DNA from: a virus
Direction: 5' to 3' (one strand)
IMG/VR virus record: IMGVR_UViG_3300020159_000120
Coordinates: 1 to 34,451 of that record
DNA: 34,451 nt
Shown here: in pieces, positions 1-34,451 of the stretch
Numbering within the stretch: the first letter of the stretch is position 1
Layout: each line of letters starts with the position of its first letter
The notes under the pieces: generated by a model
Told to the model about the DNA's origin: nothing
Database searches by the model: none
The model's input: only the letters and a program-made list of their open reading frames with translations
Position numbers and translations under genes: made by a program

Positions 1-99
1 CTTCGGCTACACAAACAAACATGATGGGGACGTAAATAGTCATAGCTTCCCCAATCCCCACAAGACAAGCAGCGTAGCTAACACCACCAACACCAATGC
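1..99. repeat. Terminal direct repeat, left copy (contig circularises)
   Basis: These 99 bases are identical to the last 99 bases of the window (34353-34451). An exact overlap of this length is what a de Bruijn assembler leaves at the ends of a circular contig, so the unique genome is 34,352 bp. A true short terminal repeat in the virion is the alternative. The left-going operon reads through the junction: the start of the 67-aa gene at 34192-34395 is repeated here as 1-43. Confidence 0.95.
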
Positions 100-201
100 A
101 ACAATGAGTTCCTTGACGGACGCAAAAACTTCGTCTGCTGGGTTGGGGTCATGCAATTCGGGTGCGTCTTTTACCATATAGGCTTTGTCTTGCTCTTTCA
201 T
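40..201 (-). CDS. Small single-span membrane protein (53 aa)
   Basis: This 53-aa ORF starts at ATG 201 and ends at TGA 42-40. The N-terminal 30 residues are charged and hydrophilic (MKEQDKAYMVKDAPELHD). Residues 32-51 form one strong hydrophobic helix rich in Leu and Val, ending in GKL. The start codon overlaps the stop of the upstream gene (ATGA), and its stop overlaps the start of the next gene, which begins MTIYVP, so it sits in a translationally coupled chain. I do not recognise a family. A single C-terminal span with a short cytoplasmic domain is visible; any role is unknown. Confidence 0.75.
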   Translation of the reverse strand: MKEQDKAYMVKDAPELHDPNPADEVFASVKELIVALVLVVLATLLVLWGLGKL

Positions 202-389
202 TTGTACTCTCCTAAACGGGTCTTCAAACGCTCAATTTGGGCCAAGCTTAAATCGTGGCACGCCTTTGCGTATTCACACGCCGATTCAGCCTCTAGCCGG
301 TCTAAATGGGCCTGTGCCAACTCACGCTGAATTACTTCGATTGGCGTAAGTTCGCGGTAGTAATTTTTAAGAAATTTAAAAAATTGCAT
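198..389 (-). CDS. Small conserved-type phage protein, helical (63 aa)
   Basis: The product is 63 aa from the ATG at 389, which follows a GGGAG Shine-Dalgarno. A longer reading from 407 would lie further inside the upstream gene and has no better site. It begins MQFFKFLKNYYRELTPIEV and then forms a charged helix with many Ala, Glu and Arg residues (about 20-60), probably a coiled coil. It overlaps the upstream gene by 14 nt and its TGA overlaps the next ATG. Proteins with an RELTP(I/L)EV motif followed by a helix recur in phage early operons, with no known function. Confidence 0.75.
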   Translation of the reverse strand: MQFFKFLKNYYRELTPIEVIQRELAQAHLDRLEAESACEYAKACHDLSLAQIERLKTRLGEYK

Positions 390-657
390 ACCACTCCCTT
401 TCCGCACGCTTAGCCATAGATTTGACGGTTTTGCCGGTTAACCCTACCAAGCCGTCGCGTTCCATTTCGGGCAACCGCCTGGCTACTTGGTTGCCATCCA
501 TTACGGCAAAAAAAGCAATTCCATCTTTACCTAATGGGCCTTGCTCCATCAAAGTTTTAAGAATTATTGCGGCATGACGTTTGGCAAGGTCTTTGGCAGA
601 CCCAGCCGCTTGCCAACTAGTTATCGGGTCGGTATTACGGGCGCGATAGTGTTCCAT
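376..657 (-). CDS. Putative winged-helix DNA-binding protein (93 aa)
   Basis: The start at 657 has an AGGGGA ribosome site just upstream. The opening NTDPITSWQAA is a signature of a common phage family. Residues 25-75 read as a helix, then a helix-turn-helix (GPLGKDGIA, then NQVARRLPEMERDGLV), then a wing, as in winged-helix proteins. The C-terminus is basic and ends REWYAIF. It lies downstream of the SSB-like gene in the left operon. A regulator or a DNA-end or replication accessory protein would fit. The fold is inferred from pattern, and the specific role is unknown. Confidence 0.7.
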   Translation of the reverse strand: MEHYRARNTDPITSWQAAGSAKDLAKRHAAIILKTLMEQGPLGKDGIAFFAVMDGNQVARRLPEMERDGLVGLTGKTVKSMAKRAEREWYAIF

Positions 658-665
658 ATTTTCCC

Positions 666-905
666 CTAAAAAGGTACAGAATCGAAGTCATCTTTAGGGA
701 AACCCTCATCCTTTGGCTTTGGCTCATTAATGTATGCCCAACCATTCCACCCGCCTTCTATTAGCGGGGTTACGTCTAGCTTTAGCATATCCCCATTTTT
801 AGTGTCAATAATGCTACCAATTTTGGTGTAACGGTTTTTTTGTTCGCCTTTAGCATTTTTGTAAGTGCCGCTAATTACGGTAATTTCTTTGAGAATTTTG
901 GACAT
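666..905 (-). CDS. SSB-like small protein with acidic C-terminal tip (79 aa)
   Basis: This is a 79-aa protein. Residues 5-60 alternate beta-strand-like segments (EITVISGTYKN, RYTKIGSIID, MLKLDVTPL, GWAYINEP), compatible with a minimal OB-like domain. A short charged linker leads to the terminal KDDFDSVPF. Bacterial SSB ends in an acidic stretch capped by Pro-Phe that recruits partner proteins, and this tail matches that pattern. The gene directly follows the Erf-type annealing gene, 2 nt from its stop, which suits a recombination pair. The core is much shorter than a standard SSB (about 110 aa), so family membership is an inference. It ends in TAG. Confidence 0.75.
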   Translation of the reverse strand: MSKILKEITVISGTYKNAKGEQKNRYTKIGSIIDTKNGDMLKLDVTPLIEGGWNGWAYINEPKPKDEGFPKDDFDSVPF

Positions 906-907
906 GA

Positions 908-1507
908 TTAACCTTTCAAAGTTTCTGCGTGTTTTTTAATGCTGCTGCGGGTTTTGCTATCAAGCATTGCCCACAAAGCGGTTTTTTCTTCAATATCGGT
1001 AATGCCTTGGTATTCTTCAAATGCACCAATTAGGTCATTTACGCCCATGCGTTCACCAATAGCCGCCGCAACATCGGCAAGAATAGACAATCGGTTTGTT
1101 GGTACAAGGTCGGTTTTGGTTGCCGATACTTTGACCCTGCTTGCCGCATTGCCATCATCATCTTCTGGCGCTATGCCACAAGCCGCCATCAAAGAATAGC
1201 GCCTGGCATACGTTAACGCCGAGCCGTACCCTTGCGGGTCTTGTTTGGCGGCTGGAACGTGCAACTTGCCACACTCAAGCATTTCGCCCGATTCGTGGAC
1301 AAACACCGTTTCTACGGTTACGCCGGTGCTGTCTTCCGATGTGCGTTGTATAAGGGCTATTCCTGCGGCATTTAAGGCATCTACAACGGCCTCCACGCAT
1401 CCAGCAAGGTCAACGTACTTGCTACGGAAATGCGGGTTTGTAGACGTTTTTAAGGCCGGTGCAAAACCGCGCTGGGCTTTGACTAACGCTGATGCAATGT
1501 TTTTCAT
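908..1507 (-). CDS. erf: Erf-family single-strand annealing recombinase
   Basis: The 199-aa protein starts at ATG 1507, whose ATGA overlaps the upstream stop; a start at 1534 would overlap further without support. The N-terminal domain has the Erf pattern: ALVKAQRGFAPALKTSTNPHF, then FRSKYVDLAGCVEAV, then DPQGYGSALTYARRYSLM and an acidic DDDGN. Erf proteins of P22-like phages form rings that anneal complementary single strands during recombination and concatemer formation. The C-terminal 70 residues are helical and more variable. Its partner downstream is the SSB-like gene. The family call is strong. Confidence 0.9.
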   Translation of the reverse strand: MKNIASALVKAQRGFAPALKTSTNPHFRSKYVDLAGCVEAVVDALNAAGIALIQRTSEDSTGVTVETVFVHESGEMLECGKLHVPAAKQDPQGYGSALTYARRYSLMAACGIAPEDDDGNAASRVKVSATKTDLVPTNRLSILADVAAAIGERMGVNDLIGAFEEYQGITDIEEKTALWAMLDSKTRSSIKKHAETLKG

Positions 1508-1674
1508 AAGTCGCCTCCAAAATCTATTCCACATTTTTCACAAGTAAAGTACCAAATTACCGCTATGTCGTCATAAGTGTGGCGCGTAAGGTCGCCACAA
1601 TCTTCCCCACATTCGGGGCATTCGTGATCTTCACGCTCTTTTAAGCTGTTCTTTAAGCCAGTTGATTCGTTCAT
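1504..1674 (-). CDS. Zinc-ribbon microprotein (56 aa)
   Basis: The product is 56 aa from ATG 1674, which has GGAG seven bases upstream; a longer reading from 1719 lies inside the previous gene. Two cysteine pairs, HECPECGEDCGDLTRH and YFTCEKCGIDFGG, flank a beta-like segment and form a classic zinc ribbon. It overlaps the upstream gene by 44 nt and is coupled to erf through ATGA. Such small zinc ribbons in phage early operons are usually nucleic-acid binding or adaptor proteins. No specific function can be named. Confidence 0.75.
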   Translation of the reverse strand: MNESTGLKNSLKEREDHECPECGEDCGDLTRHTYDDIAVIWYFTCEKCGIDFGGDL

Positions 1675-1789
1675 TTTGTAACTCCAATTGTTGACATAAA
1701 AACCAAACGTATAGTTCAAGGAAACCGGCGGGGTCTTCTTTGGCTTTACATTCCGCGATAATTTCTTGCGGGTTGTTGCTAGTGACCAT
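1631..1789 (-). CDS. Small hypothetical protein (52 aa)
   Basis: The start at 1789 was chosen because its ATG forms a TAATG overlap with the stop of the upstream membrane micropeptide; the longer reading to 1840 would need a GTG inside that peptide. The 52 residues are helical (NPQEIIAECKAKEDPAGF, then LYVWFLCQQLELQNERINW, then LKEQLKRA) and look like one amphipathic or coiled-coil helix. No family is recognised. It overlaps the following zinc-ribbon gene by 44 nt. Confidence 0.6.
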   Translation of the reverse strand: MVTSNNPQEIIAECKAKEDPAGFLELYVWFLCQQLELQNERINWLKEQLKRA

Positions 1790-1872
1790 TAAAGTGCCCA
1801 CCCGTACACAAGCACCCAAGCCAAAGATACGCCGATACACACGGCAAGCGTGATGTCTGCTAATTTATTCAT
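1789..1872 (-). CDS. Single-span membrane micropeptide (27 aa)
   Basis: This is a 27-aa ORF starting MNKLADITLAVCIGVSLAWV. After four N-terminal residues nearly the whole chain is one hydrophobic helix ending in GWAL. The start lies within the last codons of the upstream gene (8 nt overlap) and the stop overlaps the next start (TAATG), so it fills an otherwise empty gap in a coupled operon. That arrangement is the main support for its being translated. Function is unknown; an inner-membrane location is inferred. Confidence 0.55.
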   Translation of the reverse strand: MNKLADITLAVCIGVSLAWVLVYGWAL

Positions 1873-2077
1873 CATGTTCCCCAAAGTTTTGAATTGCCGT
1901 CCAAAGGTTGTCGGACACATCATCTAGGTTGTCGGACAGGCCGGTATGAATGTCAGGAAAGTTTTTAGTCAATGACCAATTCATATCATTGAGCAACTTT
2001 GCCATTTCCAAGGGTGGGATAAAACCGCGCAAAAGTGCTTCGCGGAATTCGGCTAATAAAACGTGTATGTCGCGCAT
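1865..2077 (-). CDS. Hypothetical acidic protein (70 aa)
   Basis: ATG 2077 is preceded by AGGAG at seven bases, a strong ribosome site. The 70-residue chain is helical in its first half (RDIHVLLAEFREALLRGFIP, then LEMAKLLNDMNW) and acidic in the second, ending FGEHDE. No motif or family is recognised. It is the second gene of the left operon. Confidence 0.7.
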   Translation of the reverse strand: MRDIHVLLAEFREALLRGFIPPLEMAKLLNDMNWSLTKNFPDIHTGLSDNLDDVSDNLWTAIQNFGEHDE

Positions 2078-2087
2078 TTACTTACTC

Positions 2088-2273
2088 CTAAAAAGACCCG
2101 TTAGGGATTGATGGGGCCGTAGCCCCGTTTGGTTTAAATTGAGTGCCTTGCTGAAACTGGTATGTAACCGTACTTTTTCCATTCCATCCTAATAAGTGGG
2201 CTGTACGGGGTCTTGTTTTTGTCTGCATTTGCCAATGCTCCATGAGTTTGGCTGCGAACTTTATAAATTTCAC
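2088..2273 (-). CDS. Alternative first ORF of left operon (61 aa, GTG start)
   Basis: This 61-codon frame begins at GTG 2273 with no clear Shine-Dalgarno, and it overlaps the ATG-started 49-aa frame at 2134-2283 over 140 nt. It is basic (KFIKFAAKLMEHW, then QTKTRPRTAHLLGWNGKSTV) and ends TAPSIPNGSF just before the next gene. Its last third covers a GC-rich hairpin. Its length and tight spacing to the next gene speak for it; the poor start speaks against it. Only one of the two frames need be real. Confidence 0.4.
   Translation of the reverse strand: MKFIKFAAKLMEHWQMQTKTRPRTAHLLGWNGKSTVTYQFQQGTQFKPNGATAPSIPNGSF
2113..2126 (-). other. GC-rich hairpin with UACG tetraloop
   Basis: Read on the minus strand, GGGGC-TACG-GCCCC forms a 5-bp GC stem closed by C(UACG)G, one of the most stable RNA tetraloops. 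The next U-run lies about 18 nt further on, so it is not a standard intrinsic terminator. If the 49-aa frame is the true first gene, the hairpin lies between genes 1 and 2 and could stabilise or attenuate the transcript. Confidence 0.5.
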
Positions 2274-2283
2274 TTTTGCTCAT
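2134..2283 (-). CDS. Probable first gene of left operon (49 aa)
   Basis: ATG 2283 has AGGA seven bases upstream (2291-2294 on the plus strand) and lies about 38 nt from the predicted left promoter start. The 49-aa product begins MSKSEIYKVRSQTHG and is hydrophilic and basic with no recognised motif. The initiation signals are clearly better than those of the overlapping GTG frame (2088-2273), so I prefer this one. No function can be suggested. Confidence 0.5.
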   Translation of the reverse strand: MSKSEIYKVRSQTHGALANADKNKTPYSPLIRMEWKKYGYIPVSARHSI

Positions 2284-2327
2284 TTTGTTTTCCTAAAAAG
2301 ACCCCAAGAAGTTCAGGGCATGGGTGA

Positions 2328-2355
2328 ACTATATCACAAATGTGAAGCCCTGCAA
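2328..2355 (-). promoter_or_regulatory. Predicted left promoter with operator in its spacer
   Basis: On the minus strand a -35 TTGCAG (2350-2355) and a -10 TATAGT (2328-2333) are separated by 16 bp. The operator TCACATTTGTGA (2334-2345) fills the spacer and directly abuts the -10 box. Transcription would start near 2321 and read the left operon. A repressor bound here would block polymerase directly. Confidence 0.7.
2334..2345. promoter_or_regulatory. Operator copy 1 (TCACAAATGTGA)
   Basis: Five-base inverted half-sites TCACA and TGTGA surround an AA centre. An identical copy lies at 2401-2412, 67 bp away. Each copy touches the -10 box of an outward promoter. The likely ligand is the 59-aa HTH protein encoded at 2425. 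Confidence 0.7.
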
Positions 2356-2400
2356 GTCTTTTTTAAACTTTTTTATAGGTACTTTCCCTAATAGACCCGT

Positions 2401-2418
2401 TCACAAATGTGATATACT
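2401..2418 (+). promoter_or_regulatory. Operator copy 2 and -10 box of right/regulator promoter
   Basis: The operator TCACAAATGTGA (2401-2412) is followed without a gap by TATACT (2413-2418), mirroring the left promoter. The -35 is weak; TAGACC at 2392-2397 with a 15-bp spacer is the best candidate. Initiation 6-7 bases after the -10 falls on or next to the ATG at 2425, which implies a leaderless message. Confidence 0.65.
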
Positions 2419-2424
2419 TAGCAG

Positions 2425-2604
2425 ATGGACATCTTAGAAATAGCAATTAAAGCATCGGGCGGCACGGGTCGCCTGGCTTACATTCTGGACATTCGGCAGA
2501 ACGTTGTAAGCAATTGGCGGCAGCGTGGAGTGCCCAAGGGCTGGCAGCAAGTGCTACGTTACAAGTTCAAGAAACAGATTGCTGAACAGCAAAAAATCGT
2601 TTAG
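2425..2604 (+). CDS. Cro/YdaS-like helix-turn-helix regulator (59 aa)
   Basis: The 59-aa protein matches small Cro/YdaS-type regulators: MDILEIAIKASGGTGRLAYI supplies the first helix and the start of the HTH, and LDIRQNVVSNWRQRGVPKGW supplies the recognition helix. A basic tail (RYKFKKQIAEQQ) follows. It lies beside twin palindromic operators and between the divergent arms, the usual place for a phage switch repressor. No Shine-Dalgarno precedes the ATG and the -10 box ends only six bases upstream, so translation is probably leaderless, as known for lambda cI from PRM. It ends in TAG. Confidence 0.85.
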   Translation: MDILEIAIKASGGTGRLAYILDIRQNVVSNWRQRGVPKGWQQVLRYKFKKQIAEQQKIV

Positions 2605-2706
2605 AGTTGGGGCAATGGCTAGGCTTAGCGGCTGAAAAGGTGACTCGTTACCACCCTGCCAATGTTCCTTTTTTGTAACGGCTAACCGATAACGTAAGGT
2701 TTAAAA
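2605..2706. other. Intergenic leader before the replication genes
   Basis: About 100 bp lie between the regulator and the DUF1376 gene. They contain CGTTAC and GTAACG, which could pair across a loop of about 25 nt that includes a T6 run. I see no convincing promoter or terminator, and only a weak AAGG before the ATG at 2707. Confidence 0.4.
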
Positions 2707-3450
2707 ATGCATTACTACCAATTCAACATTGGTGACTACAAGGCCGCTACAGGCCATCTTTCCAACGATGAAGATTTGGCTTACCGCCGTCTGTTGGATA
2801 TGTATTACGATTCAGAGCAAAAAATTCCTTTGGATACCCAATGGGTTGCCAGACGTATCCGGATGGAAGCATCCATTATTAGGGATGTTTTAAACGATAT
2901 GTTTGTGAAGCATGAAGATGGATATTTTCATTCCCGATGCGAAGATGTGATTGCCGCTTATCACGCGATGGCAGAGAAAAACAGGGCTAATGGTCGCCTT
3001 GGTGGTAGGAAAAAGAACCCAATGGGTAACCCACTGGCATCCGACACGCAACCCATCGTTAAGGCAACTATAAACCATAAACTAGAAACGATAAACCATA
3101 AACCAATAAAGAATACAGTCGCCCCGCCTAGCGGCGTGACGGATTTGGTTTGGCAGGATTGGCTAAGTTTGCGTAAAACAAAAAAAGCAGCAGTCACCCA
3201 GACCGCCATTGATGGCATAGCACGGGAAGCAAACAAAGCGGGTGTAAGCCTACAAACCGCCTTGGAAACTTGTTGTGCAAGGGGCTGGACAGGTTTTAAG
3301 GCCGATTGGCTAAAAGACAAAGGCGAACAAAAATCCTTTGCCGAAAAGGATTACGATTTCAAACGGGCTAGGTGGGAAGCAATGACCGGAAGAACGCCAG
3401 GCCAAGAAATGAAACCATTTTTGGAGTTAGAAGATGACACAACCAATTGA
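2707..3450 (+). CDS. DUF1376 (YdaU-like) replication-associated protein
   Basis: Residues 1-90 carry the DUF1376 signature: YYQFNIGDYKAATGHLSNDE, then DLAYRRLLDMYYDSE, and a small winged-helix-like domain ending at GYFHSRCEDVI. A basic linker (NGRLGGRKKNP) and a helical C-terminal part (about 145-247) follow. DUF1376 proteins sit where lambda-type phages keep their O-like origin-binding protein and are thought to start replication. The gene overlaps the next, lambda P-like gene by 17 nt, the usual initiator-loader order. Origin binding is inferred. Confidence 0.85.
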   Translation: MHYYQFNIGDYKAATGHLSNDEDLAYRRLLDMYYDSEQKIPLDTQWVARRIRMEASIIRDVLNDMFVKHEDGYFHSRCEDVIAAYHAMAEKNRANGRLGGRKKNPMGNPLASDTQPIVKATINHKLETINHKPIKNTVAPPSGVTDLVWQDWLSLRKTKKAAVTQTAIDGIAREANKAGVSLQTALETCCARGWTGFKADWLKDKGEQKSFAEKDYDFKRARWEAMTGRTPGQEMKPFLELEDDTTN

Positions 3451-3880
3451 CCGCTTGTTTGAACGCTTGTCTATGACCTACGGCATTTCTTGGGACAACT
3501 CGCTAGGCTCGGCCCCGCTAAACGAAATTAAATCGTTTTGGTTAAATGGCTTGTCGGGCTTTTTGCAAAGCAAGGAATCCATGATGGCGATTTCATGGGC
3601 ATTGAACAACTTGCCTGAACGCCCGCCAAACTTGGTGCAGTTTAAAAATTTGTGCCACCAAGCGCCCGCCGTTGAAAAGCCGAAGTTGTTAGAGCCGTTA
3701 GCCGACCCCGAACGGGTTAGGCAAGAATTGGCAAAGTTGGCATCTTTTCGGTTGAACAAGTCAAAGCACGACCCAAAGGATTGGGCGCGAAAAATATTGG
3801 GCGATTACGCTGGCGGGATGAAAAAGTCGCCGACGGTTGTAGAAATGGCCCGCAATGCTTTAAATGTGGAATCTTACTGA
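3434..3880 (+). CDS. Lambda P-like helicase-loader candidate (148 aa)
   Basis: The N-terminal half has the layout of phage replication protein P relatives: a helical start (RLFERLSMTYGISWDNSLGS), then FWLNGLSGFLQS, then the motif LNNLPERPPNLVQFKNLCH, where a Pro-Pro turn precedes a helix. The C-terminal half is charged and helical (DPERVRQELAKLASF, then DWARKILGDYAGG). It follows the DUF1376 gene with overlap and precedes recombination genes. Loading of the host helicase would be its role, by analogy of position and pattern. Confidence 0.6.
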   Translation: MTQPIDRLFERLSMTYGISWDNSLGSAPLNEIKSFWLNGLSGFLQSKESMMAISWALNNLPERPPNLVQFKNLCHQAPAVEKPKLLEPLADPERVRQELAKLASFRLNKSKHDPKDWARKILGDYAGGMKKSPTVVEMARNALNVESY

Positions 3881-4037
3881 AGCCCGCCAGCGTATGTTTG
3901 CCCATTACCTAATGCTTTGCAAAGAGCCAGGATGGAAAGACTACGCATGGAATCGGGTAAAGGTGTTAGATAAAGACCCTGTTTACGCAGGAATAAAGGA
4001 TTACATCATGGAGCAAATGAATGCGACACGCAGCTAG
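3864..4037 (+). CDS. Small hypothetical protein (57 aa)
   Basis: This 57-aa frame (MWNLTEARQRMFAHYLMLCK) is rich in aromatic residues and continues EPGWKDYAWNRVKVLDKDP. It overlaps the previous gene by 17 nt and the next by 17 nt, bridging an otherwise empty 140 bp. Short proteins with a GWKDYAW-like core are frequent beside phage replication genes. No function is known. It ends in TAG. Confidence 0.7.
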   Translation: MWNLTEARQRMFAHYLMLCKEPGWKDYAWNRVKVLDKDPVYAGIKDYIMEQMNATRS

Positions 4038-4296
4038 GGTAGACGCAAATCAAGACCAAGTGATAACCGCTTTACGGGCGGCAGGCGCTTACGTCTGGAT
4101 TATTGGCCTACCGGTAGACCTTTTGGTAGGATACAAAGGGCGCACCATATTGATGGAAGTAAAAGATGGCCCTAAAAAGCCTTTAACGGCCTTACAGCAC
4201 GCTTTTTTTGCAAATTGGGCCGGTGGTACATTGGCTAGGGTTGATGGGCCGCAAGCGGCTTTGTCGGCTTTAAAGGTAATAGATGCGAAGTCTTAA
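4021..4296 (+). CDS. VRR-NUC-like PD-(D/E)xK nuclease (91 aa)
   Basis: The 91-aa protein shows a compact PD-(D/E)xK core: an N-terminal helix, GAYVWIIGLPVDLLVGYKG with Asp33, then RTILMEVKDG with Glu46 and Lys48, and a downstream Gln59 in TALQHAFF. This is the pattern of stand-alone phage VRR-NUC domains, which act on branched or flapped DNA. It lies just before ninB, so a recombination-intermediate role fits. Substrate specificity cannot be read from the sequence. Confidence 0.8.
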   Translation: MRHAARVDANQDQVITALRAAGAYVWIIGLPVDLLVGYKGRTILMEVKDGPKKPLTALQHAFFANWAGGTLARVDGPQAALSALKVIDAKS

Positions 4297-4564
4297 CCAA
4301 AACCGCATGATGTGGGCAAACCTTGAGGACATTGCCCAACAGGTAATTTGGTACGGGGTTAAATTAACAAAGGAAGAATGGAAAGACGTGCTAACCGCCG
4401 CGCTTAAAAAACAAAAGGTTGTGCCTGGCATTGAAGGTGGTTTTGTCATTATTGGTGCGCGAACAAGCAAGATGACCGTACCCGAAATGACCGAACTAAT
4501 AGAGTTATCCACGGCTTTTGGAACGCAACAGGGTGTTAAGTTTCGGGCTTTTGTAGATGATTAA
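4283..4564 (+). CDS. ninB: NinB-family recombination protein
   Basis: The 93-aa protein keeps the NinB core: SLNQNRMMWANLEDIAQQV, then GVKLTKEEWKDVLTAALKK, then MTVPEMTELIELSTAFGTQQ and GVKF. Lambda NinB (Orf) binds single-stranded DNA and mediates recombinase loading in place of RecFOR. Typical members are about 140 aa, so this one lacks most of the N-terminal extension. It starts 14 nt inside the previous gene. The family call is confident. Confidence 0.85.
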   Translation: MRSLNQNRMMWANLEDIAQQVIWYGVKLTKEEWKDVLTAALKKQKVVPGIEGGFVIIGARTSKMTVPEMTELIELSTAFGTQQGVKFRAFVDD

Positions 4565-4745
4565 ATGCCCCGAATGCGGCGCTTGGACTGTAGTTAAGGA
4601 AACCCGTGCCGACCAAAACAACACGCGCCGCCGCCGTTTGGAATGCGGAAATTTGCATCGATTTACCACTTTGGAGGCCATAATTGTTTCAAAAACACGC
4701 ATACGTCAGAAGCAAAAAACTGCTGAAATTGGTTGCAAGCCTTGA
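4557..4745 (+). CDS. Zinc-ribbon protein, NrdR-type N-terminal fold (62 aa)
   Basis: The opening MIKCPECGAWTVVKETRADQ followed by RRRRLECGNLHRFTTLE reproduces the zinc ribbon found at the N-terminus of NrdR and in many small phage proteins: CxxC, a basic strand, then a Cys and His pair with F-T-T-x-E. No ATP-cone follows, so it is not NrdR itself. It overlaps ninB by 8 nt and holds the ribosome site and start of the next gene in its 3' part. Nucleic-acid binding is likely. Confidence 0.75.
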   Translation: MIKCPECGAWTVVKETRADQNNTRRRRLECGNLHRFTTLEAIIVSKTRIRQKQKTAEIGCKP

Positions 4746-5001
4746 TTGTCAGCATTGCGGATCAGGCAACATGGTGCAGGCCGCACATACAAATTGGGGC
4801 GGCGGTAAGAGTCGGGGCATCAAAGCGGACGATAATTTAACTGCCGCACTTTGCCTACATTGTCATTTTGAGATTGACCAAGGCGCAAATTTGGACAAAA
4901 ATGAACGCCAGAAGCAATGGAATCAGGCGCATCAAAAGACGGTGGACTTGCTTACAAGCACCGGACAATGGCCTAAAGACGTTCCATTGCCCTACAATTA
5001 A
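4684..5001 (+). CDS. DUF1364-like HNH-fold nuclease (105 aa)
   Basis: The TTG start at 4684 is supported by GGAGG six bases upstream (4673-4677). RSKKLLKLVASLDCQHC, AAHTNWGGGKSRGIKADDN, AALCLHCHFEIDQG and a helical tail match the DUF1364 family. Probable metal ligands are Cys22, Cys25, Cys57 and Cys60, with His35 and His61 in HNH-like places. These proteins sit in the ninB-ninG-rusA neighbourhood of lambdoid phages and are thought to be structure-specific nucleases. It overlaps the zinc-ribbon gene by 62 nt, which is long. Confidence 0.8.
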   Translation: MFQKHAYVRSKKLLKLVASLDCQHCGSGNMVQAAHTNWGGGKSRGIKADDNLTAALCLHCHFEIDQGANLDKNERQKQWNQAHQKTVDLLTSTGQWPKDVPLPYN

Positions 5002-5113
5002 GGGTGTTGGAGTGTTAAGCCAGCGTTCAAGGATGTTGACGCAAGATATTTTCTGGCTTTCTATCTTGCTTTGTTGAAAACCAAATTGAGTTCCAACAAT
5101 TTTAAGGAAGATC
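5002..5113 (+). promoter_or_regulatory. Intergenic region with a weak candidate promoter
   Basis: TTGACG (5036-5041) followed after 17 bp by TTCTAT (5059-5064) is a possible but poor promoter. TTGTTG (5071-5076) and CAACAA (5094-5099) could form a hairpin followed by TTTT. AAGGAAG precedes the next ATG. It is one of the few gaps over 100 bp in the right arm. Confidence 0.35.
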
Positions 5114-5470
5114 ATGAAAAAGAATGTAGCGGATTTTATTTCCACCATGCTGCACAGCGGCACGGTCACCCATTTCATGCATTTGGCAACCGATTCCTTT
5201 GCGGTTCACTCGGCTTTGGGCAAATATTACGTTGAAATTATCGATTTAACCGACCAATTTGCCGAGGCATACGCCGGTTGCTACGAAAAAATCAAAGACT
5301 ATCCCGAAAACTTTCACAACGCCAAAGACCCCGTAAAGTACATGGCAAGCATTAAAACTTACATTGACAAAAACCGCACCGCTTTGCCCGAAGAAAGCCA
5401 ACTTCAAAACATTGTGGACGAAATTGCCGCTTTGGTTGATTCAACAATTTTCATGCTAACCCTTAAATGA
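5114..5470 (+). CDS. DUF5856 / Dps-like helical protein (118 aa)
   Basis: The chain is all-helical. MKKNVADFISTMLHSGTVTH, then FMHLATDSFAVHSALGKYYV and IIDLTDQFAEAYAG resemble the first helices of ferritin-like starvation proteins. This matches the DUF5856 family of phage proteins, with conserved His residues (HSGTVTHFMH, FAVHSAL) and an acidic second helix. Whether it binds metal is not shown. It overlaps the glycosyltransferase gene by 4 nt (ATGA), so the two are probably made together. Confidence 0.7.
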   Translation: MKKNVADFISTMLHSGTVTHFMHLATDSFAVHSALGKYYVEIIDLTDQFAEAYAGCYEKIKDYPENFHNAKDPVKYMASIKTYIDKNRTALPEESQLQNIVDEIAALVDSTIFMLTLK

Positions 5471-6144
5471 TCCGAATATTTGCCGGATACGACCCTCGGG
5501 AAGCCATTGGTTACCATGTATTTTGTCAATCGGTCATAGAGCGCACAAAGGAGCCGGTGGCAATTACGCCGTTTTACGGCAAACAACGGGACGGCACAAA
5601 CGCTTTTATTTACCAAAGATTCTTAGTCCCATATTTCACAAAGTTTAAGGGCCGCGCCATCTTTATGGACGCAAGCGATATGTTGATGCTGGGCGACATA
5701 GACGACCTAAACAAGCTATTTGACCCGACAAAGGCCGTGCAAGTGGTAAAGCACGAGTACAAGACCCAGCACGCAAGAAAGTATATTGGAACGCCAATGG
5801 AGGCCAAGAACGAAGACTATCCAAGGAAAAACTGGTCAAGCCTTATCCTGTGGAACTGCGAACACCCAAGAAACAAGGTGCTTACACCCGATTACATTGA
5901 CGACCATAGCGGGTCGGAATTACACCGCTTTGGCTGGCTGCCCGACTCTTTGATTGGTGAACTACCCAAACATTGGAACGTTTTGGTAGGCGAACAACAC
6001 AACCCTAACGCCAAGATTGCCCACTACACCTTGGGCATTCCCGAATTTGACCATTACGCCGATTGCGATTATGCTAAACAATGGTTCAACACTAAAAGCC
6101 GAATGTTGGACGGCCTAATTAAAATGAAAGAACTAACCAATTGA
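5467..6144 (+). CDS. Glycosyltransferase, GT8-like (225 aa)
   Basis: MIRIFAGYDPREAIGYHVFC resembles small nucleotide-sugar transferases, and GRAIFMDASDMLMLGDIDDL has an acidic Asp68-x-x-Asp71 motif where GT-A enzymes bind metal and sugar nucleotide. NWSSLILWNCEHPRN and a conserved HYTLGIPEF near the C-terminus fit the same fold. It would transfer a sugar to DNA, protein or a host glycan; the target cannot be told. Its neighbours are a DUF5856 gene and a ParB/methyltransferase pair, so DNA modification is one option. Confidence 0.75.
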   Translation: MIRIFAGYDPREAIGYHVFCQSVIERTKEPVAITPFYGKQRDGTNAFIYQRFLVPYFTKFKGRAIFMDASDMLMLGDIDDLNKLFDPTKAVQVVKHEYKTQHARKYIGTPMEAKNEDYPRKNWSSLILWNCEHPRNKVLTPDYIDDHSGSELHRFGWLPDSLIGELPKHWNVLVGEQHNPNAKIAHYTLGIPEFDHYADCDYAKQWFNTKSRMLDGLIKMKELTN

Positions 6145-6641
6145 AAATTACCCAAAAAAAGGTTGAAAGCCTAATTCCCTACATAAACAACAGCCGGACT
6201 CACTCGGATGCACAAGTAGCGCAGATTGCGGCAAGCATCAAAGAGTTTGGCTGGACTAATCCAATCTTGGTAGATGGATCAAATGGCATTATTGCCGGGC
6301 ATGGACGATTGCTTGCTGCCCGTAAACTAGGGTTTAAGGAAGTGCCAGTCATAGAATTGGCAGACCTAACCGACACCCAACGCAAAGCTTACATTATTGC
6401 CGATAATAAACTTGCTTTAAATGCGGAATGGGATAAAGAAATATTATCTATTGAATTAGGAACATTGCAAGGAGTTAATTTTAATATTGATTTATTAGGA
6501 TTTGATGCAATTGAATTATCTGATTTATTTGATGAGCAAATTAAAATGCCAGAATCAAGTAGTGAAGAAATTGATATAGATGAATACAACATGAATTGTA
6601 AATGTCCTAAATGTGGATTTGAATTTGATGCAAAAACCTGA
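6141..6641 (+). CDS. ParB-like nuclease-domain protein with C-terminal zinc motif
   Basis: It starts at TTG 6141, overlapping the previous stop by 4 nt. Residues 1-100 form a ParB N-terminal domain: VESLIPYINNSRTHSD, then GIIAGHGRLLAARKLGFKEV with the GHGR box at 53-56, then IIADNKLALNAEWD. The C-terminus ends with CKCPKCGFEFD, a small zinc knuckle. Such proteins commonly sit next to, or are fused to, phage DNA methyltransferases, as here. The 3' half is strongly AT-rich (13 G/C in 60 bases at 6481-6540), unlike the start of the gene. Confidence 0.85.
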   Translation: MKITQKKVESLIPYINNSRTHSDAQVAQIAASIKEFGWTNPILVDGSNGIIAGHGRLLAARKLGFKEVPVIELADLTDTQRKAYIIADNKLALNAEWDKEILSIELGTLQGVNFNIDLLGFDAIELSDLFDEQIKMPESSSEEIDIDEYNMNCKCPKCGFEFDAKT

Positions 6642-7686
6642 TTGCGCATGGAACCTTACGGATTTGGCAGATGTGCCAAAGAATGGCGTCAAAGTAATGA
6701 GCACTTTTGCCTGTGGTGGTGGTTCCAGCATGGGTTACAAACGCGCCGGTTGCGAAGTAATTGCGGCCAATGATATTGATCCTGAGATGGCCTGGCATTA
6801 TCAACTCAACATCAAGCCTAAACATTATTTTCTTTGTCCCATTGGGGAATTGATAGAAAAGGAATTGCCAGAAGAACTTTACAACCTAGACATTCTTGAT
6901 GGCTCCCCTCCTTGTTCAACATTTAGCATGGCAGGTAGCCGAGAAAAAGCCTGGGGTAAAGACAAACATTTTAGGGAAGGCCAAACCAAACAAGTGCTAT
7001 CGGATTTGTTCTTTGATTACCTTGACCTAGTTGGAAAGCTAAAGCCAAAGGTGGCTATTGCTGAGAACGTTAAAGGAATGCTCATTGGCAATGCCAAGGG
7101 TTACACCAAAATGGTGATGGCAAGATTTAAAGAATTAGGTTACAGGCCGCAATTGTTCCTATTAAATAGTGCTGATTGTGGTGTTCCACAAAGGCGTGAA
7201 CGGGTTTTCTTTGTAGCCATCCGTGATGACATTAAAGTTCCGCCATTAAAATTAGCCCCAAAACATCAATGGATAAATTGCGGAAATGCCACAAAAGATT
7301 TAAAAATAACTTTGGATGAATTGGAAGAAGTTAAATTTACAGCTAATACAGATTTAATCTGGTGGCCAAAAACACGACCTGGTGAAGATTATGGAGATGC
7401 TGTAAAACGTACAGGAAAACCTGTCAAATTATGGAATTCAAAAAAACTTGATTCAAATGCGCCATCTTTAACATTGACGGCAACTCATACAATGTTTAAA
7501 CATTGGAAAGAACCAAGACATTTAACATTTAGAGAATATGTTAGGCTTGGATCATTTCCTGATGATTACAAAACAAAAAATAATAAAATTGGTAAATATA
7601 TGATTGGTATGTCGGTCCCGCCTAAGATGACAGAACAAGTGGCAAAAGCTGTATGCAATCAATGGTTAAATGTTAAACTAGCATAA
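6613..7686 (+). CDS. DNA (cytosine-5) methyltransferase
   Basis: Motifs appear in order: I FACGGGSSMG (32-41), IV GSPPCSTFS with the catalytic Cys101, VI ENV (151-153), VIII QRRERVFFVA (193-202), and a C-terminal motif X-like GMSVPPKMTEQVAKAV. The 357-aa length suits a solitary C5 methylase. No restriction gene is near, so protection against host restriction is likely; target bases cannot be read. It overlaps the ParB-like gene by 29 nt; Met6 (6628) is an alternative start. The last third is AT-rich, as in the neighbouring gene's 3' half. Confidence 0.93.
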   Translation: MDLNLMQKPDCAWNLTDLADVPKNGVKVMSTFACGGGSSMGYKRAGCEVIAANDIDPEMAWHYQLNIKPKHYFLCPIGELIEKELPEELYNLDILDGSPPCSTFSMAGSREKAWGKDKHFREGQTKQVLSDLFFDYLDLVGKLKPKVAIAENVKGMLIGNAKGYTKMVMARFKELGYRPQLFLLNSADCGVPQRRERVFFVAIRDDIKVPPLKLAPKHQWINCGNATKDLKITLDELEEVKFTANTDLIWWPKTRPGEDYGDAVKRTGKPVKLWNSKKLDSNAPSLTLTATHTMFKHWKEPRHLTFREYVRLGSFPDDYKTKNNKIGKYMIGMSVPPKMTEQVAKAVCNQWLNVKLA

Positions 7687-7705
7687 CGAGTTCCCCTTTA
7701 TAAAA

Positions 7706-8044
7706 ATGGCAGTAATCCCACAAAAGGCTCACAAGCCAACCGATGAGACCCGCAGAATGGTTGAAAGCACCAGTGGGTTGGGCCTGCCCCATGAGCAGAT
7801 TGCCATCTTGGTGGGCATAGACGATAAGACCTTGCGTAAGTATTACCGCACCGAACTGGACTTAGGCAAGGCCAAAGCTAACGGGCAGATTGCCAAGACG
7901 CTGTTTAGCAAGGCCACCGGCGGGGACACCACGGCGCTAATATGGTGGACAAAGACGCAAATGCGCTGGGCTGAGACGGTCAAGCAAGAGATCACGGGCG
8001 CGGACGGCAATGACTTGGTGATTAAATGGGCAGCAGGGAAATAA
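7706..8044 (+). CDS. terS: Terminase small subunit (candidate)
   Basis: The 112-aa protein lies immediately upstream of terL and overlaps it by 19 nt. The N-terminal part reads as a helix-turn-helix (MVESTSGLGLPHEQIAIL, then VGIDDKTLRKYYRTELDLG), and the middle (ANGQIAKTLFSKATGGDTTA, then IWWTKTQMRW) matches the short phage TerS group. It would recognise the packaging site and load TerL. No Shine-Dalgarno is obvious. The call depends on pattern and on position. Confidence 0.85.
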   Translation: MAVIPQKAHKPTDETRRMVESTSGLGLPHEQIAILVGIDDKTLRKYYRTELDLGKAKANGQIAKTLFSKATGGDTTALIWWTKTQMRWAETVKQEITGADGNDLVIKWAAGK

Positions 8045-9348
8045 TCCTGCCGTATTCGCCACGGGACGCATTTATGCCGTTCCACAACCGCACAACCCGA
8101 TGGAGTTGCCTAGTTGCCCATCGACGGGCTGGTAAAACTGTGGCGGCAATTAACGATGTGATTAAGCGGGCAATCACGGAAGGCAGGCAAGGCGCACAGT
8201 ATGCGTACATTGCCCCGTTTAGAAGCCAGGCCAAGCGGGTGGCATGGGATTACCTCAAGCATTACGCTGCCCCAATTACCAAAAACACAAACGAAGCCGA
8301 TCTGATGGTGGAACTGATTAACGGCGCAAAGATCATGTTGTTTGGCGGTGACAACGCCGATGCCATGCGCGGAATGGGTTTTAACGGGGTTTACCTTGAC
8401 GAATACGGCGACTTTCGGCCTAGCGTTTGGGGTAATGTCATTCGGCCTACGTTGTCCGACCGGCTTGGTTGGGCGGTATTTGGCGGCACGCCCAAGGGTA
8501 AAAACCAGTTTCACGACATTTACAAGGTTAGCCAAAGCACACCGGATTGGTTTCTTTTGCGCCTACCGGCTAGTGTTTCCAAGATATTGCCCCAATCGGA
8601 ACTAGCGGCGGCACGGGCGCAATTAAGCCAAGATCAGTACGACCAAGAGTACGAATGCAGCTTTGATGCGGCAATCATGGGCGCTTATTACGGGCAAGAA
8701 ATGCGTTTGGTTGACGATGAAGGCCGAATCCGCAACTTACCATTTGACCCCGATGCGCCGGTTTATACGGCTTGGGATTTGGGTTATCGCGATGACACCG
8801 CCATTTGGTTTTACCAAGTAATCCGAGGCGAAATCAGGGTAATGGATTACTTTGCCGTCAGTGGCGCAGGCATTGAGGACATTGCTCAAGTGGTGATTGA
8901 CAAGGGCTACCGGTACACCAAGCACTACCTACCGCATGACGCACGGGCAAAAACGCTGGCATCGGGCGGCAAATCCATTGTGGAGCAGCTTGCGGCGCAC
9001 CTTGGCGGCATGAGCAAACTAGCAATCGTGCCCGAAATTGGGGTGCAAGACGGCATCCAAGCGGTTCGGATGGTGTTGCCCAAGTGCTATTTTGACCCTA
9101 GTTGCGAAGAAGGACTGGAGGCTTTGCGTCAATATCAGCGGGAATATGACGAGGACAAGAAAGCATTTAGGCAAAATCCTCGCCATGACTGGTGCTCACA
9201 CCCAGCGGATGCCTTTAGAATGCTTGCAGTGGCCTACAGGCAAGAGGCAAGAGATCAAGAGCCGCCCAAGGGCAAGACCATCCAAACCATTACATTGGAT
9301 GAATTGTGGGAATTTGACACTCAACATCATCGCGGAGAACGAATATGA
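8026..9348 (+). CDS. terL: Terminase large subunit
   Basis: The 440-aa protein has an ATPase domain with Walker A AHRRAGKT (31-38), Walker B GVYLDEYGDF with Asp125 and Glu126, and a coupling motif FGGTPKGKN (152-160). The RNase H-like nuclease domain shows Asp251 in AWDLGYRDD, Asp305 in YLPHDARAKT and Asp395 in SHPADAFRM. All catalytic residues are present. It pumps DNA into the prohead through the portal and cuts concatemers. The type of packaging end cannot be read from the window. Confidence 0.95.
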   Translation: MGSREIILPYSPRDAFMPFHNRTTRWSCLVAHRRAGKTVAAINDVIKRAITEGRQGAQYAYIAPFRSQAKRVAWDYLKHYAAPITKNTNEADLMVELINGAKIMLFGGDNADAMRGMGFNGVYLDEYGDFRPSVWGNVIRPTLSDRLGWAVFGGTPKGKNQFHDIYKVSQSTPDWFLLRLPASVSKILPQSELAAARAQLSQDQYDQEYECSFDAAIMGAYYGQEMRLVDDEGRIRNLPFDPDAPVYTAWDLGYRDDTAIWFYQVIRGEIRVMDYFAVSGAGIEDIAQVVIDKGYRYTKHYLPHDARAKTLASGGKSIVEQLAAHLGGMSKLAIVPEIGVQDGIQAVRMVLPKCYFDPSCEEGLEALRQYQREYDEDKKAFRQNPRHDWCSHPADAFRMLAVAYRQEARDQEPPKGKTIQTITLDELWEFDTQHHRGERI

Positions 9349-9620
9349 GCCAGCCAGTAGCAGAAGTCGGTGCTTACAAAAACATGACAGCATCGGGGGC
9401 GGTTTCAACCGGCCCATGCCAATTAATTGGGTTTTACGTTAACAGCACCACCGCTGGCACTATGGTGCTAACCGATGGCGGCGCAAGCGGCACGGTGATT
9501 TGCGGCACGATAACGCCAGCCGTTGGATTCCATCGTTTCCCAGCTAACATTGGTTCAAGCCTTTACTTTACCGAGGGCAATGTGTTGGACGTAACATTTT
9601 TCTTTGCATCGGGTAACTAA
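9345..9620 (+). CDS. Small beta-rich putative virion protein (91 aa)
   Basis: The 91 residues alternate short strands with Gly, Thr and Ser turns (CQLIGFYVNSTTAGTMVL, then GTVICGTITPAVGFHRFPAN) and end TFFFASGN. It lies between terL and portal with 4-nt and 1-nt overlaps. The composition is that of small phage decoration or adaptor proteins. No family is recognised with certainty. Confidence 0.75.
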   Translation: MSQPVAEVGAYKNMTASGAVSTGPCQLIGFYVNSTTAGTMVLTDGGASGTVICGTITPAVGFHRFPANIGSSLYFTEGNVLDVTFFFASGN

Positions 9621-11938
9621 TGGCCTACCAAGAAACCGGTGCTTACGAGGGCGATGATCCTGGCCCGTATTGGCACGACCAAATCGAATCCGCGCAAAAG
9701 GTTTTTGATAAATGGGAAAAACGCGGGCATAAAATTATTAAGCGGTATCGGGATGAGCGCGATGCGGTAGAAATGCCCCGTGTTCGATACAACATTCTTT
9801 GGTCAAACATCCAAGTGTTGTTTCCCGCGCTATACGGACGGCAAGCAAAACCCGAAGTTTCCCGCCGTTACATGGATCAAGACCCCGTGGGCCGTCTGGC
9901 ATCAACAATGCTGGAACGGGTTATGGAATATGAAACCATGCAATTTGGCGACTTTGACAATGCCATGCGCGGCGCGGTGGAAGACCGTTTGTTGCCTGGT
10001 CGCGGCACGGCATGGATTCGCTACGAGCCGGTAATTGTTAACGAACAACCCGAAGTAAGTGAGGCCGCCGGTCAAATGGAGGAACCAGGTGAGGCGCAGA
10101 TTTACGATGCCGTAGAGGAGCCAACCGAGCGCATTGATGCGGCGCACAGCCCCATTGATTACGTTTATTGGACGGACTTCTTGCATTCGCCAGCCCGCAC
10201 ATGGGATGAAGTATGGTGGGTCGCCCGCGCCGTCTACATGACCAAAGACGAAGGCATAGAGCGTTTTGGCGATGTGTTTAAGAACGTTGGCTTAGACAGT
10301 AGCAACACGGACATGGATGCTAAAAATCCAATGACCGCTAAAAACACCTATGACAAAAAAGCAAAGGTGTTTGAGATTTGGAACAAGCGCACCGGCAAGG
10401 TTTGCTGGGTGGCAAAGGGTTATCCACAAGCGTTAGATGAGCGTGACGATCCGTTGGAATTGGAAGAATTCTTTCCATGCCCGCGTCCGTTGATGTCAAC
10501 TACCACCACCGGCACAATGATCCCTGTGCCCGATTATTGTGAGTACGAAGACCAAGCGCAGGAACTAGACAACCTAACACAGCGCATTTTCTTGCTTACC
10601 AAAGCCTGTAAAGCCGTTGGCGTGTTCAATGCCGAATTCAAGGAACTAGGCCGTTTGTTTACCGAAGGCGTAGACAACAAGCTTTTCCCCGTTACCGCAT
10701 GGGCGGCAATGTCGGAAAAAGGTGGGCTAAAGGGTGCTATCGACATGATGGACACCTCAACCATCATTGTGACCTTACGGGAACTTTACTCGGCGCGGGA
10801 ACAAGTCAAGCAAGCAATTTACGAGATTATGGGCATCTCGGACATTTTGCGCGGCGCATCAAAAGCGCAAGAAACACTTGGCGCACAGCAGTTAAAAGCA
10901 AACTTTGGCAGCTTACGGATGCGAAGCAGCCAAGGCGATGTGGCGCGGTTTGCTTCCGACATTTTTAAGCTAAAAGCGCAAGTCATTTGCAAGTTTTACC
11001 CGCCAGAGTTGATTGTGCAGATGTCAGGTGTAATGGACACCGAAGATGGTAAAGACCCGCAATTGCTGCAAGCCGCCGTGCAAATGTTGTCCAACAGCAC
11101 AATCCGCGATTTCCATATTGCGGTTGAGGCCGATAGCCTAGCGCAAATTGACGAACAAGCGGAAAAACAAGGCGCACAAGAGGCCATCCAAGCCATTGGA
11201 CTGTTTTTGCGTGAGGCAATCCCAATGATTAGCCAAGCGCCCGAAACTTTGCCAATGGCTTCCGAAATGCTGCTGTTTTTGGTTCGCCGCTTCCGTGCTG
11301 GTCGCGGGTTGGAAAGCGCCGTAGAACGCGCTATGAAAGCGTTGGAGCAAAAAGCGGCAATGGCACAACAACAACCGCCTGGCCCCAATCCCGAGCAATT
11401 GAAGATTGAAGCGCAAAACCAAACCGAGCAAATGAAGATGCAAGTTACGGCGCAAGCGGAACAAGCACGGATGCAAGCAGATGCACAAAGGGCGCAAATG
11501 CAAGCCCAGTTAGATATGCAAAAGCACCAAGCGCAATTGCAAGCGGATATGCAACTTGCCCAAATGAAGGCAGATTTTGAAACCGCCATGCAAAACAACG
11601 AACTGCAAATAAAAGCCCGAGAAATGGCGGGAAGGGAAGAATACGAACGATGGAAAGCCGAATTGGATGCAGCAACCAAGATTATGGTGGCACGCATTGG
11701 TAGCAATCCTGGCGTAGATTTACCAGTGGTTGAGGCAGCGGCTGCACAAATAACCAATGAACTAGGCGGCACAATTATTCAAGCAATGGACAAAATAACC
11801 GCTTTGCACGACAACATGGCAAATTTGCATGGCGAATCTATGCAAAACATTGGCACGGCTATGCAAAAACTAAGCGCACCTAAACGTGTAATTCGTGGCC
11901 CCGATGGAATGGTAATAGGCGTGGAGGCCGTCCAATGA
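9620..11938 (+). CDS. Portal protein, P22-like (772 aa)
   Basis: At 772 aa it is close to P22 gp1 (725). The N-terminal region (YWHDQIESAQKVFDKWEKRG, then YNILWSNIQVLFPALYGRQA) is typical of P22-type portals, and the core is in the wing and stem order. Residues about 590-680 are almost purely Gln/Met/Ala/Glu helix (QMKMQVTAQAEQARMQADAQ), a long coiled coil comparable to the C-terminal barrel of P22 portal. It forms the dodecameric DNA gate and the base for the tail. An unusually long Gln-rich tail is the only oddity. Confidence 0.9.
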   Translation: MAYQETGAYEGDDPGPYWHDQIESAQKVFDKWEKRGHKIIKRYRDERDAVEMPRVRYNILWSNIQVLFPALYGRQAKPEVSRRYMDQDPVGRLASTMLERVMEYETMQFGDFDNAMRGAVEDRLLPGRGTAWIRYEPVIVNEQPEVSEAAGQMEEPGEAQIYDAVEEPTERIDAAHSPIDYVYWTDFLHSPARTWDEVWWVARAVYMTKDEGIERFGDVFKNVGLDSSNTDMDAKNPMTAKNTYDKKAKVFEIWNKRTGKVCWVAKGYPQALDERDDPLELEEFFPCPRPLMSTTTTGTMIPVPDYCEYEDQAQELDNLTQRIFLLTKACKAVGVFNAEFKELGRLFTEGVDNKLFPVTAWAAMSEKGGLKGAIDMMDTSTIIVTLRELYSAREQVKQAIYEIMGISDILRGASKAQETLGAQQLKANFGSLRMRSSQGDVARFASDIFKLKAQVICKFYPPELIVQMSGVMDTEDGKDPQLLQAAVQMLSNSTIRDFHIAVEADSLAQIDEQAEKQGAQEAIQAIGLFLREAIPMISQAPETLPMASEMLLFLVRRFRAGRGLESAVERAMKALEQKAAMAQQQPPGPNPEQLKIEAQNQTEQMKMQVTAQAEQARMQADAQRAQMQAQLDMQKHQAQLQADMQLAQMKADFETAMQNNELQIKAREMAGREEYERWKAELDAATKIMVARIGSNPGVDLPVVEAAAAQITNELGGTIIQAMDKITALHDNMANLHGESMQNIGTAMQKLSAPKRVIRGPDGMVIGVEAVQ

Positions 11939-12795
11939 GCCTTGTTTTAGCGGATCGCGTTAGACAAACATCCACAACAACGGGATCAGGCACATTTACG
12001 TTAGATGGTTCGGTTGCGGGTTTTCAATCCTTTAGCGCAATTGGCAATGGCAATACAACTTATTACACCATTTCGTTAGATTCCCAATGGGAAGTGGGCA
12101 TTGGGACGTATTCTGCGGGCACATTGTCCCGTGACACGGTAATTTCCTCTAGCACAGGAAGCAAAATTTCATTTGCCGCTGGTGCAAAAGATGTGTTTGT
12201 GTCTTACCCCGCAGAAAAATCGGTAAATCAAGACGCAAATAATCGTGTTTTGATACCTTACACATCAGGCGTAACCGATGTAGGTTCTTTAAATGTAGGT
12301 GATGCAACATTACACACCGATTCCGGCGTTATTGCTGGGTTTACCGCAAGTGAACCGCTTTATTTGTACACTAGCTTACAAAACACAAGCGAAGCTAATA
12401 CAAGTTATGCATCGTATGCGGTTAACGATGGTGGTCATACGGCTTACGGTGAGTTAGGAATAAATAACGCAAATTACAGCTATTCAGCAGCGGGTTTTCC
12501 TAACAATGGCTTTAGCGCCCCACTAGCCTCTTTTGTGGAATCATATGGTGGCCCATTAGTATTAGGTAGCTGGGACAATCAAAAAATTAGTTTTATTATT
12601 AATGGCTCGGTTAGTACAACTGATGTAATGACATTAAACACTAATGGTTCGGTTGCATTTAATGGGCAAGTTGGAACTGCTGGACAAGTCTTACAAAGCA
12701 ATGCAACAAGCGCACCAACTTGGGTAACCCCTAGCGGTGGTAGTGGAATTACAACCGGTAAAAGTATCGCAATGGCGATGATCTTTGGATATTAA
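11935..12795 (+). CDS. Fibre-like virion protein (286 aa)
   Basis: The N-terminus, LVLADRVRQTSTTTGSGTFT then LDGSVAGFQSFSAIGNGNT, is a frequent attachment-type module of phage structural proteins. The rest is beta-rich with no Cys. Near the C-terminus AGQVLQSNATSAPTWVTP repeats a motif also present in the tail fibre at 29799-30833. It lies between portal and scaffold genes, not in the tail region, so a head-surface fibre is possible. ATGA couples it to the portal gene. Confidence 0.75.
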   Translation: MSLVLADRVRQTSTTTGSGTFTLDGSVAGFQSFSAIGNGNTTYYTISLDSQWEVGIGTYSAGTLSRDTVISSSTGSKISFAAGAKDVFVSYPAEKSVNQDANNRVLIPYTSGVTDVGSLNVGDATLHTDSGVIAGFTASEPLYLYTSLQNTSEANTSYASYAVNDGGHTAYGELGINNANYSYSAAGFPNNGFSAPLASFVESYGGPLVLGSWDNQKISFIINGSVSTTDVMTLNTNGSVAFNGQVGTAGQVLQSNATSAPTWVTPSGGSGITTGKSIAMAMIFGY

Positions 12796-12797
12796 TT

Positions 12798-13169
12798 ATG
12801 GCAAACCCTAACATTGTTAACGTAACATCAATTTACGGCAACACAAGCTATTTGATTCCAGGCACTACGGCGGCTACAACTTGGACGGCACTTACTCCCG
12901 CATCAAACACTGTCAACAAGATTGATAACATTGTTGCGTCTAATGTCACTGCATCCGCAGCTACCGTGACTGTAGCGATCAATAGCGCAGCGGGCGGCGC
13001 GGGTACAAACTATCGTTTGATTTACCAAGTAACTGTCCCAATCAACGCCGCGATTGTGATTGTGGACAAAAGCACGGCCTTTTACTTGGGTGAAGCGCAG
13101 TCTATTGTGGTGACTGTTGGTACAGCAAGCGCAATTGAATTAACGGCATCGTATGAGGCCATTACCTAA
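12798..13169 (+). CDS. Small beta-sandwich-like virion protein (123 aa)
   Basis: The 123-aa sequence is Thr/Ala/Val-rich with regular strands (NIVASNVTASAATVTVAINS, then YRLIYQVTVPINAAIVIVDK, then QSIVVTVGTASAIELTASYE). This is the look of small decoration or fibre-accessory proteins seen in many aquatic phages. TAATG overlap links it to the glycine-rich gene. The exact role is unknown. Confidence 0.75.
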   Translation: MANPNIVNVTSIYGNTSYLIPGTTAATTWTALTPASNTVNKIDNIVASNVTASAATVTVAINSAAGGAGTNYRLIYQVTVPINAAIVIVDKSTAFYLGEAQSIVVTVGTASAIELTASYEAIT

Positions 13170-14176
13170 TGTCTACTAGATATAAGGCTTCTTTAATGTC
13201 GCCAATTGCGGCGACAAACTCTTCTACCGCTGCTGCTGGAATTTGGAAATTATCTGATCAACTACAAGCCCAGCAAGCAGGAGCATGGCCCAATGCTAAC
13301 GCAATTAATGCAACATATTTAGTTGTTGCTGGCGGCGGCGCTGGCGGTGCTTATTACTATGGTGGTGGGGGCGGAGCTGGTGGACTTACAACCAATAATG
13401 GTGGTGCAGCATTTACTATCCCAGCAGGGTCAGGAGCATATGCTGTAATTGTTGGAGCAGGTGGAACAGGTAGCTCTACTACACCAACAAACGGAAATAC
13501 ATCGTCACTTATTGGAACGGGGCTATCTATCTCTACGGTAGGAGGCGGTAGGGGGGGCGCATACTTTAGTGGTAATCCAGGCCCATTATCTGGCGGCTCG
13601 GGCGGTGGTGGTGCATCAACAACCAATACAAATGCAGCTGGAACAAGTGGACAAGGATTTGCTGGTGGTCTTGGCTCAACTACCGCTGGATATGGTGGCG
13701 GTGGTGGTGGCTCTGGTGGAATAGGAACTTCGGGTCAAGGCACAACAAGCCCCGCTGGTACGGGCGGCATTGGAACTAATTTAGCGTCTTTAATAAGTAC
13801 TACTCTTGCAACAAGTTCTAGTGTGGGTTATGTCACTGGCGCACAAGTTCAGTTTGCAGGTGGAGGAGGAGGCAGTAGAGATGCTAACTTAGGTAGCGGC
13901 GGAGCAATTGCACCTGGTTCCGCAGGCGGTGGTGCTGGCGCCATTTATACTTCAGGAAATTTTCCTGGCGCTGGTCAAGCATATACCGGATCTGGTGGTG
14001 GCGGCGCATGTCACACTGGAACAGGAAATTCGGTTAGCGGCAACGGCGGCAAAGGTGTAGTCATTATTAAATACCCAGCAGCAGCAGCTTTAGCTACTGG
14101 CGGCGACATAATAAATGTTAGCGGTGGGTATGTTACCCACATATTTAAAAACAGTGGATCGTTTACACCAATATAG
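13169..14176 (+). CDS. Glycine-rich adhesin-like fibre protein (335 aa)
   Basis: After a 50-residue N-terminal segment, ATYLVVAGGGAGG opens a glycine-rich domain that runs to KGVVIIKYP (about 52-305). It is full of GGGGGAGG, GSGGGG and GGGGGSGG blocks. The C-terminus ends YVTHIFKNSGSFTPI, typical of this phage glycine-rich family. Polyglycine-helix tips of this sort act as receptor-binding adhesins in T-even-like phages; a similar role here is inferred. Its place among head genes is unusual. It ends in TAG. Confidence 0.8.
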   Translation: MSTRYKASLMSPIAATNSSTAAAGIWKLSDQLQAQQAGAWPNANAINATYLVVAGGGAGGAYYYGGGGGAGGLTTNNGGAAFTIPAGSGAYAVIVGAGGTGSSTTPTNGNTSSLIGTGLSISTVGGGRGGAYFSGNPGPLSGGSGGGGASTTNTNAAGTSGQGFAGGLGSTTAGYGGGGGGSGGIGTSGQGTTSPAGTGGIGTNLASLISTTLATSSSVGYVTGAQVQFAGGGGGSRDANLGSGGAIAPGSAGGGAGAIYTSGNFPGAGQAYTGSGGGGACHTGTGNSVSGNGGKGVVIIKYPAAAALATGGDIINVSGGYVTHIFKNSGSFTPI

Positions 14177-14178
14177 AT

Positions 14179-14538
14179 ATGGCACACTTTGCAGAAATTG
14201 ACGAAAACAACATTGTCCTTCAGGTAATTTCGGGTGTGGACGAACCGCTTGATGGCGAGGCTATCTACGCAGAAACAACGGGAACAGTCTGGAAGAAAAC
14301 CAGCTACAACACTATGGGTGGACAACACCTGCTAGGCGGTACGCCATTTCGCAAGAATTACGCTGGCATTGGGTACACTTACGACTCAGATAGGGACGCT
14401 TTTATCCCCCCGCAGCCATTTTCAAGCTGGACACTTGACGAACAAACGTGCCAATGGATTTCGCCAATACCCTTTCCCAATGATGAAAAACAGTATTTTT
14501 GGGATGAATCCACATTGTCGTGGACTTTTGTAGAGTAA
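14179..14538 (+). CDS. Conserved hypothetical virion-associated protein (119 aa)
   Basis: The 119-aa protein starts MAHFAEIDENNIVLQVISGV and has GGTPFRKNYAGIGYTYDSDR, DAFIPPQPFSSWTLDEQTCQ and a Trp-rich end (YFWDESTLSWTFVE). This layout recurs in cyanophage and pelagiphage structural clusters near fibres, without an assigned role. It starts 2 nt after the glycine-rich gene, so it may be an assembly partner or a small appendage part. Confidence 0.75.
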   Translation: MAHFAEIDENNIVLQVISGVDEPLDGEAIYAETTGTVWKKTSYNTMGGQHLLGGTPFRKNYAGIGYTYDSDRDAFIPPQPFSSWTLDEQTCQWISPIPFPNDEKQYFWDESTLSWTFVE

Positions 14539-14542
14539 CCAA

Positions 14543-14911
14543 ATGTTTGGTTTTTCGGCTTTTGCTGCACTTCCTTTTACTACGGTTTACGGCACTACGC
14601 CGCCCGTACCACCTCCAATAGAAATCCCAATAGGCGGGCATTTTGGTTTTGACGAAAAGAAACGTAACGAACAATGGGACGTAGATAGACGGGCAGAAGA
14701 ACAACGCAAATTAAAATTGCGCGAAGCTTTGTTTGGTTTGCCGCCAGCCGAGCGTGAAGAATTAACTAGCGCACCAACGCAAGCCATTGAGATTGCCGCC
14801 CGCAGCCCAATTGATTACGCCGATATGATGGAAAAAGTAAGGAAGATTGAATTTAGGATAAGATTGCGGCGTGATGACGAAGAAATCGCACAACTACTGG
14901 AAATGCTATGA
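14543..14911 (+). CDS. Hypothetical head-module protein (122 aa)
   Basis: A hydrophobic start (MFGFSAFAALPFTTVYG) and a proline-rich stretch (TPPVPPPIEIPIGG) lead into a highly charged helical region (DEKKRNEQWDVDRRAEEQRK) that runs nearly to the C-terminus. The hydrophobic start could be a membrane or hydrophobic anchor. ATGA overlap couples it to the next gene. No family is recognised. Confidence 0.7.
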   Translation: MFGFSAFAALPFTTVYGTTPPVPPPIEIPIGGHFGFDEKKRNEQWDVDRRAEEQRKLKLREALFGLPPAEREELTSAPTQAIEIAARSPIDYADMMEKVRKIEFRIRLRRDDEEIAQLLEML

Positions 14912-15330
14912 AAGAAACATGGGTTTTCCCGTCCGACGGCTCCGAGCCTTATGAAAAGAGCCAAGGATCACAGGCTGACCGAATGATGGTGTTTGGCGAC
15001 ATTGAGCCGTTTAGGTCGCCGGATGGTCAAATGATTATGGGCCGCGCTCAATGGCGCGAACACTTAAAAGCAACCGATACCATAGAAATGGGGCATTCGG
15101 ACGTTAAGTACGCCCAAGCGCAATGGCAAAAGAAGAAGGAAGCACACACCGCCCGCCTGCGTGGGCAAGTGGCACGGGTGCAAGAATTTGACAAGCCAGG
15201 CGCACCAATTGCGCCGACGCAGCGCAGTAACTTGAATGTAGAGATGGCAAACCGGTTGCACAACCGCCCGCCGCCCGAACGCAAGGAAATGATCAAAATG
15301 ACCCTAGACCAAATGAAAAGGATGAAATAA
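14908..15330 (+). CDS. Hypothetical head-module protein (140 aa)
   Basis: The 140-aa protein is hydrophilic. The N-terminal half has MVFGDIEPFRSPDGQMIMGR and WREHLKATDTIEMGHSDVKY, and the second half is basic and helical, ending MIKMTLDQMKRMK. It directly precedes the scaffold gene without a gap. Similar proteins occur in the portal-to-capsid interval of other podoviruses, where they may be head accessory proteins. Function is inferred from position only. Confidence 0.7.
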   Translation: MKETWVFPSDGSEPYEKSQGSQADRMMVFGDIEPFRSPDGQMIMGRAQWREHLKATDTIEMGHSDVKYAQAQWQKKKEAHTARLRGQVARVQEFDKPGAPIAPTQRSNLNVEMANRLHNRPPPERKEMIKMTLDQMKRMK

Positions 15331-16371
15331 ATGGAAAACGAAGTTGTCGCACCCGACACGCCCGAAGTACCAGCACCCGAAGCCCCTGCGGTTTCTACAC
15401 CGCCAGCAGAGCCACAAAGCCGCGCCGATACGATCCGCGAGGCATTGGCAAAAGACCCGTCTAACCGAGGCAAATCAAGCCAGCCCCGTGAACAGGGTAA
15501 ATTTGCATCAAAATTTCCAACCGACCAATCCCAAGCGCCCAACACGCCCGATAAACCTCGGGTGGATATGCCCAAATCCTTGCGTTTGGAACTAAAAGAC
15601 CATTGGGAAAAAGCGCCGCCGGAACTTCAGCAAGCCTTTGCCCAGCGGGATGCCGATTACGAAAAAGGTATTACTGGATACAAAACGCGGGATGCCGAGG
15701 CACGGGCAATTACCGAGCAATTTGCCCCTTATGAGTGGATTTTAAGGAATGAGGGATCAACCCCAGCGCAGGCAATTGCGCCTTTGTTGCAAACCGCCGC
15801 CTTGTTGCGGACGGGTACACCGGCACAAAAAAGCCAAGCCGTTGCCCACATGATCCAGCAATTCCAAATTCCTTTGGATCAAATTTCTGCCCATTTTGGC
15901 GGTAATGCCCCAGTTCAGCAAGATTCGCACTACAATGATTTAGCGCAACAGGTGCAGCAGCTAACGCAACACATTACGCAGCAGCAATACCAAGCGCAGA
16001 AAACGAATGAAAACAGGGCACTCTCTGTTATCCAGCAATTTGCAGGCGACCCCGCAAATATGCACTTTGAGGCAGTCTCCGACCGGATGTTGCAGCTTCT
16101 CCAAGCGCCGCAGGTTTTGGGTGACACAAGTCAAATGTCCGAACGCGAGAAATTGCAATTGGCGTATGACACGGCAGTTAGGCTAGATCCGCAATTGGCG
16201 CAAAGTTTGTATGCTCAACAGCAACAGCAAGCGCAAGCGTCAGCCCAAGTGCAAAGAGCGAGAACAGCAGCGGTAAGCGTGCGCGGCGCACCTGGTGGCA
16301 GCGTAAACCCCGCTATTAATCAACACGACCGACGAGCCGTTATAGCCAATGCGCTACGGTCATTCGGTTAA
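15331..16371 (+). CDS. Scaffolding protein (candidate)
   Basis: The 346-aa protein lies directly before the capsid gene. Residues 1-90 are Pro/Ala/Glu-rich and disordered-like. The middle (LELKDHWEKAPPELQQAFAQ, then RDADYEKGITGYKTRDAEAR) and the rest are helical and Gln-rich (QQVQQLTQHITQQQYQAQ). Low complexity, helical content and position are what is seen in P22-type scaffolds, which fill the prohead and leave before packaging. It lacks any catalytic motif. The assignment is by layout. Confidence 0.8.
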   Translation: MENEVVAPDTPEVPAPEAPAVSTPPAEPQSRADTIREALAKDPSNRGKSSQPREQGKFASKFPTDQSQAPNTPDKPRVDMPKSLRLELKDHWEKAPPELQQAFAQRDADYEKGITGYKTRDAEARAITEQFAPYEWILRNEGSTPAQAIAPLLQTAALLRTGTPAQKSQAVAHMIQQFQIPLDQISAHFGGNAPVQQDSHYNDLAQQVQQLTQHITQQQYQAQKTNENRALSVIQQFAGDPANMHFEAVSDRMLQLLQAPQVLGDTSQMSEREKLQLAYDTAVRLDPQLAQSLYAQQQQQAQASAQVQRARTAAVSVRGAPGGSVNPAINQHDRRAVIANALRSFG

Positions 16372-16384
16372 ATAGGAGTTAGTC

Positions 16385-17365
16385 ATGGCATACGCAAATG
16401 CAAACTACTCAGACGTTTTGGCAACAACCATTGAATCGCGTTCCGGCACAGTCGCCGATAACGTGACCAAAAACAATGCTTTGCTAACCCGTCTGCGTGA
16501 AAAAGGACGGTACAAGCCGTTCACCGGCGGTTCGACCATTCTTCAAGAATTGTCCTTCCAAGCCAACTCAACCGCAATGTACTACTCGGGCGCTGAAGTC
16601 TTGGACATCAGCCCTGCGGACGTTATCAGCGCGGCTCAGTTCCCAATCAAGCAGGCCGCCGTCGCGGTGACCATCAATGGCTTGGAAATGCTCCAAAACA
16701 GCGGCGAAGAACAAATCATCGATTTGTTTGACGCACGTTTGGACGTTGCCGAGGCATCGATTGAGAACTTGATCAGCACCGGTATTTATTCGGACGGTAC
16801 GGCTAACAACGGCAAGCAAATCACCGGTTTGCAAGCTATGGTTGTCGCATCACCCGCCACCGGCGTAGTTGGCGGTATTGACCGCGCTACTTGGTCTTTC
16901 TGGCGCAATCAAACGTTTGACTTTTCAACCGACCTCGGCGCATCCGCATCGTCTTCCAACATCCAAACCGGTTTTAACCGCTTGTATGCCAAGACCTCTC
17001 GCGGTAGCGATGTTGTTGACTTGATTTTGTTGGACAACAACCTGTGGGGCTTCTTCATGTCGTCTCTGCAAAACATTCAGCGTTTCCCTGGCTCTAGCAA
17101 AATGGCCGAACTTGGCTTTGTTGCAAGCAAGTACATGAACGCTGACGTAGTGTTGGATGGTGGTATCGGCGGCAATATCCCCGCCTCGACTGGCTATTTC
17201 TTGAATAGCAAGTACATCTTCTTCCGACCACACGCAAACCGCAACTTCGTCCCAATTGGCGATGAGCGTATGAGTACCAACCAAGATGCCATCGTGCGCT
17301 TGATTGGATGGGCTGGCAATATGACCGCTTCGGGACTTCAGTTCCAAGGCGTTATGACTGAATAA
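16385..17365 (+). CDS. Major capsid protein
   Basis: The 326-aa protein has a strong AGGAG upstream of ATG 16385. Features fit an HK97-fold coat: an N-terminal helix (ATTIESRSGTVADNVTKNNA), then an E-loop-like beta segment, a spine helix (EEQIIDLFDARLDVAEASIE) and a C-terminal GDERMSTNQDAIVRLIGWAG. The gene is GC-richer than its neighbours (37 of 60 at 16621-16680), in keeping with high expression. It follows the scaffold and precedes the decoration gene. I am confident in the role, less so in the subfamily. Confidence 0.9.
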   Translation: MAYANANYSDVLATTIESRSGTVADNVTKNNALLTRLREKGRYKPFTGGSTILQELSFQANSTAMYYSGAEVLDISPADVISAAQFPIKQAAVAVTINGLEMLQNSGEEQIIDLFDARLDVAEASIENLISTGIYSDGTANNGKQITGLQAMVVASPATGVVGGIDRATWSFWRNQTFDFSTDLGASASSSNIQTGFNRLYAKTSRGSDVVDLILLDNNLWGFFMSSLQNIQRFPGSSKMAELGFVASKYMNADVVLDGGIGGNIPASTGYFLNSKYIFFRPHANRNFVPIGDERMSTNQDAIVRLIGWAGNMTASGLQFQGVMTE

Positions 17366-17376
17366 GGGGAATCATC

Positions 17377-17910
17377 ATGGCTGATTACGTCACCGATGGA
17401 AAAATTGGCATTGACCTAACCGCAACCTATGCGTCTACGTCTGCCGGTTCCACTACCTTGTTTCCGGTTACTCCTGGTAGCCGAGTAAACACTTCCAACA
17501 ACGGCGTGTATATGTTTGTCCGCGCCGAATCCACCATCAACGCTTATGATGCTGTGATCATGTCCACTTATGCAGATTCGGCGAGTACAACTCCCGTAAT
17601 GCGTGCTGTACCTGTGACCACCACCAATGCTGCGGCGCTGGGTTTTAACATGGTTGGCTTTGCACAAACCGCGATTGCCTCTAGCTACTACGGCTGGGTT
17701 GGTCTGAATGGTTTGCTCAAGGTTAACTTGCTGGTAGCTTGCCAGCCTAAAGTGCCTTTGTACACCACCTCCACCGCTGGATCGCTGGATGACACAACCG
17801 TGTCTGCCGGTTTCATCCAAGGTATTGTGGCTAATACCTCGGCAACGTCAGCGTCTGCACCATTTTGCATGGTCAACAATGCTGGCTTGATCATGGTCGG
17901 AGCAGGCTAA
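17377..17910 (+). CDS. Head decoration / cement-like protein (177 aa)
   Basis: The 177-aa protein is beta-rich and Ala/Ser/Thr-rich (DLTATYASTSAGSTTLFPVT, then YMFVRAESTINAYDAVIMST, then FAQTAIASSYYGWVGLNGLL). It sits 11 nt after the capsid gene with GGGGA upstream. Size, position and strand content match decoration proteins that lock the expanded shell. A terminator-like hairpin follows at once, so this gene closes the capsid transcript. Confidence 0.8.
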   Translation: MADYVTDGKIGIDLTATYASTSAGSTTLFPVTPGSRVNTSNNGVYMFVRAESTINAYDAVIMSTYADSASTTPVMRAVPVTTTNAAALGFNMVGFAQTAIASSYYGWVGLNGLLKVNLLVACQPKVPLYTTSTAGSLDDTTVSAGFIQGIVANTSATSASAPFCMVNNAGLIMVGAG

Positions 17911-17918
17911 GACGGATT

Positions 17919-17944
17919 CCCCGCTAAAGAAGCGGGGTTTTCTT
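17919..17944 (+). terminator. Intrinsic terminator after the head genes
   Basis: CCCCGCT (17919-17925) pairs with AGCGGGG (17931-17937) around a 5-nt AAAGA loop, and TTTTCTT follows. This is a canonical rho-independent terminator. The next gene starts at 17946, so the 3' arm and U-tract lie where its ribosome site should be. Confidence 0.85.
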
Positions 17945-17945
17945 A

Positions 17946-19586
17946 ATGAGTTTTTTACCCCTTAAAGTTACCGGTCAATGTGTCGCGGATGATGACACGC
18001 TTTTCGCGCATATGGATGCCGCAATAGCGCGAGGGTATCCGCAAGTTACCGAAAAGCAAGACGTAAAGACCGGCCCGATTTTGTTGGTGGCAAGTGCCCC
18101 AAGTGTTAAAGGGCAAATAGAACTTATCAAGAAAATGCAAGCAGCCGGTGCGCCGGTTGTTGCCATTAAGGGCGCACACGATTGGTTAATTGACAACGGC
18201 GTGATCCCCGACTACGCTTTAGCAATTGACCCGCAAGAACATCGGATTGCGTTCTACAAGCCGCACAAAGCCGTGCGGTACATGATTGCTTCGCAATGCC
18301 ATCCGGCAATGTTTGATAACCTTGCGGGCTACAATGTAACCCTATGGCATCCATACGTTATGAAGGGCCAAACGCGCCCCAAATCGTCTATGTTGATAGG
18401 TGGTGGCACAACGTCCGGCCTTCGCGCTATTTCCTTGTTTTATGTTCTTGGATACCGCCAATTTGAATTGTTTGGGTTTGATTCCTGTAACACCGGTGAA
18501 GCGTTACGGGTTAACGGCGATGGCCTAAAAAATGGCGACAAGCTGATTGAAGTCAGAATCGACCCTGATGGCGAAACTTTCCATTGCAATACGGCAATGG
18601 CGTTGCAAGCCGAGCATTTTCAAACTTATTACGACTACTTACCGGATGCGGTTTTCAATGGTCATGGGCATGGACTAATCCAAGCCATTATCCGCAAAAG
18701 GGAAGAAAACATGATGACATTGGGCAACATTATTAACACTCAAACGCAGCAAAATGATAGTGTTTCGTTTATCCATTTTGGCGATCATTGGTCGGCAAGT
18801 TGGCGCTACAGGGCAAAGATACCGTCGGGCGATTGGGCAAGCCTTAATGATTTGACCGCGGGAACACTAATTTTTGCCAAACCGCAAGCGCATGAACTAA
18901 TGGACATGGCACGGGCTAAAGCGCGTGGCGCACGGGTAATTGTGGACTTTTGCGACGACCATTTTGATTGGATGCATTACGCCGAGGCTTTACGAATTGC
19001 GGATGCGGTAACTTGTCCAACCCAAGAAATGGCAAAACGCATTAAGGCATTGGGCTATGAGGCAACGGTAATTCCAGACCCATTTGAATACGAAGAAATT
19101 CCGCCGCATTGCACTGGTGTCAATTTGCTTTGGTACGGTCATGCCGTCAACAAACAAAGTTTGCAGCGGATTTTGCCGGACATTGAAGAATATCCTTTGC
19201 GGGTTGTGTCCAACTTTGCCGGTGCAATTCCTTGGTCGCATGAAACCATGTTGAAGGAATTTGCCCGCGCTGACATCGTAATAATTCCCGCTACGGATAC
19301 TTACAAAAGCCCAAATCGGGCAATTGAGGCAACCCGACAAGGTTGTTTTGTGGTCGCGGAGCCGCATCCGGCTTTGGACGGCTTTCCTGGCATCTGGATT
19401 GGTAACATTAAAGAGGGCATCAAATGGACAACACAAAGGAACGTGTGGAGAAATATCTCGGCGGCGCAAAAATTCGTGATGGAAAAATATTCGCCGCAAA
19501 TAGTGATCGATGCATGGAAGACGATTACGAAACGGCCTATAACCTTGGATGCGGCAAAAAGCACTGGAACGGATGGGTTAACGTAG
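17946..19586 (+). CDS. MptE/Maf-like (DUF115) domain fused to a glycosyltransferase
   Basis: Residues about 40-190 form an MptE/Maf (DUF115)-like domain: GPILLVASAPSVKGQIELIK, GAHDWLIDNGVIPDYALAID, an SSMLIGGGTTSGLRA glycine loop and LGYRQFELFGFDSC. The paralogue at 20008-20742 shares these blocks. Residues about 260-520 look like a GT-B half, with ADAVTCPTQEMAKRIKALGY, TVIPDPFEYEE and the C-terminal DIVIIPATDTYKSPNRAIEA, where such enzymes bind nucleotide sugar. Maf proteins add nonulosonic acids to flagellin. A virion or host glycan target is inferred. No clear ribosome site precedes it. Confidence 0.7.
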   Translation: MSFLPLKVTGQCVADDDTLFAHMDAAIARGYPQVTEKQDVKTGPILLVASAPSVKGQIELIKKMQAAGAPVVAIKGAHDWLIDNGVIPDYALAIDPQEHRIAFYKPHKAVRYMIASQCHPAMFDNLAGYNVTLWHPYVMKGQTRPKSSMLIGGGTTSGLRAISLFYVLGYRQFELFGFDSCNTGEALRVNGDGLKNGDKLIEVRIDPDGETFHCNTAMALQAEHFQTYYDYLPDAVFNGHGHGLIQAIIRKREENMMTLGNIINTQTQQNDSVSFIHFGDHWSASWRYRAKIPSGDWASLNDLTAGTLIFAKPQAHELMDMARAKARGARVIVDFCDDHFDWMHYAEALRIADAVTCPTQEMAKRIKALGYEATVIPDPFEYEEIPPHCTGVNLLWYGHAVNKQSLQRILPDIEEYPLRVVSNFAGAIPWSHETMLKEFARADIVIIPATDTYKSPNRAIEATRQGCFVVAEPHPALDGFPGIWIGNIKEGIKWTTQRNVWRNISAAQKFVMEKYSPQIVIDAWKTITKRPITLDAAKSTGTDGLT

Positions 19587-20026
19587 ACCTTTATTCGGAT
19601 GTTTCGGACATTAAATGCGACTTGCGTAAGCTTGAACTTGCAAGCAATTCAGCCGATGCGGTTGCCGCCATTCATGTGTTGGAGCATTTTTACGAATGGG
19701 AAGTACACGCATTGCTAACCGAATGGATGCGCGTGCTAAAGCCAGGCGGCAAGATGATTCTTGAACTTCCGTGCATGGACAAGGTGTTTGCTTACATCCA
19801 CAATTGCGTAGTGCAAAAACAGCCTTTGCAGCCGTTTATGACCACCTATGCGCTATGGGGTGATCCAAAGTATAAAGACCCCGCTATGTGCCACCGTTGG
19901 GGTTGGTTTGAAACCCCGTTGCGCCAAATGCTGCAATCCGTAGGCATGGAACGCATCGAATTTCTTGACCCGCGCTATCATTTTCCGTTTAGAGATATGA
20001 GGGTTGAATGCTACAAGGTGTCCTAA
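19424..20026 (+). CDS. SAM-dependent methyltransferase, class I (200 aa)
   Basis: Motif I is YNLGCGKKHWNGWVNVDLYS (SAM loop and acidic end of strand 2), followed by SADAVAAIHVLEHFYEWEVH and MRVLKPGGKMILELP, the usual signature of small class I methyltransferases that act on sugars or lipids. The ATG at 19424 has GAGGG six bases upstream but lies 163 nt inside the previous gene; ATG 19514 would still leave a 73-nt overlap and a complete domain. It is flanked by two MptE/Maf-like genes, so an O-methyl glycan decoration is a reasonable guess. Confidence 0.85.
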   Translation: MDNTKERVEKYLGGAKIRDGKIFAANSDRCMEDDYETAYNLGCGKKHWNGWVNVDLYSDVSDIKCDLRKLELASNSADAVAAIHVLEHFYEWEVHALLTEWMRVLKPGGKMILELPCMDKVFAYIHNCVVQKQPLQPFMTTYALWGDPKYKDPAMCHRWGWFETPLRQMLQSVGMERIEFLDPRYHFPFRDMRVECYKVS

Positions 20027-20742
20027 GTAACGCCGAGCGCCATGCCCAAATGTCGCAGGCAAATGGGCAAATGCTCAAGAAAAGGCCCAAATTTAACAAT
20101 AAATGGGCATCAATTGTTTGTTATGGCCCAAGCCTTGCGGACACATGGAAATTGATAAAACGCCCAATTGTTACGGTGTCAGGGGCGCATGATTACCTTG
20201 TAAAGCGCGGGATTGTGCCCGATTTCCATGTTGATTGCGACCCAAGGGAACACAAAGCACGGATGCTGCAAAACCCTCAAAGCAAGACAATTTATTTAAT
20301 GGCGACGGTTTGCCATCCAAAATATTGGGAAGTGCTAAAGGGCCACAATGTACGGCTTTGGCATCTAATCAACGGCGATGACCTAGAAACCGTGGCTTGG
20401 GTGCTAGAAAACCATCCAGAAGGCGCAAATAGCATGATTGGCGGTGGTAGTACGGTTGGGCAACGGGCAATGAATGTCATGGCGGCGTTAGGCTACCGGC
20501 GATTTAACGTCCACGGCATGGATTGTTCATTTACAACCGACCGGCACGCTGGGCCACATTTTGGTAAAGAACAAGCTAAAATCTTTGTGAAAGCTGGAAA
20601 CAGGGTGTTTCAGACCACAAGACAAATGCTACAAGCGGCGATTGAGATGGAGCAATTCATCACAACTCAGGATGCGGAGGTCGCATTTTTCGGTGATGGT
20701 TTAATGCAGGAAACCGCACTTCAACTAAAGGAAATGGCATGA
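20008..20742 (+). CDS. Second MptE/Maf-like (DUF115) protein (244 aa)
   Basis: The 244-aa protein carries only the MptE/Maf-like domain: KWASIVCYGPSLADTWKLIK, GAHDYLVKRGIVPDFHVDCD, PREHKARMLQ, CHPKYWEVLKGHNVRLWH, NSMIGGGSTVGQRAMN and LGYRRFNVHGMDCSF. These blocks align in order with the N-terminal half of the 17946-19586 product, so the two are paralogues. It overlaps the methyltransferase by 19 nt; starts at 20050 or 20071 are alternatives. The domain may bind a phosphorylated small molecule or a sugar nucleotide. Confidence 0.75.
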   Translation: MLQGVLSNAERHAQMSQANGQMLKKRPKFNNKWASIVCYGPSLADTWKLIKRPIVTVSGAHDYLVKRGIVPDFHVDCDPREHKARMLQNPQSKTIYLMATVCHPKYWEVLKGHNVRLWHLINGDDLETVAWVLENHPEGANSMIGGGSTVGQRAMNVMAALGYRRFNVHGMDCSFTTDRHAGPHFGKEQAKIFVKAGNRVFQTTRQMLQAAIEMEQFITTQDAEVAFFGDGLMQETALQLKEMA

Positions 20743-21326
20743 AGAACGAGACGGCTGGATGGACAAACGAAAGTTTCATGGAGGACAACCGCGGCAAGAT
20801 GGCGGTGTTTTTCCATGCGGTTCAAGTCAAAAACAACTTTAAAACGGAAATGGAAAAGCGCCCAATCTTTGAGGAACGCATTTTCTTGAAAAAGCTTGTT
20901 CCAGGGGATTCAACGCTAGTGGTTGACCGCCCAATGCGTGAAATTGATAAAGAAGACTACCCTATTGAATGGGCACGGTTTGAGCAAAAGAAAGAGCAAA
21001 AATCCGACGGCACACCAATTGACGCATGGATGGCAATTAATGACACGCAAAAGGCCGAATTTAAGGCATTGCATATCTTTACGATTGACCAGTTTGCCAA
21101 GCTACCGGACAGCGCAGGTAACAAAATCATGGGCTTTAATGATTTAAGAACCAAAGCCCGCGCATTTATTGGGGCGGCACAAGATAGCCAGATGATGGAC
21201 AGAATTCGCGCCGAAACCGATGAAAAATTAAAGGCGCAAGAGGTTGAAATGTCCGAACTTCGTGCGATGATTGCGGAACTAACATCCAAAAAAGCGGGTA
21301 GACCCCGCAAAGAAACGGTGGAATAA
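20739..21326 (+). CDS. Hypothetical structural-module protein (195 aa)
   Basis: The 195-aa protein shares an ATGA overlap with the glycan cassette. The first half has FFHAVQVKNNFKTEMEKRPI, then FEERIFLKKLVPGDSTLVVD and EDYPIEWARFEQKKEQKSDG. The second half has an ALHIFTIDQFAKLPDSAGNK turn, as in small helix-hairpin domains, then a coiled coil (ETDEKLKAQEVEMSELRAMI) and a basic end with AGRPRK, an AT-hook-like box. It lies ahead of the connector gene and could be a head-completion or DNA-contact protein. No family is named. Confidence 0.7.
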   Translation: MKNETAGWTNESFMEDNRGKMAVFFHAVQVKNNFKTEMEKRPIFEERIFLKKLVPGDSTLVVDRPMREIDKEDYPIEWARFEQKKEQKSDGTPIDAWMAINDTQKAEFKALHIFTIDQFAKLPDSAGNKIMGFNDLRTKARAFIGAAQDSQMMDRIRAETDEKLKAQEVEMSELRAMIAELTSKKAGRPRKETVE

Positions 21327-22244
21327 ATGGCCTACACATTATTACAATTGATTGACCAAGTTTCGGGCGAACTGGGCTTGTCCCAACCAACTGTAGTAAT
21401 TGGCTCCACCAACAATCAAAGCACGCAGTTTTTAGCTTTGGCGCAAAGGTTAGGCAAAGACCTAGTGCGTGAATTTGAATGGCAACGCTTGGTTAAAGCT
21501 TACGTCTTGCAAACAACCGCCGGAATAAGCACCATTGGCACAATTACGGCGGGGTCAAAGGTCATCACTAGCATGGGAACGACCGCTGGCTTAGAGGTGG
21601 GAAATGTGGTCACGGGCACGGGCCAAGCGCCATATGCTGAAATTTTGACCATTGATTCGTTAACCCAAGTAACCTTAAATACGCCGGTTGCAACTTCTAC
21701 GGCGGCGGTGTCCATGACGTTTGCAAAACAAGACTATGCAATGCCAAGCGATTTTGACCGCATGATTTCCGATACCAATTGGGATCGAACAAACCATTGG
21801 CGCAATCTTGGAACAAAGACTAGCCAAGAATGGCAATGGTTGCAAGGCGGCATTATTTCGGTTGGCCCAAGGGAACGCTATCGTATTTACAACAATCGAT
21901 TGCGTATTTTCCAAGCTTTAACAAGCATTTACACCTTTGCGTTTGAATACGTTAGCAATTATTGGGTGATGAGTAGCGGGGCAACGGCTGGCGACAAAGG
22001 CGCGTTTACCGCCGATACCGACACAACAATCTTTCCCGATGACCTTATGTTGGCGGGTTTAAAGTTTTATTTTCTTAAAGCCAAAAAGCTAGATTACTCC
22101 GTTGAATTGGGCGAATTTATGCGTGCGCTAAGTTACACCAAGGCGCAAGATGTGCCCGTACCGGCGCAATCTCTTGCCCCAATTGGCATGAATCCGCTGG
22201 TTGGCCCGTGGAGTGTTCAAGATGGCAACTGGCCCGCACAATAA
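21327..22244 (+). CDS. Head-tail connector protein, P22 gp4-like position (305 aa)
   Basis: An N-terminal helical region (LLQLIDQVSGELGLSQPTVV, then FLALAQRLGKDLVREFEWQR) is followed by a beta insert (residues about 60-135) and a helical C-terminal part (LMLAGLKFYFLKAKKLDYSV). Small helical proteins of this type act as adaptors under the portal. Its order, just before a large beta-rich hub gene, equals gp4 then gp10 in P22. The role is inferred from fold pattern and order, and the 305-aa length exceeds P22 gp4. Confidence 0.65.
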   Translation: MAYTLLQLIDQVSGELGLSQPTVVIGSTNNQSTQFLALAQRLGKDLVREFEWQRLVKAYVLQTTAGISTIGTITAGSKVITSMGTTAGLEVGNVVTGTGQAPYAEILTIDSLTQVTLNTPVATSTAAVSMTFAKQDYAMPSDFDRMISDTNWDRTNHWRNLGTKTSQEWQWLQGGIISVGPRERYRIYNNRLRIFQALTSIYTFAFEYVSNYWVMSSGATAGDKGAFTADTDTTIFPDDLMLAGLKFYFLKAKKLDYSVELGEFMRALSYTKAQDVPVPAQSLAPIGMNPLVGPWSVQDGNWPAQ

Positions 22245-22255
22245 AACAAAAACTA

Positions 22256-23803
22256 ATGTTAAATTCATTTGCCAACAAGCCGTCAACACAACGAAGCCAA
22301 TCGGTTTCGGTAGCTGCGCCTATTGGCGGTTGGAATGCCCGTGATTCTTTGGGCGCAATGGATCCATTGGATGCCGTTACCCTGACAAACTTTTGGCCTG
22401 GCACAAACTCGGTCATTTTGCGAAACGGATACACCAAATACGCTACTGGCATTACCGGCGTGGTGCAAAGCCTATTTGCTTATAGTTCGGGCACATCCAA
22501 CAAGTTGTTTGCCGTAGCGGTAGATTCAATTTACGATGTTACGGCAGGCGGCGCGGTTGGTGCTGCTAGTGTTACCGGCCTATCAAACGCCAAATTTCAA
22601 TACATCAACATTACGACTACAGGCGGCTCTTATTTGATGTGTGTAAACGGTGCGGACAAGCTTCGCACTTTTGATGGAACATCTTGGCACAAAGATGGCG
22701 ATGGTGCGCCTTACGACATAACAGGCGTGGATACCGCAAATTGTGCAAACATTACGTTGTTTAAAAACCGTGTGTGGTTGGTGGAAAATAATTCCTTAAA
22801 AGCTTGGTATTTGCCCACTAACAGCATTGGTGGCGCAGCAGTAGCATTGGACATGACCAGCTTGGTGCAATTGGGCGGCTACATCATGGCTGGCATGACT
22901 TGGACGCTAGACGCTGGCTATGGCGTGGATGATTACCTTGCGTTCATCACAAGCAATGGTGAGGTTGTAGTCTGGCGGTTAACTGATCCCACAACGCCAA
23001 GCGGCATTGCAATGATTGGTTTATGGCAACTTGGCGCACCTATTGGTCGGCGGTGCTGGATCAAATACGGCGGTGATTTGTTATTGATTACCCAAGATGG
23101 CGTAATGCCAATGTCGGGTTCTTTGCAATCAAGCCGCCTTGATCCTCGGGTGTCTATTACCAACAAAATTCAATTTGCGGTAAGCCAAGCGGTTAGTTCT
23201 TATGGGCAAAACTTTGGTTGGAATTTGCTTTACTACCCCAAAGAAAACCAACTTTACTTAAATGTGCCAATTGCGTCGGGGCAAGAGCAGCAATATGTGA
23301 TGAACACCATCACTAAAAGCTGGTGTAACTTTACGGGTTGGAGCGCCAATTGTTGGGAAATTTGGCAAGATGATCCCTATTTTGGCGGCAATGGCTACGT
23401 TGGTTTAGCTTGGCAAGGCTCGGTGGATGACACATCCAACATCAATGGTTTTGCCTTGCAAAGCTTTCAAAATTACGGAACATCTACCCAAAAGCAATGC
23501 AAGATGATTCGTTATCATTTGCTAAGTAACGGCACGCCGTCTATTTTTGGCAATGTAAACGTTGATTACAACTTAGACAACAATAGCGCCCAATTAAGTT
23601 TTTCCGCTTCGCAATTTGGCACTTGGGATAGTGCTTTGTGGGACATTTCCTATTGGGGCGGCGGGTTGTCACCTACCGCCGATTGGCAAGGAACAACGGG
23701 GATTGGATATTCTTTTGCTCCCACGTTGAACACAGCTACGCAGGGTATAGAATTGCAATGGGTCGCAACCGACTTGGTGTTTGAGGCTGGTGGTGTCCTT
23801 TGA
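22256..23803 (+). CDS. Tail hub / DNA-stabilisation protein, P22 gp10-like (515 aa)
   Basis: ATG 22256 is chosen, 11 nt after the connector stop; a start at 22208 would add 16 basic residues within that gene. The 515-aa chain starts APIGGWNARDSLGAMDPLDA, TLTNFWPGTNSVILRNGYTK, a conserved opening of podovirus hub proteins. It goes on with repeated strand-turn units rich in Trp, Gly and Tyr, suggesting a beta-propeller. In P22, gp10 plugs the portal-gp4 stack and holds the tailspikes and needle. This assignment is by pattern and order. Confidence 0.7.
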   Translation: MLNSFANKPSTQRSQSVSVAAPIGGWNARDSLGAMDPLDAVTLTNFWPGTNSVILRNGYTKYATGITGVVQSLFAYSSGTSNKLFAVAVDSIYDVTAGGAVGAASVTGLSNAKFQYINITTTGGSYLMCVNGADKLRTFDGTSWHKDGDGAPYDITGVDTANCANITLFKNRVWLVENNSLKAWYLPTNSIGGAAVALDMTSLVQLGGYIMAGMTWTLDAGYGVDDYLAFITSNGEVVVWRLTDPTTPSGIAMIGLWQLGAPIGRRCWIKYGGDLLLITQDGVMPMSGSLQSSRLDPRVSITNKIQFAVSQAVSSYGQNFGWNLLYYPKENQLYLNVPIASGQEQQYVMNTITKSWCNFTGWSANCWEIWQDDPYFGGNGYVGLAWQGSVDDTSNINGFALQSFQNYGTSTQKQCKMIRYHLLSNGTPSIFGNVNVDYNLDNNSAQLSFSASQFGTWDSALWDISYWGGGLSPTADWQGTTGIGYSFAPTLNTATQGIELQWVATDLVFEAGGVL

Positions 23804-24236
23804 GATCACTTCCGACCATGCAGCAGGGCACTGGACTGCACAAAAGGTCGATGGTGGCTACTTTCAAGAGCGCAGCCGGTCTATCGGGTTGAAGAAAAAC
23901 GGCGAATTTGTTGCCGGTGTTATTTACGAAAACTGGCATGGCAGGTCAATTACTTGCCATATTGCAGTCACCGGACGCATGACATCGGCCTATTTAGGCG
24001 CTATTTTCCACTACCCGTTTAATGTTTGTAAGGTCGGCAAAATCATTGTGCCGGTTAGCAGCGCAAACATTGCAAGCATCAAATTTGTTGAAAAAATGGG
24101 CTTTCTAGAGGAAGCACGGATTAAAGATGCAATGGCTGATGGGGATATGGTAATCCTCACAATGCCAAAAGAACGATGCAAATATTTGGAGTATAGATAT
24201 GGGAAAACAAGCACCAACGCCACCGGCAACGCCTGA
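23793..24236 (+). CDS. GNAT-family acetyltransferase (147 aa)
   Basis: GTG 23793 is selected because GAGG lies six bases before it; TTG 23781 is also in frame. The sequence shows the GNAT order: strands with GVIYENWHGRSITCHIAV, then the CoA-side helix region (YLGAIFHYPFNVCKVGKIIV), and the typical C-terminal motif NIASIKFVEKMGFLEEARIK. It may acetylate a host or virion protein or a small molecule. Both flanking genes overlap it (11 and 38 nt), so it belongs to the tail transcript. Its function there is unclear. Confidence 0.8.
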   Translation: MSFEITSDHAAGHWTAQKVDGGYFQERSRSIGLKKNGEFVAGVIYENWHGRSITCHIAVTGRMTSAYLGAIFHYPFNVCKVGKIIVPVSSANIASIKFVEKMGFLEEARIKDAMADGDMVILTMPKERCKYLEYRYGKTSTNATGNA

Positions 24237-25275
24237 TTACAAAGGCGCTGCAAAAGAGCAAGGAATTGCAAACCTTGAAGCTTCGCGTTTGGGTTCAAAG
24301 CTATCTAACCCCAATATGTACACGCCCTATGGCAATCAATTGATATCGTATGAGGGTGATCAACCGACTATCACGCAAACGTTAACGCCGGAGGCGCAAA
24401 AGACGTTAGATGAGCAACAAAAAACTCAGTACCAGCTTGCATCACTAGGCGGCAAAGGCGCAAACCTTGCAAGCAATGTACTTGATAAATCATTTAACTT
24501 TGGCGGGCCTGATGTTCAAACATCACTAGATTTAAGCAATGTTGTCAAGATGCCCGTAAACGCTGGCACAACCGGCATGGAAGCCATCATGTCGCGCTTA
24601 GAGCCGTCTTTGGCACGCAATAGGGTAAGCACGGAAACTAACCTGATTAATCAAGGTTTGCGACCAGGAACGGAGGCTTACGACAATGCTGCAAGACTGT
24701 TAAGCGAATCAGAAAACGACCAAAGAACACAAGCGGCTTTGCAAGGAATTAACCTAGATACCGCCGCTAACGTGCAAGGGTATAACCAAGCCTTACAAGG
24801 TGGACAATTTGCTAACACCGCACAACAACAAGCATTGGCGCAAGCAATCCAAAACCGCCAAATGCCGTTGAATGAAATCGCGGCATTGATGTCTGGCAGT
24901 CAAATTCAAAATCCGCAATTTGGCGCTTATTCGGGGTCAAACGTAACTGCCGCGCCCACGTTTGCGGCTACGCAAGCACAAGGCCAAGCGGAACAAAACA
25001 ACTACAACCAACAAGTGGCAACGCAAAACGCCAACACAGCAGGGCTTTATAGTTTGGCTGGATCAGGGGTTAAAGCCCTTGCACTATCTGATGTGCGATT
25101 GAAATCCAACATTGTTAAAGTTGGCAATCATCCAATTGGAATTGGTATCTATGAATACGACATTTTTGGACAACGTGAGCGCGGTGTAATTGCACAAGAA
25201 CTTATGCAAGTAATTCCAAATGCGGTGCATCAACATCCAAGCGGCTATTTGATGGTTGATTACGGGAGACTATAA
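24199..25275 (+). CDS. Virion protein with C-terminal S74-type chaperone domain (358 aa)
   Basis: Residues 1-290 are helical and rich in Gln, Asn and Ala (ALAQAIQNRQMPLNEIAALM), as in podovirus ejection proteins. The last 63 residues carry LSDVRLKSNI (Ser297), GIYEYDIF and GVIAQELMQVIPNAV, the Peptidase S74 (intramolecular chaperone) signature seen at fibre C-termini, where Ser and Lys of the SDxRLK block cut the domain off. The domain is the short form and ends the protein. It is the first of three proteins placed like P22 gp7, gp20 and gp16. Confidence 0.8.
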   Translation: MGKQAPTPPATPDYKGAAKEQGIANLEASRLGSKLSNPNMYTPYGNQLISYEGDQPTITQTLTPEAQKTLDEQQKTQYQLASLGGKGANLASNVLDKSFNFGGPDVQTSLDLSNVVKMPVNAGTTGMEAIMSRLEPSLARNRVSTETNLINQGLRPGTEAYDNAARLLSESENDQRTQAALQGINLDTAANVQGYNQALQGGQFANTAQQQALAQAIQNRQMPLNEIAALMSGSQIQNPQFGAYSGSNVTAAPTFAATQAQGQAEQNNYNQQVATQNANTAGLYSLAGSGVKALALSDVRLKSNIVKVGNHPIGIGIYEYDIFGQRERGVIAQELMQVIPNAVHQHPSGYLMVDYGRL

Positions 25276-25992
25276 ATGGCAACAGTTAGTTTAATTGATC
25301 CATATTCGCAACAAGCTGAACAAATTGCCCGTCGGCAACGCATGGCGCAAGCTTTGCAAGAACGTGGATCGCAAGTTCTTGAAATGCCGACCATGCCTGG
25401 TGTATTAATTAGCCCTTATGCTGGACTAGCAAAAGTTTTGGAATCTGGTCTTGGTGCATATCAAGAAAAAAAAGCGCAAGAAGATTTAAACAAATTTCAA
25501 ACGGATTACCGCAATAAATACAACACGCAACTTAACGATTTGGCTAAAGCAATTTCTACCCCTGCCGTGCCAGGCGTTGAAGGTCAAGAGGCAATTCCAG
25601 GTCAAGAAGAAATACCAGCCCAGCCCGCGGTCATGGCGCCAAAGATTGAGCGTGGTTTTGGTGGTTATGGACAACCTCAAGAAGCTGAGCAATACGAAGT
25701 GTCGCCAGCCGTGCCAGGCCAAGCCGCAGTGCCAGGCCAAGCCGCAATTCCTGCAAAAGCGGGAGTTCCAGCGGGCTACATTAGCCCCGAATTGCTGCAA
25801 GGAATTGATATTCCAGAAGTCAAGCAAATGGCAATGGCAAAGTATTTGGCGCAGTTTGAGCCTAAAGCGTTAATTAAAGGATCGCCTGGAGATGTATTTT
25901 TTGATCAAGTTACAGGCAAAGAACGATTTAGTGTGCCAATTACGGCAACGGCAACTAAATCAAACATTGGTAATGTTAATCCATCAGATTAG
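25276..25992 (+). CDS. Ejection-type protein, 5' part, ends at in-frame amber (238 aa)
   Basis: The 238-residue part starts one base after the previous stop. It begins VSLIDPYSQQAEQIARRQRM, then a helical segment (GLGAYQEKKAQEDLNKFQTD) and a proline-rich run with PGQAAVPGQA repeats. It stops at TAG 25990-25992 inside the first 39-residue repeat (IGNVNPSD, amber). The same frame stays open for 463 more codons to 27381, and aligned repeats have Tyr or Phe at the stop position, so the original gene was probably 25276-27381. Confidence 0.75.
   Translation: MATVSLIDPYSQQAEQIARRQRMAQALQERGSQVLEMPTMPGVLISPYAGLAKVLESGLGAYQEKKAQEDLNKFQTDYRNKYNTQLNDLAKAISTPAVPGVEGQEAIPGQEEIPAQPAVMAPKIERGFGGYGQPQEAEQYEVSPAVPGQAAVPGQAAIPAKAGVPAGYISPELLQGIDIPEVKQMAMAKYLAQFEPKALIKGSPGDVFFDQVTGKERFSVPITATATKSNIGNVNPSD
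25711..25746 (+). repeat. Tandem 18-bp repeat in the proline-rich linker
   Basis: GTGCCAGGCCAAGCCGCA occurs twice without a gap (25711-25728 and 25729-25746), encoding VPGQAA. Looser copies (PGVEGQEAIPGQEEIP) lie about 140 bp upstream. The array is a flexible linker that can expand or shrink by slippage. Confidence 0.85.
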
Positions 25993-26751
25993 ACGCCCGA
26001 ATCTCTTGCTAAATTTTCAACAAGTCAAAATTATGGTGATTTAATATTAAAACCATCAAAAGCTGATAAGCCAGAAAAATTAATTGCCAATATTAACGCT
26101 GACAGTTACACGCCAGAATCTGTCGCTAAATTTTCCTTATCTAGCAATTATGCCGATTTGGTGCTAAAGCCAGCTAAAACTGAAAAAGCACAATCATTGA
26201 TTGGCAATGTTACTCCAGACAGTTACACACCAGAATCACTCGCCAAATTTGCTTTAAGCAGCAACTATGCTGATTTGGTTTTGAAACCTAGTAAAGCAGA
26301 ACAACCGCCAAAATTGATTGGCAATGTCAACCCATCTGACTTTACGCCAGCATCTTTGGCGGCGTTTAATTTAAGTGGTAAATATGAAGATTTAGTGCTG
26401 AAGCCAGCTAAAACCGAAAAAGCAGACAAGCTGATTGGCAATGTCAACCCAAGTGATTACACGCTGGAATCCGTAAAAGCATTTTCACTTAGCAACGACT
26501 ACAGTGACTTGGTATTGAAGCCATCCAAAGCAGACAAAGTAGATAGAACAATTGCCAACGTCAACCCTGACAGCTATACGCCAGCGTCTGTAGCGGCATT
26601 TGCGCTAAGTGGCAACTATAACGATTTGGTGCTAAGGGCAGAAAAAGCCAAAGACAGCAAAAATATTGCCAATGTCAACCCGAATGACTTTACGCCAGCT
26701 TCCATAGAGAAGTTTGTTGCAAGCGGCAAATATTCAGATTTGATTCCAGTC
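25966..26751 (+). repeat. Seven tandem 117-bp (39-aa) protein repeats
   Basis: The unit reads approximately IGNVNPSDYTPESLAKF, then a variable SLSxNYxDLVLKP, then SKAxK. The codon before TPxS falls at 25990, 26107, 26224, 26341, 26458, 26575 and 26689: six steps, five of 117 bp and the last of 114 bp. The Tyr/Phe codons there are TAC, TAC, TTT, TAC, TAT and TTT in repeats 2-7, while repeat 1 has TAG. Confidence 0.9.
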
Positions 26752-27381
26752 AAAAAAGCTGGTGAGGGCGGCGCTGCGGGCGACAAAGTGCCTACCGGCT
26801 CAATCAGCGTTATAGACCCAACTGATCCCGCTAAAAAGAGAGTTATTCTTGTAACGCAAGCACGGGCTATTAAAGAAGGTTTAACGCCTGCTAGTTCCAC
26901 CAAAGAAGGCGCAGCAAGTGAAGGTGAACGTAAAGCTGCAACATTATTGCAGCGGTTACAGTTTTCGCAATCTCAATTGACAGACGCATTGGTTGCTGAT
27001 CCTAACGCAGCTAAACCTGGGGTGTTTTCTTCAGCAGTTGCAAAACTGTCAACCCCATTGGCAAATAGTTTGACGCCAGAGGCACGTCAACGAGTGCAAT
27101 CTGCACAACTTGACATTCTTGATGCAGCATTGACGCTTGGCACTGGAGCCGCGTATACCAGAGAGCAATTAGAAGGCTATCGTGAGGCTTATTTTCCGCA
27201 ACTTTTTGATAAGCCCAATCAAATTTTGGATAAACAAAAACGATTAGAAAATGTGATTAATGCAGCAAAAATTGCAGCAGGCCGCGCAACGCAATTAATT
27301 CCCGCTGCACCCGCTGCTGCTGTTGGTGGTAGTTCTGCAATGAGTGCAGCAGATGCAATCATAAACAAAGGCCGGAGGTAG
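26158..27381 (+). CDS. 3' part of the amber-interrupted ejection-type gene (407 aa)
   Basis: This is the longest part a gene caller would list after the amber codon, from GTG 26158 to TAG 27381. No Shine-Dalgarno precedes the GTG and it begins in the middle of a repeat unit, so independent initiation here is doubtful. The C-terminal domain after the repeats (about 500-701 of the full frame) is helical (ERKAATLLQRLQFSQSQLTD, then SPLANSLTPEARQRVQSAQL-like segments) and ends SAADAIINKGRR. It is followed after one base by the next gene, whose GGAGG site overlaps this tail. Confidence 0.5.
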   Translation: MVLKPAKTEKAQSLIGNVTPDSYTPESLAKFALSSNYADLVLKPSKAEQPPKLIGNVNPSDFTPASLAAFNLSGKYEDLVLKPAKTEKADKLIGNVNPSDYTLESVKAFSLSNDYSDLVLKPSKADKVDRTIANVNPDSYTPASVAAFALSGNYNDLVLRAEKAKDSKNIANVNPNDFTPASIEKFVASGKYSDLIPVKKAGEGGAAGDKVPTGSISVIDPTDPAKKRVILVTQARAIKEGLTPASSTKEGAASEGERKAATLLQRLQFSQSQLTDALVADPNAAKPGVFSSAVAKLSTPLANSLTPEARQRVQSAQLDILDAALTLGTGAAYTREQLEGYREAYFPQLFDKPNQILDKQKRLENVINAAKIAAGRATQLIPAAPAAAVGGSSAMSAADAIINKGRR

Positions 27382-27382
27382 C

Positions 27383-29182
27383 ATGGCAAAAGCTGAAGAC
27401 TACGCCAATTGGATTGTCGCCAACCAAGACAAGCAAGGCACGCCTGACTTTGAAACAGTAGCAAAGGCTTACCAAGAGGCTAAAACCGCAGAAGGTTTGC
27501 AAGCAACGCCAACCAGTGAGGGTATGTCTGGCGCTCGTGCAACAGCAGCACAGCCTTCAAGCTATGAATTCAGCAAAACAGTTGAAAGCGCATTACCTAG
27601 CTTGTACGAAAACACTATTGGTGGGCTAGTAAAAGCCATATCAAGCCCTGTGCAAACCGCGCAAGGTATTGGCGACATTGTGGCGGGCGGTGTGTATAAG
27701 GCGCTGCCAGGGCCGGTGCAACGCGGGTTGACGGCTATTGAAACATCACCTTACAACCCGTTGGGTAACCCGGCAGCATTGCAGCGGGCGCAAACAATGG
27801 CAAGCGCAGTTGGTCAAGACTACGCCAAAACTTACGGCACAGGCGCAGGCTTTCAAAAAATGATGGAAGAAGACCCGTTTCGTATTGTGGGCGATGTTTC
27901 TACGGTGTTGGGCGGTGGTGGTGCTGCTTTGAGAGCAGGAACAAAAGGCGCTAAAGCACAACAACTTGCTAATGCTTTAATTAAGGGCGGCGAACTTACT
28001 AACCCCATCAATATGCTTACTCGTCCCGCTGCGGCAATGGTTAGCCCAACTGTTGACCCTAACGTCAGGGCGTTGATGAATGAAGGCGTAACGCCTACTA
28101 CAGGCCAAATTCTTGGCGGTGGCTACAAGCGTGCCGAAGAAGGTTTGACCAGCGTTTTGGGACTTGGAGATTTCATTAAAGGCGCTCAAACTCGAGCAGT
28201 TGAAAGTTTTAACCGAGCAGCAATCAATAGATCATTAAAACCGATTGGTGAAACATTACCGCCTGACCTTATTGGCCGTGATGCAATCCAATTTGCCAGA
28301 GATAAACTTGGCGAAAAATACGACAAATTGCTGCCAAAATTGACGGTGCAAGCAGATTCCACTTGGTTGCAAAATATAAGTGACTTAAAGCAGAATGTGC
28401 AAAAAGGCGCAATTGACCCTAATATCAAACCCATGTTTGATAATTTTGTTAATGACAATATTCTTAGCAAATTTCAAGGACAAAACGCAATTACTGGTGA
28501 AACAATAAAAAACATTCAAACAGACTTAGACAAAACCATTAAAAGATATTCTGTTTCAGATGATCCTGATGTGATTTTAATTGCTGAAGCTTTAAAAGAA
28601 ACGCGAAGCAATTTGCTTGATTTAATTCGTCGATCTAACCCGCAAAAAGCTGCGGAGTTGAAAGCAATTGATACCGGATACGCAAACTTCATACGAGTTA
28701 AAAAAGCAGCAGGATTGATAGGCGCTGAAGAGGGTATTTTCTCGCCAGCACAATTGCAAAGCGCGGTGCGAAATGTTGATAGAAGCAAAGACAAAGGTCA
28801 ATTTGCAACCGGCGAGGCGCTGATGCAGGATTTGTCTGAAACAGGCAAAACTGTTTTGGGCAACAAGCTACCGGACTCAGGCACACCTTATCGCGCAATG
28901 CTGCCGTTGATTATTGGAGGCGGTGCAGGAGCCGCTGGTTACCCAGCAATTGCCGCTGGAATGCTTGCTGGCCCTGCATTATATTCTGCGCCAGGACAAC
29001 GGCTAATGGCTTCGGCTTTAACTTCTAGGCCAGCCGGTGCAGCAACAATGGCAAATCAATTACGCACTAATCAAAAATTGAAACAAGCAGCATTAGCTGC
29101 CAATCAATTGGGCAATCAACAAAGCGGACTTGATGAATGGCTGCGCCTCAATCAAAAAGCACTAGCACAGCAACAAAGGTGA
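27383..29182 (+). CDS. Large ejection / internal virion protein candidate (599 aa)
   Basis: GGAGG lies just before ATG 27383. The N-terminus (AEDYANWIVANQDKQGTPDF, then ETVAKAYQEAKTAEG) is a short module found at the start of many phage virion proteins. Gly/Ala-rich, partly amphipathic helices follow, and one hydrophobic stretch near 510-540 (LPLIIGGGAGAAGYPAIAAG) could span or enter a membrane. The C-terminal 50 residues are Gln-rich and helical. Size, order and composition suit a P22 gp16-like protein that helps DNA cross the envelope. Function is inferred. Confidence 0.7.
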   Translation: MAKAEDYANWIVANQDKQGTPDFETVAKAYQEAKTAEGLQATPTSEGMSGARATAAQPSSYEFSKTVESALPSLYENTIGGLVKAISSPVQTAQGIGDIVAGGVYKALPGPVQRGLTAIETSPYNPLGNPAALQRAQTMASAVGQDYAKTYGTGAGFQKMMEEDPFRIVGDVSTVLGGGGAALRAGTKGAKAQQLANALIKGGELTNPINMLTRPAAAMVSPTVDPNVRALMNEGVTPTTGQILGGGYKRAEEGLTSVLGLGDFIKGAQTRAVESFNRAAINRSLKPIGETLPPDLIGRDAIQFARDKLGEKYDKLLPKLTVQADSTWLQNISDLKQNVQKGAIDPNIKPMFDNFVNDNILSKFQGQNAITGETIKNIQTDLDKTIKRYSVSDDPDVILIAEALKETRSNLLDLIRRSNPQKAAELKAIDTGYANFIRVKKAAGLIGAEEGIFSPAQLQSAVRNVDRSKDKGQFATGEALMQDLSETGKTVLGNKLPDSGTPYRAMLPLIIGGGAGAAGYPAIAAGMLAGPALYSAPGQRLMASALTSRPAGAATMANQLRTNQKLKQAALAANQLGNQQSGLDEWLRLNQKALAQQQR

Positions 29183-29191
29183 AACCATGAG

Positions 29192-29749
29192 TTACTTTCT
29201 GTGTAAATTGTTTTTGATCTTTGAAATATGAGACTGAGTAACGCCATATACAGCGGCAAGAACAGATTGTTTTTCTGTGTTGGCCCTAATTGCGGCAACA
29301 TCTTCATTGGTCAACCGACCATTCCAATGATCAGTTCCATAATTGTGGCGGCGTTTTTTGGCTGCATCCGCATTGTTTTCAGCCTTTGTTCCCAACTGAA
29401 GATGATCGGGATTTACACATGGCGGGTTGTCGCATTTGTGCATGATGATCTTGCCATCAGGTATTTTTCCAACGTAAATTTCGTAAGCGTAGCGATGCGC
29501 TCTAACAGTTTTGCCTCCGGCAATCATAAAAATTCCGTATCCATTGGCATTTTTTCCGCCAATCCAATGCCAACAATTCTCAGATTTTTGGATTTTTGCT
29601 TCAAAGGCTTGCTGTTCCGTAATGCCCAAATGTTGATCCAAGGTCTTAGAATACCAGGCTTGTTTGTAATGTTTGCTGCACAATTGACGCGCCACGGCTG
29701 GCTCAAGACAAAGCGAACATGGAACAATTTTGTTTACTTGATGGCCCAT
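29192..29749 (-). CDS. HNH endonuclease with C-terminal HTH (homing-type)
   Basis: ATG 29749 has GGAGG at 29754-29758 on the minus strand, which outweighs the longer reading from 29782. The 185-aa protein has a Cys-rich N-terminal knuckle ([20 protein letters not shown]) and an HNH_3 core ([16 protein letters not shown], then [20 protein letters not shown], then [20 protein letters not shown]). A C-terminal DNA-binding segment ([38 protein letters not shown]) follows. It lies antisense to all its neighbours, between two virion genes, as selfish homing endonucleases do. It is intact. Confidence 0.9.
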
Positions 29750-29770
29750 AAATCCTCCGGTAAAAACCCG

Positions 29771-29799
29771 ATTATATTCCATTTTGATGGAGGCTACAA
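29771..29799 (-). promoter_or_regulatory. Promoter of the HNH gene
   Basis: On the minus strand TTGTAG (29794-29799) and TATAAT (29771-29776) are separated by exactly 17 bp; the -10 is a perfect consensus. Transcription would start near 29764, 15 nt before the endonuclease start. The -35 box touches the ATG of the tail-fibre gene on the other strand. Confidence 0.75.
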
Positions 29800-30833
29800 T
29801 GTCTTATAATGGCTCCGGCACATTCCAAATTAACACTTCGGGGCAGCCCGTGGTGACCGGCACGATTATTAGTAGCACCGCGTTTAACTCATTGACTGCG
29901 GATTTAGCTACCGGCTTGTCTACCGCAATTACAAAGGACGGGCAAACGGCGACCACCGTGCGAATTCCTTTTGCCCAAGGCATTAGTTCAACCCTTGCCA
30001 CAGACTCTACAAGCGGCTCTACAGGCTCAATTTTTACTGCTGGCGGGGTAGGTATTACCAAAAGTTTGTTTGTTGGTGGCACGGCAACATTCAGCGCAAC
30101 GCCAATCTTTTCTGCGCTGACCGCATCAAGTGCAGTGGCAACCGATGCATCTAAAGCATTGGTCAGCGTCACCAACACCGGCACAGGCAACAATGTCCTT
30201 GCAACCAATCCAACATTGGCAACGCCAAATATTACTTCCGGTCTAACACTAACAAGCGCGGCGGGAACAAGCGGACAAGTGCTTACTTCTGCTGGCTCCG
30301 GTTTTGCGCCTACTTGGACAACGCCATCAACTGCAAGCGGCACGGTTACATCGGTTGCAACCGGAACGGGTCTTACTGGTGGGCCAATTACTACTACAGG
30401 AACAATTGCTATTGATAGCACTGTTGCAACGCTGACCGGCACTCAAACGCTGACCAATAAGACGCTGACAACACCAAATATTAATTCGGCTCAATTTGCT
30501 ACTGTATCGGGTACTGCGCCGATCTACCCCTGCCGCGCATGGGTAAACTTTAACGGCACTGGCACTGTAGCTATCCGTGCGAGTGGGAATGTGTCGAGTA
30601 TTACTGATAACGGTGTGGGCGATTACACAGTTAACTTTACAACGGCTATGTCGGATGCAAATTATTCTGTAGCGGGAACAGCTATAACCGCTTCTGGAAA
30701 CTATGCCATTCTTAGCATTAATTCTGCAACTTCACCATTAACCACTGCATTTAGAGTGCTTAGTATCCAGCAATCAGGCGGGTCGCCCGCGCCGGCTGAC
30801 CTCACTTATAACAACGTAGCCGTATTTAGATAA
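29799..30833 (+). CDS. Tail fibre protein (344 aa)
   Basis: ATG 29799 has TGGAGG a few bases upstream; the ATG at 29784 lies before that site and is less likely. [20 protein letters not shown] and [20 protein letters not shown] form a common fibre N-terminus. The shaft carries [20 protein letters not shown] and [19 protein letters not shown] motifs. The C-terminal 100 residues ([20 protein letters not shown], then [20 protein letters not shown]) are a known fibre-tip domain. It would bind the host surface, with the next two small genes as its usual companions. Confidence 0.85.
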
Positions 30834-30842
30834 GGAATTAAT

Positions 30843-31016
30843 ATGCCACGAATTATCTACAAAACACCAGACGGCGGCGTTGCCATCATCATCCCAGCTG
30901 ACACCATTGAAGCCTGCATGAAGGACATTCCAGAGGGTGCTGAGTATGCCATTGTGGATGCAGCAGACATTCCTTCAGATAGAACTTTTCGTAACGCATG
31001 GGAGTACATAGCGTGA
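30843..31016 (+). CDS. Small fibre-associated protein (57 aa)
   Basis: The 57-aa ORF (MPRIIYKTPDGGVAIIIPAD) has AGGA six bases before its ATG. The pattern, with a hydrophobic strand pair and an acidic middle followed by FRNAWEY, occurs in phages next to tail-fibre genes. Its stop overlaps the GTG of the next gene (GTGA). It probably assists fibre folding or attaches to the fibre; no experiment is known to me. Confidence 0.75.
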   Translation: MPRIIYKTPDGGVAIIIPADTIEACMKDIPEGAEYAIVDAADIPSDRTFRNAWEYIA

Positions 31017-31234
31017 TTACCATCAACATTGACAAGGCCAAGACCATTGCTCACGACATACGCCGTGCGGCTCGGTCTGCTGAGTTTGCTCCGCTAGACA
31101 TTAAAGCAACCATTCCATCTGAAGCAGCAGCGGCTGAAGCTGCAAGGCAAGTAATTCGGGACAAGTACGCCGTCATGCAAACAGCAATTGATGCAGCGAC
31201 AACTATTGACGAGATAAAGGCTGCGATGCCATGA
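31013..31234 (+). CDS. Fibre-associated helical protein (73 aa, GTG start)
   Basis: GTG 31013 is preferred: it overlaps the previous stop (GTGA) and GGGAG lies eight bases upstream at 31000-31004. A start at 30998 is in frame but its ATG lies inside the previous gene. The product begins ITINIDKAKTIAHDIRRAAR, the usual opening of small proteins paired with fibre genes, then is Ala-rich and helical (AAAAEAARQVIRDKYAVMQT). Role unknown, perhaps chaperone-like. Confidence 0.75.
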   Translation: MITINIDKAKTIAHDIRRAARSAEFAPLDIKATIPSEAAAAEAARQVIRDKYAVMQTAIDAATTIDEIKAAMP

Positions 31235-31464
31235 ACGCGCCCGAAATTGATCCCATCAAATATGGAGTCCTTTGGCAGAAGGTGCAAGACTACGAACGTC
31301 GTTTTGACGAGATGTCTGCCAAGATTGACAAGCTGGAAACCAACATTGACAAGCTGGTCGATCTTGCCAACCAGGGCAAGGGATCGTTCTACGCTGGCAT
31401 GGTTATGGTGTCCGCCGTAGGCAGCGTGCTGGGCTATCTAAGCCATTGGATAGGTAAAAGCTAA
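31231..31464 (+). CDS. Coiled-coil plus transmembrane protein, holin-like (77 aa)
   Basis: The first 45 residues form a charged coiled coil (QDYERRFDEMSAKIDKLETN, then IDKLVDLANQGKG). Residues 51-71 (SFYAGMVMVSAVGSVLGYLS) are one transmembrane helix, and a short basic end follows. XhlA-like lysis accessory proteins have this layout. ATGA overlap joins it to the previous gene, and four more lysis-type genes follow. It may assist a holin or be one. Confidence 0.65.
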   Translation: MNAPEIDPIKYGVLWQKVQDYERRFDEMSAKIDKLETNIDKLVDLANQGKGSFYAGMVMVSAVGSVLGYLSHWIGKS

Positions 31465-31467
31465 TGT

Positions 31468-31776
31468 ATGCGTTGGACCGTACTTCTGTTGGCGCTGGTG
31501 ACAATATCAGTCGCCCAAGACAGGCTGATCCTGTCCACGGAGCCGCCACCCAAGAAGCCACCCAAAGCGCCATCAAACTGCTTAGTACAGGAACTGTACG
31601 TCATTGGCTGGGCGACGCACGACCCAGCAGAGCGCCACAAGGCTATGCTGGAATGGCTAGATAGGTCAAAATGCAGCGCGGACGATTACGTTTTAATTTG
31701 GAACGCTTTGCCAGAATGGGCGGGCACATCGGATAGTCCCATGTTACGGGCCAAGATCATGGAGAAGGTAAGATGA
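31468..31776 (+). CDS. Small exported protein in the lysis cassette (102 aa)
   Basis: MRWTVLLLALVTISVAQDRL is a clear signal peptide with a likely cut after Ala or Gln (AQ|D). No lipobox is present. The mature part is Pro/Lys-rich (PPPKKPPKAP), then helical (DPAERHKAMLEWLDRSKCSA), with two Cys residues that could pair outside. Its ATGA couples to the next gene. A spanin-type role is possible by position but the family cannot be named. Confidence 0.65.
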   Translation: MRWTVLLLALVTISVAQDRLILSTEPPPKKPPKAPSNCLVQELYVIGWATHDPAERHKAMLEWLDRSKCSADDYVLIWNALPEWAGTSDSPMLRAKIMEKVR

Positions 31777-32003
31777 ACGAATCATGGTTAGCACGCAACA
31801 TACAGCCGATCACGGTTGTGTTTCTGCTGTTCTCCTATTTTTTCTTTGCGCTGTTGTCTGTCTTTGAAATGGAGACACGAGGCGCATACGTTGACTTGCT
31901 GGGCCAAGCAATGATTATTGTTATCACCGCTATCTTTGCGGGTAAAACCGCCGAGAAAATTGTAGACATCCGCACCAACAAAGGAACACCAAATGGCCCT
32001 TGA
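31773..32003 (+). CDS. Two-span holin-like membrane protein (76 aa)
   Basis: Two hydrophobic helices, about residues 13-30 (TVVFLLFSYFFFALLSVF) and 43-59 (GQAMIIVITAIFAGKTA), flank a short loop; the ends are charged. Size and layout are those of small phage holins. It overlaps the following 3-span holin gene by 11 nt. Whether it is holin, antiholin or other cannot be read from the sequence. Confidence 0.6.
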   Translation: MNESWLARNIQPITVVFLLFSYFFFALLSVFEMETRGAYVDLLGQAMIIVITAIFAGKTAEKIVDIRTNKGTPNGP

Positions 32004-32400
32004 TCCTATCTCCGCACTGCTAGACGTTGGCAGCAAAGTTATCGACCGCGTATGGCCTGATCCAGCCCAAGCCGCCAGTGCTAAGTTAGAGTTGATGAAA
32101 CTACAGCAGTCTGGCGAACTAGCCCAGATCGCAGGGCAGATGGACATCAACAAAGCTGAGGCGGCAAACCCTAGCGTTTTTGTTTCTGGTTGGCGTCCAA
32201 GCATCGGCTGGGTCTGTGGTGCTGGCTTTGCCGTCCAATTTGTAGTTGGACCGTTAGCCGAGTGGGGGTCTGCGCTCTACGGTCACCCCGTCAAGTTTCC
32301 GCAAATGGACACCGGCACAATGATGCCATTACTCTTGGGAATGCTCGGCCTTGGTGGTTTGCGTACTGCTGAGAAGTTGGCAGATAAGGCTGCAAAATGA
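31993..32400 (+). CDS. Holin of the 3-TM (GTA-type) superfamily (135 aa)
   Basis: It matches the GTA-type 3TM holin family (PF11351): VIDRVWPDPAQAASAKLELM, then a helical spacer and NPSVFVSGWRPSIGWVCGAG, then hydrophobic segments (GFAVQFVVGPLAEWGSAL, then MMPLLLGMLGLGGLRTAEKL). The GWRPSIGW motif is diagnostic. It would form lesions in the inner membrane for lysis. It lies in a run of small membrane proteins followed by the endolysin. Confidence 0.88.
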   Translation: MALDPISALLDVGSKVIDRVWPDPAQAASAKLELMKLQQSGELAQIAGQMDINKAEAANPSVFVSGWRPSIGWVCGAGFAVQFVVGPLAEWGSALYGHPVKFPQMDTGTMMPLLLGMLGLGGLRTAEKLADKAAK

Positions 32401-32624
32401 AAGCAAAACTCACGTTTTTTGTGACCCTGATGGTCAGCTTTACTTTATGCGTGGTTGTTATTGGAATGGTCGGGGTGCTGATGGCGGGTCTGTTTAACCC
32501 CCTTGTGGACAATGGAGAAATATTCAAACTTATATCACCCGCATTCCAAACTATTGTCGGTGGATTTATTGGCTTGCTGGCTGGTGTGAAACTATCCCAC
32601 GGTGAAACGGAAAACCCCAAATGA
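32397..32624 (+). CDS. Small two-span membrane protein in the lysis cassette (75 aa)
   Basis: A first helix (TFFVTLMVSFTLCVVVIGMV, about residues 6-30) and a second one (FQTIVGGFIGLLAGVKL, about 50-66) are seen; the C-terminus is hydrophilic (SHGETENPK). ATGA overlaps occur at both ends, so it is part of the holin-endolysin operon. It may be an antiholin, a second holin or a spanin-like helper. Confidence 0.6.
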   Translation: MKAKLTFFVTLMVSFTLCVVVIGMVGVLMAGLFNPLVDNGEIFKLISPAFQTIVGGFIGLLAGVKLSHGETENPK

Positions 32625-33061
32625 ACTTGACCGAACACTTCACCCTTGAAGAATTGACCACCACGGATCATCGGCAGTTTGACAACACACCCAATGAAAC
32701 AGAGCGAGAAAATTTGGTGCGACTGGCTGGCTTACTGGAGTTGGTTAAGGTGGCGATTGGAGGTAAACCCGTCATGGTCAACTCCGCCTTCCGATCTAAG
32801 CAGGTCAATGACGCTGTGGGCAGCAAAGACACTTCTCAGCATCGGCTCGGCTGCGCTGCTGATATTCGTGTACCCAGCATGGCCCCCGACGCTGTAGTCA
32901 AAGCAATCATTGCTGCAAAACTACCCTATGATCAACTAATCCGCGAGTTTGCAACACCGAATGGTGGTGGTTGGACGCATATCAGCATACCCAATGACCC
33001 CAAGGGCAAACCTCGGGGCCAGGTGCTAATTATTGACGCAAAAGGGACTCGTCCTTACTAG
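32621..33061 (+). CDS. Endolysin, M15-type peptidase (146 aa)
   Basis: LTEHFTLEELTTTDHRQFDN opens the M15_3-type domain. Zinc ligands are seen at His74 and Asp81 in SQHRLGCAADIR and His120 in WTHIS, and NSAFRS precedes them. These peptidases cut the L-Ala-D-Glu or D-Ala-D-Ala bonds of peptidoglycan. The full length is 146 aa, usual for the family. No signal peptide is present, so release depends on the holins upstream. It ends in TAG and its 3' end overlaps the left operon's last gene by 32 nt. Confidence 0.92.
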   Translation: MNLTEHFTLEELTTTDHRQFDNTPNETERENLVRLAGLLELVKVAIGGKPVMVNSAFRSKQVNDAVGSKDTSQHRLGCAADIRVPSMAPDAVVKAIIAAKLPYDQLIREFATPNGGGWTHISIPNDPKGKPRGQVLIIDAKGTRPY

Positions 33062-33230
33062 CTATTGTGCGTATTGACTCTAGCATTGCTTTGCAATCGT
33101 CTATAGCCGCGTTTGTGTTTTCTATTGCTTTAACGTAATCGCGTTCAAGCATTGCTTGATGTGCTTGTTTTAAAGCTTTTTCAGCGCACATACAAGGCCA
33201 AGCGTAATCTATGATTTCTTCAACTTTCAT
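33030..33230 (-). CDS. Last gene of the left operon, helical (66 aa)
   Basis: The 66-residue protein (MKVEEIIDYAWPCMCAEKAL, then KQAHQAMLERDYVKAIENTN) looks like one TPR-like or helical-hairpin pair. AGGAAA lies upstream of ATG 33230. Its 3' end overlaps the convergent endolysin by 32 nt and no terminator is visible between them. Function unknown. Confidence 0.7.
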   Translation of the reverse strand: MKVEEIIDYAWPCMCAEKALKQAHQAMLERDYVKAIENTNAAIDDCKAMLESIRTIASKDESLLRQ

Positions 33231-33355
33231 ATAGTTTCCTGCGCTGGCTGTGCCAAGGCTTCTTTGATTGCGGTGATGGCGTTGTCAACATCTGCTCTAA
33301 ATCCTGGCAAATCCTCCAAAACCTCAAGCGCCAGCTTCAATGCTTCACGTTCCAT
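33227..33355 (-). CDS. Small helical protein (42 aa)
   Basis: The 42-aa frame (MEREALKLALEVLEDLPGFR, then DNAITAIKEALAQ) fits a family of very small acidic helical proteins common in phages of Burkholderiales, where the ends ERxALKLALExLE and AITAIKEALAQP recur. Its stop overlaps the next start (ATGA) and its start overlaps the previous gene by 11 nt. Function unknown. Confidence 0.75.
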   Translation of the reverse strand: MEREALKLALEVLEDLPGFRADVDNAITAIKEALAQPAQETI

Positions 33356-33578
33356 TGTTCTTCTTCTTTGTGGCAGCTTCGCCAAGCCTAAAAAACCGCA
33401 GTTCGCTTTCTGAAATGTCGTGGTATTTGTCGCCTAAATAATCAGCAATCTCTTCATCCGTCAGCGGCTGGCGCTGTGCCTTCTTTGGCTTTCGCGCATC
33501 CCGCACCAAATGTCCGTCAATGTCGGTAACTACCAGCTTGTCCTGCGCCGCAGCGCGTTTTGATTCGTAGCCTGTCAT
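33345..33578 (-). CDS. Hypothetical charged protein (77 aa)
   Basis: ATG 33578 is chosen since it forms ATGA with the stop of the upstream zinc microprotein; the longer reading to 33638 lies entirely within that gene. The protein starts MTGYESKRAAAQDKLVVTDI, is very charged in the middle (ARKPKKAQRQPLTDEEIADY) and ends basic (ATKKKNNGT). No motif is recognised. Confidence 0.7.
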   Translation of the reverse strand: MTGYESKRAAAQDKLVVTDIDGHLVRDARKPKKAQRQPLTDEEIADYLGDKYHDISESELRFFRLGEAATKKKNNGT

Positions 33579-33658
33579 TTCCCGCAACTCCTGCACTTGG
33601 TTGTGATCGTAAACACTGGGCGTTTGCAATACACGCAATAAGATTGATAGCCTGTCAT
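33575..33658 (-). CDS. Zinc-knuckle microprotein (27 aa)
   Basis: This 27-aa ORF starts MTGYQSYCVYCKRPVFTI and ends TTKCRSCGK. Two CxxC pairs 13 residues apart make a minimal zinc ribbon. The upstream gene's stop overlaps its ATG and its own TGA overlaps the next ATG, so it is fully coupled. Its first codons, MTGY, equal those of the following gene. Translation is supported by the overlaps and by GGAGA upstream. Confidence 0.65.
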   Translation of the reverse strand: MTGYQSYCVYCKRPVFTITTKCRSCGK

Positions 33659-33807
33659 GGTTTCTCCAATACGATTGCTTCCAACTTCTTTACCGCTACA
33701 CACAGATCATCGTGCAGGTAATCGGGCAGCATATTTTTTGTACTGAATGCCCACGACTCAAGGGCCGACAGCAGCTTGATGATGGTTAAGGCTTCTTGTT
33801 TAGTCAT
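33655..33807 (-). CDS. Small hypothetical protein (50 aa)
   Basis: The 50-aa frame (MTKQEALTIIKLLSALESWA, then LPDYLHDDLCVAVKKLEAIV) is amphipathic and helical. GGAGA precedes the start, and both ends overlap neighbours by ATGA. It resembles small early phage proteins of unknown role. Confidence 0.7.
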   Translation of the reverse strand: MTKQEALTIIKLLSALESWAFSTKNMLPDYLHDDLCVAVKKLEAIVLEKP

Positions 33808-33956
33808 GTTTGTTTCTCCGTAAAACCGCCATCACCGTTACGCCAGCCAATCTCCAAATTTAGCCAGCCAATCCCAACCCAAAGTTCTTTGCCAATTCCA
33901 ATGGCAAGGTAAGGCCATACGACAAAATGAGGTTGATTTGTTTCAAAGTAAATCAT
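33804..33956 (-). CDS. Small aromatic-rich protein (50 aa)
   Basis: The 50-residue protein starts MIYFETNQPHFVVWPYLAIG and goes on GKELWVGIGWLNLEIGWRNG, rich in Trp and Gly with short strands; a small beta domain is likely. ATGA overlaps occur on both sides. Function unknown. Confidence 0.65.
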   Translation of the reverse strand: MIYFETNQPHFVVWPYLAIGIGKELWVGIGWLNLEIGWRNGDGGFTEKQT

Positions 33957-34195
33957 GTCTGCTCCTTAGTAAAACCGCGCCACTTTGAGCCAACAAGCAC
34001 CATGCTTGAATGCGTAAATCGTGACGTGTAGTGCTTTTCTTGTTCAGCGTAATCTATTCGCTGACTACATAGCCGCCATCCACGATGGTCGTAGTAGCAA
34101 TATTTATTTCCCTTGCTATTGGGTGTCTTGACTTCATAAACACCTTTATGCACGGGCTTGATGTGTGGGGGAAACCACGGTGTTTTCATGTTCAT
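33953..34195 (-). CDS. Hypothetical protein, DUF551-like pattern (80 aa)
   Basis: TPWFPPHIKPVHKGVYEVKT and YCYYDHRGWRLCSQRIDYAE resemble the small DUF551-type phage domain (Pro-rich opening, G-Y-E, then Trp). GGAGCA precedes ATG 34195, and the next ATG inside (34189) is also possible. It overlaps the previous gene by ATGA-type coupling. Role unknown. Confidence 0.65.
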   Translation of the reverse strand: MNMKTPWFPPHIKPVHKGVYEVKTPNSKGNKYCYYDHRGWRLCSQRIDYAEQEKHYTSRFTHSSMVLVGSKWRGFTKEQT

Positions 34196-34395
34196 ACATT
34201 GCTCCTTGGTACTTCTACGTTAATGCAAGTGCCTTCAATCAAGGTAATCTTGCCCTGTGAAACTTCATTCATGTGCGCCTTCTGCATCTCAATAGATGCC
34301 CTGCAACTAGCTTCTGTTTTGTGCAAAACTTGGCTTTGCATGAAGTTGCAGACTTCGGCTACACAAACAAACATGATGGGGACGTAAATAGTCAT
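34192..34395 (-). CDS. Small hypothetical protein spanning the contig junction (67 aa)
   Basis: On the circular genome this gene starts at 34395 (equal to 43 in the left copy of the repeat), where its ATG overlaps the stop of the 53-aa membrane protein. The frame is open upstream to 34413, but the coupled start at 34395 is preferred. MTIYVPIMFVCVAEVCNFMQ may be a hydrophobic or signal-like N-terminus; the rest is mixed, ending INVEVPRSNV. No family is recognised. Confidence 0.7.
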   Translation of the reverse strand: MTIYVPIMFVCVAEVCNFMQSQVLHKTEASCRASIEMQKAHMNEVSQGKITLIEGTCINVEVPRSNV

Positions 34396-34451
34396 AGCTT
34401 CCCCAATCCCCACAAGACAAGCAGCGTAGCTAACACCACCAACACCAATGC
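34353..34451. repeat. Terminal direct repeat, right copy
   Basis: Identical to 1-99 over all 99 bases; see the left copy. The left operon is continuous through this junction when the contig is joined. Confidence 0.95.

Follow-up and report, generated by a model that had tools for sequence, protein, structure and literature searches.

The slot and its genes

The window, by which we mean the whole stretch of DNA analysed, comes from IMG/VR, where it is a virus record of 34.45 kb. Among named relatives, its capsid protein is nearest to those of Stenotrophomonas phage BUCT555 (57% identity), Bradyrhizobium phage ppBjS10J-1 (52%) and Myxococcus phage Mx8 (51%), and the window virus, a freshwater-type bacterial virus, is therefore an Mx8-like podovirus. 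Three intact open reading frames, hereafter the trio, follow the decoration-like gene in the order MptE-GT, MT and MptE2, and are succeeded by the p50-like gene and then the adaptor gene (Table 1). A sequence-only reading of this DNA had delimited the trio correctly and had placed it between decoration and connector genes, which agrees with the major capsid protein (MCP) and decoration-like genes found upstream and the p50-like and SU10-type adaptor genes found downstream. Ser and Thr together make up 22.6% of the decoration-like protein. A separate DNA methyltransferase gene is present in the window at 6613–7686.

Table 1. Features of the window discussed in the text
Feature	Position	Strand	Basis	Remark
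GT8-like glycosyltransferase	5467..6144	+	32-41% identity to slot GT8-like genes	Displaced upstream of terminase
Major capsid protein (MCP)	16385..17365	+	phrog_9953, E 1.5e-106	Candidate acceptor
Decoration-like virion protein	17377..17910	+	phrog_29386, E 6.6e-5	Candidate acceptor
Intrinsic-terminator-like hairpin	17919..17937	+		Decoration gene/MptE-GT gap; T-run ends at MptE-GT start codon
MptE-GT, Maf/MptE-like domain (aa ~33-252) and compact GT-B-like glycosyltransferase domain (aa ~269-533)	17946..19586	+
MT, class I SAM-dependent methyltransferase	19424..20026	+	PF08241 (Methyltransf_11), E 8e-11
MptE2, single-domain Maf/MptE-like protein, 244 aa	20008..20742	+	PF01973, AF2 model
Mx8 p50-like gene	20739..21326	+		Downstream edge of slot
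SU10-type head-tail adaptor	21327..22244	+	PF24175, E 1.4e-6; phrog_6013, E 2.4e-43

Both MptE proteins scored above the curated PF01973 cut-off of 34.6 bits, MptE2 with 70.0 bits over residues 15–177 (E = 2.8e-19) and MptE-GT with 62.7 bits over residues 41–183 (E = 4.7e-17); the cut-off was also passed by MptE proteins of the group records. An AlphaFold2 model of MptE2, with 36 window and locus sequences as input, had a pLDDT of 90.3 and a pTM of 0.89. Foldseek searches with this model returned the Maf glycosyltransferase 5mu5 as the top match (E = 5.9e-8, TM 0.71) and the MptE HPPK 8sd5 as the second. In VIA-align comparisons the model superposed on Maf 5mu5 with Z 19.9 (3.1 Å over 216 residues), on the MptE kinase 8sd5 with Z 13.9, on SteA with Z of about 9.5, and on CstII and other sialyltransferases with Z of about 9. 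The MptE2 sequence profile matched 5mu5 with E = 1.4e-5 and 8sd5 with E = 0.023. As modelled, the nearest solved fold of MptE2 is that of a Maf flagellin glycosyltransferase. Profile and structure comparison bear out the DUF115/Maf-like family named in the sequence-only reading for both proteins.

The phage proteins nevertheless differ from Maf. They lack the three-domain Maf architecture around a central PF01973 domain, and no Maf-type C-terminal domain was seen, MptE2 being a single domain and MptE-GT a PF01973 domain joined to a GT-B-like one. Against the NCBIfam family FlagModPseD, MptE-GT and MptE2 scored 17.3 and 20.3 bits, short of the cut-off of 670. An AHD motif is invariant in the phage MptE family and sets it apart from aligned Maf and MptE sequences, and the chemistry may therefore differ from that of Maf. 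PHROGs has no close family for either MptE domain. Among INPHARED phages MptE2 had no match even at E 5, MptE-GT had none at E 1e-5, and the MptE domain of a relative, used as query, had none. In BFVD the fold is shared by uncultured phage proteins named MptE-like, one of which, of 714 aa, is named a methyltransferase.

The model of MptE-GT was poor (pLDDT 60, pTM 0.45). In this low-confidence model residues 33–252 matched Maf 5mu5 with Z 15.9, and residues 269–533 matched the GT4-type GT-B enzymes BshA, SenB and TarM with Z 12–13. The C-terminus of the window protein scored 17.7 bits against a Pfam glycosyltransferase cut-off of 28.5; its homologs gave weak matches to PF13524 (11/11) and PF13692 (8/11), the best with E = 1.4e-4, and the sequence profile of the GT-B-like family had no convincing solved relative. 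The C-terminus is likely a GT-B glycosyltransferase domain, as had been proposed from the sequence alone, on the evidence of these homologs and the GT4-like model, with scores that lie below the Pfam cut-offs.

MT matched Methyltransf_11 with 42.9 bits (cut-off 21.2) and contains an invariant NLGCG motif, so that a class I methyltransferase does lie between the two MptE genes, as first read. Its start is inside the 3′ end of MptE-GT, with a 163-nt overlap in a different frame, and this out-of-frame overlap is kept in relatives (151–163 nt). A Shine–Dalgarno-like sequence upstream of the MT ATG is conserved. A downstream start at codon 31 (ATG or GTG in relatives) was rejected in favour of the upstream ATG, which has the better ribosome site.

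A fourth gene encodes a GT8-like protein. Its homologs in relatives lie in the slot alongside MptE, and the gene itself is present in 30/30 group records. PF01501 was matched by 8 of 15 members of this family (best E = 1.1e-5), the window protein reaching 14.5 bits against a cut-off of 24.3. Homologs have a DxD-like site that is altered in the window protein, and the family sequence profile found no convincing solved relative. The window gene sits outside the head operon, which counts against counting it with the trio as one cassette.

Origin and conservation of the trio

MptE-GT and MptE2 align over 222 columns with 30% identity (E = 1e-28), and share GAHD[WY]L, CHP, NV[TR]LWH, IGGG[TS]T[SV]G[LQ]RA and LGYR. 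All the shared motifs listed previously are present, except that 'IPD' reads VPD in MptE2. A maximum-likelihood tree of 53 domains was rooted at the midpoint and has long branches. MptE2 formed one group (100/100) among methyltransferase-fused domains, nearest to those of contigs L265, L267 and L270 (88/79), and MptE-GT fell across a starred split from it, on the side that also has the single MptE from L237. The latter is a Burkholderiales prophage-like region in which MptE directly precedes the portal gene, with no glycosyltransferase or methyltransferase gene beside it; this lone MptE had no matches among viral contigs. The positions in the tree indicate that the paralogs are two separate old lineages; the details are unsure, given the long L237 branch and the midpoint rooting. 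The two genes had been described as duplicated; the tree does not support duplication in place, and a recent tandem duplication is rejected by their positions on opposite sides of the split.

Searches with MptE-GT and MptE2 yielded about 80 close loci each. All 107 slot-spanning loci, which are partly redundant, keep the order MCP or decoration gene, MptE-GT, MT, MptE2, p50 and adaptor. As this set had been picked by MptE, the survey was repeated with MCP as the selector, and the trio was found in every MCP-selected relative (≥96% MCP identity) with enough downstream sequence. Median dN/dS was 0.10 for MptE-GT, 0.10 for MT and 0.058 for MptE2, and 0.046 and 0.095 for the MCP and decoration genes. 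Comparison of these sequences indicates that the trio is conserved under purifying selection, and the survey of relatives, put forward earlier as a check, came out in its favour. Gene decay is ruled out by dN/dS of 0.06–0.10 and intact frames. The hairpin upstream of MptE-GT is kept in all variants despite sequence changes in its stem (−15 to −19.5 kcal/mol), which suggests that the enzymes are expressed at lower levels than the capsid proteins.

The same slot in other phages

The slot is empty in Mx8 and contains holin/endolysin genes in BUCT555, and PF01973 was found nowhere in six named relatives (Mx8, BUCT555, ppBjS10J-1, MW202489, RHph_I3_18 and Mwe-JY13). Contigs with an MptE domain were retrieved by profile searches, using the best 80 of 394 MptE-profile relatives. 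Outside the window's group, 19 non-redundant contigs were analysed (L236, L239, L241, L253–L257, L259–L261, L263–L265, L267, L269, L270, L279 and L304). A GT8-like gene was present in 17 of the 19, a methyltransferase–MptE fusion in 15, and adaptor or p52 homologs lay close downstream in all 19. Because these contigs were gathered through the MptE profile or through their capsid similarity, and Mx8-like phages were the main source of that profile, their head location is not wholly independent as a finding.

The content of the slot varied. In L236 it is a single gene, whose product joins a methyltransferase to an MptE2-like domain. Besides a GT8-like gene, L241 has a second gene that is GT-A-like by its DxD motif (identified by eye) and a PF13578 methyltransferase fused to MptE. 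Two distinct phages, L261 and L264, have an added GDP-mannose 4,6-dehydratase (E = 7e-122 and 1e-118), which acts on a sugar nucleotide. The type of methyltransferase changes (PF08241, PF13489 or PF13578) with MptE as the constant partner. The GT8-like, methyltransferase–MptE and GDP-mannose dehydratase genes in the slot are the strongest evidence for a glycan cassette, and by gene content the trio is one variant of a widespread cassette of this predicted type in phage head operons. The glycan role suggested in the sequence-only reading gains support from these GT8-like genes, alternative methyltransferases and dehydratases of relatives.

Related genes were also found in isolated and database phages. 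In the Caulobacter phages CcrColossus and CcrPW, homologs of the slot methyltransferase and GT8-like genes are adjacent, a few genes past a large tail gene. In CcrColossus they are also preceded by a gene annotated as alpha-2,3-sialyltransferase-like, gp126, which matched the MptE2-family profile weakly, with E = 4e-4 in a small search and an hhalign probability of 27%. Podovirus MW202512 has methyltransferase and GT8-like genes between its capsid and stabilization (p52-like) genes, with no MptE-profile match within the stretch read. In Tetraselmis viridis virus S20, two 'sialyltransferases', glycosyltransferases and a methyltransferase lie between capsid-region and head-closure genes, an arrangement comparable to the trio but differently built; a phmmer search of the PDB with the S20 sialyltransferase-like gene gave no match. 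The GT42-type sialyltransferases (CstII) have a related fold (Z about 9); they and the S20 and CcrColossus genes belong to a different sequence family from MptE2. In Pelagibacter phage Mosig the homologous GT8-like gene is away from the capsid genes.

Phage-encoded virion glycosylation has been described for mycobacteriophages Che8, Corndog and Myrna (Freeman et al. 2023, as cited in PMC12363180 and PMC12619734), where phage glycosyltransferases are likewise proposed to act on virion proteins. Che8 gp108–110, however, gave no match to any of the families represented here (MT, MptE, GT8-like or GT-B-like), and their genes are near the genome end; function has been shown for Che8 and is predicted for the window cassette. 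With these systems and S20-like cassettes in existence, the earlier statement that no phage system of this kind had been described was too strong. The open-access literature searched contained no description of phage MptE/DUF115 systems, nor of a phage head operon with Maf-like domains. Virion glycosylation itself is known, the version with Maf-like domains being apparently new, and we infer that the window cassette belongs to that kind.

Proposed function and alternatives

Maf enzymes move nonulosonic acids onto Ser/Thr of flagellin, and a Clostridium Maf also takes CMP-Neu5Ac and CMP-Kdo (PMC11339370). The Maf proteins of M. magneticum (5mu5), Clostridium and Campylobacter belong to the same PF01973 family as the phage proteins. 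Their N-terminal domain has been described as weakly methyltransferase-like (PMC11339370), which is echoed by the methyltransferase–MptE fusions of phage relatives. In contrast to Maf, the phage genes are in a head operon and not at a flagellin locus, and their products are single domains or are fused to GT-B or methyltransferase domains; no genes for nonulosonic-acid synthesis were found in the window.

We favour, at a probability of roughly 55%, the reading that the trio and the GT8-like gene form a head-operon glycan cassette. The Maf-like domains would work in the cytoplasm, while heads are being assembled or earlier, and transfer a sugar to Ser/Thr of a head protein (MCP or the decoration protein); the sugar would be extended by the GT-B and GT8-like enzymes, and MT would methylate the glycan. 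The donor may be a CMP-activated keto-sugar, CMP-Kdo, which Gram-negative hosts make, being one candidate; the two Maf-like proteins could serve two acceptors or two sugars, and the terminator upstream of MptE-GT would keep the enzymes below the level of capsid proteins. The GDP-mannose dehydratase of L261 and L264 suggests a GDP-6-deoxysugar as the probable donor of at least one enzyme, and the glycans probably differ between phages. More tentatively, and with the odds against so specific a version, the sugar that these phages put on their own capsid through Maf-like enzymes may be a keto-sugar of the Kdo/nonulosonic type, capped by a methyltransferase that in many lineages is fused to the Maf domain; this would be a virion counterpart of flagellin glycosylation. 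Glycosyltransferase genes are linked to virion genes in all slot-spanning loci, in MCP-selected relatives and in distant contigs. A late-operon position alone is no proof that the enzymes act on the virion.

It is rather unlikely that the cassette instead acts late in infection on the LPS or capsule of the host, masking receptors so that progeny are kept from re-adsorbing or other phages are excluded. Surface polysaccharide pathways typically involve enzymes of the GT8, GT4-like and GDP-mannose dehydratase families, WaaZ, a Kdo transferase, was matched weakly in a profile search (E = 0.16), and the enzymes have no strongly hydrophobic segment, like many cytosolic LPS glycosyltransferases. The position of the cassette is however fixed within the head operon across diverse phages, the nearest fold is a protein O-glycosyltransferase, and no seroconversion-type acetyltransferase or flippase was recognised beside it. 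We regard it as improbable that the substrate of MT is protein (lysine or the N-terminus) or a small molecule and that the MptE domains act apart from it, the clustering reflecting only an insertion site that tolerates accessory genes. The holin/endolysin of BUCT555 shows that the slot accepts cargo, and flagellins with Maf glycans are also lysine-methylated (PMC9290775), but methyltransferase–MptE fusions occur in many lineages, and different methyltransferase types are repeatedly paired with MptE.

DNA modification is a frequent role of phage glycosyltransferases (as cited in PMC12619734), and the window has its separate DNA methyltransferase; glycosylation or hypermodification of phage DNA by these enzymes is nonetheless very unlikely, as the cassette genes sit in the head operon and the window proteins scanned included no recognisable hydroxymethylase, thymidylate-synthase-like protein or base kinase. 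We give least credence to the MptE domains being pterin diphosphokinases, as the Pfam name implies. The archaeal 6-hydroxymethylpterin diphosphokinase MptE (8sd5) is in PF01973 and has the second-nearest fold, but Maf is clearly nearer, the partner genes are glycan enzymes, and nothing else belonging to a pterin pathway was recognised among the window genes.

If the glycan cassette reading is correct, glycosylation of particle proteins would be common in uncultured environmental phages, with the flagellin-glycosylation fold recruited for it, and many phage 'MptE-like' genes, named after the pterin kinase, would be misnamed. Phage surface chemistry, as it affects adsorption, stability and evasion of binding proteins, would become more predictable from gene content. 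The comparable cassettes of cultivated Caulobacter phages make these predictions testable in the laboratory.

Junctions around MptE-GT

MptE-GT, the Maf/MptE-like domain fused to a GT-B-like domain, overlaps the downstream class I methyltransferase gene (MT) out of frame by 163 nt, and the overlap is conserved in relatives at 151-163 nt. A conserved Shine-Dalgarno-like AAAGAGGG sits within the MptE-GT reading frame. The overlap is a dual-coding stretch. In the terminator-like hairpin preceding MptE-GT, pairing is kept across the window's close relatives while the stem sequence varies.

Coordinates of the features discussed
Feature	Locus	Positions	Detail
Terminator-like hairpin region	window	17911-17945	T-run ends at MptE-GT start codon
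MptE-GT/MT overlap	window	19424-19586	
Tetraselmis viridis virus S20 gene set	L335 (NC_020840)	4692-10275	two sialyltransferase-like genes, glycosyltransferases, methyltransferase
Caulobacter phage CcrColossus/CcrPW gene pair	L331; L337	5620-10173; 6623-10289	GT8-like, slot-type MT
Acyl-CoA N-acyltransferase-like gene	window	23781-24236	phrog_4470, E 2.5e-33
Glycine-rich (Gly_rich_2) and fibre-like proteins	window	13169-14176 and 11935-12795	
Additional MptE-like gene	L299	5770-6606	

Glycan-type gene sets in other phages

The S20 set lies between capsid-region and head-closure genes. In CcrColossus/CcrPW, a cultivated system usable for tests, the GT8-like glycosyltransferase gene adjoins the slot-type MT, both after a large tail gene.

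Other genes and contigs

The acyltransferase-like gene, amid tail/structural genes, also occurs in Mx8-like relatives. The glycine-rich and fibre-like proteins are flanked by the portal and capsid genes; the gene at 13169 looks variable, as very few loci of close relatives have homologs.

The contig of L261, a distant relative, carries two MptE-like genes, one in the usual head-operon slot and the other (L299) flanked by portal and glycine-rich proteins. L236 (VGFF01000055.1), whose slot holds an MT-MptE fusion, is a phage contig placed by binning in an Armatimonadetes MAG; a contig in IMG/VR of equal length (13974) matches it at 100% identity in the MT-MptE gene.
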